Positions 1 to 64,000 of a stretch of 64,000 nucleotides of DNA are shown piece after piece; within the stretch, counting starts at the first letter, position 1; each line of letters begins with the position of its first letter. The DNA is from Prosthecobacter sp. (GTDB lineage: Bacteria > Verrucomicrobiota > Verrucomicrobiia > Verrucomicrobiales > Verrucomicrobiaceae). The notes under the pieces are model-generated. The model did not search any database. It saw nothing but the letters and a program-made list of their open reading frames with translations, and had not been told where the DNA came from. The translations under genes and the position numbers were made by a program. The stretch is taken from assembly GCA_019186985.1 (NCBI GenBank), contig JABARQ010000015.1, positions 93,196 through 157,195 of the forward strand, read 5' to 3'.

Positions 1-338
1 GGCACCCAGGTCAGATTATCAGCACTTGCGGTGACCACCAGCTTCCCTGCCGCCCCGTCATTGAGGAAAGTCAGCTGCCGGACATGCATCTGCCTCGCCA
101 GCTTCAAGGTCACCACACCATGACCTTCGCTGAAAACAGCAGGCTTCTGACTGGCGGAAGAAATCAACGCAGCGGCGTTTTGGACTCCGCTGCTTGACGC
201 AATGGAAGTCCCCAGGCTGGCCTGCTCCATGCCGGCTGGCATGGCTTCATGACTCAGAAATCGGGAAAGCTCCAATGCCTGGGCATGAATACAGACTCCA
301 AGACCAACGCAGAGTTGTAGATAAATCGCTGATTTCAT
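1..338 (-). CDS. Secreted protein, N-terminal part (runs off the window start)
   Basis: Reading leftward from an ATG at 338 the frame stays open to base 1, so only the first ~112 residues are visible. They begin with a hydrophobic signal peptide (MKSAIYLQLCVGLGVCIHAQA) with an AQA-type cleavage site, then a Ser/Ala-rich segment and a stretch rich in Val/Leu that could be the first strands of a beta domain. No family motif is recognised. The gene is followed upstream by an AT-rich spacer that probably holds its promoter. Being real is supported by the signal peptide and codon use; function is unknown. Confidence 0.7.
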   Translation of the reverse strand, partial: MKSAIYLQLCVGLGVCIHAQALELSRFLSHEAMPAGMEQASLGTSIASSSGVQNAAALISSASQKPAVFSEGHGVVTLKLARQMHVRQLTFLNDGAAGKLVVTASADNLTWV

Positions 339-829
339 GAATGCAGAACGGTTGGGTTGATTCGCCCGCTTGGCTGACTGGGTGGGAGACAGGTTGTTTG
401 TGCCAACACGGATATAAATTAATAAATAATCAAAATTGAGGTGCCTGGGCAATCCTTTTTTTCTCAACGTAATAGGAAGCCCGAACCCAGGGGATTCTCA
501 TTTTTGACACTCATTTTACTCGCTTCGAGCCATCAAACGCCCTCGAAACGAGGGCAAATTTCACCATTTTAGTTCGAAATCATAATAAATAGCTTAAACC
601 TCACCCGATTCTGCCTCGTGCTTCCACTTTAACCCAGGGTGCGGCATTTCTCTTGGCTAACTGCCACCGTCAAGGATGGCGGGCGCCACAAGAGCTGGCT
701 GATGATCGCCACATACGCCTGCGCCTTGTTCCATGGACGTCGAATTTGACAGAGCGGAAAAACACCACGGGCCAGCGCCGGCCAATTGAGCTGCAATCCT
801 GATTTCATGGGCGGCCCGCCTGCCATGCC
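339..829. other. AT-rich intergenic spacer, no convincing gene
   Basis: About 490 bases separate two leftward genes. Bases ~405-600 are clearly more AT-rich than the surroundings. A perfect 7-base-pair hairpin (GCCCTCG/CGAGGGC, loop AAA) lies at 539-555 but is followed on neither strand by a proper T-run, so it is at best a weak terminator for the leftward gene ending at 830. A 65-codon frame on the minus strand (629-826) has no signal peptide, domain or convincing start and is not called. Confidence 0.5.
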
Positions 830-2083
830 TCAGGGATGAACCATGACCGTCAGCGGAGCCAGGATGACCCTGCCATCAATGCGGACTTGCGCATAAAAGC
901 GGAGCTGCCCGGCCTCTGGTGAATAAATCTTGAAGACAAGCGCAGGTCCGCCGCGCGCATCCTCGCGCAAAATGTCGCCTCCGACTGGGTGCAGCTGCAG
1001 CACGGTGCCTGTGTCGGTGAAAAAGCCGTGAAGATGGGCAAAAGCCTGATGCACCGGCTCCAGACGTGTCACCGGTTGTCCGGCCAGATCTGAGACCTGC
1101 AGTTGCAGGGCCTGTGTCTGACCTGCCCGCAGCTGGTTTCCCCGGGCTCCTTTCACGGTCAGGCTGAAACGAAACCCCTCGGCTTGCACGCTCATGGAAG
1201 AATCCCCCGCCGGACGAGGCGGCAAAGCCGCTCCCTCCACCTTCAGCAGGGCAAAGGGATATTCTGGCAGCCCTGTTTCCGCAGGGGTGGCTCCAGCCAG
1301 GAGCCGGTAGTCGCCGCCATGAGCCGGAGTAAAGGCCGCCTCATAACGCCCACCGCCCTTTGTTGTGGCGGTGAGATGATGAAATTCCTCGAAGCAAGGA
1401 CCGGCAACCATGACCTGGACGGCCTGGGCATGCATCAGCCACAGGTCCGTCTCCTCCACCGGCCGGCCGTCCAGGGTGCGCAGTTCAAACTCAAGCCGCA
1501 CCTCCTCTCCCGCCCTGGCGGCAAGCGGCCGGGAGATGACCATCTTCACCGTCGGCTTTTCAGGCCGTGCATGAATAAAACTGTAGGGTATGCGGCGGGG
1601 CTTCAGCGGACGCTGGCAGCTGGCGCAGTTTTCCCCGCCCTTGCCGGTCACCTCGCCATGCAGGGGACATGAATGGATCTCCGCCGACCTCAGCTCCGGC
1701 CTGAGGCCGTCCGCCACGTCGTCCAGCAGCCTGCGCAATGCACGGAAGGAAACGGACAGGGCGCCTGCGTTGTCAGCCATGCTGTGCCTGGCGATCTGAT
1801 TGACCAGCTGAAAGGCCTGCACGGACTGCGGCTCGGTCAGCATCATGCCTCCGTCCGCTCCGGTCTGGTTCGCCATCAGGCGCAGGGATGGACTGATCAG
1901 TGAAATCTGCCCCGCCACCTCCAGCGCACGCCTTTCGCGGTCGAGACGGTCAACGTTTGCGGTCACCTGCCGGATCACATTCCAGGCCTCCTCAACGGTC
2001 TGAGGCTGAAGGACGCGTTGCGGCACCGCGACATCGGCAGGCAACGAGGATGCCAGGACCATGAAGAGAAGGAAACGCAGCAT
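830..2083 (-). CDS. Secreted protein with CxxH/CxxC heavy-metal-binding motif
   Basis: 417 residues. The start is taken at the ATG at 2083 because it opens a signal peptide (MLRFLLFMVLASSLPADVA); the reading frame extends further upstream but that part is antisense to the next gene. Residues ~25-130 look helical. At 138-160 is a motif SCPLHG...CASC (C139, H142, C153, C156) of the kind in the small heavy-metal-binding domain of copper and other metal resistance proteins (CPMHP...CPKC). Two beta domains follow; each carries a His-containing stretch (LMHAQAVQVMVAG; HQAFAHLHGF...LHP) resembling the repeated domains found after such motifs. It is divergent from the MbnP-MbnH fusion with only 69 bases between starts, so the two probably share a promoter region and a role in periplasmic metal, likely copper, handling. 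The metal is inferred. Confidence 0.7.
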   Translation of the reverse strand: MLRFLLFMVLASSLPADVAVPQRVLQPQTVEEAWNVIRQVTANVDRLDRERRALEVAGQISLISPSLRLMANQTGADGGMMLTEPQSVQAFQLVNQIARHSMADNAGALSVSFRALRRLLDDVADGLRPELRSAEIHSCPLHGEVTGKGGENCASCQRPLKPRRIPYSFIHARPEKPTVKMVISRPLAARAGEEVRLEFELRTLDGRPVEETDLWLMHAQAVQVMVAGPCFEEFHHLTATTKGGGRYEAAFTPAHGGDYRLLAGATPAETGLPEYPFALLKVEGAALPPRPAGDSSMSVQAEGFRFSLTVKGARGNQLRAGQTQALQLQVSDLAGQPVTRLEPVHQAFAHLHGFFTDTGTVLQLHPVGGDILREDARGGPALVFKIYSPEAGQLRFYAQVRIDGRVILAPLTVMVHP

Positions 2084-2152
2084 GCGGGCATCATGGGATC
2101 CTGAACCTGGATTGTCGAATGACGAATCATCCTCTGCGGTTATGATGACTCC

Positions 2153-3886
2153 ATGAACGTCTGGAAATGGCTTCCCTGGATGTGCCTCAGCTCCGTCGCC
2201 ACCGCCGGCGACCTGTCGCTGCGGATCATCCCCTGCGTGCCGGCCGGCGAACTGAAGCTGAACGGCGCCCCCCTCCAAAACACGGCCGGTGAATCCTGGA
2301 CGGTGACCCGGCTCAGCTACCTCGTCAGCGGCGCCGCGCTGCGTTGCAAGGACGGCTCCTGGCTTGAACTGGAAGGCGGGCCGGCCTGGCTGAACGCGGC
2401 GACCGGCAGAAATCTCGTGCCGGTGAAAAACATCCAGGAGGGCGAATACACCGCCCTGAGATTCCACATCGGCCTCACCGAGGATGACAACCAGCTGGAC
2501 CCCTCCAGCCGAGGCCCTGACCATCCCCTGAACCCGCGCCTCAACGGCCTTCACTGGAGCTGGCAGGGCGGCTACATCTTCCTGGCCCTGGAAGGCATGT
2601 GGAAAGGCCGCTCCGATGAAATGATGGGCTACTCCTTCCATCTTGGCCGTCAGCCTTTCCGGACCGCCATCACCGTCGAGGGCCCCTGGAAAATCTCCGC
2701 TCAGGCGATGACAGCGGAACTGAGGCTGGACCTGGCCAGGCTGCTTTCAGGCCTTTCATTCGCAAGGGACGGCATGACAACGCACGCCCGGGAAGGCGAC
2801 CCCCTGGCGCTCCGGCTTCAGGAAAACCTGCGCCGTTCCTTCTCCCTTGTCTCGCTGCGTCCTGACAGCGACGGCGTCAGCTCCACCCCTGCACCAGCCG
2901 CAGCCCTTCTGGCGGCGGGCACCCTGCCCGGCCCAGGCCGTGGCTTCCCCCAGCCCCGGCTTCCAGCGGACAATCCGCTGACGCCTGACCGCGTGGAGCT
3001 TGGCAGGAGGCTCTTTCATGACACGCGCCTGTCACGCAACCAGCAGATCTCCTGCGCCTCCTGCCATCAGCCAGCCAGCGCCCTGGATGATCCAAGACGT
3101 TTCAGCCCGGGCGTGGAGGGCAGGACGGGCGACCGGAACTCCATGCCTCTCTTCAACCTGGCCTGGAAGGACACCTTCTTCTGGGACGGCCGCGCGGGAA
3201 GCCTGCGCCAGCAGGCGCTGATGCCCATCATCGACCACCGCGAAATGGATGAGACCGTGGAAAATGTCGTGATGAAGCTCAGCCAGGATGAGTCCATGAA
3301 GTCAGCCTTCAGGAAGGCCTTTGGCACGCCTGATGTGACGGCGGAGAGGCTGGGCCTCGCCGTGGAGGCCTTTCTGCTGACCCTCACCTCCCATGACTCG
3401 AGGTTTGACAGGGCCCAGCGCGGCGAAGTGAAGCTGACGCCTGAAGAGCAGCGCGGCTTTGAACTCTTCATGATGGAGCGCGAACCCAGGCTCGGCACGA
3501 TGGGCGCGGACTGCTTCCACTGCCATGGCGGCGCCTTGTTCACCGACCACGGCTTCCGCAACAACGGGCTCGCCATCGATGAACACGACACCGGCAGGCA
3601 CCGGGTGACCGGAGCCGCGCTTGACCGCGGAACCTTTGTGACGCCGAGCCTGCGCAACATCGCCCTCACCGCACCCTACATGCATGACGGCCGCTTTGCC
3701 ACCCTGGAGGAGGTGCTGGACCATTACAGCGAGGGTGTTCAGCGTACGGTCACCCTTGATCCAAACCTGGCCAAGCACCCCGACGGCGGGCTGCATCTGA
3801 CGGCGGAGGAGAAACGCTGCGTGATCGCCTTCCTCAGGACCCTGACGGACGACCGCTTTGCCAGGGGCCTGCCTTCGTCGCCTTGA
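2153..3886 (+). CDS. MbnP-like copper protein fused to MbnH/MauG-like di-haem oxidase
   Basis: 577 residues, exported (signal peptide ~1-18). Residues ~20-230 match the MbnP family: N-terminal beta sandwich, a TRLSYLVSGAAL strand and the characteristic LHWSWQGGY segment (W135, W137). After a Pro/Ala-rich linker (~245-270), residues ~275-577 are a di-haem cytochrome c peroxidase/MauG-type domain with haem motifs CASCH (C301-H305) and CFHCH (C454-H458) and a conserved PSLRNIALTAPYMHDGRF segment. In known systems MbnH is a separate di-haem enzyme that oxidises a Trp of MbnP to kynurenine, creating a copper site. Here enzyme and substrate are apparently one chain, an uncommon arrangement that needs a database check. 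It is divergent from the CxxH/CxxC protein. Copper binding and Trp oxidation are inferences from the families. Confidence 0.85.
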   Translation: MNVWKWLPWMCLSSVATAGDLSLRIIPCVPAGELKLNGAPLQNTAGESWTVTRLSYLVSGAALRCKDGSWLELEGGPAWLNAATGRNLVPVKNIQEGEYTALRFHIGLTEDDNQLDPSSRGPDHPLNPRLNGLHWSWQGGYIFLALEGMWKGRSDEMMGYSFHLGRQPFRTAITVEGPWKISAQAMTAELRLDLARLLSGLSFARDGMTTHAREGDPLALRLQENLRRSFSLVSLRPDSDGVSSTPAPAAALLAAGTLPGPGRGFPQPRLPADNPLTPDRVELGRRLFHDTRLSRNQQISCASCHQPASALDDPRRFSPGVEGRTGDRNSMPLFNLAWKDTFFWDGRAGSLRQQALMPIIDHREMDETVENVVMKLSQDESMKSAFRKAFGTPDVTAERLGLAVEAFLLTLTSHDSRFDRAQRGEVKLTPEEQRGFELFMMEREPRLGTMGADCFHCHGGALFTDHGFRNNGLAIDEHDTGRHRVTGAALDRGTFVTPSLRNIALTAPYMHDGRFATLEEVLDHYSEGVQRTVTLDPNLAKHPDGGLHLTAEEKRCVIAFLRTLTDDRFARGLPSSP

Positions 3887-3911
3887 AACCGGCCCTCCTG
3901 CGCACGCCGCC

Positions 3912-4529
3912 CTACTTGGTGACGATGTCATCCGGCGTGAACAGCCTGCCGTCAGGCCCGGCGGAGCGGACCTCCATCTCCGTGGCGGAGTTCGCGTGGA
4001 AAAAGTATGGCCGTCCCCATTTGTCGATCAGCTCGCCGTTGCCGTTCAGGCGCATGGCCGACTGCGGCATGTAGTTGGCCTTGCCAGGATTGCCCCCTTG
4101 GAGGGCCTGGACGATCTCCGCGTTGCTGCCCACGGGATTGCCGCCAAAACGCTGGCTGAAGTTGCGGATGTTCAGGGCGATTTCCTCCGCCTCCTGATGC
4201 TCCGGCCCCGGTTGGATCGAGGCGGGATAGTCCGGCGGCACCTGGACCGGCGCAGGCGGTGGCGCCTCGATGCGCACCGGCTTCTGCTGCACGGCGGACA
4301 TGACTGCGGCGGCCATCGCCTCGATCTGCGCCGGCGAAACCATGGGACCTGCCTCCTCCCTGGCCTTGGAGCCCCCCGCCTTCTTGACGGCAGGCTTCAC
4401 GGGAGACGGCGCACCCTCGGGAGGAGCCTCCGCTGAAGGACGCACGAAACCCTGCTCCCGATGAAGCATCCACCAGCCGCCGGACGTCACGAGGAGAAGC
4501 AGCAGCAGGCCGCCGAGCCATCTTTTCAT
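3912..4529 (-). CDS. Single-pass membrane protein with GspG-like C-terminal motif
   Basis: 205 residues. An N-terminal membrane helix (residues ~5-22, very Leu-rich) is followed by a Pro/Ala/Glu-rich linker and a C-terminal segment (~150-205) with the sequence LIDKWGRPYFFH...MEVRSAGPDGRLFTPDDIV. That DxWGxPY...SAGPDG...DD pattern is typical of the C-terminal part of type II secretion major pseudopilin (GspG)-like proteins. It lacks the N-terminal pilin methylation motif, so it is not itself an obvious pseudopilin. It is the last gene of the DUF1800-DUF1501 operon, 52 bases after DUF1501, which suggests a role alongside that exported pair. Function unknown. Confidence 0.7.
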   Translation of the reverse strand: MKRWLGGLLLLLLVTSGGWWMLHREQGFVRPSAEAPPEGAPSPVKPAVKKAGGSKAREEAGPMVSPAQIEAMAAAVMSAVQQKPVRIEAPPPAPVQVPPDYPASIQPGPEHQEAEEIALNIRNFSQRFGGNPVGSNAEIVQALQGGNPGKANYMPQSAMRLNGNGELIDKWGRPYFFHANSATEMEVRSAGPDGRLFTPDDIVTK

Positions 4530-4581
4530 GCTTCGATGCGATCCCGTCTCACGCCGTGGAAATCAAGGGGGGAATGCCGGC

Positions 4582-6168
4582 TCATGCCGGTTTCATGAAG
4601 CCGATGTAGCCGCCTGCGTGAGAGGTGTTGAAGCGGCTGATGTTGGGAAGCACCGAACTGATGTCGCCCGAGCTCAGGCCGTACCACTTCGCCAGCGTCG
4701 CCGTGTGCTCATCGACCGAGAGCGTCGGGATCCAGCGGCCGATGCCGGTGTCATCCGGGCCGCTGATGGCGAAGTTCTGCAGCTTGCCATAGACCTTGCC
4801 GCCATCCACGCCGCCGCCGACGACGATGTGGTGCGAGCCCCAGCCATGGTCGCTGCCCTGGCTGTTGGAAGGGAAGGTGCGGGAGAAGTCCGAGGCGGTG
4901 AAGGCGGTGACCTTGTCACCCAGCCCGAGCTGCTCCATGGCGCGATGGAAGGCGAACATGGCCTGGCTGACCTGACGCAGCAGCCCATAATGCGTCCCGC
5001 CCGTGTTGGTGGGCTGGTTGGTGAAGCCGTTGCCGTCCACCTGCGCGGTGTGGGTGTCGAAGCCGCCAAGGGAGCAGTAGAAGATCTGCCGTTTCATGTT
5101 GAAGCCTGACGGCCCCGAGGAGGCGATGAGGCGGGCGATCATCTTGAGCTGGATGCCAAGCGACGTGTTGGGGAAGCCCCCCAGGCCGTTGGGCTGCGCG
5201 GCGGCGGAGTAGATTCCCGTCAGGCCGGTGTTCCAGCGCCAGGGAGCGGCGGCATCCTGGGAGGCATACGAGGAGGGGGAATCCGTCGGATCACGGTAGT
5301 TCGTGATGTTGTTGTTGAGCAGGTCACCGGTGAAGACGGCGTTGTCGAGCACGCTCGCATAAGCCTGACGCTGCAGGTTGGCATGACCCAGGTCCAGGAT
5401 GCCCTGGAGGGCCTTCTGACGCACGCCGGTGCCGCCCATCAGGCCGCCGCCGCTGCCGGTGGCGTTGAAGATGACCGCCCCGTTCGTGGAGACATGGTAC
5501 TGGGAGACCAGGTTGCCGATCTGGAGCGTGTTCGCCCCGTTCAGCGAAACCGACATGGAGATCTGTCCTGATGGATTGGCCACCGAATTGTAAATGTCGG
5601 CGATGCGGCCGCCCCAGCCCGTCGCAGGCGGCTGGTCAGGGATCGAAGTCTGCCACTGCGTCACCTGGTCGCTGTGGGAGAAAAGCTGCGGCGGGCGGTA
5701 GGCGGCAAGTCCGGAGGTGTACTGCGCCTTGGTCGTCGGGCGCACGAGGGTGCCCACGTTCTGCACCACGGCCAGCTTGCCTTCACCAAAGAGGGTCTGC
5801 AGGTCGGCGCAGCCTGGATGGAAGCCATAGGTGCGCCCCTGGTAGGTGTAGGCAGGGTCGCTGACATTGGGGCCCGTCCTCAGCGTCAGCAGGGAGCTCT
5901 GGGGAAGCACCAGGTTGCCTCGCGCCGTCGCATATTCGTTGTAGGTCGTGTTGTCGGTCGGCACGAACCAGTTGTTGGCGTCATTGCCGCCGCCAAGGAA
6001 GACGCAGACCAGCGCCTTGTAGTCGGAAGGCACGTCGGCGGCCATGAGGGAGTTCATGAGCCGCAGGTCGCGGATGGTGCTGACGCCTGCCGCCGCACCA
6101 CCCAGGATGGATGCACGCTGGAGAAAGCTGCGACGAGTCAGGATGTTGGGTGCTTTGCTCGTGTTCAT
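4582..6168 (-). CDS. DUF1501 protein, Tat-exported
   Basis: 528 residues. It has a twin-arginine signal (TRRSFLQRASILGGAAAG) and the DUF1501 fold (related to alkaline phosphatase/sulfatase): ALVCVFLGGGNDANNWFVPTD near the N terminus, SLGGFDTHTAQV and FTASDFSRTFPSNSQGSDHGWGSH in the C-terminal third. The start is set at the ATG at 6168; a TTG at 6177 overlaps the stop of the upstream DUF1800 gene (TTGA) and is an alternative. DUF1501 and DUF1800 genes occur as pairs in Planctomycetota and Verrucomicrobiota. The physiological substrate is not established; the protein is predicted to act outside the cytoplasmic membrane. Confidence 0.92.
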   Translation of the reverse strand: MNTSKAPNILTRRSFLQRASILGGAAAGVSTIRDLRLMNSLMAADVPSDYKALVCVFLGGGNDANNWFVPTDNTTYNEYATARGNLVLPQSSLLTLRTGPNVSDPAYTYQGRTYGFHPGCADLQTLFGEGKLAVVQNVGTLVRPTTKAQYTSGLAAYRPPQLFSHSDQVTQWQTSIPDQPPATGWGGRIADIYNSVANPSGQISMSVSLNGANTLQIGNLVSQYHVSTNGAVIFNATGSGGGLMGGTGVRQKALQGILDLGHANLQRQAYASVLDNAVFTGDLLNNNITNYRDPTDSPSSYASQDAAAPWRWNTGLTGIYSAAAQPNGLGGFPNTSLGIQLKMIARLIASSGPSGFNMKRQIFYCSLGGFDTHTAQVDGNGFTNQPTNTGGTHYGLLRQVSQAMFAFHRAMEQLGLGDKVTAFTASDFSRTFPSNSQGSDHGWGSHHIVVGGGVDGGKVYGKLQNFAISGPDDTGIGRWIPTLSVDEHTATLAKWYGLSSGDISSVLPNISRFNTSHAGGYIGFMKPA

Positions 6169-6173
6169 GAGGA

Positions 6174-9100
6174 TCAACGCTGGATGGTGAAGTCGGGGCT
6201 CGTCAGGATGAGGTGCAGGATCGCACGGATGCGGTCGCGGCGCTCGGTGGCGGAGGGCGTGCCGCTGCCCTGGTTGTAGATGATCTGGGAGGCATGGGCG
6301 TTCGCAACTCCGGTGACGGTGGGGGCGCCGGTGCAGTTCACCCCGGTGATGGTGAAGGTGCTGGCGCCGGTGACGGTGATGACGCGCGCGGTGGAGGTGC
6401 TGTTAAGGGAGGCGCTGAAGGTTCCATCAGTCACACCGCTGACGCAGACGGACTGCCCCGTGGTGTATCCATGCGGACGCGCGGTGGTCACGGTGCAGGG
6501 GCTTGTCACGGAGATGGACTGGATCGGCAGGGCCACCAGATCACGCATGATCTGCTTTGCTTCGGCAGGCATCTGACCCGCCATCAGCAGGGTGGTCAGC
6601 TGGTCGATCAGCCGGTCGATGTTCTGGTTGTGCGTCCAGGGCACCCCCGTGTTGACCGGCGCGCCCAGGCCGAGGTTGGAAGCATTCCCCGTCACCCAGG
6701 TGGAGTAGTCCAGGGTGATGGCGTTGTTGCCGGTGTTGAAGCTGCTGAAGCCGTTGGTCGTGCCCGAGTTGAACACTCCATTATAGAGGTAGTTGGCCTG
6801 GCGGATGACCCCGGTCTCCGCCGTCAGCTGGAACTCCGGCGTGGTGATCCCCTGGGAGGCCAGAAGGCCGGGGAACTTGTACTCCGGCAGGAAGTAGTTG
6901 AAGACCGTGTCGGCGTTGACCGGCGACTGGTCGAGGTCTGCATCCGTGCTGCCGACCTGGTAGGTGCTGGAGCGTGAATTGATGGTGCCGGAACGGGTCA
7001 GCGGCTGTGACACCAGCGGGAACTGATAGACGCTGTTGTTGCCCTGGCTGTTGCTGTAGCCGGTGGTCGCGCTGGAGATGAGGAAGGTGTAGGTCTTCAG
7101 GTCAGGAACGGTGTCCACCGTGGCGACGACATCGATGGGAATCGGGGTCACCTGGGCTGCATAAACATTCAGCTGCACCTGGTCTCCGACCTTCAGGTGA
7201 TGGTCCTGGTCGGTCCTCATGGTCACACGCCGGTCATTCGGCGCAGCCAGCCCGGATCCGGCAATGGTCATGCTTCCAGGAGAGAAGCGTGGAATCATGC
7301 AGTTGCCGGAGCGGACTGCCGGGTCCGTGGTGCTGACCGTGATGGTGAAGGCGTTGCCGTTTTCACCACCGGAAGTGGGGCTGGTGTTGGTGATGGTGTA
7401 AACCTGGCCGTCAATGGCCGCGCCGTTGGCCGTGCCGGTGGTGAAGTCCATGTAGACCTGGTTGCCGCTCTGCAGCCAGTGGTTGCCCATGGTGACGGTG
7501 CAGGTGGTGGAGTTGGCGGGAATGCTGTAGGTGCCGTTGGCCCAGCCCGTGGCCTGGACGGTGAAGGTGTCCGTGTCCACCACGGTCACGCCATAGGCGG
7601 CGGTCATCGGGGCGGGGATGCCGTTCGTCACGTCCGAGGAGCCTGGCGTGAACTCCAGAAGCACGTTGTTGCCTGTGGCCAGCTTGTGCGCCGCACTGGT
7701 GTCCACCGTGATCGTGCGGGTGCCGGTCTGGCTGTAGGTGCCGGTGTAGGTGCCGGGGCGGAAGGCCCTGCCGGCGGCGGCGACACGGAGCAGAGGCTCG
7801 CGCTGCTTGCCATAGGCAGGCTTGCTGACCATGTCTGGGCTGCGGGCTTCGTAGTCGAGCAGGATGGCCTTGATGACCGCCTGCATGTCACCCCGGACTC
7901 CCGCACCGTTGTCGTTGAACTTCTGCACCACGCGGTAGAGGTAGTCGCGCGAGGGATGGCTGGTGACCATGCGCTGGATGAGCTGACGGCAGAGGAAGGG
8001 GCCGCAGTTGGGGTGGTTGAAGAGCTGGTCATGGGACAGCTCCAGCTCCTTGTCCGGCAGCTCCTTGTACTCCGTCTGGTTCCAGTGGGTGGTGTTGTGA
8101 ACCGCAATCGGGTCAAGCGGCACGCCGCCAAGGCTCGAGATGCCGGGCATCACTTCATTGTTCAGCACGCGCTTGGGACCGGTGTAGTGGCGGGCGGGCA
8201 CCTCGCGCATCAGCCGCATCCAGTTGGCAGGTGCGTTGATCCCCGTGCGGTCGGCACCATCGTATCCATCCGTCCAGCCGGTGAACACATGGGCAAAGCC
8301 GACGATCTCGCGCTGCGTGTAGGTGTCGATCGGATGATCGTTTGAGTTCAGGACGAGGGTGCCGTCCGGCCACATCCGGTAGAGGCCGATGGAGAAGAGC
8401 TGCTTGATCTCACGGGCGTAGTTTTCATTCGGGATGCGGCCCAGCGTGGGATCGGGCTTGTCATTGTTCCGCATGTCCAGGTAACGGCCCATGGCGGGGG
8501 TGAGCGTCGTGGTCTCCAGGATCTCCCGGAAGTTGCCAAACGCCCCCTCGGTGAGCTTGTCATAGAAGTAGGCGATCGCCTCGCCGCGGTTGTCAAGCGG
8601 CCCCTGGCCGGAGATCACATGAACCTGGCTGAGCGCGAAGGCGACACGCTGGCGGAGCTGGTCCTGGCCGCTGATGGAGTTGCGCCACCAGGAGTTGAAG
8701 AACAGCGTCTCGTCATAGGCGGAGCCGCCCTGCGCATCCGCTCGCCGTGTGCGCAGGACTTCATCCAGGGAGTTGGTCGCCGGCTTCGAGAACTGGTCCT
8801 CGATCCACATTTCATAGCGGGTCTTGCCGCCGGACGGCACGATGGCTTTCAGCGCGGCGATGTCGGCCACGCCGGGACCAAAGGAGGCCTGGGCCAGGAA
8901 GCGCGCGGCACCGGCGTCCGTGTTGCTGTCATCCGTCCACGAAGGCGGGGCCGGAGGCGGCGTGAAGGTGCGTGAACCGTTGGCCAGGGTGAAGTTGCCC
9001 CGGATTTCACCACCAGGGTTCAGGGCCGTGTGCAGGTTGATGTAGGCCTTGCCCTGCTTGATCAGCTCGCGGACGTCGTTAAGCGCAAGCGTTCCCTGCG

Positions 9101-12100
9101 GGGCAAGCGTCCACTTGTGATACAGGAACCTGCCTGCCGAATCAAACTTGGGCCCATCGCCTGCAGGCGGCTCGGTGCCGTCATAAATGATGAATGACTG
9201 GTGGTTCAGATAGGGGTCCGAATGCACATGCCAGTCCGTCGGGTCAATGACGCCGTTGACACCGCTGCTGCCGTCGGCGGCCACGGGCTGCCCGGCCACC
9301 GCACCGTCAACGTCACCGGACAGGCCGCTGTATTTGACCGTGACATAGGCCACAGTTTCATCGGCGCTCAGCCTCATGGTGGCCGTGCCGACACCCTTCA
9401 GGCTGCCGCCCGGAGGATCGATGGCGCCGTTCTGACGCAGCAGCGTGGCCACATACAAGGTCCCCGGCATCGAGGCGAGCGACGGAGCCTCATAAGGTGA
9501 CAGCACATAACCTGGCACCACCTCGCTCGGCACGGTTGTCGCCTCACCAGGCTTGGACCAGCCGACGGCCAGGTGATCCGCCCCCGTCGCGGACTTGTGC
9601 AGCACTTCAAAGTAATAGCGCTTCCCCTGTTCAAGGGCCATCCACGGCGACTTCACCGCCGTGCCCCAGTCGAGCGGCGTCGTGCCTCCGCCGGTCACGG
9701 TGGCGCGCTTGAAGCTGTTCACCACCTCCTCGTCGTTGGAGAGCCAGAACTCGGCGGAGTCGCTCGCCGAAAGCCAGAAGTAATAGTTTCCGGTGACAGG
9801 CGCCGTGATGTAGCCGCGTATGCGCGCACCAAAGTTGTCGGCCGCGCTTGTCGGCGCCGCAAGGGTTGACAGGCTGCTGGTGCTCGTCGGCGTGGTGGAC
9901 AGCGGGATGGTCGGGATCGATGTGCCGTTGATGCCCGTCCAGAGTTCACGGCCAACCGTCGCACCGGTGTCCTCCACCTCCAGGTTCAGCACGGATGTGC
10001 TGGTTCCGTTCGGACCGCTGATGGTGATGGTCAACTGATAGCTTCCAGCGGAGCCCGGAGGCGGCGTGCCGCTGATGACCCCGCCGCCGTAGCTCAGCCA
10101 CGCGGGCAGGCCCGAGACGCTGACCGAGCCGCCGTTGCTGCCCAGGACGGCATAGGAAAACGCCCCCCCCACAAGGCCCGTCGCCTGGATTTCACCCAGG
10201 TGGGCCGGAGGAGCCTGCGGGACACTGGTCGGATAAAGGCGCTCCGTCGGGATGATCTGCTTCGGCTGGCTCGGGCTGTACCAGTAAAGCAGGCAGCGCG
10301 CATAACTCGTGTTCTCCCAGTAGTCGAGCTGGATGTCGTAACGGGTGCCGCCCACGACGGGCAGGCGGACGTAGCGCTCATTGCCCATGGAGGCCCAGTC
10401 CTTGAGCGGCTTGTTGACGATCTCAATGTTGGCGTTGCCCGAGCTGGCGGGATGCTTGCCGATGCCGTGGTTCACCGTGAAGCTGCTGGAGGTCACGTCA
10501 CTGATCACGAGGTCGAAGGTGTCGGAGAAGCTGATGTTGCCGGTGCCCGTGGCAAAGAGGTTTGCCCCGACCGAAACGGTGAAGGTCGTGCTGGTCGCCG
10601 CCGTGATGGTGTAGGGCAGGCTCGCCAGGGAGGTCAGGTTGCCGCTGGTCGGATCCAGGAAAACGGTCTGGCCGACCTGATGGCCGCCGGCCGTGAAGTT
10701 CGTCATCGCGGAATAGGTCACCACCATGTCCCCGGTGCCGGCGTCGTAGCTGTAGGTGGCCGTGCCGCCGTAGTTCAGGTTGCCGCTGCTCGGATCCAGA
10801 CGGACGGTTTCACCAACGATGAAGCTTCCCGGCTTGATGGCCATGTTCGTGTAGGTGACCACCGTGTTGCCGGTGACAGGATCATAGGTGTAGGTCCCCG
10901 TGCCGGTGTTTGTTGCAACATGCGTCTTAAGCTCCTGCACCTGGCCGTTGATGCGCAGGGTCGCGCCGTCGTCCGCATGCACCACAAAGGTGTACTCCTC
11001 GGTGAACTGCGGCTGCACCTGGCCGGACCAGCGCACGGAGAAGGTGTCCGGATTGATCTGGGCCACGTCAGGCGTGCCCGTGCCCCAGATGCCGTTGTTG
11101 CCGGTGGTCACCGCCGCATCCACGCCGATGCGCGCCGGCGCCCCGGTGAAGGTGGTGTTGGTGTAAATTTTGTTATACACGCCCGTGGTCCCGCTGTTGC
11201 TGCGGTTTTCCAGGAGGCAGGCGGTGTTTGAGCCCTGGTTGCCGGGCAGGGTGGCACCCGTGCTGTTGACCGTGACGGTGAAGGTGTTGGCGTCAGGAAC
11301 TGTCGCCACCGTGTAGGTCCCGCTGTAGCCGTTGACGTCGACGGTGTTGGGCGTGAACAGCGTGCCTGCGGTAAAGGCCAGGGTGACGCTGTTGCCGACG
11401 CTCAGGCCGTGGCCTGTCAGGGCGATGGTGGCCGTGCCCGTCGTGACGGGCGTGCCACGCGTGAAGGCGTAGGTGGCCGCCTGGGTGTGGGTGAACTGCT
11501 CCCCCTGCGGAATGTTGACGAACGTGCCTCCGTCACGGCTCCACTGCAGGCGGCAGCGGGCGGCGTCCACCGTCTCCACATGCTCCACCCGCATCCGGTA
11601 ACGCTCGGCCGCCGAAGCCGGAACCACCAGGCTGTAGGAGGAGCTGATCTTGAAGGTTCCCACGGTCGCGGCGCTGTCCCAGCCGTGTTCGATGATCTGC
11701 TCGCCCGGCAGGTCAAAGGTGCCGTTCCTGTCCAGGTCCAGCAGCACCCGCGCCTTGTCGTCCGCGTCCAGCTGGAAGCGGTAGCTGCCCGCCGTGGCCG
11801 GGCTGAGGTACATTTCAAAGGTGTCGGAGTAGTTGTCCGGGACATTCGTCGCCGTGGTCCCTGCGGCTGCGGAAATGGTCACGCCGTTCGGCGTTCCGTA
11901 GCCCCAGTCGTTGCCAACGGTTGGGTCAATGCGCTCCACGACACCCGGATGCACCGGCTGGATGCTGAAGTTGCAGGTGCTGCTGCTGCTGGCGGGAAGC
12001 CCGGCACCCGGTGGCAGCGTGCAGGTGAAGCTCGTAGCGTTCTTGGAGGCCACCACATAGTTGAAATGATTGTAGGTGGCCGTGTTCAGGTTGCCCCCGT

Positions 12101-13352
12101 TGAAGGACAGCTTCACCTCACCCCCGACCTGGACCGCCGCCAGCACGTCCGCCAGCCGCTGAGTGGTCAGGCCGGTCGGAGTCACCAACACGGATCCCGT
12201 GAAATTCGGCGTCACGCCGGACCGGGTGTAGCTGTAGCTGCCGACATCCCCGAAGTTCAGGGCGTTGTTGGCGGTGCTGCTGGCATTGTCATAATAGCGC
12301 GCGGTCAGGCCGGTCCCCGTCGGATTCGTGGCGTTGGCGATGATTACCGTCGCCGTGGCATGATTGGGATCAATCACCGGGGCCGCATAACTGCCGGCGG
12401 TTGCCGAGGCCAGGGTCGCTATCACGGACTCGCTGCCTTCCACCTCGGTGTCCGATTCCGGATTGACGTACAATTGCTTCGACTTCTCCCCGGAACCAAA
12501 GTTCAGGATCGTGCCTGAGGAAAGGGTGTAATCCCCGCCTGCCCCGCCGCCAGCGCCGCCGCCGCCCCCAGGCGCAGCCGTTCCCGCAATGCTCAGGTTG
12601 ACCGTGACCGGCAGCAGGCTGCGCGTGCGGGTGATCGTGAAAAAGCCGGGCTGCTGGCCGTCCTCCTGGGCCAGGGTGCCGGTGCTGGCGATGCTGATCA
12701 CGTCGGCCACCGACACTTCGGCGTTTGCCAGGGTGCCGTCCAGGACTCCGTCGTCATCCGTGTCCGCCTTGGCCGGGTCCAGCCCCATGAGGCCCTCCGC
12801 CCAGGTCGAGACGCCGTCCGAGTCCGAGTCCAGGTCGCTCACCTCCAGCTTGTAGAACTTGGTCGCCCCAACCCTCGCCACGGTCAGGCTCTGCGAGCTC
12901 ACGTCACTCGTCGGACGATGATCCGCCTGGGGAACCCCCAGCACCACGCCGCCGATGGCGGTGATGTCTTCCGCGCCGCTGAACGTTCCCGTCACCGCCG
13001 TGTCGCTCACGACCCGGTACTTCTTCCCGGCCTTCTGGGTGAAGTAAAAGGTCACCGTCGACGGCGTCAGCACCATGTTGCCCACCTTCAGGCTGTCGGA
13101 GGCGTTCCTCGGGTTCGTGCCCGCAACCGACTCCACGCCGTTCGTGTTGCCATCCCTGTCCTCATCCCCTCCGGCGGCAAGGCCCCAGGCGTCAAACACG
13201 GCCTGCCAGACATCATCAAGTCCGTCAGGACCTCCCTGCCCCGGGCCGGAACTGTAGCTGTCCATCACGGGCGCGGCCGATGCTGGAACTGAAAGACCGA
13301 TGCAGGACACCATGGATGCAAGGACGGCGAAACGTCGCATGAAGGTACGCAT
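6174..13352 (-). CDS. Giant multidomain DUF1800 surface protein
   Basis: 2392 residues from the ATG at 13352, chosen because it starts the signal peptide (MRTFMRRFAVLASMVSCIGLS...ASA); the open frame extends to 13556 without a signal. Order: calcium-binding type-3-thrombospondin-like segments (DEDRDGNTNGVES, DSDSDGVSTWAEG, DTDDDGVLDG); a Calx-beta-like domain with a Gly-rich loop; at least three PA14-like domains (e.g. GTGLTARYYDN..., YTFVVHADDGATLRINGQ, GNYYFWLSASDSAEFWLSND); a putative Ig domain (LPAWLSYGGGVISGTPP); a CHRD domain (INLHTALNPGGEIRGNF); then DUF1800 from ~residue 1470 (RQRVAFALSQV, NYAREIKQLFSIGLY). The DUF1800 part is interrupted by beta repeats of the form TGxxVxLxF...FTVxV at roughly 7000-7770 and 6290-6530. 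It is followed by DUF1501 with a 7-base overlap-scale junction. Probably a large cell-surface protein; activity unknown. Confidence 0.9.
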   Translation of the reverse strand: MRTFMRRFAVLASMVSCIGLSVPASAAPVMDSYSSGPGQGGPDGLDDVWQAVFDAWGLAAGGDEDRDGNTNGVESVAGTNPRNASDSLKVGNMVLTPSTVTFYFTQKAGKKYRVVSDTAVTGTFSGAEDITAIGGVVLGVPQADHRPTSDVSSQSLTVARVGATKFYKLEVSDLDSDSDGVSTWAEGLMGLDPAKADTDDDGVLDGTLANAEVSVADVISIASTGTLAQEDGQQPGFFTITRTRSLLPVTVNLSIAGTAAPGGGGGAGGGAGGDYTLSSGTILNFGSGEKSKQLYVNPESDTEVEGSESVIATLASATAGSYAAPVIDPNHATATVIIANATNPTGTGLTARYYDNASSTANNALNFGDVGSYSYTRSGVTPNFTGSVLVTPTGLTTQRLADVLAAVQVGGEVKLSFNGGNLNTATYNHFNYVVASKNATSFTCTLPPGAGLPASSSSTCNFSIQPVHPGVVERIDPTVGNDWGYGTPNGVTISAAAGTTATNVPDNYSDTFEMYLSPATAGSYRFQLDADDKARVLLDLDRNGTFDLPGEQIIEHGWDSAATVGTFKISSSYSLVVPASAAERYRMRVEHVETVDAARCRLQWSRDGGTFVNIPQGEQFTHTQAATYAFTRGTPVTTGTATIALTGHGLSVGNSVTLAFTAGTLFTPNTVDVNGYSGTYTVATVPDANTFTVTVNSTGATLPGNQGSNTACLLENRSNSGTTGVYNKIYTNTTFTGAPARIGVDAAVTTGNNGIWGTGTPDVAQINPDTFSVRWSGQVQPQFTEEYTFVVHADDGATLRINGQVQELKTHVATNTGTGTYTYDPVTGNTVVTYTNMAIKPGSFIVGETVRLDPSSGNLNYGGTATYSYDAGTGDMVVTYSAMTNFTAGGHQVGQTVFLDPTSGNLTSLASLPYTITAATSTTFTVSVGANLFATGTGNISFSDTFDLVISDVTSSSFTVNHGIGKHPASSGNANIEIVNKPLKDWASMGNERYVRLPVVGGTRYDIQLDYWENTSYARCLLYWYSPSQPKQIIPTERLYPTSVPQAPPAHLGEIQATGLVGGAFSYAVLGSNGGSVSVSGLPAWLSYGGGVISGTPPPGSAGSYQLTITISGPNGTSTSVLNLEVEDTGATVGRELWTGINGTSIPTIPLSTTPTSTSSLSTLAAPTSAADNFGARIRGYITAPVTGNYYFWLSASDSAEFWLSNDEEVVNSFKRATVTGGGTTPLDWGTAVKSPWMALEQGKRYYFEVLHKSATGADHLAVGWSKPGEATTVPSEVVPGYVLSPYEAPSLASMPGTLYVATLLRQNGAIDPPGGSLKGVGTATMRLSADETVAYVTVKYSGLSGDVDGAVAGQPVAADGSSGVNGVIDPTDWHVHSDPYLNHQSFIIYDGTEPPAGDGPKFDSAGRFLYHKWTLAPQGTLALNDVRELIKQGKAYINLHTALNPGGEIRGNFTLANGSRTFTPPPAPPSWTDDSNTDAGAARFLAQASFGPGVADIAALKAIVPSGGKTRYEMWIEDQFSKPATNSLDEVLRTRRADAQGGSAYDETLFFNSWWRNSISGQDQLRQRVAFALSQVHVISGQGPLDNRGEAIAYFYDKLTEGAFGNFREILETTTLTPAMGRYLDMRNNDKPDPTLGRIPNENYAREIKQLFSIGLYRMWPDGTLVLNSNDHPIDTYTQREIVGFAHVFTGWTDGYDGADRTGINAPANWMRLMREVPARHYTGPKRVLNNEVMPGISSLGGVPLDPIAVHNTTHWNQTEYKELPDKELELSHDQLFNHPNCGPFLCRQLIQRMVTSHPSRDYLYRVVQKFNDNGAGVRGDMQAVIKAILLDYEARSPDMVSKPAYGKQREPLLRVAAAGRAFRPGTYTGTYSQTGTRTITVDTSAAHKLATGNNVLLEFTPGSSDVTNGIPAPMTAAYGVTVVDTDTFTVQATGWANGTYSIPANSTTCTVTMGNHWLQSGNQVYMDFTTGTANGAAIDGQVYTITNTSPTSGGENGNAFTITVSTTDPAVRSGNCMIPRFSPGSMTIAGSGLAAPNDRRVTMRTDQDHHLKVGDQVQLNVYAAQVTPIPIDVVATVDTVPDLKTYTFLISSATTGYSNSQGNNSVYQFPLVSQPLTRSGTINSRSSTYQVGSTDADLDQSPVNADTVFNYFLPEYKFPGLLASQGITTPEFQLTAETGVIRQANYLYNGVFNSGTTNGFSSFNTGNNAITLDYSTWVTGNASNLGLGAPVNTGVPWTHNQNIDRLIDQLTTLLMAGQMPAEAKQIMRDLVALPIQSISVTSPCTVTTARPHGYTTGQSVCVSGVTDGTFSASLNSTSTARVITVTGASTFTITGVNCTGAPTVTGVANAHASQIIYNQGSGTPSATERRDRIRAILHLILTSPDFTIQR

Positions 13353-13595
13353 AAGCAGGTTCGGAGAGAAGGGTTGGTTTGCCTGGCCTTGGACGGGATC
13401 ACGGACTGCCAGGCGTTGTCCGCCAGATAAATGCGTGGAATACCAAAAAAGGCGGAAAGGTGTCAATAGTCGAATAAATGGTTGGGCCAACTCCGCCCCG
13501 GAAGGGAGGAAAAAAATCTCGACTGCCCGCCGGAATTTGAGTAACGATCCGGGCAATTCGGGGATTAATCATCAAAGCCAACCCGACTTACACCC

Positions 13596-14657
13596 ATGAA
13601 ACCGTCCCGCCTCGCCATCTGCTGCCTTGGTTTGATGCCCCTCGCCCTTCCGACCTCCGGACTTGCCGAAGCCGTGACGGATCCCGTGGGCTTCATCACC
13701 ATCAACATCGCCCCGGGCAACGGCAGCACCACGCGCGCCCTGACCCTGCTCTCCGCGCCGCTGCTCACCAGCGCCACCAAGGCGGACGGAGTCACCCCGG
13801 CGGACGGCGCCGTCACCGGCATCATCTCCTCCCTGACCTCCAACACCCTCACCAACAGCGGCGCCGCCTGGACGGCCGGCGAACTCTCCGCCGCCGTCAC
13901 GCCCAAGGTCCTGCGCATCCTCAGCGGCGCCGCCGAAGGCCGCACCTTCCTGCTTTCCACCACCACGGCGAACACCTCCACCACCGTCACCCTGCACACC
14001 ACGGAGACGACCGACCTCACCACCCTCGGCATCGCCACCGGTGCCAATGGCGACCGCTATCAGATCTTCGACTGCGACACCATCAGCTCCTTCTTCGGCG
14101 ACACCAGCCTGATCGTGAAGAACGACAACCCCGACCTGGCCGACAACATCCTGCTCTTTGTCGGCGGCGCCTGGAACACCTACTACTTCCATGTCACCAA
14201 CAACCGCTGGACCCGGCGTGGATTCGGCAATCCGGATGCCACCAACCAGGCCGTCAAGCCCGAGGCAGGAATGATGTTCAACCGTCTCGGCTCCGCCGCC
14301 ATGGCCCTCAACATCACCGGCTCGGTCCCCATGACCAAGCGTGCGGACGTGGTGAAAAGCAGCGGCGTCACCTTCCTCGGCACCCACTGGCCTGTTGATG
14401 CCACCCTGGCCACCAGCGGCATCCAGTCCATTCCAGGCTGGACCAGCAACGCCAGCTTCAACTCCGCCGACCAGGTGCAGCTCTTTATTAGTGGCGCTTG
14501 GTCCAAATACTGGTTTGACGGCACCAACTGGCGCCGCAGCGGCTTCGGTAGCCCCATCAGCGACAGCCAGGTCATCACTGCGGGAACCGCCATCCTGATC
14601 AACAAGGTGAATGCTTCTGGAAGTGACAGCCTGCTGACCAAAAACCGGCCGTTCTAA
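13596..14657 (+). CDS. TIGR02597-type secreted protein
   Basis: 353 residues. A signal peptide (MKPSRLAICCLGLMPLALPTSGLAEA) is followed by TDPVGFITINIAPGNGST, the N-terminal signature I associate with the TIGR02597 family of Verrucomicrobiota. Two related internal segments carry aromatic-rich pairs (GGAWNTYYFHVTNNRWTRRGFG at ~190-211 and SGAWSKYWFDGTNWRRSGFG at ~304-323), suggesting a duplicated beta domain. Codon use and GC match the neighbours. It is divergent from the giant DUF1800 gene across a 243-base AT-richer spacer and precedes a PEP-CTERM gene by 49 bases. Family assignment is from memory of the signature; the function of the family is unknown. Confidence 0.8.
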   Translation: MKPSRLAICCLGLMPLALPTSGLAEAVTDPVGFITINIAPGNGSTTRALTLLSAPLLTSATKADGVTPADGAVTGIISSLTSNTLTNSGAAWTAGELSAAVTPKVLRILSGAAEGRTFLLSTTTANTSTTVTLHTTETTDLTTLGIATGANGDRYQIFDCDTISSFFGDTSLIVKNDNPDLADNILLFVGGAWNTYYFHVTNNRWTRRGFGNPDATNQAVKPEAGMMFNRLGSAAMALNITGSVPMTKRADVVKSSGVTFLGTHWPVDATLATSGIQSIPGWTSNASFNSADQVQLFISGAWSKYWFDGTNWRRSGFGSPISDSQVITAGTAILINKVNASGSDSLLTKNRPF

Positions 14658-14706
14658 AAAAGCGTTGACTCACCAGCCTGAATTTTGGCAAACTAACTTT
14701 GATATC

Positions 14707-15273
14707 ATGAAATTCTTCAACCTGTTTTCCCTGGTCCTGCTGTTGGGCGCACCTCTATCCGTTCAGGCGGCCGTTACCCTGACCACTTTCGGCAGCAGTT
14801 CCGCGCCGTCCTTCACGATTGACGGCTCAACTAGTTTCACGACCAATCAGACCGCCTCACAACTGGGAGTCACTGGTAACGATAACGGCAGCCTTCTGGC
14901 TGGAGGTTTCAACACCGTCAGCATCGTCGGCAACACCGATACTCTTACCCTTCTGGGCTCCATCACCGGAGCCCCCTCCTCAGCTTTCAAAATCACCCTC
15001 TTTGATTCGGCGTTCAACACGGCCGAGTATCTCGGCGGTGCCTGGACGGCCCTGGGCAGCGGCGGCTCTTCCACCCTGAATTTTAGCACCGCCATGGGTG
15101 GCTTTGATTATTCCAGCGTCATCGGCATGCAGCTTGATACTGCCGGCCCCCCTCCCGGAACTTCCATCAACGCCACCTTCACCGGCCTCCTGGCCGCCGC
15201 CGTTCCTGAACCCACCCGCGCCCTGCTGCTTGGCGTCGGCCTGGTCGGTGTCGTGCTCCGCCGCCGCCGTTGA
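14707..15273 (+). CDS. PEP-CTERM sorting-domain protein
   Basis: 188 residues. The ATG at 14707 opens a signal peptide (MKFFNLFSLVLLLGAPLSVQAA). The body is Ser/Thr/Gly-rich and beta-like. The C terminus is a classic PEP-CTERM signal: VPEPTRALLLGVGLVG followed by a basic VLRRRR tail. Such proteins are sorted by exosortase systems to the outer surface in exopolysaccharide-producing Gram-negatives; no exosortase gene is in the window. The upstream in-frame extension to 14665 lacks a signal peptide and is not used. A strong terminator follows 27 bases after the stop. Confidence 0.88.
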   Translation: MKFFNLFSLVLLLGAPLSVQAAVTLTTFGSSSAPSFTIDGSTSFTTNQTASQLGVTGNDNGSLLAGGFNTVSIVGNTDTLTLLGSITGAPSSAFKITLFDSAFNTAEYLGGAWTALGSGGSSTLNFSTAMGGFDYSSVIGMQLDTAGPPPGTSINATFTGLLAAAVPEPTRALLLGVGLVGVVLRRRR

Positions 15274-15299
15274 TTGCATCAACCGGCCCTTGCCTTTCG

Positions 15300-15329
15300 A
15301 GCCCCTGGTTTCCGCCAGGGGCTTTTTGT
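15300..15329 (+). terminator. Rho-independent terminator after the PEP-CTERM gene
   Basis: A 9-base stem (AGCCCCTGG / CCAGGGGCT, with a short TTTCCG-type loop) is followed immediately by TTTTTGTT. It lies 27 bases after the PEP-CTERM stop and ends the 13.6-15.3 kb transcription unit before the next gene at 15541. Confidence 0.85.
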
Positions 15330-15540
15330 TGCCGGCTTTCATGAACCCATGCCACGCAGCATCCGTCAGCCCCCTTGGCTGCCGCAACGAACCTCTTCAG
15401 GAAATCCTGACATCCTGTCAATCCTGTCCCAACCGCCCCGAAGGCCCCAAGTCCGCCCTCCTGCCCCCGGCTCCGTGCCCGTGATTGATGCATAGCCTTT
15501 TGCGCTGCCCGCCTTTGCGCCTATGCTCAGCCCCTGAACA

Positions 15541-16512
15541 ATGCATTACCCTGACCAAGCCCGCCGAGTCATCCGTCTCGAAATCGAGGAACTCGAACGC
15601 CTGCACGGCAGGATCGGGCTGGAATTCAGCACGGCCATCGAAACACTGCTGAAAACCCTGGATTCAGGCCGCAAAATCGTCGTCTGCGGCGTCGGCAAGA
15701 GCGGCAACATCGGCCGCAAGATCGCCGCCACCCTCAACAGCACCGGCGCCACCACGGTCTGCCTGGATGTCGGCGACGCCCTGCACGGCGACCTGGGTGT
15801 GATCGACCCCGGCGACCTGGCCCTGCTCCTGAGCTACAGTGGCGAAACCCGCGAACTGCTGGACCTGCTGCCTCACCTCAAGCGCCTCAGCATGCCCACC
15901 CTCGCCATCACTGGCGACACCACCTCCACCCTGGCCCGCCATGCCGACTGCGTGCTCGATGTGCAGGTCAGCCAGGAAGCCTGTCCCCTCAATCTCGCCC
16001 CCACCTCCAGCACCACCGTCATGCTCGTGCTGGGTGACGCCCTGGCCATGGTCCTGCTGGAGGCCCGCGGCTTCCAGGCCGAGGACTTCGCCCGCCTCCA
16101 CCCCGGCGGCAGCCTGGGACGTGCCCTGCTCACCCGTGTCTCCGACGTCATGCGCAGCGGCGACCAGCTGGCTCTGGTGCAGCCCGACAGCAGCGTCACC
16201 CTCGCCTTGGAGGCCATGACCCGCGCCCGTTCCGGGGCCGCCGTGGTCGTCAGCCCGGACGGCACCCTGGCCGGCGTCTTCACCCATGGTGACTTCGTCC
16301 GCGCCTACCAGAAAAACCACTCCATCGCCGAACTGCCGGTCAGCGGTTTCATGACCCGCAACCCCATCAGCATCCAGGCCGACAAGCTGGCGGCCGAGGT
16401 TCTGGCGACCCTGGAGAAGGCACGCATCGACGACCTCGTCGTGCTGGATGCCGACCAGCGCCCCGTCGGCCTGGTGGACACTCAGGACCTGACCCGCCTG
16501 CGCCTGGTTTGA
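15541..16512 (+). CDS. kdsD: D-arabinose 5-phosphate isomerase (KpsF/GutQ/KdsD family)
   Basis: 323 residues, the usual length. Residues ~35-190 form a SIS sugar-isomerase domain (VVCGVGKSGNIGRKIAATLNSTG; LLLSYSGETRELLDLLP; PTSSTTVMLVLGDALA) and ~205-323 two CBS domains (VSDVMRSG..., VSGFMTRNPISIQADK...). The family interconverts ribulose 5-phosphate and arabinose 5-phosphate, the first step to Kdo for lipopolysaccharide. HPGGSLGR, a family hallmark, is present at ~183-190. No other Kdo gene is adjacent. The gene stands at the head of a rightward run but is separated by 111 bases from the next gene. The enzymatic family is secure; its role in Kdo synthesis here is inferred. Confidence 0.92.
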   Translation: MHYPDQARRVIRLEIEELERLHGRIGLEFSTAIETLLKTLDSGRKIVVCGVGKSGNIGRKIAATLNSTGATTVCLDVGDALHGDLGVIDPGDLALLLSYSGETRELLDLLPHLKRLSMPTLAITGDTTSTLARHADCVLDVQVSQEACPLNLAPTSSTTVMLVLGDALAMVLLEARGFQAEDFARLHPGGSLGRALLTRVSDVMRSGDQLALVQPDSSVTLALEAMTRARSGAAVVVSPDGTLAGVFTHGDFVRAYQKNHSIAELPVSGFMTRNPISIQADKLAAEVLATLEKARIDDLVVLDADQRPVGLVDTQDLTRLRLV

Positions 16513-16623
16513 GGATTCCCACAGGCCGGCAGCGCACAAAATCCGCCCGTTTTCTTCCCTGGAAGACGGAGCACCGCGCTTGCATGGATCAGGGTTCCGA
16601 CTCAACAAGACAATGCCCCCAGC

Positions 16624-18414
16624 ATGACCGCCGACGCCACCATCACCAACATCTCCTGCTACCTCTTCGCCCCGCTTTCCGACCTGAAGACGCTGCGCCT
16701 GAAGCTGCTCGAGTTTTGCAGGGACCGCGACCTCAAGGGCACCATCCTGCTCAGCACCGAAGGCATCAACTTCTTCATCGCCGGCGAACGCGCCAAAGTG
16801 GACGAGCTCGTCGATGAGCTGCGCCGCATCCCCGGCCTTGAAGCCCTGGCGCCGAAGTACAGCTTCAATGACCACCAGCCCTTCAACCGCATGCTGGTGC
16901 GCATCAAGAAGGAGATCATCGCCTTCGGCGTCGAAGGCATCGACCCCGCGCGCTACACCTCGCCCCGCCTCAAGCCCGTGGAGCTCAGGCAGTGGCTCGA
17001 CGAAGGCCGGCCCGTCGTGCTTCTCGACACCCGCAACGACTACGAGGTGAAGCTCGGCACCTTCAAAAACGCCACCGTCATCGGCATCGACCATTTCCGC
17101 GACTTCCCGGAGGCCGTGCGCCGGCTGCCGGCCGAGCTGAAGAACCAGCCGGTCGTCAGCTTCTGCACCGGTGGCATCCGCTGCGAGAAGGCGGCTCCCT
17201 TTCTCGAAAGGGAGGGCTTTCAGCAGGTCTGGCAGCTTGATGGCGGCATCCTGAAATACTTCGAGGAGGTCGGTGGCGATCACTGGAACGGCGAATGCTT
17301 CGTCTTCGACCAGCGCGTCGGCGTCGACCCGGCCCTGCGAGAAACGGAATCCAGCCAGTGCTTCCAATGCCAGTCCCCGCTCACCGGCGAGGAGCAGCAG
17401 GATCCGCGTTATGTCGAGGGCGTCTCCTGCCCCTACTGCCACAGGACGAGCGAGCAGCAGCAGCTCGAAAAAATGGCACGCAGCCAGGAGGCCCTCCGCC
17501 GCGCCTCCAATCCCCTGCCCGGCAGCCTGCCCTATGACAACCGTCGGCCGATCTGCATCCCCGAACGCTGTGACCAGATGCCGGTGCTGGACGCCCTTGG
17601 ATCCATCTTTCCCCAGGTGCCGCGCAGCGAATGGCTGATGCGCTTCGAAGCTGGGCTCATCGAGGATGATCACCGTCAGCCCGTGCCCGCCGGCCGCCGG
17701 ATGCGCGCCGGTGAACGCCTCTACCGTGTTGAGCCCGGCATCACGGAGCCGCCCGTCAATGCGGACATCCGGCTTCTCCATGAGGATGAAGCCGTCATCG
17801 TCCTGGACAAGCCAGCCCCGCTGCCCATGCACGCCTGCGGCCGCTTCAACCGCAACACGCTCCAGAACATCCTGCACACCGCCTACGCCCCGCAGAAGCC
17901 CCACGCCTGCCACCGGCTCGACGCCAACACCAGCGGCCTCGTCGTGGTCGCCCGCACCCGTCACTTTGCCAAATGGATCCAGGGCCAGTTTGCCAGGGGT
18001 GAGGTTCAGAAGCTCTACCTCGCCCGCATCCAGGGCCATCCCGGTTGGGACCATCTCACCTGCGACCTGCCTCTCAGCAGCGAGGCGGGCGGCCTTGGCA
18101 GCCGCGAAGTCGACGAGCAGAACGGCGACGCCGCCCTCACCGGATTCCGCGTGATCAGGCGTGAGGAAGGCGGCACCACCCTGGTGGAGGCACGTCCCGT
18201 CACCGGCAGGACAAACCAAATACGTGTTCATCTCTGGCAGCTCGGGCACCCCGTCGCCGGCGACCCCGCCTACCTGCCGGAAAGGCAGCTCGGGGAGACG
18301 CAGACCCTTTCACCCGACGCCGCCCCCATGTGCCTGCATTCCTCCCGTCTCAGCTTCATCCACCCGCTGACCCGGGAGCAGGTCACCTTTGAATCCACAC
18401 CCAAGTGGCTGTGA
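16624..18414 (+). CDS. TrhO-type tRNA uridine hydroxylase fused to RluA-type pseudouridine synthase
   Basis: 596 residues. Residues 1-~290 match TrhO (YceA-type, rhodanese-containing): an N-terminal acylphosphatase-like domain (GTILLSTEGINFFIAG), a rhodanese domain with active-site loop FCTGGIRCEKA (C181) and a Cys-rich tail (CFQC...CPYC). TrhO makes 5-hydroxyuridine at position 34 of some tRNAs. After a linker and an S4-like segment (~345-380), residues ~385-596 are an RluA-family pseudouridine synthase with the catalytic motif HRLDANTSGL (D433) and GRTNQIRVHLWQLGHPV. Both active sites look intact, so one protein could carry out two uridine modifications; the pseudouridine target (rRNA or tRNA) cannot be told. 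No stop codon or frameshift separates the halves. Confidence 0.9.
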   Translation: MTADATITNISCYLFAPLSDLKTLRLKLLEFCRDRDLKGTILLSTEGINFFIAGERAKVDELVDELRRIPGLEALAPKYSFNDHQPFNRMLVRIKKEIIAFGVEGIDPARYTSPRLKPVELRQWLDEGRPVVLLDTRNDYEVKLGTFKNATVIGIDHFRDFPEAVRRLPAELKNQPVVSFCTGGIRCEKAAPFLEREGFQQVWQLDGGILKYFEEVGGDHWNGECFVFDQRVGVDPALRETESSQCFQCQSPLTGEEQQDPRYVEGVSCPYCHRTSEQQQLEKMARSQEALRRASNPLPGSLPYDNRRPICIPERCDQMPVLDALGSIFPQVPRSEWLMRFEAGLIEDDHRQPVPAGRRMRAGERLYRVEPGITEPPVNADIRLLHEDEAVIVLDKPAPLPMHACGRFNRNTLQNILHTAYAPQKPHACHRLDANTSGLVVVARTRHFAKWIQGQFARGEVQKLYLARIQGHPGWDHLTCDLPLSSEAGGLGSREVDEQNGDAALTGFRVIRREEGGTTLVEARPVTGRTNQIRVHLWQLGHPVAGDPAYLPERQLGETQTLSPDAAPMCLHSSRLSFIHPLTREQVTFESTPKWL

Positions 18415-18527
18415 CGCGCCTTCGGGACGCGCACGCCGGTCCCCGCCGCAATTCCACCCGGCCCGTTTTGCGCAGTTGACCAAGTTCGTCGCCGTCTGGC
18501 AGGTTTGCGCCTATGGTTGTCAGCACC

Positions 18528-20669
18528 ATGAAACAGCTCGCCCAGTACCAGGATGGCCGCCTCGAACTCCAGGAGGTCCCCGCCCCCATGCCGCCTCCGG
18601 GCGGCATCCTGGTCAGCACCACCTGCTCCGTGATCTCACCAGGCACGGAGAAAATGAAGGTGGACCAGGCCCGCATGTCCCTCCTGCAAAAGGCCCGGAC
18701 GCGCCCCGACCAGGTGCGCAAGGTCATCGACACCGCACGCACCCTTGGCTGGAAGTCGGCGCTCGAAAAGGTGCGCAACCGGCTGGAGTCACCCACGCCG
18801 CTCGGCTATTCCGCAGCCGGCGTCGTGGTTGCTGTGGATGGGCAAAACAGCCGCTTTCAGGTTGGCGACCGTGTCGCCTGCGGCGGCGCTGAATGCTCGT
18901 TTCACGCCGAGATGATCGCCGTTCCAGACCTGCTGGCGGCGCGCATCCCCGACGATGTGCCGGACGAAAAGGCCGCCTTCACCACCATCGCCTCCATCTC
19001 CATGGAGGCCGTGCGCAAGTCAGGAGCCGGCCTTGGTGAAAGGGTTCTCGTGCTCGGCCAGGGCATCGTCGGCCTTCTTGCCACCAGCCTGCTCAAGGCC
19101 TCGGGCGCGCGCGTGATGGCCGCCGACTTCGTGCCCGCCAGGCTGCAGGCCGCGCGGCTCATGGGCGCCGAACAAACGATGAATCCATCCAGGCAGGACC
19201 TTGAGGCCGAGGTCCGCTCCTGGACCGCAGGCCTGGGCGTGGACGCCGTGCTGGTCTGCGTCGGAGGCAGCGGCCCCGCCGTCGCGGACAGCACCATCGC
19301 CTGCCTTCGCGAACGCGGCGTCATGGTCATCGTCGGCATCTACGACGCCGAGCTGAGCTGGAAGACCGCCTACATGAAGGACATCCAGGTGCGCTACAGC
19401 CGCAGCTACGGCCCCGGACGTTATGATCCTGAGTATGAATGGGGCGGCAGGGACTATCCCGCCGCTCATGTGCGCTGGACGGAAAACCGCAACTTTGAGG
19501 CCTGCCTGCAGCTCATGACCAGCGGCGCCCTCGACACCGCGCCGCTCACCACCCGGCATGTCCGCTTTGAAGAAGTCGTGCCGGCCTATGACACGCTGAG
19601 CGAGGAGATCGGCGTGGTCATCCACTATGGAGGCCATCCCATTCCAGAGGCTCCCGCATCACGCCTCGCCACGCCATTGCCAGCGATGCGGGAAGAAGCC
19701 GCAAGGCTGCATGCCCCCTGCCCGAAAATCGACGTCATCGGCGCAGGAAACTTTGCCCGCACCATGCTGCTGCCCCACCTGAAGGGCGGCCCCATGCCCC
19801 TGGGCACCATCGTCAACGCCACCGGCCTCAGCGCCCGGCATGTGAAGGAGAAGTTCGGCTTCACCGGCTGCGGCACGAATCCGGATGACATCTTTGCATC
19901 TGGCGCGGGTGCCGTGATCATCGGCACGCGCCATCACCTGCATGCTCCGCTCACCCTCAGGGCGCTGGCCGCAGGCAGGCACGTTTTTGTCGAAAAGCCC
20001 CTGTGCCTGACTCCCGGGGAGCTCGCCAGCATCAGCTCCGCCGCAGACGCCTCGCAGGGCAGCGTCATGGTCGGCTTCAACCGCCGCTTCGCACCGGCCA
20101 CCGTCAGGATCCGCGAACTGCTCGCCAGCGTTCCGGGTCCGCGAACCCTGGCCTTCCATGTCTTCGCAGGCCCCCTCGCCCCGGATCACTGGTATGCCAG
20201 CATCGAGGAAAGCGGCGGCCGCATCCTGGGTGAGGCCTGTCACTTTTTTGACTATGCCTGCCACCTGCTCGGCAGGCCGGTGACAGTTCATGCCCAGGCC
20301 GTGGGACGAGGCCCCACGCCGGACTCCTTCACCGCCCAGGTCGGCTTTGCAGACGGCTCCTCCGCGCAGATCATCTATTCGGCGGAGGGTGACTTCAGCT
20401 TCCCCAAGGAGTCCCTCCGCATCTTCGCCTCCGGCCTTGTCCTCGAATGCGCCAACTTCCAGAAGCTTTCCATCCATCATCGCCGCCGCACCGCCGTGCA
20501 TCGTCATGACGGCAAGGGCCATGCCGAGGAGATGAAGGCCTGGCTGGACTTTCTTCAGGGCCGCTCTCCGCACCCGCTGCCCCTGAAGGAGTCCCTGCAA
20601 AGCATGACGCTGACCTTCGCGGCCCTGGCCAGCATCCGCGAGGGCCGCTGCATCAGCATCGACGCCTAG
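18528..20669 (+). CDS. Bi-domain oxidoreductase (zinc-type alcohol dehydrogenase fold + Gfo/Idh/MocA)
   Basis: 713 residues. The ATG at 18528 (MKQLAQYQDGRLELQEVPAP) fits the usual start of this family; an in-frame ATG lies 15 bases upstream at 18513. Residues ~1-370 are a medium-chain dehydrogenase fold with a Rossmann motif (ERVLVLGQGIVGLLATSLLKA); residues ~395-713 are a Gfo/Idh/MocA domain (KIDVIGAGNFARTMLLPHL; HVFVEKPLCL; GRILGEACHFFDYACHLLG). Such two-domain proteins are often found in surface-polysaccharide loci. The classical structural-zinc Cys cluster is not evident. The neighbours are an RNA-modification gene and an ABC transporter, so the substrate is open. Confidence 0.85.
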   Translation: MKQLAQYQDGRLELQEVPAPMPPPGGILVSTTCSVISPGTEKMKVDQARMSLLQKARTRPDQVRKVIDTARTLGWKSALEKVRNRLESPTPLGYSAAGVVVAVDGQNSRFQVGDRVACGGAECSFHAEMIAVPDLLAARIPDDVPDEKAAFTTIASISMEAVRKSGAGLGERVLVLGQGIVGLLATSLLKASGARVMAADFVPARLQAARLMGAEQTMNPSRQDLEAEVRSWTAGLGVDAVLVCVGGSGPAVADSTIACLRERGVMVIVGIYDAELSWKTAYMKDIQVRYSRSYGPGRYDPEYEWGGRDYPAAHVRWTENRNFEACLQLMTSGALDTAPLTTRHVRFEEVVPAYDTLSEEIGVVIHYGGHPIPEAPASRLATPLPAMREEAARLHAPCPKIDVIGAGNFARTMLLPHLKGGPMPLGTIVNATGLSARHVKEKFGFTGCGTNPDDIFASGAGAVIIGTRHHLHAPLTLRALAAGRHVFVEKPLCLTPGELASISSAADASQGSVMVGFNRRFAPATVRIRELLASVPGPRTLAFHVFAGPLAPDHWYASIEESGGRILGEACHFFDYACHLLGRPVTVHAQAVGRGPTPDSFTAQVGFADGSSAQIIYSAEGDFSFPKESLRIFASGLVLECANFQKLSIHHRRRTAVHRHDGKGHAEEMKAWLDFLQGRSPHPLPLKESLQSMTLTFAALASIREGRCISIDA

Positions 20670-20735
20670 CCGCGCCGTTTCCGCCCAACAAGAAACTTGC
20701 CCACGCCCGCATTTTCTGGCCTATGGCTGGGCTTC

Positions 20736-22487
20736 ATGCTGGAAGCCAAGAACATCTGCCTGGAAGTCGATCCACCACCGGGTTCAAGCCTGGACGTGCT
20801 GCGCCTGATGGACGACGTCAACTTCGAGGTTCCCAACGGACATCTCATGGCCATCGTCGGCCCCTCAGGCTGTGGCAAGACCACCCTGCTCAAGGTGGTC
20901 GCCGGCATCGTCGAACAAACCTCCGGCGAACTCAGATGGGAGGGCCGCGACCTCAAGGAGGAGGAGGATCTGCATCCTGGCGAACTTGGCTACGTTCCGC
21001 AGTTCAGCCTCGCCCACGACCTGCTCACCGTCGAGGAATGCGTGGCGGACAGCATGTCCCTGCGCACCCAGCTTCCCGGCACCGATGAGTTTGAATCCAA
21101 GCTGGAGAAGATCCTCGCCATCACCGGCCTGACCGACCTCGCGGACCGGCGCGTCAAGGTGCTTTCAGGCGGCCAGAAACGCCGGCTCGGCCTCGCTCTG
21201 GAGCTGGTCACCAATCCCTGCCTGCTGCTCTGTGACGAGGTGACCAGCGGCCTCGACCCGAAGTCCGAACGTGAGATCACCGACCTGCTGCGCGTGCTCT
21301 CGCGTGAAAACCCGAGGCGCGTCGTCATCAACGTCACGCACAGCCTTGCAAGCCTGGAGGCCTTTGACAGCGTGCTCGTCATGTACCGGGGAAGGCTGGT
21401 CTATCACGGCCCTCCTGGCATGCTCACCCATTACTTCACCGTTCAGCATCCCGAGGAGGTCTACCTGCGCCTCACCCAGCGCGAGGAGCAGGCCTGGCAT
21501 GAATCCTGGCTGAAAAAGCACGAGTATTATCAGAAGATCCTCTTCGAAGCGGCCAGGGACAAGCCCGTGCCGGACGAGCCGGGGCATGAGGGAGCGGACG
21601 AATCCCACGAGGCAGCGGCCCCCGAGGAGCTGCCCTCCACCCTCAGCCAGGTCTTCACGCTTCTGCACCGGCGCTGGACCATCTTCCGCCGTGACGCCGG
21701 ACAGGTCTGGCTGCATCTCGCCATGCTTTTCGGCTTCCCGCTGCTCGTGGTCATCTTCGCCCTCGACGGCATCAAGCCGCTGAAACAGCTCAGCCAGCGC
21801 CAGGAGACGAACGTCGTCCTGGAAATGGCCCAGAAGGCCCAGCACCTCGTCGAACAGCTCAATGCCGGCGGCCTCGTGAGCGGCCTGATCATGCTCCAGG
21901 TCGTGCTCGTCACCCTCATGGCGAGCAACAACGCCGCGCGTGAGATCGCTGGCGAACGCCTCATCCTCGAGCGTGAAAAGCTCGGCGGCCTCAGCATCAG
22001 CGCCTATGTGCTCAGCAAAATCCTCTTTCTCGGCGTCTTTGTCCTCGCCCAGAGCATCTGGATGGGGATCTTCGTGGACATGGTCACGGGCGGCCTTCCC
22101 GGCGACCTCATCGTCAAGCTGCTCCTGCTGGTGCTCGTCTCCGCAGCCATGACCAGCATCTGCCTCGGCATCAGCGCCCTCTGCCGCACTCCGGAAAAGG
22201 CGACCATCCTCAGCATCTACCTCGTCGGCTTCCAGCTCCCTCTCTCCGGAGCCGTGCTCAGCCTGCCCGGATGGATCGAAGGCATCGTCAACCCCTTCAT
22301 CGCCGCCTTCTGGGCCTGGTCGGGCAGCCTGCGCAGCATGAGCGACACCCCCTTCTACGACGCCGTCAAGAAGGTCACCGAGACCAGCCTCGTCACGCCG
22401 GAGCTGGCCGCCTTTGTCCTCCTCGCCCACATCCTGATCGGCCTCACCCTGACCTACGTCGGCAGCAAGGGCAGCCAGTGGGAATAA
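20736..22487 (+). CDS. ABCG-type ABC transporter (ATPase fused to ABC-2 membrane domain)
   Basis: 583 residues from the ATG at 20736. Residues ~5-240 are the ATPase: Walker A GPSGCGKTT, signature LSGGQKRRLGLA, Walker B LLLCDEVTSGLD and a switch His (VTHS). A cytoplasmic linker rich in Glu/Ala follows, then ~six membrane segments from ~325 (LAMLFGFPLLVVIFAL ... FVLLAHILIGLTL), the ABC-2/ABCG fold. Fused half-transporters of this kind export lipids or other hydrophobic compounds; the cargo here is unknown. It lies 66 bases after the bi-domain oxidoreductase and is convergent with the next gene, with 8 bases between stops. Confidence 0.88.
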   Translation: MLEAKNICLEVDPPPGSSLDVLRLMDDVNFEVPNGHLMAIVGPSGCGKTTLLKVVAGIVEQTSGELRWEGRDLKEEEDLHPGELGYVPQFSLAHDLLTVEECVADSMSLRTQLPGTDEFESKLEKILAITGLTDLADRRVKVLSGGQKRRLGLALELVTNPCLLLCDEVTSGLDPKSEREITDLLRVLSRENPRRVVINVTHSLASLEAFDSVLVMYRGRLVYHGPPGMLTHYFTVQHPEEVYLRLTQREEQAWHESWLKKHEYYQKILFEAARDKPVPDEPGHEGADESHEAAAPEELPSTLSQVFTLLHRRWTIFRRDAGQVWLHLAMLFGFPLLVVIFALDGIKPLKQLSQRQETNVVLEMAQKAQHLVEQLNAGGLVSGLIMLQVVLVTLMASNNAAREIAGERLILEREKLGGLSISAYVLSKILFLGVFVLAQSIWMGIFVDMVTGGLPGDLIVKLLLLVLVSAAMTSICLGISALCRTPEKATILSIYLVGFQLPLSGAVLSLPGWIEGIVNPFIAAFWAWSGSLRSMSDTPFYDAVKKVTETSLVTPELAAFVLLAHILIGLTLTYVGSKGSQWE

Positions 22488-22495
22488 CCAACCCT

Positions 22496-23662
22496 TCAAC
22501 CTGTGGCCCGTGCGCTTTCCGCGCCCCGTCCCGCAGCCTCCCTCCAGGCAAACCGCGCCAGCCATGGGTTCGGCCGCCCCTCCACGCCGTCCGCGACCAG
22601 CTCACCCAGCACCGGTGTGAACTTGAAGGCATGACCGGAGTCACCGGCCGCGACAAACAGCCCCGGATGCTCCGGGTCATGGTCGATGAAAAAATGACCG
22701 TCAAAGCTGTCGCCATAAAGGCAGATGCGCGAAGCCGCGGCTGGTGCCTCAGCAAGCGCTGGAAAGGTCCGGCGCAGGAAGCTGCGGAAACGCCCCTCCT
22801 CACCCTCGGGCATGACACGGGCCTCGGAAGCACGGACCCGCCGGCCGGACCCGTGATTCGCCACCTTGACCACGCCCTGCGCATTGGCGGGAAAGCCGTA
22901 CCAGCCCGTGGTTCCGATATCCGCCGCCCAGACGGGAAACTGAGGGGCGCGCCATGCGCCCGGATCTTCAGGTCGAAAATGAAACACAGGCTGGGCCGTG
23001 GCCCACAGCCGGTCGCCCAGCCAGGGAAGATGCTCCGTCGTCCAGGCCCCCATCGCGGCCACCGTGATGTCCGCACGCCACTCCGCGCCCCCGGCATCCC
23101 GCATTCCTGCCATGCGCCCATGCTCCATCAGCCAGCTGCCAAAACGCACCGCCTCATGAACCCGCACCCCGGCTTTCAGCGCCTGCTCCTTCAGCCGCAT
23201 CACCACACGCCCGCTCTCCGCCCAGCCCCCTTGGGGATTGAGGTAGCCTGAGAAGCACCTCTCCGCATTCCACTGCGGATGATGACGGCGCAGGTCCTCC
23301 GGATTCTTCGTCTCCAGAACATGCCCCTGCCCGGCGAGGAAGTCGTGGCTCTCCCTTTCAAAGGAACCCTCCTGCATCGGCCCTCCGGTCATGATGAGAA
23401 AGCCGTCCTCATGATACAAATTCTCCCCCCATTGCTCATTCCACTGACGCCAGCGCCGCAGCGACAGCAGGCCCATCGCGGTGTACTGCGCATCCCTGCC
23501 ATAGTCCATGCGCACCACCTTGCTGATGTCCGTGGAGGCAGCGTCAGGATGCGGAATCGTTCCTGCGTCCAGCAGCGTCACCTTCCAGCCGCGTGAACGC
23601 AGCTCCAGGGCCGATGCCAGTCCGAAGGCTCCTCCGCCAAGGACCAGTGCGGCGGGCTTCAT
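22496..23662 (-). CDS. FAD-dependent amine oxidase, monomeric sarcosine oxidase-like
   Basis: 388 residues. An N-terminal dinucleotide-binding motif (ALVLGGGAFGLASALELRSRG) and the DAO fold are clear. SKVVRMDYG and the C-terminal GDSGHAFKFTPVLGELVAD match the monomeric sarcosine oxidase/N-methyltryptophan oxidase branch; a Cys in ASRICLYGDSFDGHFFID sits where that branch attaches FAD covalently. It would oxidise an N-methyl or secondary amine with release of peroxide, in the cytoplasm. It lies 30 bases downstream of a sigma factor gene on the same strand. The exact substrate is not predictable. Confidence 0.82.
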   Translation of the reverse strand: MKPAALVLGGGAFGLASALELRSRGWKVTLLDAGTIPHPDAASTDISKVVRMDYGRDAQYTAMGLLSLRRWRQWNEQWGENLYHEDGFLIMTGGPMQEGSFERESHDFLAGQGHVLETKNPEDLRRHHPQWNAERCFSGYLNPQGGWAESGRVVMRLKEQALKAGVRVHEAVRFGSWLMEHGRMAGMRDAGGAEWRADITVAAMGAWTTEHLPWLGDRLWATAQPVFHFRPEDPGAWRAPQFPVWAADIGTTGWYGFPANAQGVVKVANHGSGRRVRASEARVMPEGEEGRFRSFLRRTFPALAEAPAAASRICLYGDSFDGHFFIDHDPEHPGLFVAAGDSGHAFKFTPVLGELVADGVEGRPNPWLARFAWREAAGRGAESARATG

Positions 23663-23692
23663 GCGTTCAGCAAAGTTGGTTCAGCACACGCC

Positions 23693-24358
23693 TCAGAGCA
23701 TCTGGCCCTCCAGGGCCTGGACCTCCTTCTTCACCAGCGCCCCGACACGATGCTTGGCCAGGTAGACCTGCGCGGCGTTGATGCCGAGCGCCTCGCTCGT
23801 CTTCTTCACCCCCCAGCCCTTCATGACATAGCAGTCAAAGATCTGAAACTGCCGGGGCGAGACCTTGGCCTTCACCCTCTCAATGGCCGCCGACGTGATG
23901 TTGTCGCGCCACTCCTTGTCCCAGATGCTCTCGAGAAGGTTGTCCTTTTCGTTCGTCAGCCTGTCGAGGGCGAGGTTGCTCGTCTCCTCGCTGTCCGCAT
24001 TCCCCTGGTCGGCCAGCGAAGGCTGGCGCTTGCGGGCGCGGAAGACATCCAGGACACGCCAGCGGGTCATCTGCAGAAGCCATGCCTTGAAGGAGCCGGC
24101 GCGCGGGTCGTACTGCCCCTTCTGCACCTGGCGCGCGATGGCGATGATCGTCTCCTGGATCACGTCAAAGGCCTCCTCGCGCGTCAGCCCCGCCTTTGTC
24201 GCCACGCTGTAGATCAGGCGCCAGTAGGTCTGGTAAAATTCGTTCCAGGTGCGCTGGTCCTCCCAGTTGTTGAGACGTTCAATGAGGGACTTGCGGGTCT
24301 TCTCCCACAGGCCCTTCTCTTTTTTCACGTCTTCAGGAATGTCGGCTGCTTCCTCCAT
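23693..24358 (-). CDS. ECF-type sigma-70 family RNA polymerase sigma factor
   Basis: 221 residues from the ATG at 24358; a TTG at 24394 would add 12 residues. Region 2 is seen at ~20-105 (WNEFYQTYWRLIYSVATKAGL, EEAFDVIQETIIAIARQV, WLLQMTRWRVLDVFRARKR) and region 4 at ~150-205 (KVSPRQFQIFDCYVMKGWGVKKTSEALGINAAQVYLAKHRVG). The form resembles the ECF-like factors abundant in Verrucomicrobiota and Planctomycetota. No anti-sigma gene is next to it. It may be cotranscribed with the amine oxidase gene 30 bases downstream. Targets unknown. Confidence 0.85.
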   Translation of the reverse strand: MEEAADIPEDVKKEKGLWEKTRKSLIERLNNWEDQRTWNEFYQTYWRLIYSVATKAGLTREEAFDVIQETIIAIARQVQKGQYDPRAGSFKAWLLQMTRWRVLDVFRARKRQPSLADQGNADSEETSNLALDRLTNEKDNLLESIWDKEWRDNITSAAIERVKAKVSPRQFQIFDCYVMKGWGVKKTSEALGINAAQVYLAKHRVGALVKKEVQALEGQML

Positions 24359-24473
24359 CTGGAGTGATTCTCTGCGTTTAGCCGCCTGTGTCAAACAGCG
24401 TCTCAGCCGGCGGCGTGACCCGCCGGCAAAAAGATGTTCTTTCGACTAAAATTGGTACGGCAATGCCGGGAGT

Positions 24474-25736
24474 TCATGGATAAAGGCCGCGTATGCTCTT
24501 CGCCTCATGGACCTTCCTGATGCCCAGGCTCAGGGCCGAGAAGCGCATGGAGACGCCGTTCTTCCTCGCATGATTCAGCGTCTGCATGTAGGCCTGCTCC
24601 AGCAGCCGGAACAGCTTGTCCAGGACCTCGCCCTCGCTCCAGAAGAAGCTCTGCAGGTCCTGCACCCATTCGAAGTAGGACACGATGACGCCGCCGCTGT
24701 TGCAGAGGATGTCCGGTAGGACGAAGATCTCCGGCCTCTGCGCCAGAATCGCGTCCGCCTCCGGCGTGGTGGGGCCGTTGGCGCCCTCCGCCAGGATCCG
24801 GCAGCGGATCCGCGCCGCATTTTCCTCCGTGATCTGACGCTCCAGCGCCGCCGGCACCAGCACGTCGCATGGAAGCAGAAGCAGCTCCGCGTTCGTCACC
24901 GCCTCCGACTCCGGAAAACCCGTGACGGTCCCCTTTGCGGCAACATGCTCGTTCAGCCGGTTCAAGTCCAGCCCGGCAGGATTATGGATGCCGCCAAAGG
25001 CGTCGCTGACCGCAATGATGCGGATGCCCTGCTTCGCCATCGAGACCGCCGCCACCGAGCCCACGTTGCCATAACCCTGGATCACCGCCGTCGCCCCCTG
25101 GGCCGGAATGCCCAGCGTGTCCATCGCCCGGGACACCAGATAAGCCACTCCACGTCCGGTCGCCTCACGCCTGCCCAGGGATCCGCCCAGCAGCACCGGC
25201 TTGCCTGTCACGACGCCCGGCACCGCATGCCCCATCTGCAGGGAGTAGGTGTCCATGATCCAGGCCATCACCTGCTCGTTGGTGCCGACATCCGGCGCCG
25301 GGATGTCCACCTGCGGCCCGATGACCGGAATCAGCTCCTGAGTGTAGCGCCGAGTCAGGCGCTCAAGCTCCCCGGCGGAAAGCGACCTCGGGTCACAGGC
25401 CACGCCGCCCTTGGCGCCACCGTAAGGCAGGCCGACAAGCGCACACTTCCAGCTCATCCACATCGCCAGCGCCGCCACCTCGCCGACGGTCACGTCGGGA
25501 TGAAACCGGATGCCGCCCTTGGTCGGGCCAAGCGTCAGGTGATGCTGGACGCGATACCCCATGAACACCTTCACGCTGCCGTCGTCCATGCGCACCGGCA
25601 CCGCCACGGACAGCGCGCGCTTCGGCATCTTCAGCCGCTCCCGGGCGGCCTCGGGAATGTTCATGAAGTCCGCCACCAGGTCGAACTGCTGGCAGGCCAT
25701 GCGGAAGGTCGGGGAATCGTAAAGATGCAGGTTCAT
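24474..25736 (-). CDS. gdhA: Glutamate dehydrogenase (Glu/Leu/Phe/Val family)
   Basis: 420 residues, the typical length. The N-terminal domain has KGGIRFHPDVTVGEVAALAMWMSWK and the catalytic-lysine motif LPYGGAKGGV; a Rossmann domain follows (ATAVIQGYGNVGSVAAVSMAKQG) and a C-terminal LCNSGGVIVSYFEWVQD. These enzymes reversibly deaminate glutamate to 2-oxoglutarate with NAD(P)H, linking nitrogen and carbon metabolism. Cofactor preference is not assigned. It is divergent from the 3D-domain gene across 226 bases. Confidence 0.93.
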   Translation of the reverse strand: MNLHLYDSPTFRMACQQFDLVADFMNIPEAARERLKMPKRALSVAVPVRMDDGSVKVFMGYRVQHHLTLGPTKGGIRFHPDVTVGEVAALAMWMSWKCALVGLPYGGAKGGVACDPRSLSAGELERLTRRYTQELIPVIGPQVDIPAPDVGTNEQVMAWIMDTYSLQMGHAVPGVVTGKPVLLGGSLGRREATGRGVAYLVSRAMDTLGIPAQGATAVIQGYGNVGSVAAVSMAKQGIRIIAVSDAFGGIHNPAGLDLNRLNEHVAAKGTVTGFPESEAVTNAELLLLPCDVLVPAALERQITEENAARIRCRILAEGANGPTTPEADAILAQRPEIFVLPDILCNSGGVIVSYFEWVQDLQSFFWSEGEVLDKLFRLLEQAYMQTLNHARKNGVSMRFSALSLGIRKVHEAKSIRGLYP

Positions 25737-25962
25737 GGGCGTGGAATGAAGGATCCGAAACTGACTCGCTCAAGGGATTACGCACCCAGCGTGCCTGATC
25801 GACGAGCCAAATGCATCCCTCATAATTGTCAGGTTTTGCACATGTCCTGAGATGTTGGATTCCAGGTTGACAGCGACCCTCAGTCCCGCAGGTTTGCCGC
25901 CCCCTTCGAACCGGCAGGCCCGCGCCGGCCGGTTCCGGGTGCGCCCAACCCCCTAACCAGTT
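25737..25962. other. Divergent intergenic region gdhA / 3D-domain gene
   Basis: 226 bases that must carry the two promoters. A TTGACA hexamer at 25868 on the plus strand has no good -10 partner 17 bases on. An 8-base inverted repeat (GAACCGGC/GCCGGTTC) at 25908-25935 would form a hairpin in the leader of the rightward gene. No further signal could be supported. Confidence 0.35.
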
Positions 25963-26466
25963 TTGAAACAACTGCTGCTCCTCGCCTGCCTCCTCGCCGC
26001 GTCGCATCCAGCCTCCGCCGTGGACGCACGGCCAGCTCCCGCCGCTCCGCCCTCCCCCGGCACCGTCATCAGCGGCGTGAAGACCACCGCCTACACCCAC
26101 TCCGAGTCCGACCACATCGGCTATGGAGCGCGCACGGCCGCAGGCACCCAGCTCCGCACAGGACAGGTCCGCAGCGCTGCGGCGGACTGGTCAGTGTTCC
26201 CGCTCGGCACGGTGTTCAGGATCAACGGCGACTCCACGGTCTATGTCGTTGACGACTACGGCTCCGCCCTCGTCGGCACGCGCACGATCGATCTTTACAA
26301 GCCGACCCGGGACGCGATGAACCGCTGGGGCAGGCGCACCGTTTCGATTGAGATCCTGAAATGGGGCTCCTGGTCGAAAAGCCTCGCCGTCCTCAAGCCG
26401 CGCGCCACGAAGGCCAGGCATGTGCGCGAGATGATCACGCGGCTGGCCCTGCGCGCGGCCGCCTGA
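25963..26466 (+). CDS. Secreted 3D-domain protein (MltA-like catalytic fold)
   Basis: 167 residues. The only usable start is a TTG at 25963, because an in-frame stop lies 9 bases upstream and no ATG precedes the signal peptide (KQLLLLACLLAASHPASA). After a Pro/Ala-rich linker the 3D domain (~45-130) shows its three aspartates in SAAADWSVFPLGTVF, YVVDDYGSALVG and RTIDLYKP. 3D domains share the fold of the lytic transglycosylase MltA, and small secreted versions are associated with cell-wall functions. A basic, Ala-rich tail ends the protein. It is convergent with pyruvate kinase. Confidence 0.82.
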   Translation: MKQLLLLACLLAASHPASAVDARPAPAAPPSPGTVISGVKTTAYTHSESDHIGYGARTAAGTQLRTGQVRSAAADWSVFPLGTVFRINGDSTVYVVDDYGSALVGTRTIDLYKPTRDAMNRWGRRTVSIEILKWGSWSKSLAVLKPRATKARHVREMITRLALRAAA

Positions 26467-26502
26467 CGGCCGCGGCGCCACGCAGCAAGGCTGCCAACCG
26501 GC

Positions 26503-27921
26503 TCAGGCCTCCCTCAGCAGGATCGCATCCACGTTCACGCCGTCGTACAATGCGTCGCTCAGGATCACCAGGGGATCCCCGGTCCTGATGAGCGAATGGC
26601 GGTGCAGAAGGTCGACCGCATCGCGGATGGCCTTCTCCGGATTTCCCTCCTCAAACGGCAGCACATAGGGCTGAACGCCGCGCGCCGTCACCAGGGCCCG
26701 GCTCACATGCAGCTTGGGCGTGAACGCGAAGATCGGCGCAAACTCCGGCCTCTGGTGAGCCAGCAGGTGCGCCATCACCCCGCGCAGCGTGAACACCAGC
26801 AGCTTTGAACCAGGGATGCTGTTCGCCAGCAGGATCGCCGCCTTGACCGTCTTGTGCTTGTTCGTCTTCAGCGGCGCATCGCTGGCAAAGCGGCCGGAGG
26901 GATACTTCTGCTCGATGCGCCGGATGACGCTGTCGAGCACGCCGACGCACCTGTCCGGATAGCGCCCGACGCTGGTCTCGCCGCTGAGCATCACGCAGTC
27001 CACCTGCTCGATCACCGCGTTGAAGATGTCCGTCACCTCGGCACGGGTCGGCACCGGATTTTCAATCATGCTCTCCAGCATCTGGGTGGCCACGATGACC
27101 TTGCGCCCGTGAAAGGAGCAGCGCTCCACGATCTGGCGCTGGATCAGCGGCAGGTCCTCGATGGGACACTCGCTGCCCAGGTCTCCACGCGCAATCATGA
27201 TGCCTCCGCTGGCCTCGACAAGCGTGTCGATGTTCTTCAGCGCCTGCTGGTTCTCGATCTTGGCGATGACCCTGGCCTTGCTGCCCTTCTGCTCCAGCAG
27301 CAGGTTCAGGTGCTGGATGTGGCCGGGCTCACGCGCGAAGCTCAGCGCAAAATAGTCCACCCCAAGCTCCACGCCCAGGTCGAGGTCGGCATAGTCCTTC
27401 TTGGTCAGCGGGGGCAGCCGCACGTCCACGCCGGGCAGGTTGATGTGACGCCGGCTCTTCATCTCCCCCTGGGTCAGCACCGTACCGATGACATGCTTCT
27501 GGGTGACGGTGTGCGTCTTCACCTGAATCATGCCTCCGTCGATGAAGATCACGTCCCCCGGCTTGAGGTCCTTGCCCAGCTCCGGGTAGTTCACCGTGCA
27601 GGAATAGGCCGTCGTCGGCGGGAAGTCAGGCGTGCAGCGGAACTCCACCTCGTCCCCCACCTTGAGCTGCCAGGGCTGCTCCACATCCCCTGTCCGGATG
27701 CTCGGACCGGTCAGGTCCATCAATACGGCGATCTCCCGCCCAGCTCCAGCAGCCGCCTCCCTCACCCGGCCATAAACCATGCGCACCCAGTCGTGCGAGG
27801 CATGGCTCATGTTCAGCCGGAAAATGTCAGCCCCCTTGGCAATCAGGCTGGTGATGACCTCGGCGCTTTCCGTCGACGGGCCGAGGGTGCAGAGAATCTT
27901 GGTTTTGCGCATGGAGGGCAT
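26503..27921 (-). CDS. pyk: Pyruvate kinase
   Basis: 472 residues from the ATG at 27921 (MPSMRKTKILCTLGPSTES); the frame extends upstream without homology. Motifs include the N-terminal KTKILCTLGPS, MDLTGPSIRTG, IAKIENQQAL, the substrate/metal site IMIARGDLGSECP, VIVATQMLESMIENPVPTRAEVTDIFNAV and a C-terminal alpha/beta domain. It catalyses the final, ATP-forming step of glycolysis. It is divergent from ftsQ across 211 bases. A second ATG at 27912 is possible. Confidence 0.95.
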   Translation of the reverse strand: MPSMRKTKILCTLGPSTESAEVITSLIAKGADIFRLNMSHASHDWVRMVYGRVREAAAGAGREIAVLMDLTGPSIRTGDVEQPWQLKVGDEVEFRCTPDFPPTTAYSCTVNYPELGKDLKPGDVIFIDGGMIQVKTHTVTQKHVIGTVLTQGEMKSRRHINLPGVDVRLPPLTKKDYADLDLGVELGVDYFALSFAREPGHIQHLNLLLEQKGSKARVIAKIENQQALKNIDTLVEASGGIMIARGDLGSECPIEDLPLIQRQIVERCSFHGRKVIVATQMLESMIENPVPTRAEVTDIFNAVIEQVDCVMLSGETSVGRYPDRCVGVLDSVIRRIEQKYPSGRFASDAPLKTNKHKTVKAAILLANSIPGSKLLVFTLRGVMAHLLAHQRPEFAPIFAFTPKLHVSRALVTARGVQPYVLPFEEGNPEKAIRDAVDLLHRHSLIRTGDPLVILSDALYDGVNVDAILLREA

Positions 27922-28065
27922 GGATGGGGGGCGGCCTTCAGGATTCAAGCAGCAAACCTGCCATGCATGAGGTGCATCTGAACTGTACCAGACCATAAAG
28001 TCCTTGTTCGGCTTAAATCCTCAAAACAGACTTATTTTTCCAGAAAAAGCATGGCATTCTGGAAC

Positions 28066-28094
28066 GACTTTGTTTATTAAGATAGGTTTAATAT
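28066..28094 (+). promoter_or_regulatory. Possible promoter for ftsQ (weak)
   Basis: Within the AT-rich pyk/ftsQ spacer a TAATAT hexamer at 28089-28094 could be a -10 box, 39 bases before the ftsQ ATG. The hexamer 17 bases upstream (GACTTT at 28066-28071) is a poor -35. This is the best candidate seen for the start of the ftsQAZ transcript, but the support is only sequence composition. Confidence 0.25.
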
Positions 28095-28132
28095 ACACCG
28101 GTTGCCGTCGCCTCGTCTGCCCTGCGCCCGCC

Positions 28133-29170
28133 ATGCCTGCACGTTCGTCCAAGTCACCTTCTTCTTCCAAGGCCGTGCCCGTGCCCAAGGCACCCTCGTC
28201 CTCGGTGGTGAAGGCGTCTGGAAAGCCGGCCAAACCTGCCGCTGTAAAGGTGGAGGTCGACCTGAAGGTGGACTCCCCCAAAATCCGTGAGATGGAGCGC
28301 GCCGCCCTGAAGCGCCGCGGCTTCACCTGGGCCCTGACGATCATCATCATCATCTGCCTGGGCGCCCTGCTGAAGATCACGGTGCGTGAAGCCTTCCTGA
28401 AAAACCCGCGCTTTGCCATCCGCCAGGTCATCGTCCGCACTTCGGGCACGCTTTCCGCCGAACGCATCATCCGCGCCAGCGCTCTCACCCATGGCATGAA
28501 CCTGCTCACCGTGAACCTGCGGGACATCCAGGCGCGGATCGTCACCCTGCCCCAGGTCAGCAAGGTGAAAAAGATCGGACGCGACTACGAAGGGCGCCTG
28601 ACCCTGGAGGTCGACCAGCGCCAGCCGGTGGCCTGGCTCGAATGCGCCCGCCTCGGCATGAAGGCGCACAAGCCGGAAACGGGTCACTTCATCGACGCTG
28701 AAGGCGTCGTCTTCCCCTGCGAGCTCATCACGGATGCCTTTGCCGCCCTGCCCGTCATCCGCCACGAATCCCTGCTTCATGTCCAGCCGGGTTCCCCCCT
28801 CACCGACCTCCAGACCCAGTCCGCACTCTCGCTGCTGAAGCTCTTGAACGAACGTCACGAAAAGCAGCAGTCCCCGCAGCCTCTCGAACTGGCCGTTCAG
28901 AACGCCTGGTCCGTCACCGCCTCCCTCGACGACGGCTCAAGGATCACCTTTGGCATCGATGACCTGGACGAGCAGCTCGCACGCCTGGACAGGATCTGGA
29001 TCGAATCACGGCACCGCTCCTGGAAGATCGACACGCTCAACCTCCTTGTGCGCAAAAACATGCCCGTCACCTTCAGCTCCCCGCCCGACCTGACGGGCCT
29101 CACAGACATCGAGACCGCCTCCCTTGGGAGCCACCCGCAACCCGGCGCATCCCACCTCACCCACCGTTGA
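28133..29170 (+). CDS. ftsQ: Cell division protein FtsQ/DivIB
   Basis: 345 residues from the ATG at 28133. A basic, Ser/Pro/Ala/Lys-rich cytoplasmic tail (~1-55) precedes one membrane helix (FTWALTIIIIICLGALLKI). The POTRA domain follows (FAIRQVIVRTSGTLSAERIIRASAL ... NLLTVNLRDIQARIVTLPQVSKVKKI, then VDQRQPVAWLE) and a FtsQ-type beta domain with FIDAEGVVFPCE. FtsQ links early and late divisome proteins in the periplasm. It is followed by ftsA after 6 bases. Membership is supported by motif order and the ftsA-ftsZ context; the long N-terminal tail is longer than in enterobacteria. Confidence 0.9.
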   Translation: MPARSSKSPSSSKAVPVPKAPSSSVVKASGKPAKPAAVKVEVDLKVDSPKIREMERAALKRRGFTWALTIIIIICLGALLKITVREAFLKNPRFAIRQVIVRTSGTLSAERIIRASALTHGMNLLTVNLRDIQARIVTLPQVSKVKKIGRDYEGRLTLEVDQRQPVAWLECARLGMKAHKPETGHFIDAEGVVFPCELITDAFAALPVIRHESLLHVQPGSPLTDLQTQSALSLLKLLNERHEKQQSPQPLELAVQNAWSVTASLDDGSRITFGIDDLDEQLARLDRIWIESRHRSWKIDTLNLLVRKNMPVTFSSPPDLTGLTDIETASLGSHPQPGASHLTHR

Positions 29171-29176
29171 CGCACC

Positions 29177-30391
29177 ATGGCTAAAAGCACCATCTACGCA
29201 GGACTCGAGATCGGCACGAGCAAGATCTGTGTCGTCGTCGGCGAGGCCAAGCGTGACGGCACCATCAAGATCCTCGGTGTCGGCACCGCCCCGTCACGCG
29301 GCGTTCGCAAGGGCGAGATCGTCGACTTCCAGAAAGTTCAGACCGTCCTCAATGACGCCCTCGTCCGCGCCGAGGAACCCAGCGAGGTGATGATCCGCAC
29401 CGTCTTCCTCGGGGTCACCGGCGGACACATCCGAAGCCTCAACAGCCGCGGCGCCTGGCGGCTTCCAGAAGACCAGTCCGAGATCACCGAGGACGATGTC
29501 GAGGAGGCCAAGGAGATCGCCCGCAACGTCGAAATCCCCCAGGACCACGTCTTCCTGCACAGCATCACCCGCCAGTACATCGTCGACGGCCAGGAGGGCG
29601 TGCGCCAGCCCATCGGCCGCGAAGGACGGGTGCTGGAGGCCGACTACCACATCATCCACGGAATGCGCGGACGCATTCAGAACGCCGTGAAATGCGTCCG
29701 TGAAGTGCCTCTCGAGGTCGAGGACGTCGTCTTCACCGCCATCGCCGCCGCCCAGGTGGTCCTCAGCCGCGAGGCCAAGGCCCAGGGCGCCCTGATGATC
29801 GACATCGGCGGCGGCACCGCCGACTACGTCCTTTACGAGGACGGCATGATCGCCGCCTCCGGCTGCGTCCCCCTCGGCGGCGACCACATCACCCAGGACA
29901 TCGCCATGGCCGTGCAGATCCCCGACCGCCGCGCCGAGGAGCTCAAGGTCACCGAAGGCTCCTGCATCTACGAGGACGTCGACCCCGAGGACATGGTCCG
30001 TGTCGAGGACGACAACGGCTTCATGATCGCCGAGGTCGAGCGCAGCTTTCTCAACGAGGTCATCCACCTGCGCGTGCGCGAGATCCTCGAACAGGTGAAG
30101 GCGCGCTGCGAGGACCACATCGGCCACCTCGCCGCCGGAGTCTATCTCACGGGCGGCACCAGCCTCATGAAAGGGATTGACGTGGTGGCCCAGGATGTGT
30201 TTGAAAGGAAGGTGACCCGTGCAGGCTCGGCCCCCGTCAGTGGCGTCACCGCCACCTTCGAAAAGCCGCAGTTCTCCGCACCGGTCGGCCTGATTCGATA
30301 TGCGCAGATTCTTGACCAGGAAAAGCCCTTCATGTCACCGCTCCGCAGGCTCGGGCGCAAGATGGCCGACCTCCTCTCGATCGTTCCCTGA
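29177..30391 (+). CDS. ftsA: Cell division protein FtsA
   Basis: 404 residues. Actin-fold ATPase: phosphate-1 motif GLEIGTSKICVVVGE, the 1C region with VFLGVTGGHIRSLNSRG, phosphate-2 LMIDIGGGTADYVLYEDG and adenosine motif VYLTGGTSLMKGID. The C terminus (LRRLGRKMADLLSIV) is a plausible amphipathic membrane-targeting helix. FtsA anchors FtsZ filaments to the inner membrane. It lies between ftsQ and ftsZ and is probably cotranscribed with them. Confidence 0.95.
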   Translation: MAKSTIYAGLEIGTSKICVVVGEAKRDGTIKILGVGTAPSRGVRKGEIVDFQKVQTVLNDALVRAEEPSEVMIRTVFLGVTGGHIRSLNSRGAWRLPEDQSEITEDDVEEAKEIARNVEIPQDHVFLHSITRQYIVDGQEGVRQPIGREGRVLEADYHIIHGMRGRIQNAVKCVREVPLEVEDVVFTAIAAAQVVLSREAKAQGALMIDIGGGTADYVLYEDGMIAASGCVPLGGDHITQDIAMAVQIPDRRAEELKVTEGSCIYEDVDPEDMVRVEDDNGFMIAEVERSFLNEVIHLRVREILEQVKARCEDHIGHLAAGVYLTGGTSLMKGIDVVAQDVFERKVTRAGSAPVSGVTATFEKPQFSAPVGLIRYAQILDQEKPFMSPLRRLGRKMADLLSIVP

Positions 30392-30455
30392 TCCGGACGT
30401 TTCCCCCACCCTTTTTTGTTAACGAGATCCCTCCACCCTCAACACCCGCACCGCC

Positions 30456-32168
30456 ATGGTCGAATATGATCGCAACGCCCTCAAGGAAACCGTCGAGCCC
30501 GGCACGCTGAAAACCTGCATCGTCGGCGTCGGCGGCGCCGGCGGCAACGTCCTCGACCGCATCACGCTCGACCGCACCGTCGATGCCAAGCTCGTGGCCG
30601 TGCACACGGACATCCGCGTCCTCAGCCACTCCATGTCCCCCAACAAGGTGCAGCTCGGCATCGAGCTCATGCGCGGCGTCGGAGCCGGCGGCGACCCCGA
30701 GCTCGGCCGCGAGGCGGCCATGTTCTCCCGCGAGCAGATCCGCGAGGCGGTCACCGGCCACGACATCGTCTTCATCTGCACCGGCCTCGGAGGCGGCACC
30801 GGCAGCGGCGCTGCCCCCGTCATCGCCGAGATCGCCAAAAGCACCGGCGCCCTCGTCTTCCTCACCGCCACCATGCCCTTCTCCTTCGAAGGCAGGCGCC
30901 GCGTGAAGCAGGCCGAGGAGTCCCTCGACCACCTCCAGAAGCGCGCCGACGCCCTCATCCTCTTTGAAAACAACCGCATGGGCGAGCTCACCCTGCCCAA
31001 GGACGGCATCCAGAAGGCCTTCAGCCAGGCCGACCAGCTCATCGCCCAGTCCCTGCGCGCCGTCTCCACCATCCTCACCACCCCGGGCCTGGTGAAGCTC
31101 GGCCTGGACGACCTCACCGCCGCCCTCAACACCTCCAACGGCCGCTGCCTCTTCGGCTTCGGCGAGGCCCGAGGTCAGAACCGCGGCACCGAGGCCGTGA
31201 AGCGCGCCCTCAAGTCCCCGCTCATCGACCAGGGCCGCCTCCTGCATCAGACGAAGACCCTCCTCGTCCACATCGCCGGCGGCGAGTCCCTCACCCTCCT
31301 CGAGGTGGACGCCATCATGAAGCAGCTCGGCAAGAACGTCCCCGACCAGACGCACATCTTGTTCGGCGTCGCCGTCGATCCCAAGCTCGGCGACAGCGTC
31401 TGCGTCACCCTGCTCAGCTCCCTCGGCCTCGCCCAGCTCAACACCCTCGCCGCTGCGGCCCCGCCCGCCGAGATGCTGCCCGTCCGCGAACGTGAAATGC
31501 CGAAGGTCATGGACGCCATGACCCCGGCCCAGGCCGCTCCCCAGCCGCCGCCCGCCCCAAAACCGGCCAGGGCGCCCAAGGTTGAGGCCGTCAAACCGGC
31601 GCCTGCTCCGGTGGCGGAGTCCATGGACCTGTTCTTCAGCAATGAAGAAGCCCCCGCCCCTGCGGAGCCGGTTCCGGCCGCGCCGCCCGAACCCGAAGCC
31701 GCCCTTCCCGAAGCCGATGAATCCATTCACGCCTTTGTTCAGGAGGTCGTGGACGAACCCGCTGCCGAACAGGAGGAACCCGCCCCCTTCGAAGACGAGG
31801 TCATCATCGAGCAGGAAGTCGTGGCCGCCCACATTCCCGAACCGGAACCCGAACCCCAGCCCGAAAAGCCCCGGCGTCCCAGGATCGAGGACTACATCAC
31901 CGACACGCCGCCAGCTCCGCGCCCGGTTTCCACATCGCTGGCGGAAGTCGTTGGTCGTAACAAGCCGGCAGCCCCTGCCGCAGACGCCCCCTACATGCCC
32001 GCCGGCAGCCGCTCCAAGATCACCGAGGAGGAGGAGCAGATCGCCTTCCAGTTCCGCAGCGAAGAGGATCGCGGACGTTTCCGTGAAACAGAGCCCGTCC
32101 TCGCCGATGGCGGCGAGGATCTCGACGTCCCGACCTGGATGCGCCTGAAGAGAAAGCTGCGCCGCTGA
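30456..32168 (+). CDS. ftsZ: Cell division protein FtsZ, diverged T7 loop and long linker
   Basis: 570 residues. GTP-binding motifs are present: VGVGGAGGNVLD, the tubulin signature GLGGGTGSGAAP and TMPFSFEGRRR. The T7 loop that completes the GTPase site of the neighbouring subunit reads PGLVKLGLDDL (210-220): positions equivalent to E. coli N207 and D209 are K214 and G216, while the D212 equivalent (D219) is kept. The nucleotide loop VNTDAQ is VHTDIR here. After the core (~1-335) comes a ~210-residue Pro/Glu/Ala-rich linker, then a conserved C-terminal peptide DLDVPTWMRLKRK (555-567) for FtsA/membrane binding. The alignment is by eye; FtsZ identity is secure from context. Confidence 0.93.
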   Translation: MVEYDRNALKETVEPGTLKTCIVGVGGAGGNVLDRITLDRTVDAKLVAVHTDIRVLSHSMSPNKVQLGIELMRGVGAGGDPELGREAAMFSREQIREAVTGHDIVFICTGLGGGTGSGAAPVIAEIAKSTGALVFLTATMPFSFEGRRRVKQAEESLDHLQKRADALILFENNRMGELTLPKDGIQKAFSQADQLIAQSLRAVSTILTTPGLVKLGLDDLTAALNTSNGRCLFGFGEARGQNRGTEAVKRALKSPLIDQGRLLHQTKTLLVHIAGGESLTLLEVDAIMKQLGKNVPDQTHILFGVAVDPKLGDSVCVTLLSSLGLAQLNTLAAAAPPAEMLPVREREMPKVMDAMTPAQAAPQPPPAPKPARAPKVEAVKPAPAPVAESMDLFFSNEEAPAPAEPVPAAPPEPEAALPEADESIHAFVQEVVDEPAAEQEEPAPFEDEVIIEQEVVAAHIPEPEPEPQPEKPRRPRIEDYITDTPPAPRPVSTSLAEVVGRNKPAAPAADAPYMPAGSRSKITEEEEQIAFQFRSEEDRGRFRETEPVLADGGEDLDVPTWMRLKRKLRR

Positions 32169-32180
32169 TCTCCGGCGCGT

Positions 32181-35100
32181 TCAACGCTTCTCCAGCCTGA
32201 CGTAGTCGAGCCCAACCATGTTTGACGGCAGGGCGTCCGGGTTGGGCGGCGCCAGCGTGAACGTCAGCCGGTGCTCCCCGGCGGACAGCTCATGGCTGCC
32301 CCACTCCTTCTCGCCGGTGTGGATGACCTTCGGCGTGTTGAACCCGTCAAAGGACGATGCCACGGGCCTGCCATCCAATGTGATGCTGACCACGCCGTAA
32401 TCACGCGCCATGGTGAGCGCACCGTAAAGCGTGTATTTGCCTGCTGCTTTGACTGGAATGGCCAGCGTGAGCTTCTGATCAGGCTTGCCGCCCGCCCACC
32501 AGAGCTGCGCACCGCCGCTCCAGTCGCTGCCAAAGCCGCCCATGCCCTGCTTCTTGACGCTGCCACCGGTGATCTCGAGCACCTTGAGCGTTTCCCCCTC
32601 AAGCGCGCCTTCCACGGTTTTCGCAGGACCTTTCGCCCCGCCGCCCGTGGAGCCGCTTTGCAGATACTTCACAAGGTCGATCACACTCTCGGGCGGCAGG
32701 GCGTCAAACAGCCCCTCGGGCATGGTGCTGAGCTTCGACACCTCGCGCTTGGCGATGTCCGCCTGCGGCAGCGTGAACTCCACGCCGCCCATCATCGCAA
32801 TCTTCACCGCAGCGGGGTTTTCCTCCTTGATGACGCCGCTCATCACACGCCCGTCCTTCATGGTGAAGAGGTTGAGCTGGTAGGCCTTGCCGATCACGGC
32901 GTTCGGATCGAGCACGTTTTCAAGCAGGTAGTTCAAGTCGGCACGATTGCTGCCGGTGATGTCGGGACCGACGTTCTGGCCTTCGCCAAAGAGCCTGTGG
33001 CAGGCGCCGCAGGTGGCCATGAACAGCATCTTGCCCTTCGCGAGATCACCCTTGGCCAGGGCGGCGGGCGTGAGCAGATCGCGATACTTCTTTGTTCGTT
33101 CAGCCAGACCGGCCTTCGGCGCGTTCACATCACCCCAGGCGGATTTGATCAGCGCATTGATCTCCGCGTCGTCGAAGGCGGTGAGCTGCCGAACCAAAAA
33201 CGGCGAAAGTGCGGTCGCGGGCACATCCTTGGCCTCCACGGCCTTCAGCAGCGCTTTCGCGCCTTCCTGGGTCGAGGCGAGCGTGTTCACCGCATCCGGC
33301 AGTTCGTTGGCGGAGAGCTTCGGCAGCGCCGCACCAAGGATGCGCGGCGTTTCCGCATCCTTGAGCGAGGCCAGCGCCTGAATCGCCTTTCGACGCAACG
33401 AGGCCGGCGCCTCACCGCTGACGATCTGGAGCAGCGTCTTGGCCGTGGCGGCATCCTTGGCCTGGAGCAGCACATTCAGCGCATTTTCGCGTTCGCTGGT
33501 TCGAGCACTCGCGGAGGCGAGAAGGTCGCGATAGGTCGCGAGTGCGGTTTCGATGCCCATCGAGGCTTCGAGTTCGAGCAAAGTGTCTGCGGCTTTAGCC
33601 GCATCTGGATGGGGTTTGGCTAAAGCCGCAGCCACTTTCTGACGCATCTCCGCCCAGCCATCCGGCTTCGTGACCTGATGGCCGTTGCGCGCGGCCTGAA
33701 CCACCGCATTCAGCAAATCAATCTTCAACCCGGCATCCGGCGTCTCTGCGGCCAGCTTCAGCAGGCTCGTGCGCCCCGCGTCATCCGACGACAGCCGGCG
33801 ATAGATGAATCCGGTGACCTTCGGCATCTTAGACACCTTCGCGAGCTGCATCCCCGCCGCCGGGTCCGCCGCCACCACCGGCTCGATGCCATACCAGATG
33901 AGCAACGGGATCATCGGATCGTCCTTGTCCTCGCCATGCTTGAGAAGGGCGGTGGCAAGGTCTTTGCGTTGGTCGATGGGAAGACGCTGGAGCGCGGAGG
34001 CGAGTTCGCGGCGGACGATGGGGGAGGAATGCCGCTGCGCGGCTTCACTCAAGACACGGAGATCGGTATCTGCGAAATCACCGTCCGAAGCAGCAAGACG
34101 GACTGTTTGAGCAACCAATCTCTCATCGTGTTTACCATCAAAAGAAGAAGATTGCAGATAGGACGATCTCGTCTGGCTCGCAGCAAGCCACATATAACGA
34201 ATTGCTCCGGCCGATGAGATGGGCTGCAACATTTCCGGGACATAAGTCACTGCCGATTTGCGGTTGATGCTTTTCTCCATCAGCACCCGCCTCGCCATCC
34301 GCGATTCCCACTCGTTCTCGGTCTGCACGGCGAGTTTCGCGAGTGCTTCATCGCTTTCCTTCGCGAAATCACCCTTCCACGGTTTCCAGCCATCGTAGCT
34401 GATGCGGTAGAGCCGCCCATTGCTGCGATCCCAGTGCTCCACGGCTCCGCTGCCGCGGTGGCAGATCTGCTGGTCGCTCCAGTCGCTGACGTACAAGGCG
34501 CCGTCCGGACCAACCTTTTGTGTGACCGGGATGAAGTGCATGTCGTTCGCACGCAGGAAGTCGGCGGCGTGCCTGCCGATGTAGGTGCTGGCGTGCGGGT
34601 CGGTGTAGTTTGCGACGAGGCGGTGGCCGTGCAGGTTGCCGAAGAGGAGCTGGTTGCGGTACGTCGGCGGGAAGAGGCTGCTTTGATAAATAGCGAGCCC
34701 GCAGTGCGCGTGACCGCCGCCGAGCGCGTTGGTGTCGTTGTTCATCACGCCTGCGCCGGTCGTTTTGTCGAAGGTGACATCAGGGCGCGGATTGCCCGCG
34801 TAATGCGCGTGGTCGGCAATGGTCTTGATGTCCTCGTAGGTGTAGGCGTTGAAGTGCTGCCCGGCCTGCCGGTGGTATCGTCCGCCCGGCACGATGTGAT
34901 ACAGATGCGGAATCACGCATGCGGTGACGAACCACTCGCCATGCTGGTCGTAATCAAGCCCCCAGGGGTTGCTGGTGCCATGAGCGAAGACCTCGAACTC
35001 ATGCCTGACCGGATGATAGCGCCAGATACCAGCATTGATGGGCTCGCGTTTCTCATCCGGCGTGCCCGGCCTGCCGACGCGGCTGTGGGTGAACACGCCG

Positions 35101-36872
35101 TGGCAGCCATACAGCCAGCCATCCGGCCCCCAGATGAAGCTGTTCAGCGTTTCATGCGTGTCCTGGGTGCCCCAGCCGTCGAGGAGGGCGTAGGCTTTAA
35201 AAGAGAGCCCAGGGACCTGAGTGAAGCCTTTGTCCGACAGGTCGGACTTGTCGGACGCGCCCGACGGATCAGCGCGGTCATCGTGATCGAGATCAGGAAT
35301 GAACATCAAATACGGCGCGGCGCCCACCCAGACGCCGCCGAAGCCCAGTTCGATGCCGCTGACGAGGTTCAGCCCTTCGCAAAAAATCTTCTTCGTCTCA
35401 AAAGTGCCGTCATCGTCCTTGTCTTCGAGGATCTTGATGCGGTCCTGGCCCTTGCCGACTTCACGCGGCTGCGGGTAGCTGTTGCCTTCCACCACCCAGA
35501 TGCGGCCGCGCTCGTCGAAGGTGAAGGCCATCGGCTGCACGAGATCCGGCTCAGCCGCAATCAACTCGGCCTTGAAGCCGCCGGGGAGCTGCATCGACTT
35601 CAACGCCTCGGCGGGAGACTGGCCTTTGGCATATTCGGCCTGGGGCTTGAGCGCGGGGCCGTAGAGCTTCTTCGGCGTGCGGTCGGCGGTGGTGTCCTTC
35701 CGCTCCTGCGTGAGCATGAAGACGCCCGCCTTGTTGCCGACGACGATGTCGGGCAGCTGGTCGCCGTTCACATCACCGACCTGCACATCGACGCCGACAC
35801 CGGTGTTTGAATCGATGAGGTGCGGGACAAAGTCGACGCCGCCCCTGCCATCGCGCTTCGTCTGACACCAGTAGATGACGCGATGGCCGCGCTCGTCAGG
35901 ATCATGCCCGTTGTGCGCCCAGTAGCGCTTGCCGGTGACGATGTCCTGGATGCCGTCGCCGTCGATGTCCGCGAGGTGCGCGGCATGAGGCTGGGAAAAG
36001 ACGATGCCGTAGTCGTTGTCCTGCGGCTGCTCGCTGGCGAGCATCACCCGTTTCCAAGTCGGTTGATCCGCAGATTGAGCCGATTTCACGGATTGGAGGA
36101 ATACGGAGACGCCGTAGCGGTGCGCGGCGAGGGCGGTGAAGACATCGTTCGTGCCGTTGCCGTCGAAGTCATACGCAAACATCTGAGCGCCACCGCCGAC
36201 TCCGGCGGCAAAGTTGTGCTGCGTCCATTTGTCGGAGCCGTTGCTTTCCCACCAACGGCGCGCCTCGAGCAGGTCCGGCTTTCCATCGCCATTCACATCA
36301 CCGACGCCGAGGCCGTGGGTGAACTTGGCCACCTTCATGTCATCGGTGACAGCGACAAAGGGCCATTTTTCGGCCGGTTTGGCCCAGTTCGGGGCGAACC
36401 AGCCGAATCTGCCGCCCGTGCTGCACACGATCTCCGGCCTGCCGTCGCCAGTGATGTCAGTGAAGACGGGCGACTCGTTGTCCACCACGTCGGCGACGAC
36501 GTGCATGGGCCACGGCTTGTCGTCGTGGGTGCCGGGATTGAGGTAAAGCCGCGCCTCCTTGCCGGGGAAACCGAGGATCAGGATGTCGTTCCGCTTGTCC
36601 GTGTCGAAGTCGTGGACGTAGGCGAAGAAGTTGTCCGAGTAGCCATTGATGCTGAAAACCTTCGGCTCGTAGTAGGAGTGCCTCTTCTCAAAGGCAGGCC
36701 CCTCCCACCAGAACGGACCTGCGACGACGTCGGCCTTTCCATCACCGTTGATGTCGCCGATGGCGGCGCCTTCGGAATAGAAGTCGCCGTGAAGCTGCTG
36801 ACGCTTCCAGGTGATCTGAGTGGCGGCCTGCAGGCCGGAGGCTGCAAGGAGGGCTAGGGCGAGCGTTTTCAT
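32181..36872 (-). CDS. PVC-type CxxCH protein: FG-GAP/propeller, HEAT-like and haem domains
   Basis: 1563 residues from the ATG at 36872, which opens a signal peptide (MKTLALALLAASGLQA). Residues ~20-400: FG-GAP/VCBS-like repeats with DINGDGKAD, DVNGDGKPD, DIDGDGIQD calcium-loop motifs. ~430-850: the membrane-bound-dehydrogenase-type propeller common in Planctomycetota and Verrucomicrobiota (GFKAELIAAEPDLVQPMAF, RIWVVEGNSYPQP, WGPDGWLYGCHG). ~880-1250: alpha-helical HEAT-like repeats. ~1270-1410: haem-binding domain with CGACH (C1288, C1291, H1292). The C terminus is a ligand-binding-like beta domain (KYTLYGALTMARDYGVVSITLDGRP). The domain set implies periplasmic electron transfer tied to oxidation of an unknown, perhaps carbohydrate, substrate. 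It is convergent with ftsZ. Confidence 0.88.
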   Translation of the reverse strand: MKTLALALLAASGLQAATQITWKRQQLHGDFYSEGAAIGDINGDGKADVVAGPFWWEGPAFEKRHSYYEPKVFSINGYSDNFFAYVHDFDTDKRNDILILGFPGKEARLYLNPGTHDDKPWPMHVVADVVDNESPVFTDITGDGRPEIVCSTGGRFGWFAPNWAKPAEKWPFVAVTDDMKVAKFTHGLGVGDVNGDGKPDLLEARRWWESNGSDKWTQHNFAAGVGGGAQMFAYDFDGNGTNDVFTALAAHRYGVSVFLQSVKSAQSADQPTWKRVMLASEQPQDNDYGIVFSQPHAAHLADIDGDGIQDIVTGKRYWAHNGHDPDERGHRVIYWCQTKRDGRGGVDFVPHLIDSNTGVGVDVQVGDVNGDQLPDIVVGNKAGVFMLTQERKDTTADRTPKKLYGPALKPQAEYAKGQSPAEALKSMQLPGGFKAELIAAEPDLVQPMAFTFDERGRIWVVEGNSYPQPREVGKGQDRIKILEDKDDDGTFETKKIFCEGLNLVSGIELGFGGVWVGAAPYLMFIPDLDHDDRADPSGASDKSDLSDKGFTQVPGLSFKAYALLDGWGTQDTHETLNSFIWGPDGWLYGCHGVFTHSRVGRPGTPDEKREPINAGIWRYHPVRHEFEVFAHGTSNPWGLDYDQHGEWFVTACVIPHLYHIVPGGRYHRQAGQHFNAYTYEDIKTIADHAHYAGNPRPDVTFDKTTGAGVMNNDTNALGGGHAHCGLAIYQSSLFPPTYRNQLLFGNLHGHRLVANYTDPHASTYIGRHAADFLRANDMHFIPVTQKVGPDGALYVSDWSDQQICHRGSGAVEHWDRSNGRLYRISYDGWKPWKGDFAKESDEALAKLAVQTENEWESRMARRVLMEKSINRKSAVTYVPEMLQPISSAGAIRYMWLAASQTRSSYLQSSSFDGKHDERLVAQTVRLAASDGDFADTDLRVLSEAAQRHSSPIVRRELASALQRLPIDQRKDLATALLKHGEDKDDPMIPLLIWYGIEPVVAADPAAGMQLAKVSKMPKVTGFIYRRLSSDDAGRTSLLKLAAETPDAGLKIDLLNAVVQAARNGHQVTKPDGWAEMRQKVAAALAKPHPDAAKAADTLLELEASMGIETALATYRDLLASASARTSERENALNVLLQAKDAATAKTLLQIVSGEAPASLRRKAIQALASLKDAETPRILGAALPKLSANELPDAVNTLASTQEGAKALLKAVEAKDVPATALSPFLVRQLTAFDDAEINALIKSAWGDVNAPKAGLAERTKKYRDLLTPAALAKGDLAKGKMLFMATCGACHRLFGEGQNVGPDITGSNRADLNYLLENVLDPNAVIGKAYQLNLFTMKDGRVMSGVIKEENPAAVKIAMMGGVEFTLPQADIAKREVSKLSTMPEGLFDALPPESVIDLVKYLQSGSTGGGAKGPAKTVEGALEGETLKVLEITGGSVKKQGMGGFGSDWSGGAQLWWAGGKPDQKLTLAIPVKAAGKYTLYGALTMARDYGVVSITLDGRPVASSFDGFNTPKVIHTGEKEWGSHELSAGEHRLTFTLAPPNPDALPSNMVGLDYVRLEKR
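33589..33629. repeat. Perfect 12-bp inverted repeat inside the PVC cytochrome gene
   Basis: The arms GCGGCTTTAGCC (33589-33600) and GGCTAAAGCCGC (33618-33629) are perfect reverse complements with 17 bases between. They encode AALAKPHPDAAKAA, so the repeat fits an Ala/Lys-rich coding stretch and keeps the frame. It may simply reflect the Ala-Lys-Ala coding or be a captured palindromic element. Confidence 0.6.
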
Positions 36873-36959
36873 GGCTGGACGGAGGACAACGTTACCAGAC
36901 CCGGCCCGCATCGGACAAGGTTTTGGGAGAATCGGACGCCGCCCCGCCGCCGGGCCGGC

Positions 36960-37409
36960 CTACTTTTTCGCCGCCTCAGGCCTGCATTTGCAGATCCACT
37001 CGGGCGACTGGCACTCCTCGCAGGTTGCCGTGTTGTATTCAAACCGGGCTGTCACGGCTTTCTCGTCCGGGCTGTTCCTGAACTGCAGGATCAGCCATTC
37101 CCCCGGTTTCACGGAGGGCAGCACGAAGCCCCGGGCGTCCCGGCCAACCTCCAGCTTCCGGGGCGCCTCACGGTCACCGGTGGTCGCCGTCAATTTTTGT
37201 TCGGCCAGCGCCAGGGGCTTCATGTCCTTGTCGAGAAGGGCGATGTGGAACCTGTCATCCTTCACGGTGAGTTCGCCATGCAGGGTTTCATTCTTGCTGA
37301 ATTCAAGGATGCGCCCGCCGTTGGGCCCGAGTTCAACGCCCTCGTGGGCGAAGGACAGGGAGGCGAGAAGGCTGAGGCAGAGGAGGTGGAGTCGGTTGGT
37401 TGGTTTCAT
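36960..37409 (-). CDS. Secreted protein with C-terminal Cys cluster, metal-efflux operon
   Basis: 149 residues. The ATG at 37409 overlaps the stop of the RND pump gene (ATGA), so translation is likely coupled; the longer open frame upstream is a shadow of that gene. Signal peptide ~1-21, then HEGVELGPNGGRILEF, a beta-rich centre, and a tail with four cysteines, CEECQSPEWICKC (C130, C133, C140, C142). The GPNGG segment recalls the start of periplasmic metal-efflux adaptor domains. The Cys pattern suggests binding of a soft metal ion in the periplasm. It is the last gene of the efflux operon. Function inferred from context only. Confidence 0.8.
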   Translation of the reverse strand: MKPTNRLHLLCLSLLASLSFAHEGVELGPNGGRILEFSKNETLHGELTVKDDRFHIALLDKDMKPLALAEQKLTATTGDREAPRKLEVGRDARGFVLPSVKPGEWLILQFRNSPDEKAVTARFEYNTATCEECQSPEWICKCRPEAAKK

Positions 37410-40400
37410 GGGTGGGTTTGCTGGATGGACTTGAACGCGGCCTTCCGGCCAAAGTGGTAGAACACGGCGGGGGTGATGAGCAGGTCGAGCAGGGTCGAGG
37501 ACACCAGCCCGCCCGCGATGACGACCGCCACGGGATGCAGGATCTCCTTGCCCGGCTGGCCGGCGGCGAGCACGAGCGGCACGACGGCGATGCCTGCGCT
37601 GAGCGCGGTCATGAGCACCGGCACAAGCCTTTCCAGCGTGCCGCGCTCCACCATCTGCCAGGTGAACGGCTCCCCGTCCTCGCGCATGAGATGAAGGTAA
37701 TGGCTGATCATCATGATGCCGTTCCGGGCCGCCACGCCGCCGACGGCGATGAAGCCGACCAGTGTGGCGATGCTGATGTTGCCGATCATGAGCCAGGTCA
37801 GCGTCAGGCCGCCCATGACCGCCAGCGGGATGTTGAGAAGGACCATCAGGGCAAGGCGCAGGCTGCGGAAGCATCCGTAGAGCAGCAGGGTGACCACGAC
37901 CAGCACCAGGGCCGAGTGCAGCGCGATGCGCCGCGAAGCCTGCTCCTGGGCACGCGCCTCGCCCTCGATGCTGAGGTGATAGCCCGCTGGCAGCTCAAGC
38001 CTTTCCTTCAGGGCCTTCTCAAGCTTCTCCACCAGGCCGGAGACATCACGCGTGGAGGTGTTCATGGCCACCACCACACGACGCTGGGTGTTTTCACGGT
38101 TGATGACGTTCGGCCCCTGGGCCTCCCGCACATCCGCGACAAGCTCAAGGGGGATGCGCCTGCCTCCGGAAACCTCCACCGGCAGCTCGCGCAGCTTCTG
38201 CGGGTCGTTGCGCGCCTCCTCAGGCAGGCGCAGCACAAGATCCACCGGCCGCTGGCCGTCACGAAGCTCTGCAAGCGTCCTGCCCCCGACCAGCGCACTC
38301 ACCTGCCTGTTGACCTCCGCCGGCTGCACGCCGTGGGCCAGGGCCCGCTCACGGTCCACCTCGATGCGCAGCTGGGGAATGGGCACCTGGGGCTCCATCA
38401 TCACGTCGGCCAAACCAGGCATGCTTTCAGCGATCTGCGCAGTCCTTTCCCCAAGACTGCGCAGCACCGCGAGGTCCGGCCCGAACACCTTCACGGCCAC
38501 CTTGGCCGAAACGCCGCTGAGCATGTGGGAAAGCCGGTGCCCGATGGGCTGGCCGACGCTGGCATAGGTGCCTGGCAGCGTCCCCAGCAGCCTGCGGATC
38601 TCGGCAAACACCTCCTGCCTCGGGCGTCCGCCTTCCTTGAACTCCACATCAAGCTCGTTGACGCTCACCGGCATCACATGGTCGTCCCGCTCGGCACGTC
38701 CTGCGCGCCTGCCGATGCTCCGGATCTCCGGCACCTGCCGCAGCAGCCTGACGGCGGCCTCGCCAACCTCGTTGGACCAGGCCAGCGAACTCCCCGGCGG
38801 CCCAACCAATGAGAGGGTGGCGCTGCCCTCGTTGAACGCGGGCAAAAACTCCCTGCCCATGCCCGGCGCCAGCAGCAGCGAGGCGATCAGCGCCATGCCG
38901 GACAGGCCGAGCACCAGCATCGGCTGGGCCCTGGCAAACCGCAGGAACGTGCGTGATGCCAGCCACTTCAGGGCCCGCACCAGGACAGGGTCCCGATGCC
39001 CGCCCGAGGGGCCCTTCGGCTTCAAAAGGACTGAGCACAGCACGGGTATCACCGTGAGGCTGACCAGAAAGGAGGCTGCCATGCTGGTGATCGTGGCGAT
39101 GGCGATGGGCATGAACAGCCTGCCCTCCAGTCCCTCAAGCGCCATCAGCGGCGTGAAGACCAGGATGATGAGGAGCGTGGCGTAAAGGATGGAGCCGCGC
39201 ACCTCGCTGGAGGCGGAGGCGATGACCTCAAGATGATGCGGCCTTTCCGCAGGCCCGGAGGACGCATCCATGCGGACGGGTTCGCCCGCGCCACGAAGAC
39301 GTCGCCAGACGTTCTCGACATCCACGATCGCATCATCCACCACCATGCCGATCGCCACGGCCAGGCCGCCGAGAGTCATGCTGTTGACGCTGATCCCGAA
39401 GAGCTGGAAGATCAGAACCGTGACGGCAAACGACAACGGGATGGCCGTCAGCGTGATGAAGGTGGTGCGCAGGTTCAGCAGGAACAGCAGCAGCACGACG
39501 GCCACCATCACCGCACCGTCACGAATGGCCTCCTGCAGGTTGTGGATGGCATTTTCGATGAAGTCCCCCTGCCGGAACAGCACCTCCAGGCTGACATCGG
39601 CCGGCAGCGTCGGCTGGAGTTCCTTCAGCGCCGTCTCGACGGCCCCGGTGAGCTTGAGAGTGTCAAAGCCCGGACCCTTGTCGATGCTGAGGATGACGCC
39701 CATCCTGCCGTTCACGCTCGCGTCACCACGCATCGGCTGCACGCCTTCGCCCAGCACCGCCACGTCACTCAGCAGCACCGGCCTGTCATCGAGCGTCTTC
39801 ACCACCGTCCTTTCAAGCGCATGAAGGCTGGTGGTCATGGCCAGGTTGCGCACCATGACCTCGCGAGCCCCTCCTTGAAGATAACCGCTGGTCGTGTTCC
39901 CCGCCGCCGCTGACACCGCCTTCTCAAGCTCGTCCAAGGTGACGCCAAAGGCGGTCATTCGGGCGATGTCTGGACGCACCTGCAGCTGCCTCACTCCGCC
40001 GCCAATCGTCAGAACTTCGGAAACACCCGGAATGCTCTGCAGCCGGCGGCGCAGGGTCCAGTCGGCGAGGCTGCGCAGCTCCATGGGTGAATGACTGCCG
40101 TCCGTGCTGTGAACACCGACCAGCAGCACCTCGCCCATCAGCGAGGAAACCGGAGTCAGTCCTGGCCTGGCGGTTTCCGGAAGGCTGCCCAGAACGCCCT
40201 GAAGGCGCTCCTGCACCAGCTGGCGCGCCCGGTAGATGTCGGCGTTCCATTGAAACTCAACAAAGATCAGGGACAGGCCGACATCAGAACTGGAGCGCAG
40301 GCGGTCGATGCCGGACACGCCCTGCACCGCTGATTCAATGGGCTGGGTCACCAGCGCCTCCACCTCCTCGGGAGCAAGGCCCGGAGCCTCGGTCAGGATC

Positions 40401-40543
40401 GTGACCGTGGGCTTGGTCATGTCCGGAAGCACCTCGACCGGCAGCCGCAGGACGGCCTGCAGCCCGAGCACCACCACCAGCAGCGCCGCGGCGACGACCA
40501 GCGGACGATGCGCCAGGGAGGATCGGATCAGGATGTTCAACAT
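37406..40543 (-). CDS. Heavy-metal RND efflux pump, inner-membrane component (CzcA/CusA family)
   Basis: 1045 residues from the ATG at 40543. Typical heavy-metal-efflux RND architecture: N-terminal helix (LAHRPLVVAAALLVVVLGLQAV), porter domains with VEVLPDMTKPTVTI and FVEFQWNADIYRARQLV, and the TM4 segment GGLAVAIGMVVDDAIVDVENVWRRL with acidic residues for proton coupling, and a second half with IALHSALVLVVVTLLLYGCF and GFIAVGGVAARNGIMMISHY. It would export divalent or monovalent metal ions across the envelope with the adaptor and TolC protein encoded upstream. Which metal is not clear; the TM4 sequence does not match the best-known Czc or Cus versions exactly. Start lies 4 bases after the adaptor stop. 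Confidence 0.92.
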   Translation of the reverse strand: MLNILIRSSLAHRPLVVAAALLVVVLGLQAVLRLPVEVLPDMTKPTVTILTEAPGLAPEEVEALVTQPIESAVQGVSGIDRLRSSSDVGLSLIFVEFQWNADIYRARQLVQERLQGVLGSLPETARPGLTPVSSLMGEVLLVGVHSTDGSHSPMELRSLADWTLRRRLQSIPGVSEVLTIGGGVRQLQVRPDIARMTAFGVTLDELEKAVSAAAGNTTSGYLQGGAREVMVRNLAMTTSLHALERTVVKTLDDRPVLLSDVAVLGEGVQPMRGDASVNGRMGVILSIDKGPGFDTLKLTGAVETALKELQPTLPADVSLEVLFRQGDFIENAIHNLQEAIRDGAVMVAVVLLLFLLNLRTTFITLTAIPLSFAVTVLIFQLFGISVNSMTLGGLAVAIGMVVDDAIVDVENVWRRLRGAGEPVRMDASSGPAERPHHLEVIASASSEVRGSILYATLLIILVFTPLMALEGLEGRLFMPIAIATITSMAASFLVSLTVIPVLCSVLLKPKGPSGGHRDPVLVRALKWLASRTFLRFARAQPMLVLGLSGMALIASLLLAPGMGREFLPAFNEGSATLSLVGPPGSSLAWSNEVGEAAVRLLRQVPEIRSIGRRAGRAERDDHVMPVSVNELDVEFKEGGRPRQEVFAEIRRLLGTLPGTYASVGQPIGHRLSHMLSGVSAKVAVKVFGPDLAVLRSLGERTAQIAESMPGLADVMMEPQVPIPQLRIEVDRERALAHGVQPAEVNRQVSALVGGRTLAELRDGQRPVDLVLRLPEEARNDPQKLRELPVEVSGGRRIPLELVADVREAQGPNVINRENTQRRVVVAMNTSTRDVSGLVEKLEKALKERLELPAGYHLSIEGEARAQEQASRRIALHSALVLVVVTLLLYGCFRSLRLALMVLLNIPLAVMGGLTLTWLMIGNISIATLVGFIAVGGVAARNGIMMISHYLHLMREDGEPFTWQMVERGTLERLVPVLMTALSAGIAVVPLVLAAGQPGKEILHPVAVVIAGGLVSSTLLDLLITPAVFYHFGRKAAFKSIQQTHP

Positions 40544-40547
40544 GGGA

Positions 40548-41663
40548 TCATGCGGCGGGGGCTTTGCGGATCGTGAAGGTCGCGGCCAGCAGAACGAGCA
40601 GAAGGCCGGTGCTGGCGGCAAAGAAGACCGTCAGGGAGTTCCAGCGCCCGTCCTCATGACCAGGCCCTTCGCGACCTTCCCCGTGCTCGTGTTCATGCCC
40701 GTCGCCAGCCCCCCTGGCCTTCTCGCTGCCGTCCTCATTGTGGGCATGGCCGTGCGCGGCGTCCATGGCCGCCTTGAGGGAGACGTTGCCCCGGCCTGCA
40801 TAGGCCAGCGCATGGGCGCCCCGGGTGACCACCTCGTCGCCCGGCAGCAGGCCCTTGATGATCTCGACAGACCGGTCGTTCTCCGCCCCGGTCACGACGG
40901 GCACCCTGACAAAGGCGTTTTCCAGCTCGTAATCCCTGACGAACAAAAAGCGTGACCCGGCATCACCCTGCACCGCGGACCTCGGAACGCTGTTCACGCC
41001 CTCCCTTTCCGAAACCACGATGGCAAACTCGGCGCGCACCCCGGGACGGAGTTCGAGCTTTTCGTTAGGCAGGTGAAAGGCCGCCTCCACGGCTCCGGCC
41101 TTCTCGTCAGCATAGACCCCAAGGTGAGCGAGCTTCGCCTCCAGCACCCTGCCGGGCTGCGTCGCGGCCCGGATCCTGGCCTTCTGCCCGACCGCCAGCC
41201 TGCCCGCCGCATGCTGCGGCACCGAGGCGCCCGCCTCGATCATGGTCAGGTCGACAATCTCCATCAGCACCTGGTCGGGATGCACCGGCTGGCCGACGGC
41301 GACGTCCACCCTGGCCACCAGCCCGCTCATGGGTGAAGGCAGCATCACCGTGGGCGGCGGGTCGCCCGGCTGGCGGCTTTCCACCCACATCAGCTCGTCG
41401 CCCTCCTCCACCTTCTGATGAGGCAGCACGAGCACGGAAAAGGCGCGCCCGGGAATGCGGCTGCTGACCACCGCCCGCCTGCCTGGGAGCACCTCCAGCC
41501 TGCCAAGAGCGAAGACAGTCTCCTCAAAGGAGCCCTCCTCGGCCTCGGCGGTTTCAATGCCGAGGCTCTTGACCGACGCCGCCTCCAGGATGACGCGTTC
41601 AGGCTCGGCGGCATGGACGGCCGCCATCAACATCCACAACAAAAAGGGAACCGGGTGCTTCAT
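40548..41663 (-). CDS. Periplasmic adaptor of RND pump with His-rich tail and C-terminal membrane helix
   Basis: 371 residues. A signal peptide (MKHPVPFLLWMLMAAVHA) is followed by membrane-fusion-protein domains (VLPGRRAVVSSRIPGRAF, the barrel-sandwich part SPMSGLVARVDVAVGQPVHPDQ, and LRPGVRAEFAIVVSEREGVNSVPRSAVQ). Unusually the C terminus has a His/Glu/Gly-rich stretch (~300-340; HGHAHNEDG..., DGHEHEHGEG) and then a predicted membrane helix (LTVFFAASTGLLLVLLAATF). The His stretch could bind metal. It lies between DUF3147 and the RND gene with gaps of 6 and 4 bases. Confidence 0.88.
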   Translation of the reverse strand: MKHPVPFLLWMLMAAVHAAEPERVILEAASVKSLGIETAEAEEGSFEETVFALGRLEVLPGRRAVVSSRIPGRAFSVLVLPHQKVEEGDELMWVESRQPGDPPPTVMLPSPMSGLVARVDVAVGQPVHPDQVLMEIVDLTMIEAGASVPQHAAGRLAVGQKARIRAATQPGRVLEAKLAHLGVYADEKAGAVEAAFHLPNEKLELRPGVRAEFAIVVSEREGVNSVPRSAVQGDAGSRFLFVRDYELENAFVRVPVVTGAENDRSVEIIKGLLPGDEVVTRGAHALAYAGRGNVSLKAAMDAAHGHAHNEDGSEKARGAGDGHEHEHGEGREGPGHEDGRWNSLTVFFAASTGLLLVLLAATFTIRKAPAA

Positions 41664-41669
41664 GAGGGT

Positions 41670-42020
41670 TCAGAGTTCGACGCCCGTCTTCTTCAGCAGC
41701 GCCATGGTGAGAAAATAGAGGATGACCGTGAGCAGGATCCCCGCCCCAAAGGCGGGCCAGAAACCGCCAAGCTTCCGGATCAGCCAGGGCATGAGGAGGA
41801 ACATCGGCAGCGTCGGCAGAACGAACCAGAAGGTGCCGAAGGCATGACGGCCGATGAGCGCCGAGTCCCTGGTCTCGGCATACAGCCAGATGAAGGCCAG
41901 CAGGGAGGTCAGCGGCAGCGAGTGAATGATGCTGGCCGCCGCGTTGTTGCGCTTGGCGATTTCGGTGACGGCGACGATCACGCCGGCGGAAAGGAAAAGC
42001 TTGAGAAGGTAGTAGGCCAT
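41670..42020 (-). CDS. DUF3147 family membrane protein
   Basis: 116 residues with four predicted membrane segments (LLKLFLSAGVIVAVTEIA; SLPLTSLLAFIWLYAE; TFWFVLPTLPMFLLMPWLI; AFGAGILLTVILYFLTMALL). The pattern matches DUF3147, small proteins often encoded with CzcCBA-type pumps. Its role is unknown, perhaps assisting or modulating the pump. It sits between the TolC-family gene and the adaptor gene. Confidence 0.82.
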   Translation of the reverse strand: MAYYLLKLFLSAGVIVAVTEIAKRNNAAASIIHSLPLTSLLAFIWLYAETRDSALIGRHAFGTFWFVLPTLPMFLLMPWLIRKLGGFWPAFGAGILLTVILYFLTMALLKKTGVEL

Positions 42021-42043
42021 GAGGATGGAAGGGCTTGTCGTGT

Positions 42044-43252
42044 TTAATGCTGGGCGGTGGCGGATTCGTAGCGGATGCGGGCCAGGTGAAAGTCACGCGC
42101 GGCATCCAGCGCCCCGGCCTCCAGCTCCAGCCGCTGGTCGCGCGCCCTGAGGACCGTGAGCAGGTCCGCCTGGCCGGACTCGTAGGCCTTTTCCAGCCTG
42201 CTGGTCTGCTCGATGACCAGAGGCAGGAGCTGGTCGCGTGTTTCGCGGAGCAGGGCCGCGCTTGCCTCCATCTCCCGGCGTGCGGTGTCGGCCTCCCCGC
42301 TGATCTGCGCGGCCAGCGCCTCCTTCTCCAGGCGCGCACGTTCCGCACCTGCGGCCTTCTCGGCGATCTCTCCCTGGCTGCGGTTCCAGAGCGGCAGCGG
42401 GATGGAGACACGAAAACCGACGAAGCCGGTGCGCTCCGTACGGCCCGGGGCCGTGTCCTGCTGTTCACGGGAGGCAAAGAAGCCCGCCGACATGTCCTGC
42501 CACCTTCGCGCCCTGGCCAGCTCGGCCTCAGTCCTTGCAGCCTCGGTTCTTGCCTGGGCAAGCAGATAGTCGGGCCGCCCCGTCCACGAACCGGGCGCAG
42601 GCAGCGCGACTGCGGCAAGGTCACCAGTCAGCGTCAGCGACTCCCCGGCGCCGATGCCGAGCATCGGCTTGAGCGCGCCACGAAGCCCCAGCGTCTCCAC
42701 CTCGATCTTCCTCGTTTCTAGCAGCAGACGCTGAAGGTCCGTCTGGGCCTGCGCGGAATCCAGCGAGGACACCTCGCCGGCGGCGGCCCGGCTTTTGGCA
42801 AACTCCGCAAGCTTGCGTGCCAGCTCCATCTGGCGGCGATGCAGCCCTAGATGCTGTTCGAGCGCCAGCAGCTTCACCGCCAGGGACCTGGCCTCCGCAA
42901 TGAAGCGTCGCTCCGTGTCCTTCACCTCAAGCTCGGCCGCCTGGACCAGTTGGATGGAAAGCTTCTTCTCCAACGACAGGCGGCGTGTCACGGGAAAGGC
43001 CTGGTCGAAGGAAAAGACCGTGGTGCGCGGACTGGCGCGGCTTTCGTTCTGGAAGCTGGTTTCGAAGGCCGGATTGGGCAGCCTGCCGGCGCCCTGCTGG
43101 CGGCCGCGAGCCTCCTCGATCAACAGGCGCGCCGCCTTGAGCTGAGGATGATGGGATTTCACTCGTGCCGGAACGGACGAATAGCTCAGGGTGACGGCCG
43201 GCGCTGGGCAGACACTGGAAGCAAGGAGGAGGCAAAGAAGGCGCAAGGACAT
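42044..43252 (-). CDS. TolC-family outer-membrane efflux protein (CzcC-like)
   Basis: 402 residues with a signal peptide (MSLRLLCLLLASSVCPAPA). Two TolC/OEP repeats: long helices with the duplicated pattern SHHPQLKAARLLIEEARGRQQGAGRLPNP near the start and PDYLLAQARTEAARTEAELARARRWQDMSAGFFAS in the second half, plus VSIPLPLWNRSQGEI. It forms the outer-membrane channel for the RND pump. The gene is 76 bases downstream of the His/Cys-rich protein and 23 bases upstream of DUF3147. Confidence 0.9.
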   Translation of the reverse strand: MSLRLLCLLLASSVCPAPAVTLSYSSVPARVKSHHPQLKAARLLIEEARGRQQGAGRLPNPAFETSFQNESRASPRTTVFSFDQAFPVTRRLSLEKKLSIQLVQAAELEVKDTERRFIAEARSLAVKLLALEQHLGLHRRQMELARKLAEFAKSRAAAGEVSSLDSAQAQTDLQRLLLETRKIEVETLGLRGALKPMLGIGAGESLTLTGDLAAVALPAPGSWTGRPDYLLAQARTEAARTEAELARARRWQDMSAGFFASREQQDTAPGRTERTGFVGFRVSIPLPLWNRSQGEIAEKAAGAERARLEKEALAAQISGEADTARREMEASAALLRETRDQLLPLVIEQTSRLEKAYESGQADLLTVLRARDQRLELEAGALDAARDFHLARIRYESATAQH

Positions 43253-43328
43253 GAGGATGCGGGTTTGAAGGACGGACAGGCATGACCGGCCGTCGTCATG
43301 GACGGCCAGGAACGGGCGGCCTGCCGGC

Positions 43329-43766
43329 TCAAATCCTCAAAACCACGGCGTGAGAAAGCACGCGCGGCCATTGTCGCATCTCCTCCACGGCAGGCCGGGG
43401 CGGCTTGGCCGGGATGCCTGAAGGCAGCCGGTTCCGCGGAGCTGCGGCAAAGTCAGGCAGGATCTCCACTGGAAGCTCCGCAGGGGCGGAAAGGGTGGAC
43501 ACGGCAAGGGTCTGCGCATCCAGGCCCTCCTTCACCGGCGCATGCTCATGGGTGTCACCCTCGTCATCATGATCCTCATGGGAATGAAGCGGGACATCAT
43601 CATGGTGGCAGCTCGTGCCGTGATGCCCATGGCAGTGGTCGAACATGCTGATGTGACCGGCTCCGGAGCAGTCGCACCAGTAGCCCCGGGTCAGGCCGAA
43701 CACCTGCGCCCAGCCAAGCGCAAGAAGCGCGAAGGCGATGAGGCTGCGGGATGCTTGACGGGGCAT
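43329..43766 (-). CDS. Small secreted His/Cys-rich protein, first gene of the efflux operon
   Basis: 145 residues. A signal peptide (~1-25) is followed by YWCDCSGAGH (C31, C33) and a dense metal-ligand region HCHGHHGTSCHHDD, HSHEDHDDEGDTHEH (C45, C53 and about a dozen His up to residue ~76). The C-terminal half is Pro/Ala-rich. No named family is recognised. Position at the head of the TolC-DUF3147-adaptor-RND-Cys protein run suggests a periplasmic metal chaperone or buffer. Start has one good ATG at 43766, 50 bases after gmhB. Confidence 0.75.
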   Translation of the reverse strand: MPRQASRSLIAFALLALGWAQVFGLTRGYWCDCSGAGHISMFDHCHGHHGTSCHHDDVPLHSHEDHDDEGDTHEHAPVKEGLDAQTLAVSTLSAPAELPVEILPDFAAAPRNRLPSGIPAKPPRPAVEEMRQWPRVLSHAVVLRI

Positions 43767-43816
43767 GGAGGCGAATGTGGAGGCAGGACCTTGGAACCGT
43801 CAACGGCCAATTCCAT

Positions 43817-44353
43817 TCAAACCAAAAGCGTGGCAAGCAGTCCCGCCAGCCCCGTCGTGTCCGGCAGGGTGTGCGTGGCGGCCACCTCATGCGGGTTCTC
43901 GCTCTCAATGCGGATGGTGACCGGCACGCCGGCGTTCATGCCCATCTCGATGTCGCGGTCGGCGTCGCCCACCAGCAGGCTTCGCGACAGGTCGAGGTCG
44001 TGCTCCAGGGCGGCGCGCAGCACCATCTCGGGGCTGGGCTTGCGGCAGGTGCAGCCGGGGTCGGTCTTCAGGCAGGTGCAGGCGTAGATGCCGTCAAACG
44101 CCGCCCCATGCCCGCTCAGCACGGCCTGCATGCGCTCATGAATGCGCTCCAGGTCCGCCATCGACATGAGCCTCCTGCCCACCCCCTGCTGGCTGGTGGC
44201 CAGGATGGTGACATAACCACGATTGCGACAAAGGGCCAGCGCCTCGATGATGCCCGGCGAGAAGTGGAAGTCCTCCCAGCACAGCACGTAACCGGGGCCG
44301 GGCGACAGGTTGACGACCCCGTCACGGTCAAAGATGACTGCGGGGCGGCTCAT
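43817..44353 (-). CDS. gmhB: D-glycero-D-manno-heptose 1,7-bisphosphate 7-phosphatase-like HAD enzyme
   Basis: 178 residues from the ATG at 44353, which overlaps the ribD stop (ATGA). HAD motif I is VIFDRDGVVN, motif II ILATSQQ, motif IV LLVGDADRDIEMG. A zinc-loop-like Cys cluster (CTCLKTDPGCTCRKP) is the mark of GmhB proteins. It would dephosphorylate heptose 1,7-bisphosphate on the way to ADP-heptose for lipopolysaccharide; histidinol-phosphate phosphatase is a related possibility. Coupling to ribD is unusual for this pathway. Confidence 0.82.
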   Translation of the reverse strand: MSRPAVIFDRDGVVNLSPGPGYVLCWEDFHFSPGIIEALALCRNRGYVTILATSQQGVGRRLMSMADLERIHERMQAVLSGHGAAFDGIYACTCLKTDPGCTCRKPSPEMVLRAALEHDLDLSRSLLVGDADRDIEMGMNAGVPVTIRIESENPHEVAATHTLPDTTGLAGLLATLLV

Positions 44354-45429
44354 GAGGGGGAGGCTGCGGGTTCTGACCATTCAGGACGGGCGGTGATGCA
44401 GAGATTGTCTCCCAGCGTCTCCATTCGGACCTCCTTCAAGGCCACTGAGGCGGAAAGCTCATGACCACCCAGCACCGGCAGGCCGCCCGCTCCGCAGAGC
44501 AAGGGCGCCACATACCAGGCGACCTCGTCCACAAGCCGGCGGGCAAAGGCCTGCCGGAGGATGTCAGCGCCGCCTTCAATGAGCACGGAGACCACGCCGC
44601 GCCGGCCAAGCTCACGAAGCGCCTCCTCCAGCTCAAGCCCGCGCAGCACCAGCGTCCGCGCCTTGAACTCGTCTTTGAACAAGAGTGCCGACGCAGGAAG
44701 ATCGCCGCTGCGGGTCAGCACGACACGCCAGGGCTGCTCCTTGCCCGGAAACGCCGCCTCTCGAAGCGTCAGCTGTGGATTGTCGGCGCGCACCGTTCCA
44801 GCGCCGACCAGGATGGCGTCCACCCTGGCACGCAGGCGACGACCATGGGCACGGGCCTCGGCACTCGTCAGCCACTGGCCCTCGCCCGCCGGACGCGTGA
44901 TGCGGCCGTCGAGGCTCTGCCCGGCCTTGGCGATGACATAGGGCATGCCTGTGGTGATCCATTTGGCAAAGGGGCGGATGAGCTCCCGGCACTCGGATTC
45001 CAAAACGCCTGACAGCACCTGAATCCCGGCCGCCTCCAGAACTTCGCGGGCACGCCCCCGATGACCGGGATTGGGATCGCGGGCGCCCCAGACCACACGC
45101 CCGATGCCCGCCTCACGAACCGCCTCGGTGCACGGACCGGTGCGCCCATGCGTCGAGCAGGGTTCCAAGGTCACATACAAGGTTGCTCCAGCCAGCAGGT
45201 CCGGATGCTGCTGCCACGCATCACGAATCGCCTCGACTTCCGCATGAGGTCCACCCGCCTTGCGATGCCAGCCGCGCCCGATCAAGCGGCCATCCCTGAC
45301 GATCACCGCCCCCACCGCAGGATTGGGACTGGTGAGCCCGATGCCGAGACGCGCCTGCTCCACCGCCTGGCTCATCCAGTCGGCGTCAGTGGAGGGAATC
45401 GGGTCGGCTTGCATCTCCGGCTTCTTCAT
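44350..45429 (-). CDS. ribD: Riboflavin biosynthesis bifunctional deaminase/reductase RibD
   Basis: 359 residues. N-terminal deaminase domain with zinc motifs PHAEVEAI and EPCSTHGRTGPC (~55-90) and SPNPAVGAVIV; C-terminal reductase domain (~155-345) with KAGQSLDGRIT, ADAILVGAGTVRADNPQLT-like sequence and VLIEGGADILRQAF. It catalyses the deamination and reduction of the pyrimidine intermediate of riboflavin synthesis. No other rib gene is in the window. Its stop overlaps the start of gmhB by 4 bases. It is divergent from a small membrane protein with 62 bases between starts. Confidence 0.93.
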   Translation of the reverse strand: MKKPEMQADPIPSTDADWMSQAVEQARLGIGLTSPNPAVGAVIVRDGRLIGRGWHRKAGGPHAEVEAIRDAWQQHPDLLAGATLYVTLEPCSTHGRTGPCTEAVREAGIGRVVWGARDPNPGHRGRAREVLEAAGIQVLSGVLESECRELIRPFAKWITTGMPYVIAKAGQSLDGRITRPAGEGQWLTSAEARAHGRRLRARVDAILVGAGTVRADNPQLTLREAAFPGKEQPWRVVLTRSGDLPASALLFKDEFKARTLVLRGLELEEALRELGRRGVVSVLIEGGADILRQAFARRLVDEVAWYVAPLLCGAGGLPVLGGHELSASVALKEVRMETLGDNLCITARPEWSEPAASPS

Positions 45430-45491
45430 AAAAGCAGGATGCCCGGGTCACAAGCTGGAATGCCACACGGGACGAACGACGTTACCACCTC

Positions 45492-45896
45492 ATGACTCCG
45501 CCACCCTTGCCACCCGGGGCCCGGCCTTCATGGCCGCATCTGGCCGGTTCCACAGCCCTCGCCTGTGCAGCCGGCTTCATCGCCGTCTGGCTCCCCTGGT
45601 TCGCCGCCGGTGCACGAAAAAACATGATCGACGGCATGAGGCCGGAATCCCTTCTCTTCCTTCTGCTGTCAGGATTTCTAGGCGGCCTGACATTCCCCCG
45701 GAACGCCTGGATCATCGGTCCGGCGACCATGGCCGCCTTCCCCGTCATCGCCCTGGCCGAGGTCATCCTGGATCCGAAGACGCACAACCTGCTGCCCCTG
45801 GAGTTCATCATCTACGGCCTGATGGCCCTTCCAGGCCTGCTCGGCGCCCTGGGCGGCCGGGCTCTGCGCAGGCCCAACGACAAGGCCGGCCGTTAG
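45492..45896 (+). CDS. Small integral membrane protein of unknown function
   Basis: 134 residues with about three to four hydrophobic segments (LAGSTALACAAGFIAVWLPWFAAG; SLLFLLLSGFLGGLTF; AWIIGPATMAAFPVIALAEVIL; LEFIIYGLMALPGLLGALG). The N terminus is Pro-rich. No family is recognised. Divergent from ribD; followed by the palindromic element. The composition is like neighbouring genes and the single ATG is well placed. Confidence 0.65.
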   Translation: MTPPPLPPGARPSWPHLAGSTALACAAGFIAVWLPWFAAGARKNMIDGMRPESLLFLLLSGFLGGLTFPRNAWIIGPATMAAFPVIALAEVILDPKTHNLLPLEFIIYGLMALPGLLGALGGRALRRPNDKAGR

Positions 45897-45932
45897 GCCA
45901 TGATCACAATCCTGCCAGCTCCGATCAGGCGA

Positions 45933-46066
45933 AGCATAGTGGCCATCTCGCTCCGCCGAGATGAGCCCTGGGGGCTTCGCCAGGCCGGGCGTTCTCGAAG
46001 TTCGAAAGCTCGGCCTGCCTGCGCCAGCACTTCGCTCATCTTGCGGAGCAAGATGGCTACGATGCT
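45933..46066. repeat. Large imperfect palindrome with two nested hairpins (REP-pair-like element)
   Basis: Left arm (45933-45966) and right arm (46034-46066, inverted) match along ~33 bases (AGCATAGTGGCCATCTCG... versus AGCATCGTAGCCATCTTG... when the right arm is reversed). Each arm contains its own hairpin: CATCTCG-CTCCGC-CGAGATG on the left, CATCTTG-CTCCG-CAAGATG in the right-arm orientation. The C-to-T change in one stem side is matched by G-to-A in the other, keeping the pairing. The inner region also pairs (AGGCCGGGC with GCTCGGCCT). Short open frames across it in both directions are by-products of the palindrome. It fills most of the 295-base gap between 45897 and 46191. The remaining bases show nothing definite. 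Confidence 0.75.
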
Positions 46067-46191
46067 TGCGCCCATCCGCAACCGTCATGGCTTCGTGACA
46101 GGCGGGGCGAAATCGCTTTCCAGACATCCTGCAAACAGCATTCAAGCAGGCCTAAAAGAGAGGCCCAAGGCCCAGACATTTACACCTTTCG

Positions 46192-48345
46192 TTAGGCCCG
46201 GATGACGATGCGTGCGTCCAGGGCCAGCACCCCGGCGGCGGTTGCGACGAGGGGATTGATGTCCAGTTCAAGGATCTCCGGCACGGCAAGAACCAGGTCG
46301 CCGAGCCTGACGAGGACGTCAGTCAGAGCATCCATGTCGACGGCGGCCAGATGGCGCGTGCCCTGCAGCGCATGATGAATCCGTGTCCGACGGACGCGGT
46401 CCATGGCCAGCATCGGTGAAAGCGGCGGCAGGAGCAGGACCCGGTCCTGCAAGACCTCCACCATCACGCCGCCAGCGCCAAACATCAGCACGGGGCCGAA
46501 CTGGGCGTCCTGCACACAGCCGCAGATCAGCTCCAGGCCCCCGTCCTTCACCATGCGCTGCACGCCCACCCCGTCAAAGGCGTCGGCCGGAACGGCGTTT
46601 TCGACCCGGCTCCAGGCGGCGCGAACTGAGCCCTCATCCTTGAGGTCAAGCTGCACGCCGCCGACGTCCGTCTTGTGGATGATGACCCGGCTCTGGAGCT
46701 TCAGCACCACGGGGAAGCCAAGGCGCTCCGCCGCCTGCACCGCCTCATCAGGAGTCCTGGCCGAAACCGTCTCCAGCACCGGGATGCCCGCAGCCGCCAG
46801 CACCTGCTTGGCCTCGGCCTCGTTCAGCAGGCCGCGGCCCGCCGCGCGATGTCCGGTGATGATCTCCCTTGCCACACTCATGGTTGGGCGTTCCAGGCAG
46901 GCCACGCGGTTGGTCTCCGCCAGCAGGCGCAGCCGCTCCTGGCGCTGCCACATGAACTGCCAGGCACGCGCCGCCTCGTCCGGATAGTCGTAGGTCGGAA
47001 GCCCGGCCTTGTTCAGCAGCGTGCGCGCCTCCTCCACGGCGTCACCGCCCATCCAGCTCGCCAGCACCGGCTTGTCCGTGGTTTGGGCGACATCAATCAA
47101 GGCCTGCGCCACGGGCAGCGGATGCGTCATCGCCTGGGGCGTCAGCACTGTCAGCAGGCCGTGCACGCCAGGGTCGGCGGCGACGGCACGCAGTGCCTCC
47201 GTAAAGCGCCCGGCGTCGGCGTCACCCAGGACATCCACCGGATTGCCGTGGCTCCAGTGGGCGGGCAGGCACTGGTCCAGGCGCTCCAGTGTCGGCACGG
47301 ACAGCCCGGCCATCACCCCGCCCGCCCTGACCAGTGCGTCCGTCGCGAGAGCACCGGGGCCGCCGGCGTTGGTGACGACCGCCAGCGCCGGTCCTTGTGG
47401 CAAAGATTGTTTGGCCAGCACCTCCGCCATGTCGAACAGCTCCTCGATCGTGTCCACGCGCAGCACGCCCGCACGTTCGAAGGCCGCGTCCAGCACGTCG
47501 TCGCTGCCCGTCATCGCACCGGTGTGCGAGGCGGCGGCACGGGCGGCGGCGGCGGTGCGGCCGACCTTGATGGCGATCACCGGCTTCTTCGCCGCCACGA
47601 TGCGCGCGGCCTCCATGAACGCCGCGGCGTCACCGACCGACTCCATGTAGAGCACGATGCTCCCCGTGTCAGGGTCCTCTCCAAAATGGTGCAGCAGATC
47701 CCCCCATCCCACATCAAGCATGGACCCCACGGAGACGAAGGCGCTGAAGCCCACCTGCTGGCGGAAGCTCCAGTCGAGGATGGCCGTGCAAAGTGCTCCG
47801 CTCTGGCTGAGGAAGGCCACGCGGCCCGGCCTCGCCATGGCCGTGGCAAAGGTGGCGTTCAGCCCGGCATGCGGTGACATCAGGCCCAGGCAGTTGGGAC
47901 CGACAAGCCGGACTCCCGCCTTGCGCGCCTCGGCAAGCACCCGCCGTTCCAGCTCCACCCCACCGGGTCCGGTTTCCTTGAAGCCGGCGGAAATGATCAC
48001 GACACCCTTCACCCCGCAGGCCGCGCATTCCCGTATCACCTCCGGCAGGGTCGCGGCAGGCGTGGCGATCACCGCGAGGTCGACGGGCCGGCCGACGGCG
48101 GTCAGCGAGGTCCAGGCCCTGCGGCCAAGCACTTCGGAACGACGTGCGTTCACCGGATACAGTTCGCCGCCAAAGCCGCACAGGTTTTCCAGCAGGGCGC
48201 GTCCCACGCTTCCCTCACGATCCGTGGCCCCGACCAGCGCCACTGACCTTGGCGCAAACAGGGCATGCAGTTCAGACGCGCCTGGAGTCAGCGAGCAGGA
48301 TGCAAGGGCGGTGTCCGGCATGGGCGTCGAAGGTCCGATCATCAA
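46192..48345 (-). CDS. NDP-forming acyl-CoA synthetase (acetate--CoA ligase, ADP-forming type)
   Basis: 717 residues: CoA-binding domain ([20 protein letters not shown], ~30-160), two ligase-CoA domains (~170-470) with the phosphohistidine motif [18 protein letters not shown], and a C-terminal ATP-grasp domain (~490-717) with [22 protein letters not shown] and ELDINPLVA. The alpha and beta parts, separate subunits in archaeal enzymes, are one chain here. It converts acyl-CoA plus ADP and phosphate to acid plus ATP, or the reverse; substrate range unknown. Protein lysine acetyltransferases of the Pat type share part of this architecture but add a GNAT domain, which is absent. Start at 48345 is the first ATG; a second follows directly. 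Confidence 0.9.
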
Positions 48346-48408
48346 CGCATCTTTGACGGACTATCAAGCATCCTTGAGCCCAGACAGAGGAAATTCACCG
48401 CGTCATCT

Positions 48409-51400
48409 TCAAGGATTGCCCGCCACCGCGGCCTCGGCGCGACGGTTGAGGAACTGACGGCTTTTCACGATCTCAAGCACGGCGCTGGAGAAATGTCCGC
48501 CACCCGTCTTCAGGGAGGCCTGCATCTGGGCCAGCAGCTTCTTGTCGCTTGGCAGCGTCTGACGACCCAGGGCATACCCCAGGAGCTTGCGGGTGAACTG
48601 GGTGAGAAACTGCCCCTCGTTCTTCTGAAGATAGCCGCGCAGGCCGGCAAAGCCCTTGAACTGGATGCCGCCGGGCATGTCTCCGGTGTCATCGATGACG
48701 CCACCCGTGTCATCCTTCGCACGGAAGCGCCCGATGGGATCGAAGCTTTCCAGCGCGAAGCCCAGCGGGTCGATGCGCTCATGACAGACGGCGCAGGCGG
48801 AGTCGGTGCGGTGCACCATCAGGGCCTCGCGCAGGGACGAAGGCTTGCTGGTCTCCTTGAGCTCGGGCACGTTCGGCGGTGGCGGGGGCGAAGCGATGCC
48901 GAGCACGACCTGATACAGGTAGTCGCCGCGCACAACCGGGCTGGTGCGGTGCGGACGCGAGGTCTTGGTCAGGATCGCCGCCATGCCCAGAAGGCCGCCG
49001 CGGTGATGCTGCGCCAGGCCCTTCACCTCACGAAACTCCGCGCCGGTGACGCCCGGGATGCCGTAATGCCTCGCCAGGCGCTCGTTGAGGAACGTGTAGT
49101 CGGCGCCGATGATGTCGGACACGCCGCGGTCCTCGCGAACCAAATGGGTGAAAAACTCCACGACCTCGCGGTGCATGTCGGCGCGAAGCTCAGGCGTGAA
49201 CTGCGGGAACTTCTTCTCATCGACGCTGTTGTGCATGTCGAAGCCGTTGAACTTCAGCCACTGGCCGGCGAACTCCTTCGCCAGCGCCGCCGCACGCGGA
49301 TCACGCAGCATGCGCTTCGTCTGCGCGGCAAGCACCCCGGGCTTCAGCAGGCTGCCGTCATCCGCCGCCTTGCGCAGCTCCCAGTCCGGCAGCGAGGCCC
49401 AGAGGAAGTAGCTGAGGCGGGAGGCCAGCTCGTGGGCGTTCAGCGGGACGTCCGGCGTCTTCACCTCCGCAACCTGCGGCAGGGTCTCGGCCTTGAAGAG
49501 GAAGTTTGGCGACACCAGCACGCGCACCAGGACCTCGCGGGCCGCGGACTCGCGGTCCAGCTCCTTCTGCCGTCCATCAAAATAGAGGGCGTCGAGCCTG
49601 CCCGACTCCTCCGCAGTCAAGGGCCGACGCCAGGCCTTCCTGGCAAACTCACGCAAATGGCCGAGGATTGCCTTGTCACAGTCCGCCTGCTGCTGCTTGC
49701 CGAGGTTCGGACTGGCGCTGAAACCCCAGTCCTCCTTCATCGCGGCAAGCTGGTCCTTGTCACGCTGGCCGAGGATCTGGCCAAGCTGGTCGTCGCTGTA
49801 ATAATAGACCGTGTAGCTGGGCTTGCCGCCGCGATACAAATTGTTGGCCACCTCCTCCAGCCGGCGCTCGAACATGTCCGGGAACGCCACCTTCATCCTG
49901 TTGAAGTCATTCATGGTTTCCCCTGATGCCTTGGTGCTGCGCTTCCAGATCGTGAGGACGCCCGGCATGATCCTGGTCACGTCACGCGGCCTGTCCATGC
50001 TCAGCGCCCATTGGATCGTGGCGTTGTCCGCCTCGGCGTTCTCCATGTCGAGACGTGTGTCCACCCTGAGCCAGTGCGAGCCTTCGGGCAGGGGCAGAGT
50101 GATGACGGCCGGGGCGGCCACGGCGAACTCATGGGGTTTCACCTGCCGCCCCTGCTGGGGATGTCGGCCGTAAATCGCGCGCATCTTTTCAAGCTCGGCA
50201 ATGCGTGCCTGCACGGCCGGAAGGTCGGCGGGAGGAGGATTGGCGGAGGCCTGCTTCCGCTTCTCGTCGAGCGTCTTGTTGAGCCAGTCGAAGTAGCTGA
50301 GCTTCTGCTTGCCGACGTTCACCTCGATGTAGGTCACCAGGGCGATGTCACCCTTGTTGCCATCACCGATGTCGCCGAAATTGAGGTAGGCCAGCTTCTT
50401 GCCGGAAACGGGGCCCTGCATCGGATACGGGCGGATGCCGTCGCTGTCCTGCTGCCAGCGCTGCGGGCCGCTGCCGGGCTTCTTAGGGTTGTTCCAGGAA
50501 AGCAGGTCGGCCTCGATCCCCTTGATGCGCTCCATGGCGGCCTTTTCATCCGCAGGAAGATCGCGCCAGCCCACGCGCACCAGGTCGAGGAACCGGCTCT
50601 TCGGCTCGACGCTGTTCACGAGGTTCCACCAGTTGTTCAGGAAGTGGATGTTCAGCTTGTTGTCCCGGGCGAGCTGATCCAGCGGGGTCTTCTGATGCTT
50701 GTGCCTCCAGCAGGCGGCCATGTAGTCGCCTTCGCGCATGGGATCGAAGTCCTTCGGCAGATGCGGCGCCGCCTTCTGCTGATACCAGACATAGAGGCCC
50801 TGCTGCGCCTGTGCCTTGACCTGCTCCGGCCCCCGCAGGCCGATGCGGTTCGGGTGAAACACAATGCCCGTGCCCGGCATGATCGTGGCGTGATCGGCCA
50901 GCTTGCGCGCGGCGCTGAAGTACTTGTCGATCGCCGCCGGGCTCATGAACAGCACGTCACCCGTGTTCGTGAATCCCTCACCGCCGCCGCCGTCAGTTTG
51001 AAACTCCTTCGCCAGCGAATAATCGCGGCCGGTCAGATCGCGGATGGTGTAATCATACTCCGCATTCGTCAGGCGGCGCATCGTCACGGGTCCGGGATCG
51101 CCCGATTTTGCCTCCGCCAGCTTGTCAAGCGACTGCTGCACCCAGCCGGTGATGCCTGCCTTTTCCTCCGCCGTCAGCTGCTTGGCCTTTCTCGGCGGCA
51201 TGTCACCATTGTCGATGGTGTCCTTGACCTTCGTCCAGATCTCAAACTCCGCCTCCACCTTCGGGTCGGCGGCATATTGTTTCAGATCCACCTCGCCCTT
51301 GGCCTTGTCCGGATTGTGACACTCGTAGCACTTGGCGGCGAGCATGGACTCGACAGCCTTCCAGTCCGGCGGTCCGGCCTGGCTGGAAACGGCGGCCATG

Positions 51401-51438
51401 AGGCCGAAGACGATGGTTTTGCGGGGGGACAAAAGCAT
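48409..51438 (-). CDS. DUF1592-family secreted cytochrome-like protein
   Basis: 1009 residues from the ATG at 51438 (MLLSPRKTIVFGLMAAVSSQA signal). An N-terminal planctomycete-cytochrome haem motif CYECH (C37-H41) and DNGDMPPRKAKQLTAEE are followed by the set DUF1587 (MRRLTNAEYDYTIRDLTG), DUF1592 (ELASRLSYFLWASLPDWEL), DUF1588 (TDSACAVCHERIDPLGFALESFDPIGRFR, a second CxxCH) and DUF1585 near the end (FTRKLLGYALGRQTLPSD). This arrangement is characteristic of Planctomycetota and Verrucomicrobiota and is thought to act in periplasmic redox or polymer degradation; no reaction is established. Upstream, the ArsR gene ends 102 bases before this start on the same strand. Confidence 0.9.
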   Translation of the reverse strand: MLLSPRKTIVFGLMAAVSSQAGPPDWKAVESMLAAKCYECHNPDKAKGEVDLKQYAADPKVEAEFEIWTKVKDTIDNGDMPPRKAKQLTAEEKAGITGWVQQSLDKLAEAKSGDPGPVTMRRLTNAEYDYTIRDLTGRDYSLAKEFQTDGGGGEGFTNTGDVLFMSPAAIDKYFSAARKLADHATIMPGTGIVFHPNRIGLRGPEQVKAQAQQGLYVWYQQKAAPHLPKDFDPMREGDYMAACWRHKHQKTPLDQLARDNKLNIHFLNNWWNLVNSVEPKSRFLDLVRVGWRDLPADEKAAMERIKGIEADLLSWNNPKKPGSGPQRWQQDSDGIRPYPMQGPVSGKKLAYLNFGDIGDGNKGDIALVTYIEVNVGKQKLSYFDWLNKTLDEKRKQASANPPPADLPAVQARIAELEKMRAIYGRHPQQGRQVKPHEFAVAAPAVITLPLPEGSHWLRVDTRLDMENAEADNATIQWALSMDRPRDVTRIMPGVLTIWKRSTKASGETMNDFNRMKVAFPDMFERRLEEVANNLYRGGKPSYTVYYYSDDQLGQILGQRDKDQLAAMKEDWGFSASPNLGKQQQADCDKAILGHLREFARKAWRRPLTAEESGRLDALYFDGRQKELDRESAAREVLVRVLVSPNFLFKAETLPQVAEVKTPDVPLNAHELASRLSYFLWASLPDWELRKAADDGSLLKPGVLAAQTKRMLRDPRAAALAKEFAGQWLKFNGFDMHNSVDEKKFPQFTPELRADMHREVVEFFTHLVREDRGVSDIIGADYTFLNERLARHYGIPGVTGAEFREVKGLAQHHRGGLLGMAAILTKTSRPHRTSPVVRGDYLYQVVLGIASPPPPPNVPELKETSKPSSLREALMVHRTDSACAVCHERIDPLGFALESFDPIGRFRAKDDTGGVIDDTGDMPGGIQFKGFAGLRGYLQKNEGQFLTQFTRKLLGYALGRQTLPSDKKLLAQMQASLKTGGGHFSSAVLEIVKSRQFLNRRAEAAVAGNP

Positions 51439-51539
51439 TTTTAGCGTATTTGGGGGGATTAAGATACGCATCAGGCCGGACAACTTTCATGCCTGATTTG
51501 TGCTGAACCCGCCATCCCTTGCCAGGCGGCGGGGGTTTC

Positions 51540-51845
51540 TCAGGTCGCCAGTCGTTTGAAATCAAACTGACAGCAGCCCAGGTCCAGCACGCTGGCGTTC
51601 TCCGCCAGATGCTCGGCAAGGGTCGGAGCGATGGCATACAGCCGCTGCTGGCCGTTTTTCTCCTGCGCCAGCAGGCCAGCCTCACGAAGGATTCGCAGGT
51701 GCTTGGACACGTTGTACTGGCTCATGCCCGTGGCCTCGGCGAGCTCGTTCACGGAGCGCTCCCCCTCCAGCAGCAGACGCATCAGACGCAGCCGGTTTTC
51801 TTCGGCCAATGCCTTCATGGCGGGGAGACAGTCGATCTTGGGCAC
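51540..51845 (-). CDS. ArsR/SmtB-family repressor with C-terminal Cys-Cys
   Basis: 101 residues. GTG start at 51845 (an in-frame ATG at 51818 would remove nine residues including C6). Winged helix-turn-helix: ENRLRLMRLLLEGERSVNELAEATGMSQYNVSKHLRILREAGLLAQEKNGQQRLYAIAP. The classical arsenic motif ELCVCDL in the recognition region is absent. Cysteines are C6 and the C-terminal pair C91-C92 in DLGCCQFDFKRL, a position used for As(III) sensing in some ArsR proteins; persulfide-sensing relatives also use cysteines. It is divergent from the PiT-barrel-rhodanese operon, with an inverted repeat between, so it likely represses that operon and itself. Confidence 0.88.
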   Translation of the reverse strand: MPKIDCLPAMKALAEENRLRLMRLLLEGERSVNELAEATGMSQYNVSKHLRILREAGLLAQEKNGQQRLYAIAPTLAEHLAENASVLDLGCCQFDFKRLAT

Positions 51846-51898
51846 CAGCTCATGATGAAGAAGCCGGCGCCTTCTTCAACCTCCGAGCAGTCGTCCAA

Positions 51899-51925
51899 TT
51901 AATATGCTTGACTGCGCATATATTA
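51899..51925. promoter_or_regulatory. Probable ArsR operator: inverted repeat
   Basis: Between the divergent arsR-type and PiT genes, TTAATATGC and GCATATATTA form an imperfect inverted repeat with 8 bases between arms, in an AT-rich island of an otherwise GC-rich region. ArsR/SmtB repressors bind such AT-rich dyads near promoters. It lies 20 bases before the PiT ATG and 54 bases before the repressor start. Binding is inferred, not shown. Confidence 0.6.
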
Positions 51926-51944
51926 CTCGCCAAGGACGGCGCGC

Positions 51945-52928
51945 ATGCCCTCCGCCACCCTTCTCATCGTCGCAGCCCTGGCCGTGGCCTATGCGAACGG
52001 GGCCAATGCCAACTTCAAGGGGGTGGCCTCGTTGTTCGGCAGCGGCACCGCAGGTTACTGGACGTCCGTGCGCTGGGCTGCGCTGACCACGGCGGCAGGC
52101 TGCCTCACGGGAATGCTGCTGCCCGGCGTGATGCTGCAGGCCTTTTCAGGCAAGGGCCTGGTGCCCGACAGCCTTGTCGCCCAACCAACTTTCCTGCTGT
52201 CCGTGGGTGCCGGTGCGGCCGTGGCGAACCTTCTGGCAACCCGGCTTGGCTTTCCGGTCTCCACCACCCACATGCTGATGGGCGGGCTGCTGGGTGCCGG
52301 CTTTGCCGCTCATCCCGGCGGAGTTCACCTGGGCAGGCTCTGGGACAGCTTCGCCCGCCCGCTGCTGCTGGCTCCGGTGCTGGCGCTGGTTCTTGGAAGC
52401 CTGACCTACCTGCTGCTCAAGGCCGTGAAACTGGCCCCCGATCACCGCACCCGCAGCCTGGACGCCCTGCATTTCCTGAGCGCGGGCGCCGTGGGGTTTT
52501 CGCGCGGCCTGAACGACACGCCCAAGATGGCGGCCCTGCTGGTGGGCGTCGGCGGGCTCGGGGTGAAGTCCTCGATCCTGCTGGTGCTCGTCACCATGGC
52601 CCTCGGAGGCCTGCTGAGTGCAAAGCAGGTGGCTGACACTCTCGCCCATAAGATCACCGGCATGAACCCGGGCCAGGGGTTCGCCGCCAACCTGGCCACC
52701 GCACTGCTCACCACCACCGCCAGCGTGCACGGCCTGCCGGTTTCCACCACCCATGTCTCCGTCGGCGCCCTGCTTGGCATCGGCGTCACCACGCGTCAGG
52801 CACGCTGGAAGACCGCCGTGCCCGTGCTGCTTGCCTGGGGGGGCACCCTACCCTGCTCGGCCCTGCTTGCCGCCCTCTTCTGGTGGCTCTCGGCCGCCCT
52901 CGCCTCCCCACCCTCCTCTCCCACCTGA
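51945..52928 (+). CDS. PiT-family permease (phosphate/sulfate-type)
   Basis: 327 residues, ~10 membrane segments. Both internal PiT signature repeats are present: YANGANANFKGVASLFGSG with FPVSTTHMLMGGLLGAGF in the first half, and SRGLNDTPKMAALLVG with GLPVSTTHVSVGALLGIGV in the second. PiT proteins usually import phosphate with H+ or Na+, but CysP members carry sulfate or thiosulfate. ArsR control and a downstream rhodanese make a sulfur or arsenic-related substrate at least as likely as phosphate. Its TGA overlaps the ATG of the next gene (TGATG). Confidence 0.9.
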   Translation: MPSATLLIVAALAVAYANGANANFKGVASLFGSGTAGYWTSVRWAALTTAAGCLTGMLLPGVMLQAFSGKGLVPDSLVAQPTFLLSVGAGAAVANLLATRLGFPVSTTHMLMGGLLGAGFAAHPGGVHLGRLWDSFARPLLLAPVLALVLGSLTYLLLKAVKLAPDHRTRSLDALHFLSAGAVGFSRGLNDTPKMAALLVGVGGLGVKSSILLVLVTMALGGLLSAKQVADTLAHKITGMNPGQGFAANLATALLTTTASVHGLPVSTTHVSVGALLGIGVTTRQARWKTAVPVLLAWGGTLPCSALLAALFWWLSAALASPPSSPT

Positions 52929-53608
52929 TGAAACACCACCACACACTCCTCGCCTTCCTCGCGCTCGCCGGCTCCGCCCTGGCCACCCCGACAGGCCTCA
53001 ACAACATCCCCACCGCCGACACCGTGCCGCATCGCACCGTGGCCGTGCAGGCCTTCAGCAGCTTCGGCCCCGGCGCCAACCAATTTTCCGCCAACGGCCC
53101 CGACGAGCACTCCTTCTGGATGGGCTTCAAGACCGGCCTTCAGCTTGACTTCCTCAGCCTCGAGTGGGGCATGGACAGCCCGCTCCTCTCCATGGAAAGC
53201 GGCCCGCTCTTCTTCCAGACCAAGGCGGGCATCGAACCCTGGGAGGGCGGCAGACTCGTGGTCGGCGTCGCCGGCGTCCCTCTCACCGACATCGCCCGTG
53301 CCGGCGATCCCTTCACCTATGCCATGCTCAGCCACGACTTCGGCCTGCTGCGCACCCACGCCGGCTACGGCGTCCAGAACAACGGCAACACCTTCCTCAT
53401 CGGCGTCGACCGCAGCTTCAAGCTCTTCGACCGCAGCTTCAACATCAACGCCGACCTGGTCCAGGCCGCCGACCAGTCCTTCTGGCTTCCCGCCGTCGGC
53501 TGGAAACACGACCTGCACAAGAACATCGTCCTCGAATGGTGGACCAACTTCCCCGAGCAGGGCAAGTCCAGCCATCTCGCCAAGATCAACTTCGTCTTCA
53601 AGTTCTGA
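52928..53608 (+). CDS. Putative outer-membrane beta-barrel protein
   Basis: 226 residues. The ATG at 52928 shares a base with the permease stop, implying translational coupling, and opens a signal peptide (MKHHHTLLAFLALAGSALA). The body has alternating hydrophobic strands (TVAVQAFSSFGPGANQF, KTGLQLDFLSLEWGMD, AMLSHDFGLLRTHAGYGV, NIVLEWWTNFPEQ) and ends in aromatic FVFKF, the usual end of outer-membrane barrels. No family is recognised. Within the ArsR-PiT-rhodanese locus it may be the channel that lets the permease substrate through the outer membrane. Confidence 0.75.
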   Translation: MKHHHTLLAFLALAGSALATPTGLNNIPTADTVPHRTVAVQAFSSFGPGANQFSANGPDEHSFWMGFKTGLQLDFLSLEWGMDSPLLSMESGPLFFQTKAGIEPWEGGRLVVGVAGVPLTDIARAGDPFTYAMLSHDFGLLRTHAGYGVQNNGNTFLIGVDRSFKLFDRSFNINADLVQAADQSFWLPAVGWKHDLHKNIVLEWWTNFPEQGKSSHLAKINFVFKF

Positions 53609-53650
53609 TCCTCCCGCAGCCAGCCCCGTTTGCCTCAAGTCCAACCACCC

Positions 53651-54574
53651 ATGAAATCCACCCGCCTCCTCCTGCTCGCCGCCTTCGCCGCAGCCACCGC
53701 CCAGGCCGACATCGGCCTCATCTCCGTCAGTGAGGCCCGCAGGCTCATTGAAAACCCCGACGCCTCCCAGCGCCCCGTCGTGCTCGACACCCGCGGCGGT
53801 TACAAGGACTACTTCCGCGGCCATCTTCCCACCGCCCACCACATCAACTTCGACACCCTGCGCGGCACCGACAAGGCCGTGCCCGTCCAGTATCTGCCGG
53901 ACAGCATCACCAAGTCGCTGCTGAAGCGGGCGGGCGTGGACAAAAACCGGCTTCATCTCGTCTATGCCACCGGCGCCAGCCTGCCCAACGACGAGATCCT
54001 CAGCACCAGCATGGTCGTCTACGTGCTCGAAAAATTCGGCATCCAAAACATCCGCGTCGTCAACGGCGGCCTGGCGGAGTGGACACGCCTCGGCCTCAAG
54101 CCCGCCAAGGACTATTTTGGCAACCCTGAGGGCAGCCTGCCCTGGAAGGGAAACAAAGGCATCGGTGCCGACGTCAAGACCGTCCAGGACCATGTCGGCA
54201 AACCTGGCAACCTGCTCATCGACGCACGTCCGCTGAACGAATTCCAGGGCGATGACGATGTCTGGCTGCGCAAGGGCCACATCCCCGGCGCCATCAGCTT
54301 TCACTGGGCACGCCTCATGGAGGAGGGCAACACGCACAAGTACAAGCCCCTCGCCTCCATCAAGGCCGAACTCACCAGGGCCGGCATCACCCCGGACAAG
54401 AACATCATCTGCTACTGCGGCACCTCCCGCGAGGGCAGCCTGCTCTACTTCACCCTCAGGCACGTGCTCGGCTATCCGAACGTCCGCCTCTACGAAGGCT
54501 CGTGGAAGGAATACGTCTGGCTCAACGGCAGGACCCTGCCTGCGGCCACCGGCGGCAGCGCGGCCGGCAAATAA
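53651..54574 (+). CDS. Secreted two-domain rhodanese (thiosulfate sulfurtransferase-like)
   Basis: 307 residues from the ATG at 53651, which starts a signal peptide (MKSTRLLLLAAFAAATAQA). Two rhodanese domains: residues ~25-150 (VVLDTRGGYKDYFRGHLPTAHHINF) lacking a catalytic Cys, and ~165-300 (LLIDARPLNEFQG...GHIPGAISFHWARL) with the active loop CYCGTSREGS (C254, C256). Rhodaneses transfer sulfane sulfur from thiosulfate or similar donors to thiols or cyanide. It is periplasmic here and is the last gene of the ArsR-controlled run, pointing to sulfur-compound handling. Confidence 0.9.
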   Translation: MKSTRLLLLAAFAAATAQADIGLISVSEARRLIENPDASQRPVVLDTRGGYKDYFRGHLPTAHHINFDTLRGTDKAVPVQYLPDSITKSLLKRAGVDKNRLHLVYATGASLPNDEILSTSMVVYVLEKFGIQNIRVVNGGLAEWTRLGLKPAKDYFGNPEGSLPWKGNKGIGADVKTVQDHVGKPGNLLIDARPLNEFQGDDDVWLRKGHIPGAISFHWARLMEEGNTHKYKPLASIKAELTRAGITPDKNIICYCGTSREGSLLYFTLRHVLGYPNVRLYEGSWKEYVWLNGRTLPAATGGSAAGK

Positions 54575-54619
54575 GCACCCCGGCCAAAAGCTCAACAACA
54601 CCAGGCGTCGTTCCGCGAC

Positions 54620-55708
54620 TCACCGGATTTCCAGGCTGCGCCGCAGGCTGGGAACGGCGCGGACGACGCCTTCCTCTTCTTCAAACAGGCGCGTCAGGCT
54701 GTTGCCCGCCAGATCCTCCAGCAGTGGATCGGCCAGCAGCACCAGCTCCCCGGCCTGCCATTCGGTCATGGGAACCGCCCGCCACTCCTCCCCGGAGGCA
54801 GTCACTGTCACCCTGACTTCCACCTGCACTCCTTTTTGTTGGACCCGCAGCGCCTGCATCAGCATGGCAGGGTCCAGGGGCTCGTCAAAACGCAACACCA
54901 GCGGCTCAAGGCTGCCCGCCCCTGGCGGCGTGACCTTCCAGCGTTTCATCTCCGGCATCTGATGATCCGCAGGACCGGTTTCAAATTCAAACCGCACATC
55001 CTCGCCCAGCGCCGCACCCGCCGTGCTTCTCCAGCGCCCGTCCACCACCAGCGTGCAGCGGCTGTCCGCCTTCAGCACCGGCCCTTCCTCCTCGTTCAGG
55101 TTCACCCCCGTCTTCTGCCGGCCCGGATGGAACCACACGGTCAGCCGTCTGCCATCCGGCGACCACAGCTCGGTTTCCCGAAACGGGCCGGCGATCTCAC
55201 GCCCCTGCGCATCCAGCAGCTTCAATCGCTCCAGAAACACCCCCTGCTCCATCGGCTCGGAAAAGCTCAGGTAGATCTTCAGCGCATTCGCGGGAAGCCT
55301 CGCCCGGGGCAGCAGGCTCACGACCGGACGCCTGCCCGGCACCGCCTTCATCTCGAACTCAACCCGCCTGATTCCGCCACCTTCAGACAGCCACTCCGCC
55401 TGGTATCTCTGCCCGTGCAGCAAAGGCAGGGCAGGCACAAAGACCAGACGACCTGGATCCTGCTTCACCCGGCCCATGACGGGCGCGGCACGGCCTGCCA
55501 GCAGCGCTGAAACCTTCAGCCCGGGATCCCGCGCCGCATTCGTCAGCAGGGTCAGTTTGCCGCCGTCGGCGGCGAGGTCCACGGTCACGGGCGAAGCTTG
55601 CTCCGACCGTGCTGGAGAAGAGTCCGCCAGCCAGGGCGGCAGCCCAAAGCAGACCGCCAGCACCAGCGGCCAGACCAGCAATGCCCAGATATAGGCGGCC
55701 CGGTGCAT
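54620..55708 (-). CDS. Membrane-anchored protein with Ig-like (SbsA-type) domains
   Basis: 362 residues. N-terminal hydrophobic segment (AAYIWALLVWPLVLAVCFGLP) that may be an anchor or uncleaved signal. The rest is beta-rich, with two SbsA-type Ig-like patterns (LKIYLSFSEPMEQGVFLERLKLLDAQGREI and LEPLVLRFDEPLDPAMLMQALRV). No catalytic motif. The ATG at 55708 is used; a GTG at 55711 directly follows the stop of the upstream gene, so the two genes are probably an operon. Function unknown. Confidence 0.72.
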   Translation of the reverse strand: MHRAAYIWALLVWPLVLAVCFGLPPWLADSSPARSEQASPVTVDLAADGGKLTLLTNAARDPGLKVSALLAGRAAPVMGRVKQDPGRLVFVPALPLLHGQRYQAEWLSEGGGIRRVEFEMKAVPGRRPVVSLLPRARLPANALKIYLSFSEPMEQGVFLERLKLLDAQGREIAGPFRETELWSPDGRRLTVWFHPGRQKTGVNLNEEEGPVLKADSRCTLVVDGRWRSTAGAALGEDVRFEFETGPADHQMPEMKRWKVTPPGAGSLEPLVLRFDEPLDPAMLMQALRVQQKGVQVEVRVTVTASGEEWRAVPMTEWQAGELVLLADPLLEDLAGNSLTRLFEEEEGVVRAVPSLRRSLEIR

Positions 55709-55711
55709 CAC

Positions 55712-56818
55712 TCAGGGCAGGTCGATGACCTCCAGCGACAGCCTGCCATCCGCCTCACGCAGCACCACCGCGCTCCGGTCATCCAGCTTGTCCACCTGCA
55801 CCGCGCCAAACAGCGCCTCCACGATCTCGATGCCTTCCGGACCGGCCTTGGCCTTCACGTCACGCCAGGTGGCCTTCTCGTTCGCCTTGTCGTCGGCGGC
55901 GTTGAGATGGTCCATGCTGACACGCACGCCCCAGAACTTGCTCGGGCCGAACAGGTTGTCCTTGAAACGCTGCGTGTGCACCACCACCCACTGCCTGCCG
56001 CCCCGGTCGGTATAATCAAAAAGATCGAGCGGACGGTTGCCGCTGCCCAGCTCGACCATGCTCACGCCCTTCACCTTCGCCCCGCTCTCGATGTCATCGA
56101 CCCTGAACTTCGCCACCGGCGTGCAGGCAAAGGCGCCGACGACATAGTCGGCATCACCGGAGTGATACGGGATGAAGCTCTGGATCGGCGCCTTCGTCTC
56201 CCACTTGCGGTGCGCCACATGATAGGTCTCCGCGCTGATCACCCCCGCCGTGCTGCCATGCTTCACCGGCACCGGGATCGTGAAGATGCGGCTCGCAAAC
56301 TCCTCGTTGCAGGTGCCCGTGGCAAACACACGCTCCCCGTCAAAGGCCACGTCGGTGATGTTCGTCACCTTGCTGGCCGTGCCGCCCGGCAGCGTCACGC
56401 CCGCCCAGGCCAGCTTTTCGAGGTCCAGCGGTGCCACCTTGCCCGCAGAGTCCACCGTGAGGATGAGCGACGCATTGTCAGGCCGGCGCTGCACCGCCAG
56501 GTACACCTTTCCGCTGGCCGGGTTCACCGCCATGTCCTTGATCGTGATGTTCTCCGCCGTCGTGCCCAGGCCCCCGGCGATGGTCGAGGCGATGTCCGCC
56601 ACGGCGCCCGGCTTCGCCTTCGGCCCGGCATCCCTGGTCTCCACCGCCATCACGGTCTGCGAGCCGGGATCCGCCACCAGCAGCAGCCCGTTGACGCCAA
56701 AGCTGATCGAGGACACGCCCTTCAGCCTGAGTCCGCCGGCCTGTGGCGAATCAAGCAGCGAGGCTGCGGACAAAGGAAGCGCCGGTAAGGCGCACAGGAG
56801 CAGGGCTTGGAATTTCAT
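55712..56818 (-). CDS. Secreted beta-propeller-like protein of unknown function
   Basis: 368 residues with a signal peptide (MKFQALLLCALPALPLSAA). Repeated strands of the type VNGLLLVADPGSQTVMAVE, NPASGKVYLAVQRR, VTNITDVAFDGERVFATGTCNEEF suggest a propeller fold. No enzyme motif is recognised. It is divergent from the Gfo/Idh gene; the start is 141 bases from it. It runs directly into the Ig-like protein gene. Confidence 0.75.
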   Translation of the reverse strand: MKFQALLLCALPALPLSAASLLDSPQAGGLRLKGVSSISFGVNGLLLVADPGSQTVMAVETRDAGPKAKPGAVADIASTIAGGLGTTAENITIKDMAVNPASGKVYLAVQRRPDNASLILTVDSAGKVAPLDLEKLAWAGVTLPGGTASKVTNITDVAFDGERVFATGTCNEEFASRIFTIPVPVKHGSTAGVISAETYHVAHRKWETKAPIQSFIPYHSGDADYVVGAFACTPVAKFRVDDIESGAKVKGVSMVELGSGNRPLDLFDYTDRGGRQWVVVHTQRFKDNLFGPSKFWGVRVSMDHLNAADDKANEKATWRDVKAKAGPEGIEIVEALFGAVQVDKLDDRSAVVLREADGRLSLEVIDLP

Positions 56819-56959
56819 AGCCTTTGGTTATACCAGCAACGGCACGGAGGGAACAAGCCCTCCTTTCAACCCGGAGCGCGCCCCTGGAAAATCCTGCACT
56901 TCCATGAACGAAAACCGCCGCCCATGCGTATGGATGTGCCTGTTTTTGATTCAAAAACC

Positions 56960-58306
56960 ATGACCACCTCCAACACCCGCCGTTCCTTTCTCACCAACGC
57001 CGCCGGAGCTGCTGCGGCACCCTTCATCCTCCCCGGCCGCATCTGGTCCGCCGATGCGCCGCCCAACGGAAAAATCCGCATGGGCTTCATCGGCATGGGC
57101 AAGCAGATGGGCGGCCTCATCAGCCGCTTCCTCCAGTACCCCGAGGTCGAGGTCGTCGCGGTCTGCGACGTCTACGCCATGCGCCGCGACCTCTACAAAA
57201 AGAAGGTCGACGACCACTACGCCAAGAGTGGCGGCTCCGGCAAGCCCTGCGCCTCCGTGAACGACTTCCGTGAGATCACCGAGCGCGGCGACATCGACGC
57301 CGTCTGCATCGCCACGCCCGACCACTGGCACGCCATCATCACCAACAGCGCCCTCAGCCACGGCAAGGACGTCTACTGCGAAAAGCCGCTCACCCACAAC
57401 ATCCACGAGGCCGTCGCCGTGGTCGAGACCGCGAAGAAGTACAACCGCGTTCTCCAGACCGGCTCCATGCAGCGCTCCAGCAAGGAGTTCCGCGTCGCCT
57501 GCGAGCTCGTCCGCAACGGCGTCATCGGCGACGTCAAGACCATCACCGTCTCCTTTGGCGACCCCGCGTGGCCGAACGCCTATCCTGAGGAGCCGACGCC
57601 CGAAGGCCTGGACTGGAACCTCTGGTGCGGCCCGGCCCCGCTGGTGCCCTTCAACCACGAGCTCTGCCCGATCGGTGAGAGCAAGGTCTTCCCAAACTGG
57701 CGCAAGACCCGTGAGTTTGGCGGCGGCATGATCACCGACTGGGGCGCCCATCACATCGACATCGCCCAGTGGGGCCTCGGCATGGATGAAAACGGCCCCG
57801 TCGAGGTCCGCGCACCCGCCAATCATGCGACCGCCAAGCGCGGCGGCCAGCTCGTCTACGCCAGCGGCGTCGTCCTCACCCACGCGGAAGGCAGCATGGG
57901 CTGCACCTTCCACGGCACCGAGGGCGAGGTGAACGTCGGACGCGGCAAGTTCGCCCTCACGCTGGGCGGCAGGGACAAGTTCGCCTTCCGCGACAAGGAG
58001 ACCAGCAAGGGCACCTCCGTGGACCGCGAGGTCGCCCTGGCCGAGCGCGAGTTCCTGGCCAGTGCGAAGACGAAGCTCTATGTCAGCAAGGACCAGATCG
58101 CCGACTTCATCGCCTGTGTGAAAAGCCGCCAGCAGCCGATCTGCCACGCCGGCGTCGGCGCCAGCAGCGCCATCGCCTGCCATCTCATGAACTTCGGCTA
58201 CTGGTACGGTGCCAACGTGAAATGGAACCCCACCGAGCACAAGTTCATCAGCGGCGGCGACGACAAGTGGCTCACCCGCGAATACCGCGGCGAGTGGAAG
58301 GTCTGA
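56960..58306 (+). CDS. Tat-exported Gfo/Idh/MocA oxidoreductase
   Basis: 448 residues from the ATG at 56960; the twin-arginine signal (NTRRSFLTNAAGAAAAPFIL) fixes the start. Rossmann domain ~35-165 (IRMGFIGMGKQMGGLISRF; VCIATPDHWHAI; DVYCEKPLTHNIHEAV) and the C-terminal dehydrogenase domain with GGGMITDWGAHHIDIAQWG. Exported members are common in Verrucomicrobiota and Planctomycetota and are thought to act on sugars or glycosides in the periplasm, with a tightly bound cofactor. The stop is followed by a good terminator. Substrate unknown. Confidence 0.9.
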   Translation: MTTSNTRRSFLTNAAGAAAAPFILPGRIWSADAPPNGKIRMGFIGMGKQMGGLISRFLQYPEVEVVAVCDVYAMRRDLYKKKVDDHYAKSGGSGKPCASVNDFREITERGDIDAVCIATPDHWHAIITNSALSHGKDVYCEKPLTHNIHEAVAVVETAKKYNRVLQTGSMQRSSKEFRVACELVRNGVIGDVKTITVSFGDPAWPNAYPEEPTPEGLDWNLWCGPAPLVPFNHELCPIGESKVFPNWRKTREFGGGMITDWGAHHIDIAQWGLGMDENGPVEVRAPANHATAKRGGQLVYASGVVLTHAEGSMGCTFHGTEGEVNVGRGKFALTLGGRDKFAFRDKETSKGTSVDREVALAEREFLASAKTKLYVSKDQIADFIACVKSRQQPICHAGVGASSAIACHLMNFGYWYGANVKWNPTEHKFISGGDDKWLTREYRGEWKV

Positions 58307-58338
58307 CCTTCATGGCCTGCATCGTCTGAATCCTCGAG

Positions 58339-58368
58339 GACGGCCCCTTCACCGGGGCCGTCTTTTTT
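58339..58368 (+). terminator. Rho-independent terminator after the Gfo/Idh gene
   Basis: A 9-base GC-rich stem (GACGGCCCC / GGGGCCGTC, loop TTCACC-type) is followed by TCTTTTTT. It lies 33 bases after the Gfo/Idh stop and just before the convergent glycosyltransferase gene, which ends at 58378. Confidence 0.88.
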
Positions 58369-58377
58369 GCGGGGCGC

Positions 58378-59508
58378 TCAGCCCATCCGGCCCTTGCGCA
58401 GGATGTGCACGCCGAGCATGCCGAAGGCGATCATGGAGGGCACGGCCAGGAAGTGCATCCAGACGATGAGCGAGTTGGCGTAGTTGAGTCCCGCGAAGTT
58501 GGAGCGCGCCCATTGCAGCACGATCCAGCCGATGACCAGTCCGATCGCCCCCATGAGGGTGACCAGCTGGAAGAACAGCACGCCTTCATCCATCTCGATG
58601 AGCCTGCGGGTGAGGGCACGCGGCTGCTCGCTGCGTTGAAGGAACATCGCCGCCGCCAGCATGTAAACCTGCGTGCCCACCAGCGAGGCCAGCAGCAGCA
58701 GCACCTGGCTGTGCACGTCAAAGATGTTCAGCCCGGCCACCTTGACCGGTCCCGTGAAGGCGGCCACGCCCTGTAGCAGCGTCGTGATCACGATCGTCAG
58801 CATGCCGACCAGTTCAAACAGGCGCGGCCTTTCGGACAGGATGAAAAGAAGGTGCCTCATGCCGTCGCGCCAGGTGCGCAGATGCGGCGTGCGCTCCACC
58901 GGCGGCGGACGCAGGCCGGAGGGAATCTCCACCGTGCTGGCCTTGTGCTTGAGCGCCTTGATCAGCAGCTCCGAGGCGAACTCCATGCCGCTGGCGCGGA
59001 TCCCCCAGGTGTCATAGGCCGTCTTTTTCAGGCAGCGGAAGCCGGAGTTGCAGTCGCTCAGCCGACCCTTGAACAGCAGGTTGATCAGCGTCGTCAGCAC
59101 GGGGGTGCCCAGATGCCTGTGCAGCGGCGGCATCGCCCCGGCCTCGATCACGCCCTTCATGCGCGAGGCGATGCCCATGTCGGCGTCGGCCTTCGAGGTC
59201 GTGCGGTACAGCTCCAGGGAATGTTCATAACAATAAGTGCCGTCGGCATCCGCGAACATCACATAACGGCCCTCGGCCGCCTCGATGCCGCCGCGCAGGG
59301 CCGCCCCGTAGCCGCGCTGGGAGACTGGAACAACACGCGCGCCGTGATCCGCAGCGATCCGCCTGGAGTCGTCCGTGCTGCCGTTGTCGGCGACCACGAT
59401 CTCGTACTTCAGGGCGGGGTCGGCCTCGAGCGACCTGCGCACGGCGTCGATGCACAACGCGATGGTGCGGCTTTCATTGAGGCAGGGGAATACGAAGGTC
59501 AGGTCCAT
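58378..59508 (-). CDS. Family 2 glycosyltransferase with C-terminal membrane segments
   Basis: 376 residues. GT-A domain ~1-220: FVFPCLNESRTI, EIVVADNGSTDDS, YVMFADADGTY (the metal-binding DxD-type motif). It resembles dolichol/polyprenyl-phosphate sugar transferases. From ~225 four hydrophobic segments follow (LFELVGMLTIVITTLLQGV; VLLLLASLVGTQVYMLAAAMF; VTLMGAIGLVIGWIV; FLAVPSMIAFGMLGV). It probably makes a lipid-linked sugar for envelope glycans. It is 36 bases after the DapA-like gene and may be cotranscribed with it. Confidence 0.88.
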   Translation of the reverse strand: MDLTFVFPCLNESRTIALCIDAVRRSLEADPALKYEIVVADNGSTDDSRRIAADHGARVVPVSQRGYGAALRGGIEAAEGRYVMFADADGTYCYEHSLELYRTTSKADADMGIASRMKGVIEAGAMPPLHRHLGTPVLTTLINLLFKGRLSDCNSGFRCLKKTAYDTWGIRASGMEFASELLIKALKHKASTVEIPSGLRPPPVERTPHLRTWRDGMRHLLFILSERPRLFELVGMLTIVITTLLQGVAAFTGPVKVAGLNIFDVHSQVLLLLASLVGTQVYMLAAAMFLQRSEQPRALTRRLIEMDEGVLFFQLVTLMGAIGLVIGWIVLQWARSNFAGLNYANSLIVWMHFLAVPSMIAFGMLGVHILRKGRMG

Positions 59509-59544
59509 GCGGGCGGGATCAGGGCAGTCTGCGAAAGAAACACC

Positions 59545-60456
59545 TCAGTGGGCAAGCAACTCTTTTGCCGCCTTTTCAATTCCCGGCAGAAGATGCGCCG
59601 GAAGCTCCGTCAGCAGCGGCAGCACGGGTCCGGTGCGGGCGATGCCGGCAAGCTCCACCGCATGATGCAGGACCAGGATCGGGCTGTGGGCGTTGCGCTG
59701 GTCCTCAAGCGGCTTGAACACGGCGCGGATCGCCTCGGCCTTCATGTAATCGCCGGCCTGGATGGCCTGCAGCAGGGCGGTGCTCAGGTCGGGGCGGATG
59801 CACACGCAGCCGGCGGTGAAGCCGGTGATGCCAAAGTCCCTCAGGTGCACGATGGCGGGCTGCTCGCCGATGCCGGAGACAATCAGGTCCGTGCTCACCA
59901 GCGTGATCAGCTTCGAAAGGTAGGCGTCCTGCGCGGGATCCTCCTTGACCACCGCGTACTTGATCCAGGAGATCAGGCCGTCGTTCACCAGCTCGGCCGC
60001 CAGCTCAGGGGTGATGTAGGACTCGTCCTTGATGTAAAGCACGGCCTTGACGCCCGACTTCTCCACGAAATGACGCACCGCCGTCGCCACGCCCGCCGGC
60101 TTGGAGGGGAACAGCGTCGGCAGCAGCATCGCCGTCGGATATTCATGATCGCGAAGGATGGCCGCCTGGTCCATCGCGGTGCCGTACATCGGGCCGACGC
60201 TCGGCACGACCCACATGTCCTCGGGGCTGACCTCACGCAGCAGGGTCAGCAGCGGCGCGTATTCGGACACGGCGATGTTGTAAAGGTTGGCGTTGCCCCC
60301 GTAAAGCAGCGTGCGGATGCCGCCGTCGTACATGTGCCTGACCAGCCTGGCATTCTCCTCACGGCTGAGGCTGAGGTCGGCGTTCCGGCAGAGCGGCGGA
60401 ACGGCGATGACGGAACTGCGAAGGTCGGCGGGAGCGTTGACGGGCGTGGTCTTCAT
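59545..60456 (-). CDS. DapA-family aldolase/lyase
   Basis: 303 residues. TIM-barrel DapA/NAL fold: LVRHMYDGGIRTLLYGGNANLYN (phosphate-like loop), VGPMYGTAMDQA, and the Schiff-base lysine likely in SWIKYAVVKEDP. The family includes dihydrodipicolinate synthase, N-acetylneuraminate lyase and sugar-acid aldolases. The usual YNxP motif of DapA is altered, so it is not assigned as a lysine-biosynthesis enzyme. Neighbours do not reveal the substrate. Start ATG at 60456. Confidence 0.8.
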   Translation of the reverse strand: MKTTPVNAPADLRSSVIAVPPLCRNADLSLSREENARLVRHMYDGGIRTLLYGGNANLYNIAVSEYAPLLTLLREVSPEDMWVVPSVGPMYGTAMDQAAILRDHEYPTAMLLPTLFPSKPAGVATAVRHFVEKSGVKAVLYIKDESYITPELAAELVNDGLISWIKYAVVKEDPAQDAYLSKLITLVSTDLIVSGIGEQPAIVHLRDFGITGFTAGCVCIRPDLSTALLQAIQAGDYMKAEAIRAVFKPLEDQRNAHSPILVLHHAVELAGIARTGPVLPLLTELPAHLLPGIEKAAKELLAH

Positions 60457-60589
60457 ACGGGAGGCGTCAGAAAAGGGAGGGCTTGCTGTTGAGCAAATGG
60501 TAAATCCATCATGAAGTCCGGTGCAAAGAATGCAGACATCTGGCGCTTGTCAGGCCGTGAAAGACGTATTAAACCCAGAACACGATCCT

Positions 60590-60826
60590 ATGAGCGCCCC
60601 CGAACAGCATGGCGACAACCGCCTCAAGCAAGCGGAGAAAATCACCAGCCACCCCGAGCAGTACAAGGTGTGCGAAGGCTGTGGCTCCATCGTGGTTGCC
60701 CGTGCGGTCACCTGCCCGAGCTGCCATGGCTACCTGTTTGACGCCACCGCCCCGCGCGTGGTCGCCCAGGCCAGGGACCTGGCCATGAGGGCCGCGCATT
60801 CCGTGCTGGCTTCGGACTTGATCTGA
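60590..60826 (+). CDS. Small zinc-ribbon protein
   Basis: 78 residues from the ATG at 60590. CEGCG (C28, C31) and CPSCHG (C42, C45) form a CxxC...CxxC zinc ribbon, with charged N- and C-terminal helices. It ends 13 bases before the prephenate dehydratase gene and is likely in the same transcript. No family name is known to me; a nucleic-acid or protein-contact role is typical for such ribbons. The frame upstream to 60521 lacks support. Confidence 0.7.
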   Translation: MSAPEQHGDNRLKQAEKITSHPEQYKVCEGCGSIVVARAVTCPSCHGYLFDATAPRVVAQARDLAMRAAHSVLASDLI

Positions 60827-60839
60827 GCCGCGCCCCACC

Positions 60840-61676
60840 ATGGCATCCACCGCCCCTTCAGTCGCCTGCCTTGGCCCCGAGGGCAGCTTCTCCCATCTTT
60901 TGGTCAGCCAGCGCTTCCCGGACTCCCCGGTGACCCTGATGGCGACGATCGGCGAGGTCTTTGACCACCTGGTCTCACACCCGGACGCCCTCGGCCTCGT
61001 GCCCATCGAAAACTCCTCCGGCGGCTTCATCATCGACACCGTCGACCGCCTGATCGACGACCGCTGCCCCCTTCACATCATCGAGGAGCTGACCCTGGAT
61101 GTCAGGCTTGCCTTGCTAGGCCGGCCGGGCGTTCCCGTGCAGTCCATCCACTCCCATGCCATGCCCTTCTATCATTCCGACGAATGGCTGAAGGCCCATC
61201 ATCCGCAGGCCAGGCGCGTGATCGAAAGCAGCACCGCCAAGGCGGCGGAAAAGGCGGCCGCGCTGCCCGGCGCCGCCGCCATCGGCCCGCGTCAGAACGC
61301 CGCGCTGCACGGCCTGGAGATCCTGCACTTCCCCATCGCCGGCGAGGTGCCCAACATCACCCAGTTTTATGTGCTGGCCGACGCCTCCCGCCAGCCGGCC
61401 GCGCGCCCCGGCCGCACCGCCCTGGTCGTCGTCCTCCCCGACCGCCCGGGCAGCCTCTGCCATTTCCTCACCCCGCTCAGCGACGCCGGCATCAACATGA
61501 AGCGCCTGGAGTCCCGCCCCCTGCGCGGCCAGCCTAACAAATACCGCTTCTTCATTGAAATCGAAGGCTCTCCGGCCGACCCGGCCGTCGCGGCGGCCCT
61601 GGAAAAGGCCTGCGCCGGCGGGGTCATCATGCGCAGCGTCGGCTCCTACCCCGCCGGCCGGCGTTTTGAGTCCTGA
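60840..61676 (+). CDS. pheA: Prephenate dehydratase
   Basis: 278 residues, the usual length for a monofunctional enzyme. N-terminal GPEGSFSHLLVSQRF, the ENSSGGFIIDTVDRL motif, ESSTAKAAEKAA and AAIGPRQNAALHGLEIL form the two-lobed dehydratase domain (~1-185); an ACT regulatory domain (~198-278) has PGSLCHFLTPLSDAGINMKRLESRPLRGQPNKYRFFIEIEG. It converts prephenate to phenylpyruvate, the phenylalanine-specific step, usually feedback-inhibited by phenylalanine through the ESRP region, which is intact. No chorismate mutase domain is fused. Confidence 0.93.
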   Translation: MASTAPSVACLGPEGSFSHLLVSQRFPDSPVTLMATIGEVFDHLVSHPDALGLVPIENSSGGFIIDTVDRLIDDRCPLHIIEELTLDVRLALLGRPGVPVQSIHSHAMPFYHSDEWLKAHHPQARRVIESSTAKAAEKAAALPGAAAIGPRQNAALHGLEILHFPIAGEVPNITQFYVLADASRQPAARPGRTALVVVLPDRPGSLCHFLTPLSDAGINMKRLESRPLRGQPNKYRFFIEIEGSPADPAVAAALEKACAGGVIMRSVGSYPAGRRFES

Positions 61677-62044
61677 CCCGCCCTCTGACAAATCTCTTAC
61701 AAGCTGCTCACGGGTGCCTGACAACTTCTCCGGGAAACATGCCAGAATGCACCCAGATGAAAGCACTGCCCTGCGGTTGCTAAATCGCCCTTTCTCGTTG
61801 GTAACCTGCATGGCTGTTGGCAACCCTCGAATGCTCTGAGGCGGGTCGAAAGACCCGCCTCTTGCTTTGGCTGGAAAACCTCAGGCACTCTGGGATGATG
61901 AAATTTGCCCCGGCTCATTTTCGAGAATGCCGCCGTTCCGAATCTGAAAATTTTCGCAAATAGTCGAAATCGAGACTTTAATTTTCAAAGACCTGGAATA
62001 GTTTCAATAATTAGCACCGCCTGACAGAATAACTTTTTGATCCC
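61677..62044. other. Non-coding stretch: candidate small transcript, then AT-rich promoter region
   Basis: Bases 61677-61837 hold no convincing gene yet end in a strong terminator at 61838, over 160 bases after pheA. They contain several short complementary pieces (GGTTGC, TTGGTAACC, TTGGCAACC at ~61776-61825) that could fold. This could be the pheA 3' untranslated region or an independent small RNA. Bases ~61920-62040 are AT-rich and probably contain the promoter of the ATPase gene that begins at 62045; no clear -35/-10 pair was identified. Confidence 0.4.
61838..61868 (+). terminator. Rho-independent terminator downstream of pheA
   Basis: A perfect 10-base stem GAGGCGGGTC / GACCCGCCTC with a stable GAAA tetraloop is followed by TTGCTTT. 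The T-run is interrupted, but the stem is very strong and no coding frame covers it convincingly. Confidence 0.75.
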
Positions 62045-64000
62045 GTGGCCAGCGCCGATCCTTCCCCTACTTCAGCTCCAGACCCAGGGTCTGACCCTGC
62101 AGGGCCGGGACGGGAAAATCCCTTCTCCGACGATGTCTGCCGATCCCCCTGGGACATCGGCGGTTCCGTTGAAGCCCTGAATGCGGAGGTTCTCGATGAC
62201 TTGATCGAAGCTGTTGGCGTGGGGCGCTCAGGCCCGATGAAGCTGCTGACGGCCCCAAGGGCGGGCTATGGCAAAACCCATCTCCTGAGCCGCATCGCCG
62301 CCGCCACGGCCGGCCAGGTGGTGATCGTGCCGGTGGCCTTCCGTTCGGGCGACCCGATCACCCTGACCTCCCTGACCCGCAGGGGCATCGAATCCCTGAT
62401 GGAAGCCTGCGACCAGGACCGGCCCGGCTGGACAAGGCTGCGCGAATATGGCGCCCAGGTCCTTGTCACGCTGCTGCGCAGGCTCATTGAAAGCGGCCAG
62501 CTTGCCTGCGCCAATCCCGCCCAGGCCCTCAGCGTGCTTTCCGGCCCCGTGCAGGAGATCTTTGACGCCACCGGCCGCGCGCAGCGCATCGGCGAATGGC
62601 TCGCCCACAACCGCGGCGGGCTGCGCGGCCCGCTCGCCATGCTCGCCTCCCGCGAACTGCCGCTGCGCGCCGAACTTTTGGATGGGTGGATGTCCGCCCT
62701 GCTCGACCAGAGCATCGAAGGCGGCTTTGCTGGCGTTGGCGAAATGCAGGAGCTTTGCGCCATCGATCATGAAACCGGCGTCCCTTCCTGGCTCCGCCTC
62801 ATGGACCTCTGGCGCCCGGTCGTGCTGCTGATCGATCACCTGGACGGCTTCTACCGCAACCCCGAGGCCGGGGTCAGGATCGCCTCACTGCTCATGGAGC
62901 TGGTGGAATCCCACCGCATGCATGTGCTGATGAGCCTCAACCAGGACGTGTGGCAGGCCACCTTCGGCCATCACCTCCCAGGCGCCCTTGAAGACCGTCT
63001 CACCGCCAGTCAGGTGCTCCTGCGCGGCCTGAATGAAGCCGATGCCACCGCCCTGCTCCGCCTGCGTCTGGACCAGACCGGCCTCGACGACCGGCAGAAG
63101 GCGGACTTTGAGTCCTTCATCGACGTCAAACGCCACTTCCTGGGCCGTCCCGTGGGCAGCGTCTCCGCACGCGCCTTCCTCCGTCACTGCGCACGCCAGT
63201 GGGACATCTTCCACAACACGCCGCCCTCGGGCGCACTGCCTCCTCCGGATCCCGCTGACATTGAGGAATCCGGCACGCACCTGCCTCTCATGACGGACAG
63301 CGCCGAAGAGGAGGCCGCGCCCGCCCTGCCCCTGCCGACGCTGTTTGATCCCGAGACCGCCAGCGATGTGCAGAAGCTTGCCGGAAGCCTGGCCGAACCA
63401 CGCCATGCCCTGCCCCAGGACGAGGCCCCGCCGGTCATCATTCCAGCGCCTGCCATCACCCGGGAGCCGGAACCGCCGGTCGAAGACGGCCGTCAGGACC
63501 CAGCCCCACCGGCGACCGTGGTCAGCCAAACCAACAGTGCGCAAGACTGGAGCGCGGGCGAATCCTCAGGCATCCAGGAGGGCGCGGATGTTCCGCCCGG
63601 TCCTGACGCCTTCGTCAGGCTGCGGGAAATGCTCTCCAAGCTCCGCCAGCCCGGCCATCCGTCAGGCCAGGGTGCCACGCTGGAAACCGCTCACACCCTC
63701 GCCACCACGGCCACTCCTTCACCGGAACCTGCGGCCTTCCCCGCCCCTGCTTCTTCAACCACCACCGCCCTGCCGCCACCCAGGCCTGCCCTCACCGCTC
63801 CGGCCGACGCCCTGCAGGGACGCTTCCAGGCCCTGCGCATGCAGCACCAGGCCGAGGCCATGGCGCAGCCCCTCGACCACGGCAGGCTGGCCGACATCAT
63901 CCGCCTCGCCGGGCGTCGCTTCCCGCTCGTCCGATACAGCGAGCATGAGCTGCCAGGCCTGACCGGCCGGCACGCCCTCTACTGGTCCCTGCAGGGGGTC
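62045..64000 (+). CDS. Large P-loop (AAA-type) ATPase, N-terminal part (runs off the window end)
   Basis: 652 residues are visible and the frame is still open at 64000. The start is a GTG at 62045, the first start after an in-frame TAA at 62030. Walker A is APRAGYGKTHLL (K77) and Walker B VVLLIDHLDG (D264), followed by a sensor-like LMSLNQDVWQ and an Arg-containing LEDRLTASQVLLRGL, consistent with an AAA/ORC-type ATPase domain (~40-390). From ~400 to ~600 is a Pro/Ala/Glu-rich, probably disordered linker; a new folded region starts at ~605 (ALQGRFQALRMQ, then RHALYWSLQGV). No known family is recognised. It follows an AT-rich promoter region. Partner domains beyond the window decide its role. 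Confidence 0.8.
   Translation, partial: MASADPSPTSAPDPGSDPAGPGRENPFSDDVCRSPWDIGGSVEALNAEVLDDLIEAVGVGRSGPMKLLTAPRAGYGKTHLLSRIAAATAGQVVIVPVAFRSGDPITLTSLTRRGIESLMEACDQDRPGWTRLREYGAQVLVTLLRRLIESGQLACANPAQALSVLSGPVQEIFDATGRAQRIGEWLAHNRGGLRGPLAMLASRELPLRAELLDGWMSALLDQSIEGGFAGVGEMQELCAIDHETGVPSWLRLMDLWRPVVLLIDHLDGFYRNPEAGVRIASLLMELVESHRMHVLMSLNQDVWQATFGHHLPGALEDRLTASQVLLRGLNEADATALLRLRLDQTGLDDRQKADFESFIDVKRHFLGRPVGSVSARAFLRHCARQWDIFHNTPPSGALPPPDPADIEESGTHLPLMTDSAEEEAAPALPLPTLFDPETASDVQKLAGSLAEPRHALPQDEAPPVIIPAPAITREPEPPVEDGRQDPAPPATVVSQTNSAQDWSAGESSGIQEGADVPPGPDAFVRLREMLSKLRQPGHPSGQGATLETAHTLATTATPSPEPAAFPAPASSTTTALPPPRPALTAPADALQGRFQALRMQHQAEAMAQPLDHGRLADIIRLAGRRFPLVRYSEHELPGLTGRHALYWSLQGV

What the first reader, a model, noticed from the sequence alone, without database searches (positions are those of the whole stretch)
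2153..3886. MbnP and MbnH fused into one exported polypeptide
Seen: an N-terminal MbnP-like domain with the LHWSWQGGY segment (W135, W137), a Pro/Ala linker, and a C-terminal MauG/CcpA-type domain with two CxxCH haem motifs (C301-H305, C454-H458), in one uninterrupted 577-codon frame. Known: separate MbnH enzymes oxidise a Trp of MbnP to kynurenine, which then helps bind copper. Inference: here the modifying enzyme carries its own substrate, allowing intramolecular or stoichiometric one-to-one maturation and possibly a permanent electron-transfer partner.
Basis: partly seen in the sequence, partly recalled or inferred. Interest (0 to 1): 0.75.

Follow-up and report, generated by a model that had tools for sequence, protein, structure and literature searches.

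The report
Copper protein fused to its modifying enzyme
In Verrucomicrobiota bacteria a copper-binding protein (MbnP) and the two-haem enzyme expected to turn one of its tryptophans into the copper-site residue kynurenine (MbnH-like) are made as one chain, while other phyla examined make them as two neighbouring proteins; this gives a natural single-molecule system for studying the modification.

Summary
ORF 2153-3886 (+) is one uninterrupted 577-codon exported frame. Its N-terminal half is an MbnP domain (Pfam PF20243, E 3e-26; fold match to the MbnP crystal structure 7l6g, Z 17-18). Its C-terminal half is a di-haem MauG/MbnH-type enzyme whose closest solved structure is MbnH 6e1c (Z 36). The 6th-ligand position of the second haem carries Tyr, as in MauG and MbnH, not Met as in CcpA peroxidases. 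The fusion is not peculiar to this window. Every intact MbnP locus examined in Verrucomicrobiota (68 distinct proteins) is fused, whereas Bacteroidota, Gemmatimonadota and the methanotroph/Pseudoalteromonas examples keep two adjacent, often overlapping genes. The fused enzymes form one clade. All 68 keep His134-Trp135, His163, His211, both CxxCH motifs, Trp338, Trp344 and Tyr525. An AlphaFold2 model on 104 homologues has pLDDT 94.8 and pTM 0.92, so the two domains are predicted to pack in one defined arrangement. Most likely the haem domain oxidises Trp135 of its own chain to kynurenine to build a copper site. That chemistry is inferred from characterised MbnP/MbnH, not shown here. The copper site probably differs: no Met is conserved, and extra His residues are invariant. 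New variant of a known kind.

The parts
2153..3886 (+). single ORF encoding the MbnP-MbnH-like fusion, 577 aa plus stop
   Evidence: conserved as a single ORF in 68 distinct homologues
2153..2206 (+). predicted signal peptide (residues 1-18, MNVWKWLPWMCLSSVATA)
   Evidence: sequence; relatives have clear signal peptides at the same place; c-type haem attachment needs export (established knowledge)
2201..2875 (+). MbnP domain (residues 17-241 by fold; Pfam match 20-206)
   Evidence: PF20243 E 3.1e-26; 7l6g Z 17.1 and 18.4
2552..2563 (+). H134-W135-S136-W137: WxW motif; W135 is the predicted kynurenine site
   Evidence: H134 and W135 68/68, W137 65/68 in fusions; W135, W137 and H163 invariant against canonical MbnP
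2639..2641 (+). H163, predicted copper ligand, invariant from fusions to methanotroph MbnP
2783..2785 (+). H211, invariant in all fusions (THx motif); candidate extra copper ligand
   Evidence: 68/68
2873..2938 (+). Pro/Ala-rich linker, variable length in relatives
   Evidence: 25-48 residues for the stretch 233-265, P 14%, A 12%; lowest-confidence stretch of the model
2942..3862 (+). di-haem MbnH/MauG-like domain (residues 264-570)
   Evidence: PF03150; TIGR04039 1.4e-69 as best NCBIfam hit, below cut-off; 6e1c Z 36.2, rmsd 1.8 over 302 residues
3053..3067 (+). haem motif 1 CASCH (C301-H305), expected high-spin peroxide-binding haem
3164..3184 (+). W338 and W344; W344 is the inter-haem Trp, W338 is shared with MbnH and MauG but not with bCcP
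3512..3526 (+). haem motif 2 CFHCH (C454-H458); CxHCH is shared with MbnH (3/4) and Bacteroidota partners (57/63), not with MauG or bCcP
3725..3727 (+). Y525, Tyr at the 6th-ligand position of the second haem (MauG/MbnH type, not Met)
   Evidence: 72/72 fused; own bCcP has Met
830..2083 (-). divergent exported 417-aa protein with a C-x2-H ... C-x2-C motif, head to head with the fusion; predicted metal-binding partner
   Evidence: conserved divergent neighbour in at least 7 relatives; C139, H142, C153, C156 invariant in 8; no Pfam or NCBIfam family
2084..2152 (.). 69-bp shared intergenic region between the two divergent starts
   Evidence: sequence

Best explanation
The gene encodes an exported, self-maturing copper protein. 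Shown by sequence and fold: the N-terminal domain is an MbnP-type beta-domain, the C-terminal domain is a di-haem enzyme of the MbnH/MauG type, and the two are made as one chain throughout Verrucomicrobiota. Inferred: in the periplasm the haem domain reacts with H2O2 or O2 plus reductant at the five-coordinate N-terminal haem (CASCH). It stores the oxidising equivalents over both haems (Tyr-His ligated second haem, W344 between them) and withdraws electrons from W135 of the MbnP domain, packed against it, so that W135 becomes kynurenine. The kynurenine, H163 and probably one of the invariant or near-invariant H134/H211/H124 then make a Cu(I) site. Fusion fixes enzyme and substrate at one to one and removes the need for an encounter complex. 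The product is used in copper acquisition or homeostasis at the cell envelope (the weakest step).
For: Both domains by Pfam and fold: 7l6g MbnP Z 17-18 with the next unrelated fold near 5-6, and 6e1c MbnH Z 36. Invariant W135, H163, haem motifs, W344 and Y525 in 68-72 fusions. The Tyr ligand separates Trp-modifying MauG from Met-ligated peroxidases (PMC6405878). Unfused relatives keep the two genes adjacent in the same order, often overlapping: 57 pairs, Methylocystis parvus beside mbnABC, Pseudoalteromonas. The fused haem domains form one clade beside MbnP-linked Bacteroidota enzymes (UFBoot 100, SH-aLRT 96). Model pTM 0.92 means a defined inter-domain arrangement. The head-to-head neighbour has a conserved Cys/His metal motif. 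By established knowledge (Manesis et al. 2021, cited in PMC9426467; paper itself not held), MbnH oxidises the first Trp of WxW in MbnP to kynurenine and this is required for copper binding.
Against: No chemistry was tested. TIGR04052 and TIGR04039 curated cut-offs are not met (38.7 of 140; 234.7 of 362.85). No Met in the MbnP domain is conserved among fusions, although methanotroph MbnP is reported to use a Met ligand. W137 is lost in 3/68. No copper gene family is adjacent in this window; the CusA/CzcA-type efflux operon lies about 33 kb away. The W135-haem distance could not be measured.
Confidence: 0.68

Rival explanations
1. Fused precursor later cut: the enzyme modifies its own MbnP domain, then the Pro/Ala-rich linker is cleaved and the mature copper protein is released, as the C-terminal part of MopE is released in Methylococcus.
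For: The linker is the only variable, low-confidence stretch; a C-terminal region of intact surface-associated MopE is fully secreted (PMC3621798).
Against: No conserved cleavage motif in the linker; pTM 0.92 suggests the domains stay packed; MopE is a different family.
Confidence: 0.15
2. Permanent redox partner: after maturation the Cu(I)-kynurenine domain donates electrons to the haems and the protein is a copper-dependent peroxidase rather than a one-shot maturase.
For: Tethering keeps the enzyme attached after its single use; fixed packing; the catalytic peroxidase residues Q354 and E364 are kept in 72/72.
Against: Unfused relatives work as separate proteins; the Tyr ligand is atypical for efficient peroxidases, although BthA combines both (PMC6405878).
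Confidence: 0.15
3. The haem domain is an ordinary peroxidase tethered to a copper-binding domain; W135 is structural and is never modified.
For: No modification has been observed in any fused protein; curated MbnH and MbnP cut-offs are not met.
Against: Tyr525 instead of Met, CxHCH, W338 and phylogeny place it with MbnP-linked enzymes and away from bCcP; W135 is 68/68 invariant while the second Trp is not.
Confidence: 0.12

Closest known systems
MbnP (Methylosinus trichosporium, PDB 7l6g; PF20243 / TIGR04052)
   Same: Fold (Z 17-18), WxW motif, conserved His (H163), Pfam family over cut-off
   Different: Fused to its enzyme; shorter; no four-Cys pattern; no conserved Met; extra invariant His (134, 211); below the TIGR04052 cut-off
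MbnH (PDB 6e1c; TIGR04039)
   Same: Closest solved structure (Z 36.2, 39% identity over 302 residues), Tyr at the axial position, CxHCH second haem motif, encoded after MbnP
   Different: Domain of a fusion; below the TIGR04039 cut-off; in the tree outside the canonical MbnH clade, with Bacteroidota MbnP-linked enzymes
MauG / pre-methylamine dehydrogenase
   Same: Di-haem fold, Tyr axial position, inter-haem Trp, enzyme that oxidises Trp of a partner protein
   Different: No mau genes, different substrate fold, A rather than H in the second haem motif, separate branch in the tree
MopE-SACCP and CorA-CorB of methanotrophs
   Same: Copper-repressed protein with a Trp-derived kynurenine next to Cu(I), paired with a di-haem enzyme (PMC3912023)
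   Different: Not markedly similar in sequence to MbnP (PMC3621798); separate genes

Membership tests
MbnP (PF20243) | Pfam gathering score (27 bits) | tested here: met
   92.9 bits, E 3.1e-26, residues 20-206
MbnP (PF20243) | MbnP fold (7l6g) | tested here: met
   Z 17.1 over 213 residues; Z 18.4
MbnP (PF20243) | WxW with invariant first Trp and the conserved His | tested here: met
   W135 and H163 68/68, W137 65/68; same columns invariant with Methylocystis and Pseudoalteromonas MbnP
MbnP, NCBIfam equivalog TIGR04052 (four-Cys type) | curated score cut-off 140 and the four-Cys pattern in its former name | tested here: not met
   38.7 bits; Cys28 and Cys65 not conserved; so not filed under this narrower model
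MbnP, methanotroph type | His plus Met copper ligands | tested here: inconclusive
   His conserved; no Met conserved in fusions, but the ligand Met of 7l6g was not identified here
MbnP | kynurenine formed from first Trp; Cu(I) binding | not testable with these tools
   needs mass spectrometry and metal analysis
MbnH (TIGR04039) | curated score cut-off 362.85 | tested here: not met
   234.7 bits though best NCBIfam hit; called MbnH-like, not MbnH
MbnH (TIGR04039) | di-haem fold, Tyr axial position, CxHCH, encoded with MbnP | tested here: met
   here encoded in the same frame
MauG (TIGR03791) | curated cut-off 443.85 and mau operon | tested here: not met
   183.4 bits; no mau genes seen beside it; tree places MauG outside
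Bacterial cytochrome c peroxidase (CcpA) | Met as 6th ligand of the second haem | tested here: not met
   Tyr525 in 72/72; own-genome bCcP L138 has Met
MopE/CorA | two His plus kynurenine Cu(I) site in the MopE/CorA fold | not tested
   no MopE or CorA sequence was compared; the site type is only suggested by invariant His 134/163/211

The most novel reading that the evidence does not exclude
A phylum-wide class of self-modifying enzymes in which a MauG-type haem domain makes a kynurenine copper site in its own chain and then keeps that copper site as a built-in electron relay, giving a copper-dependent di-haem oxidase or peroxidase rather than a released copper carrier.
Probability: 0.18. Interest if true: 0.75.

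Novelty: new variant of a known kind. Interest (0 to 1): 0.52.

Why it matters
MbnH and MbnP are known as separate proteins that meet to make the modification. The fusion is Rosetta-stone evidence that their pairing is physical and stoichiometric across a whole phylum outside methanotrophs. A single chain with a predicted fixed geometry gives a direct way to ask how a di-haem enzyme oxidises a distant tryptophan, whether it acts in cis, and whether the Met ligand is dispensable. No paper in the open-access library that I searched describes the fusion, but the two key papers (Kenney 2019, Manesis 2021) were not held and may mention it, and the domain architecture may already be visible in domain databases.

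Tried and rejected
Ordinary CcpA peroxidase: rejected on Tyr525, CxHCH and phylogeny. Fusion by sequencing error or local accident: rejected, 68 distinct fused homologues. Apparent exceptions in Verrucomicrobiota: L146 (fusion interrupted by transposases) and L077 (5' half replaced by a transposase) are broken fusions, not separate genes; L047 is one frame-shifted copy. Apparent fusions outside the phylum: the long frames G683 (517 aa), G905 (527 aa) and G671 (402 aa) hold MbnP but no haem domain in the same frame. Long N-terminal extensions in L005, L068, L073 and L074 look like spurious open frames upstream of normal signal peptides; only L141 looks like a real extra domain. First structure model (24 sequences) was poor in the haem domain (mean pLDDT 68.8) and was replaced. 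VIA-align rows for many bCcP chains begin at model residues 115-119 (L133-W137), which hints that the WxW segment lies against the haem domain, but this is too indirect to count as evidence. MbnP-domain tblastn in plasmids found nothing.

Full report
WHAT IS THERE. Pfam assigns PF20243 MbnP to residues 20-206 (92.9 bits, cut-off 27) and PF03150 CCP_MauG from 279 (183 bits, cut-off 25.6). NCBIfam ranks TIGR04039 (MbnH family) first at 234.7 bits, ahead of MauG at 183.4. Neither this nor TIGR04052 (MbnP, 38.7 bits) reaches its curated cut-off, so the protein is MbnP-domain plus MbnH-like rather than a member of those two narrow models.

STRUCTURE. The best sequence match among solved structures is the MbnH structure 6e1c. 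A model built on 24 homologues was weak in the haem half (mean pLDDT 68.8) but already matched 7l6g, MbnP of Methylosinus trichosporium, at Z 17.1 over residues 17-241; the next unrelated folds were near Z 5. A second model on 104 homologues (fusions plus separate Bacteroidota MbnP and haem proteins) reached mean pLDDT 94.8 and pTM 0.92, with the two lowest ten-residue blocks in the linker. Two large domains joined by a floppy linker would be expected to give a much lower pTM (general knowledge), so the prediction is one defined domain-domain arrangement. On that model 6e1c matches at Z 36.2 (302 residues, 1.8 A), MauG at about 31.5 and 7l6g at 18.4. Model coordinates are not released, so the distance from W135 to the haems was not measured.

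HOW WIDESPREAD. In the window's own genome there is one MbnP match, this one. In the same family, 63 of 68 genomes have a match to the query and dozens are full-length fusions, some genomes with two. Across the phylum, 22 of 388 sampled genomes have MbnP over the cut-off, nearly all in frames of 578-814 residues. The named genome collection gave 19 fused loci recorded as Verrucomicrobiota, spanning Verrucomicrobiaceae, Akkermansiaceae, Opitutaceae and subdivision 6, plus one from an unclassified bacterium. Three apparent exceptions are two fusions broken by transposases and one frame-shifted copy. In contrast, 96 of 395 sampled genomes of the Bacteroidota phylum and 14 of 64 of the Gemmatimonadota phylum carry MbnP, with open frames mostly of about 210-400 residues. 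The three longest or oddest checked were not fusions. There the haem gene follows immediately: 57 separate pairs have gaps clustered around zero, many overlapping. Methylocystis parvus has the canonical pair overlapping by 4 bp beside mbnABC and Pseudoalteromonas overlaps by 8 bp. Loss of the first stop and a frame adjustment would suffice to make the fusion (inference).

DESCENT. In trees of the haem domain the fused sequences form one clade (SH-aLRT 97; UFBoot 100 and SH-aLRT 96), counting the transposon-broken L077. The clade lies next to Bacteroidota enzymes encoded directly after MbnP. Canonical MbnH (Methylosinus, Methylocystis, Pseudoalteromonas, Diaphorobacter), MauG and bCcP fall outside. 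This fits one fusion event within the MbnP-partnered branch.

ACTIVE-SITE ANATOMY. Over 68 distinct fusions, H134, W135, H163, H211, C301, C304, H305, W338, W344, C454, H456, C457, H458, Y509 and Y525 are invariant; W137 is lost in three and H124 in two; no Met in the MbnP domain is conserved. H163, W135 and W137 are the same columns as in methanotroph and Pseudoalteromonas MbnP. In the haem domain the 6th-ligand position is Tyr in 72/72 fusions, in MbnH and in MauG, and Met in the genome's own bCcP. CxHCH in the second haem motif is shared with MbnH (3/4) and Bacteroidota partners (57/63) but not with MauG or bCcP. W338 is shared with MbnH (3/4) and MauG but not with bCcP. Tyr-His against Met-His ligation is the recognised difference between Trp-oxidising MauG and peroxidases, and MauG works by long-range electron transfer (PMC6405878).

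MECHANISM. Shown: identity of the domains, the fusion, its conservation, and predicted fixed packing. From established knowledge: MbnH converts the first Trp of the WxW motif in MbnP to kynurenine and this is needed for Cu(I) binding (Manesis et al. 2021, cited in PMC9426467; paper not held); in CorA and MopE a kynurenine lies beside a Cu(I) held by two His (PMC3912023). Inferred: the fused enzyme oxidises W135 of its own chain and the site is completed by H163 with one of H134, H211 or H124. Lack of a conserved Met and extra invariant His suggest a site closer to the two-His type than to the His-Met type reported for methanotroph MbnP (inference; ligands were not located in 7l6g). Whether the domain is later cut off at the linker, or stays as an electron relay, is open.

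CONTEXT. A divergent exported 417-residue protein starts 69 bp upstream. It keeps the same head-to-head position in at least seven relatives with invariant C139, H142, C153, C156 and no known family. Its motif resembles heavy-metal-binding domains (inference). Some distant fusion loci lie by YHYH-domain proteins or a two-component system. A CusA/CzcA-type efflux operon lies about 33 kb downstream in the window, too far to count as linkage.

VERDICT. It is a new variant (single-chain, phylum-wide) of the known MbnP/MbnH pair. I found no description of the fusion in the open-access library, but the main papers could not be read.

Noticed in passing
window 830-2083 (-): Exported 417-aa protein of no known family with invariant C-x2-H ... 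C-x2-C and C-terminal AFAH...LHPxGGD motifs, head to head with the fusion in at least seven relatives; candidate new metal-binding family.
   Followed up: partly
window 37409-43766 (-): CusA/CzcA-type RND heavy-metal efflux operon (pump, adaptor, outer-membrane protein) preceded by a small exported His/Cys-rich protein (43335-43766) of no known family.
   Followed up: partly
L076, L081, L087, L097, L107 and others (Bacteroidota): MbnP followed by two di-haem genes; the first paralogue has lost the inter-haem Trp (Arg in 18 of 22, Ser in 3), while the second keeps it; possible division of labour.
   Followed up: partly
L137:2477-4003 (-), own genome contig C38: A separate MauG/MbnH-like di-haem protein with the axial Tyr and its own unrelated N-terminal extension but no MbnP; substrate unknown.
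   Followed up: partly
L141:2650-6012 (+): A second fusion copy in a same-genus genome that seems to carry a further helical N-terminal domain with its own signal peptide before MbnP.
   Followed up: partly
L146:237-6501: Fusion gene split by transposases, next to a YHYH-domain protein gene; an apparently dead fusion.
   Followed up: partly
L150:3448-4870 (Deinococcus grandis plasmid): A short 'copper resistance protein' gene directly before a MauG-like gene, another possible small-substrate/di-haem pair; Hymenobacter L151:3558-4903 has a similar layout.
   Followed up: no
window 4582-13556 (-): A DUF1501 gene beside a 2460-residue exported protein whose C-terminal part looks like DUF1800 (by eye, not scanned).
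   Followed up: no
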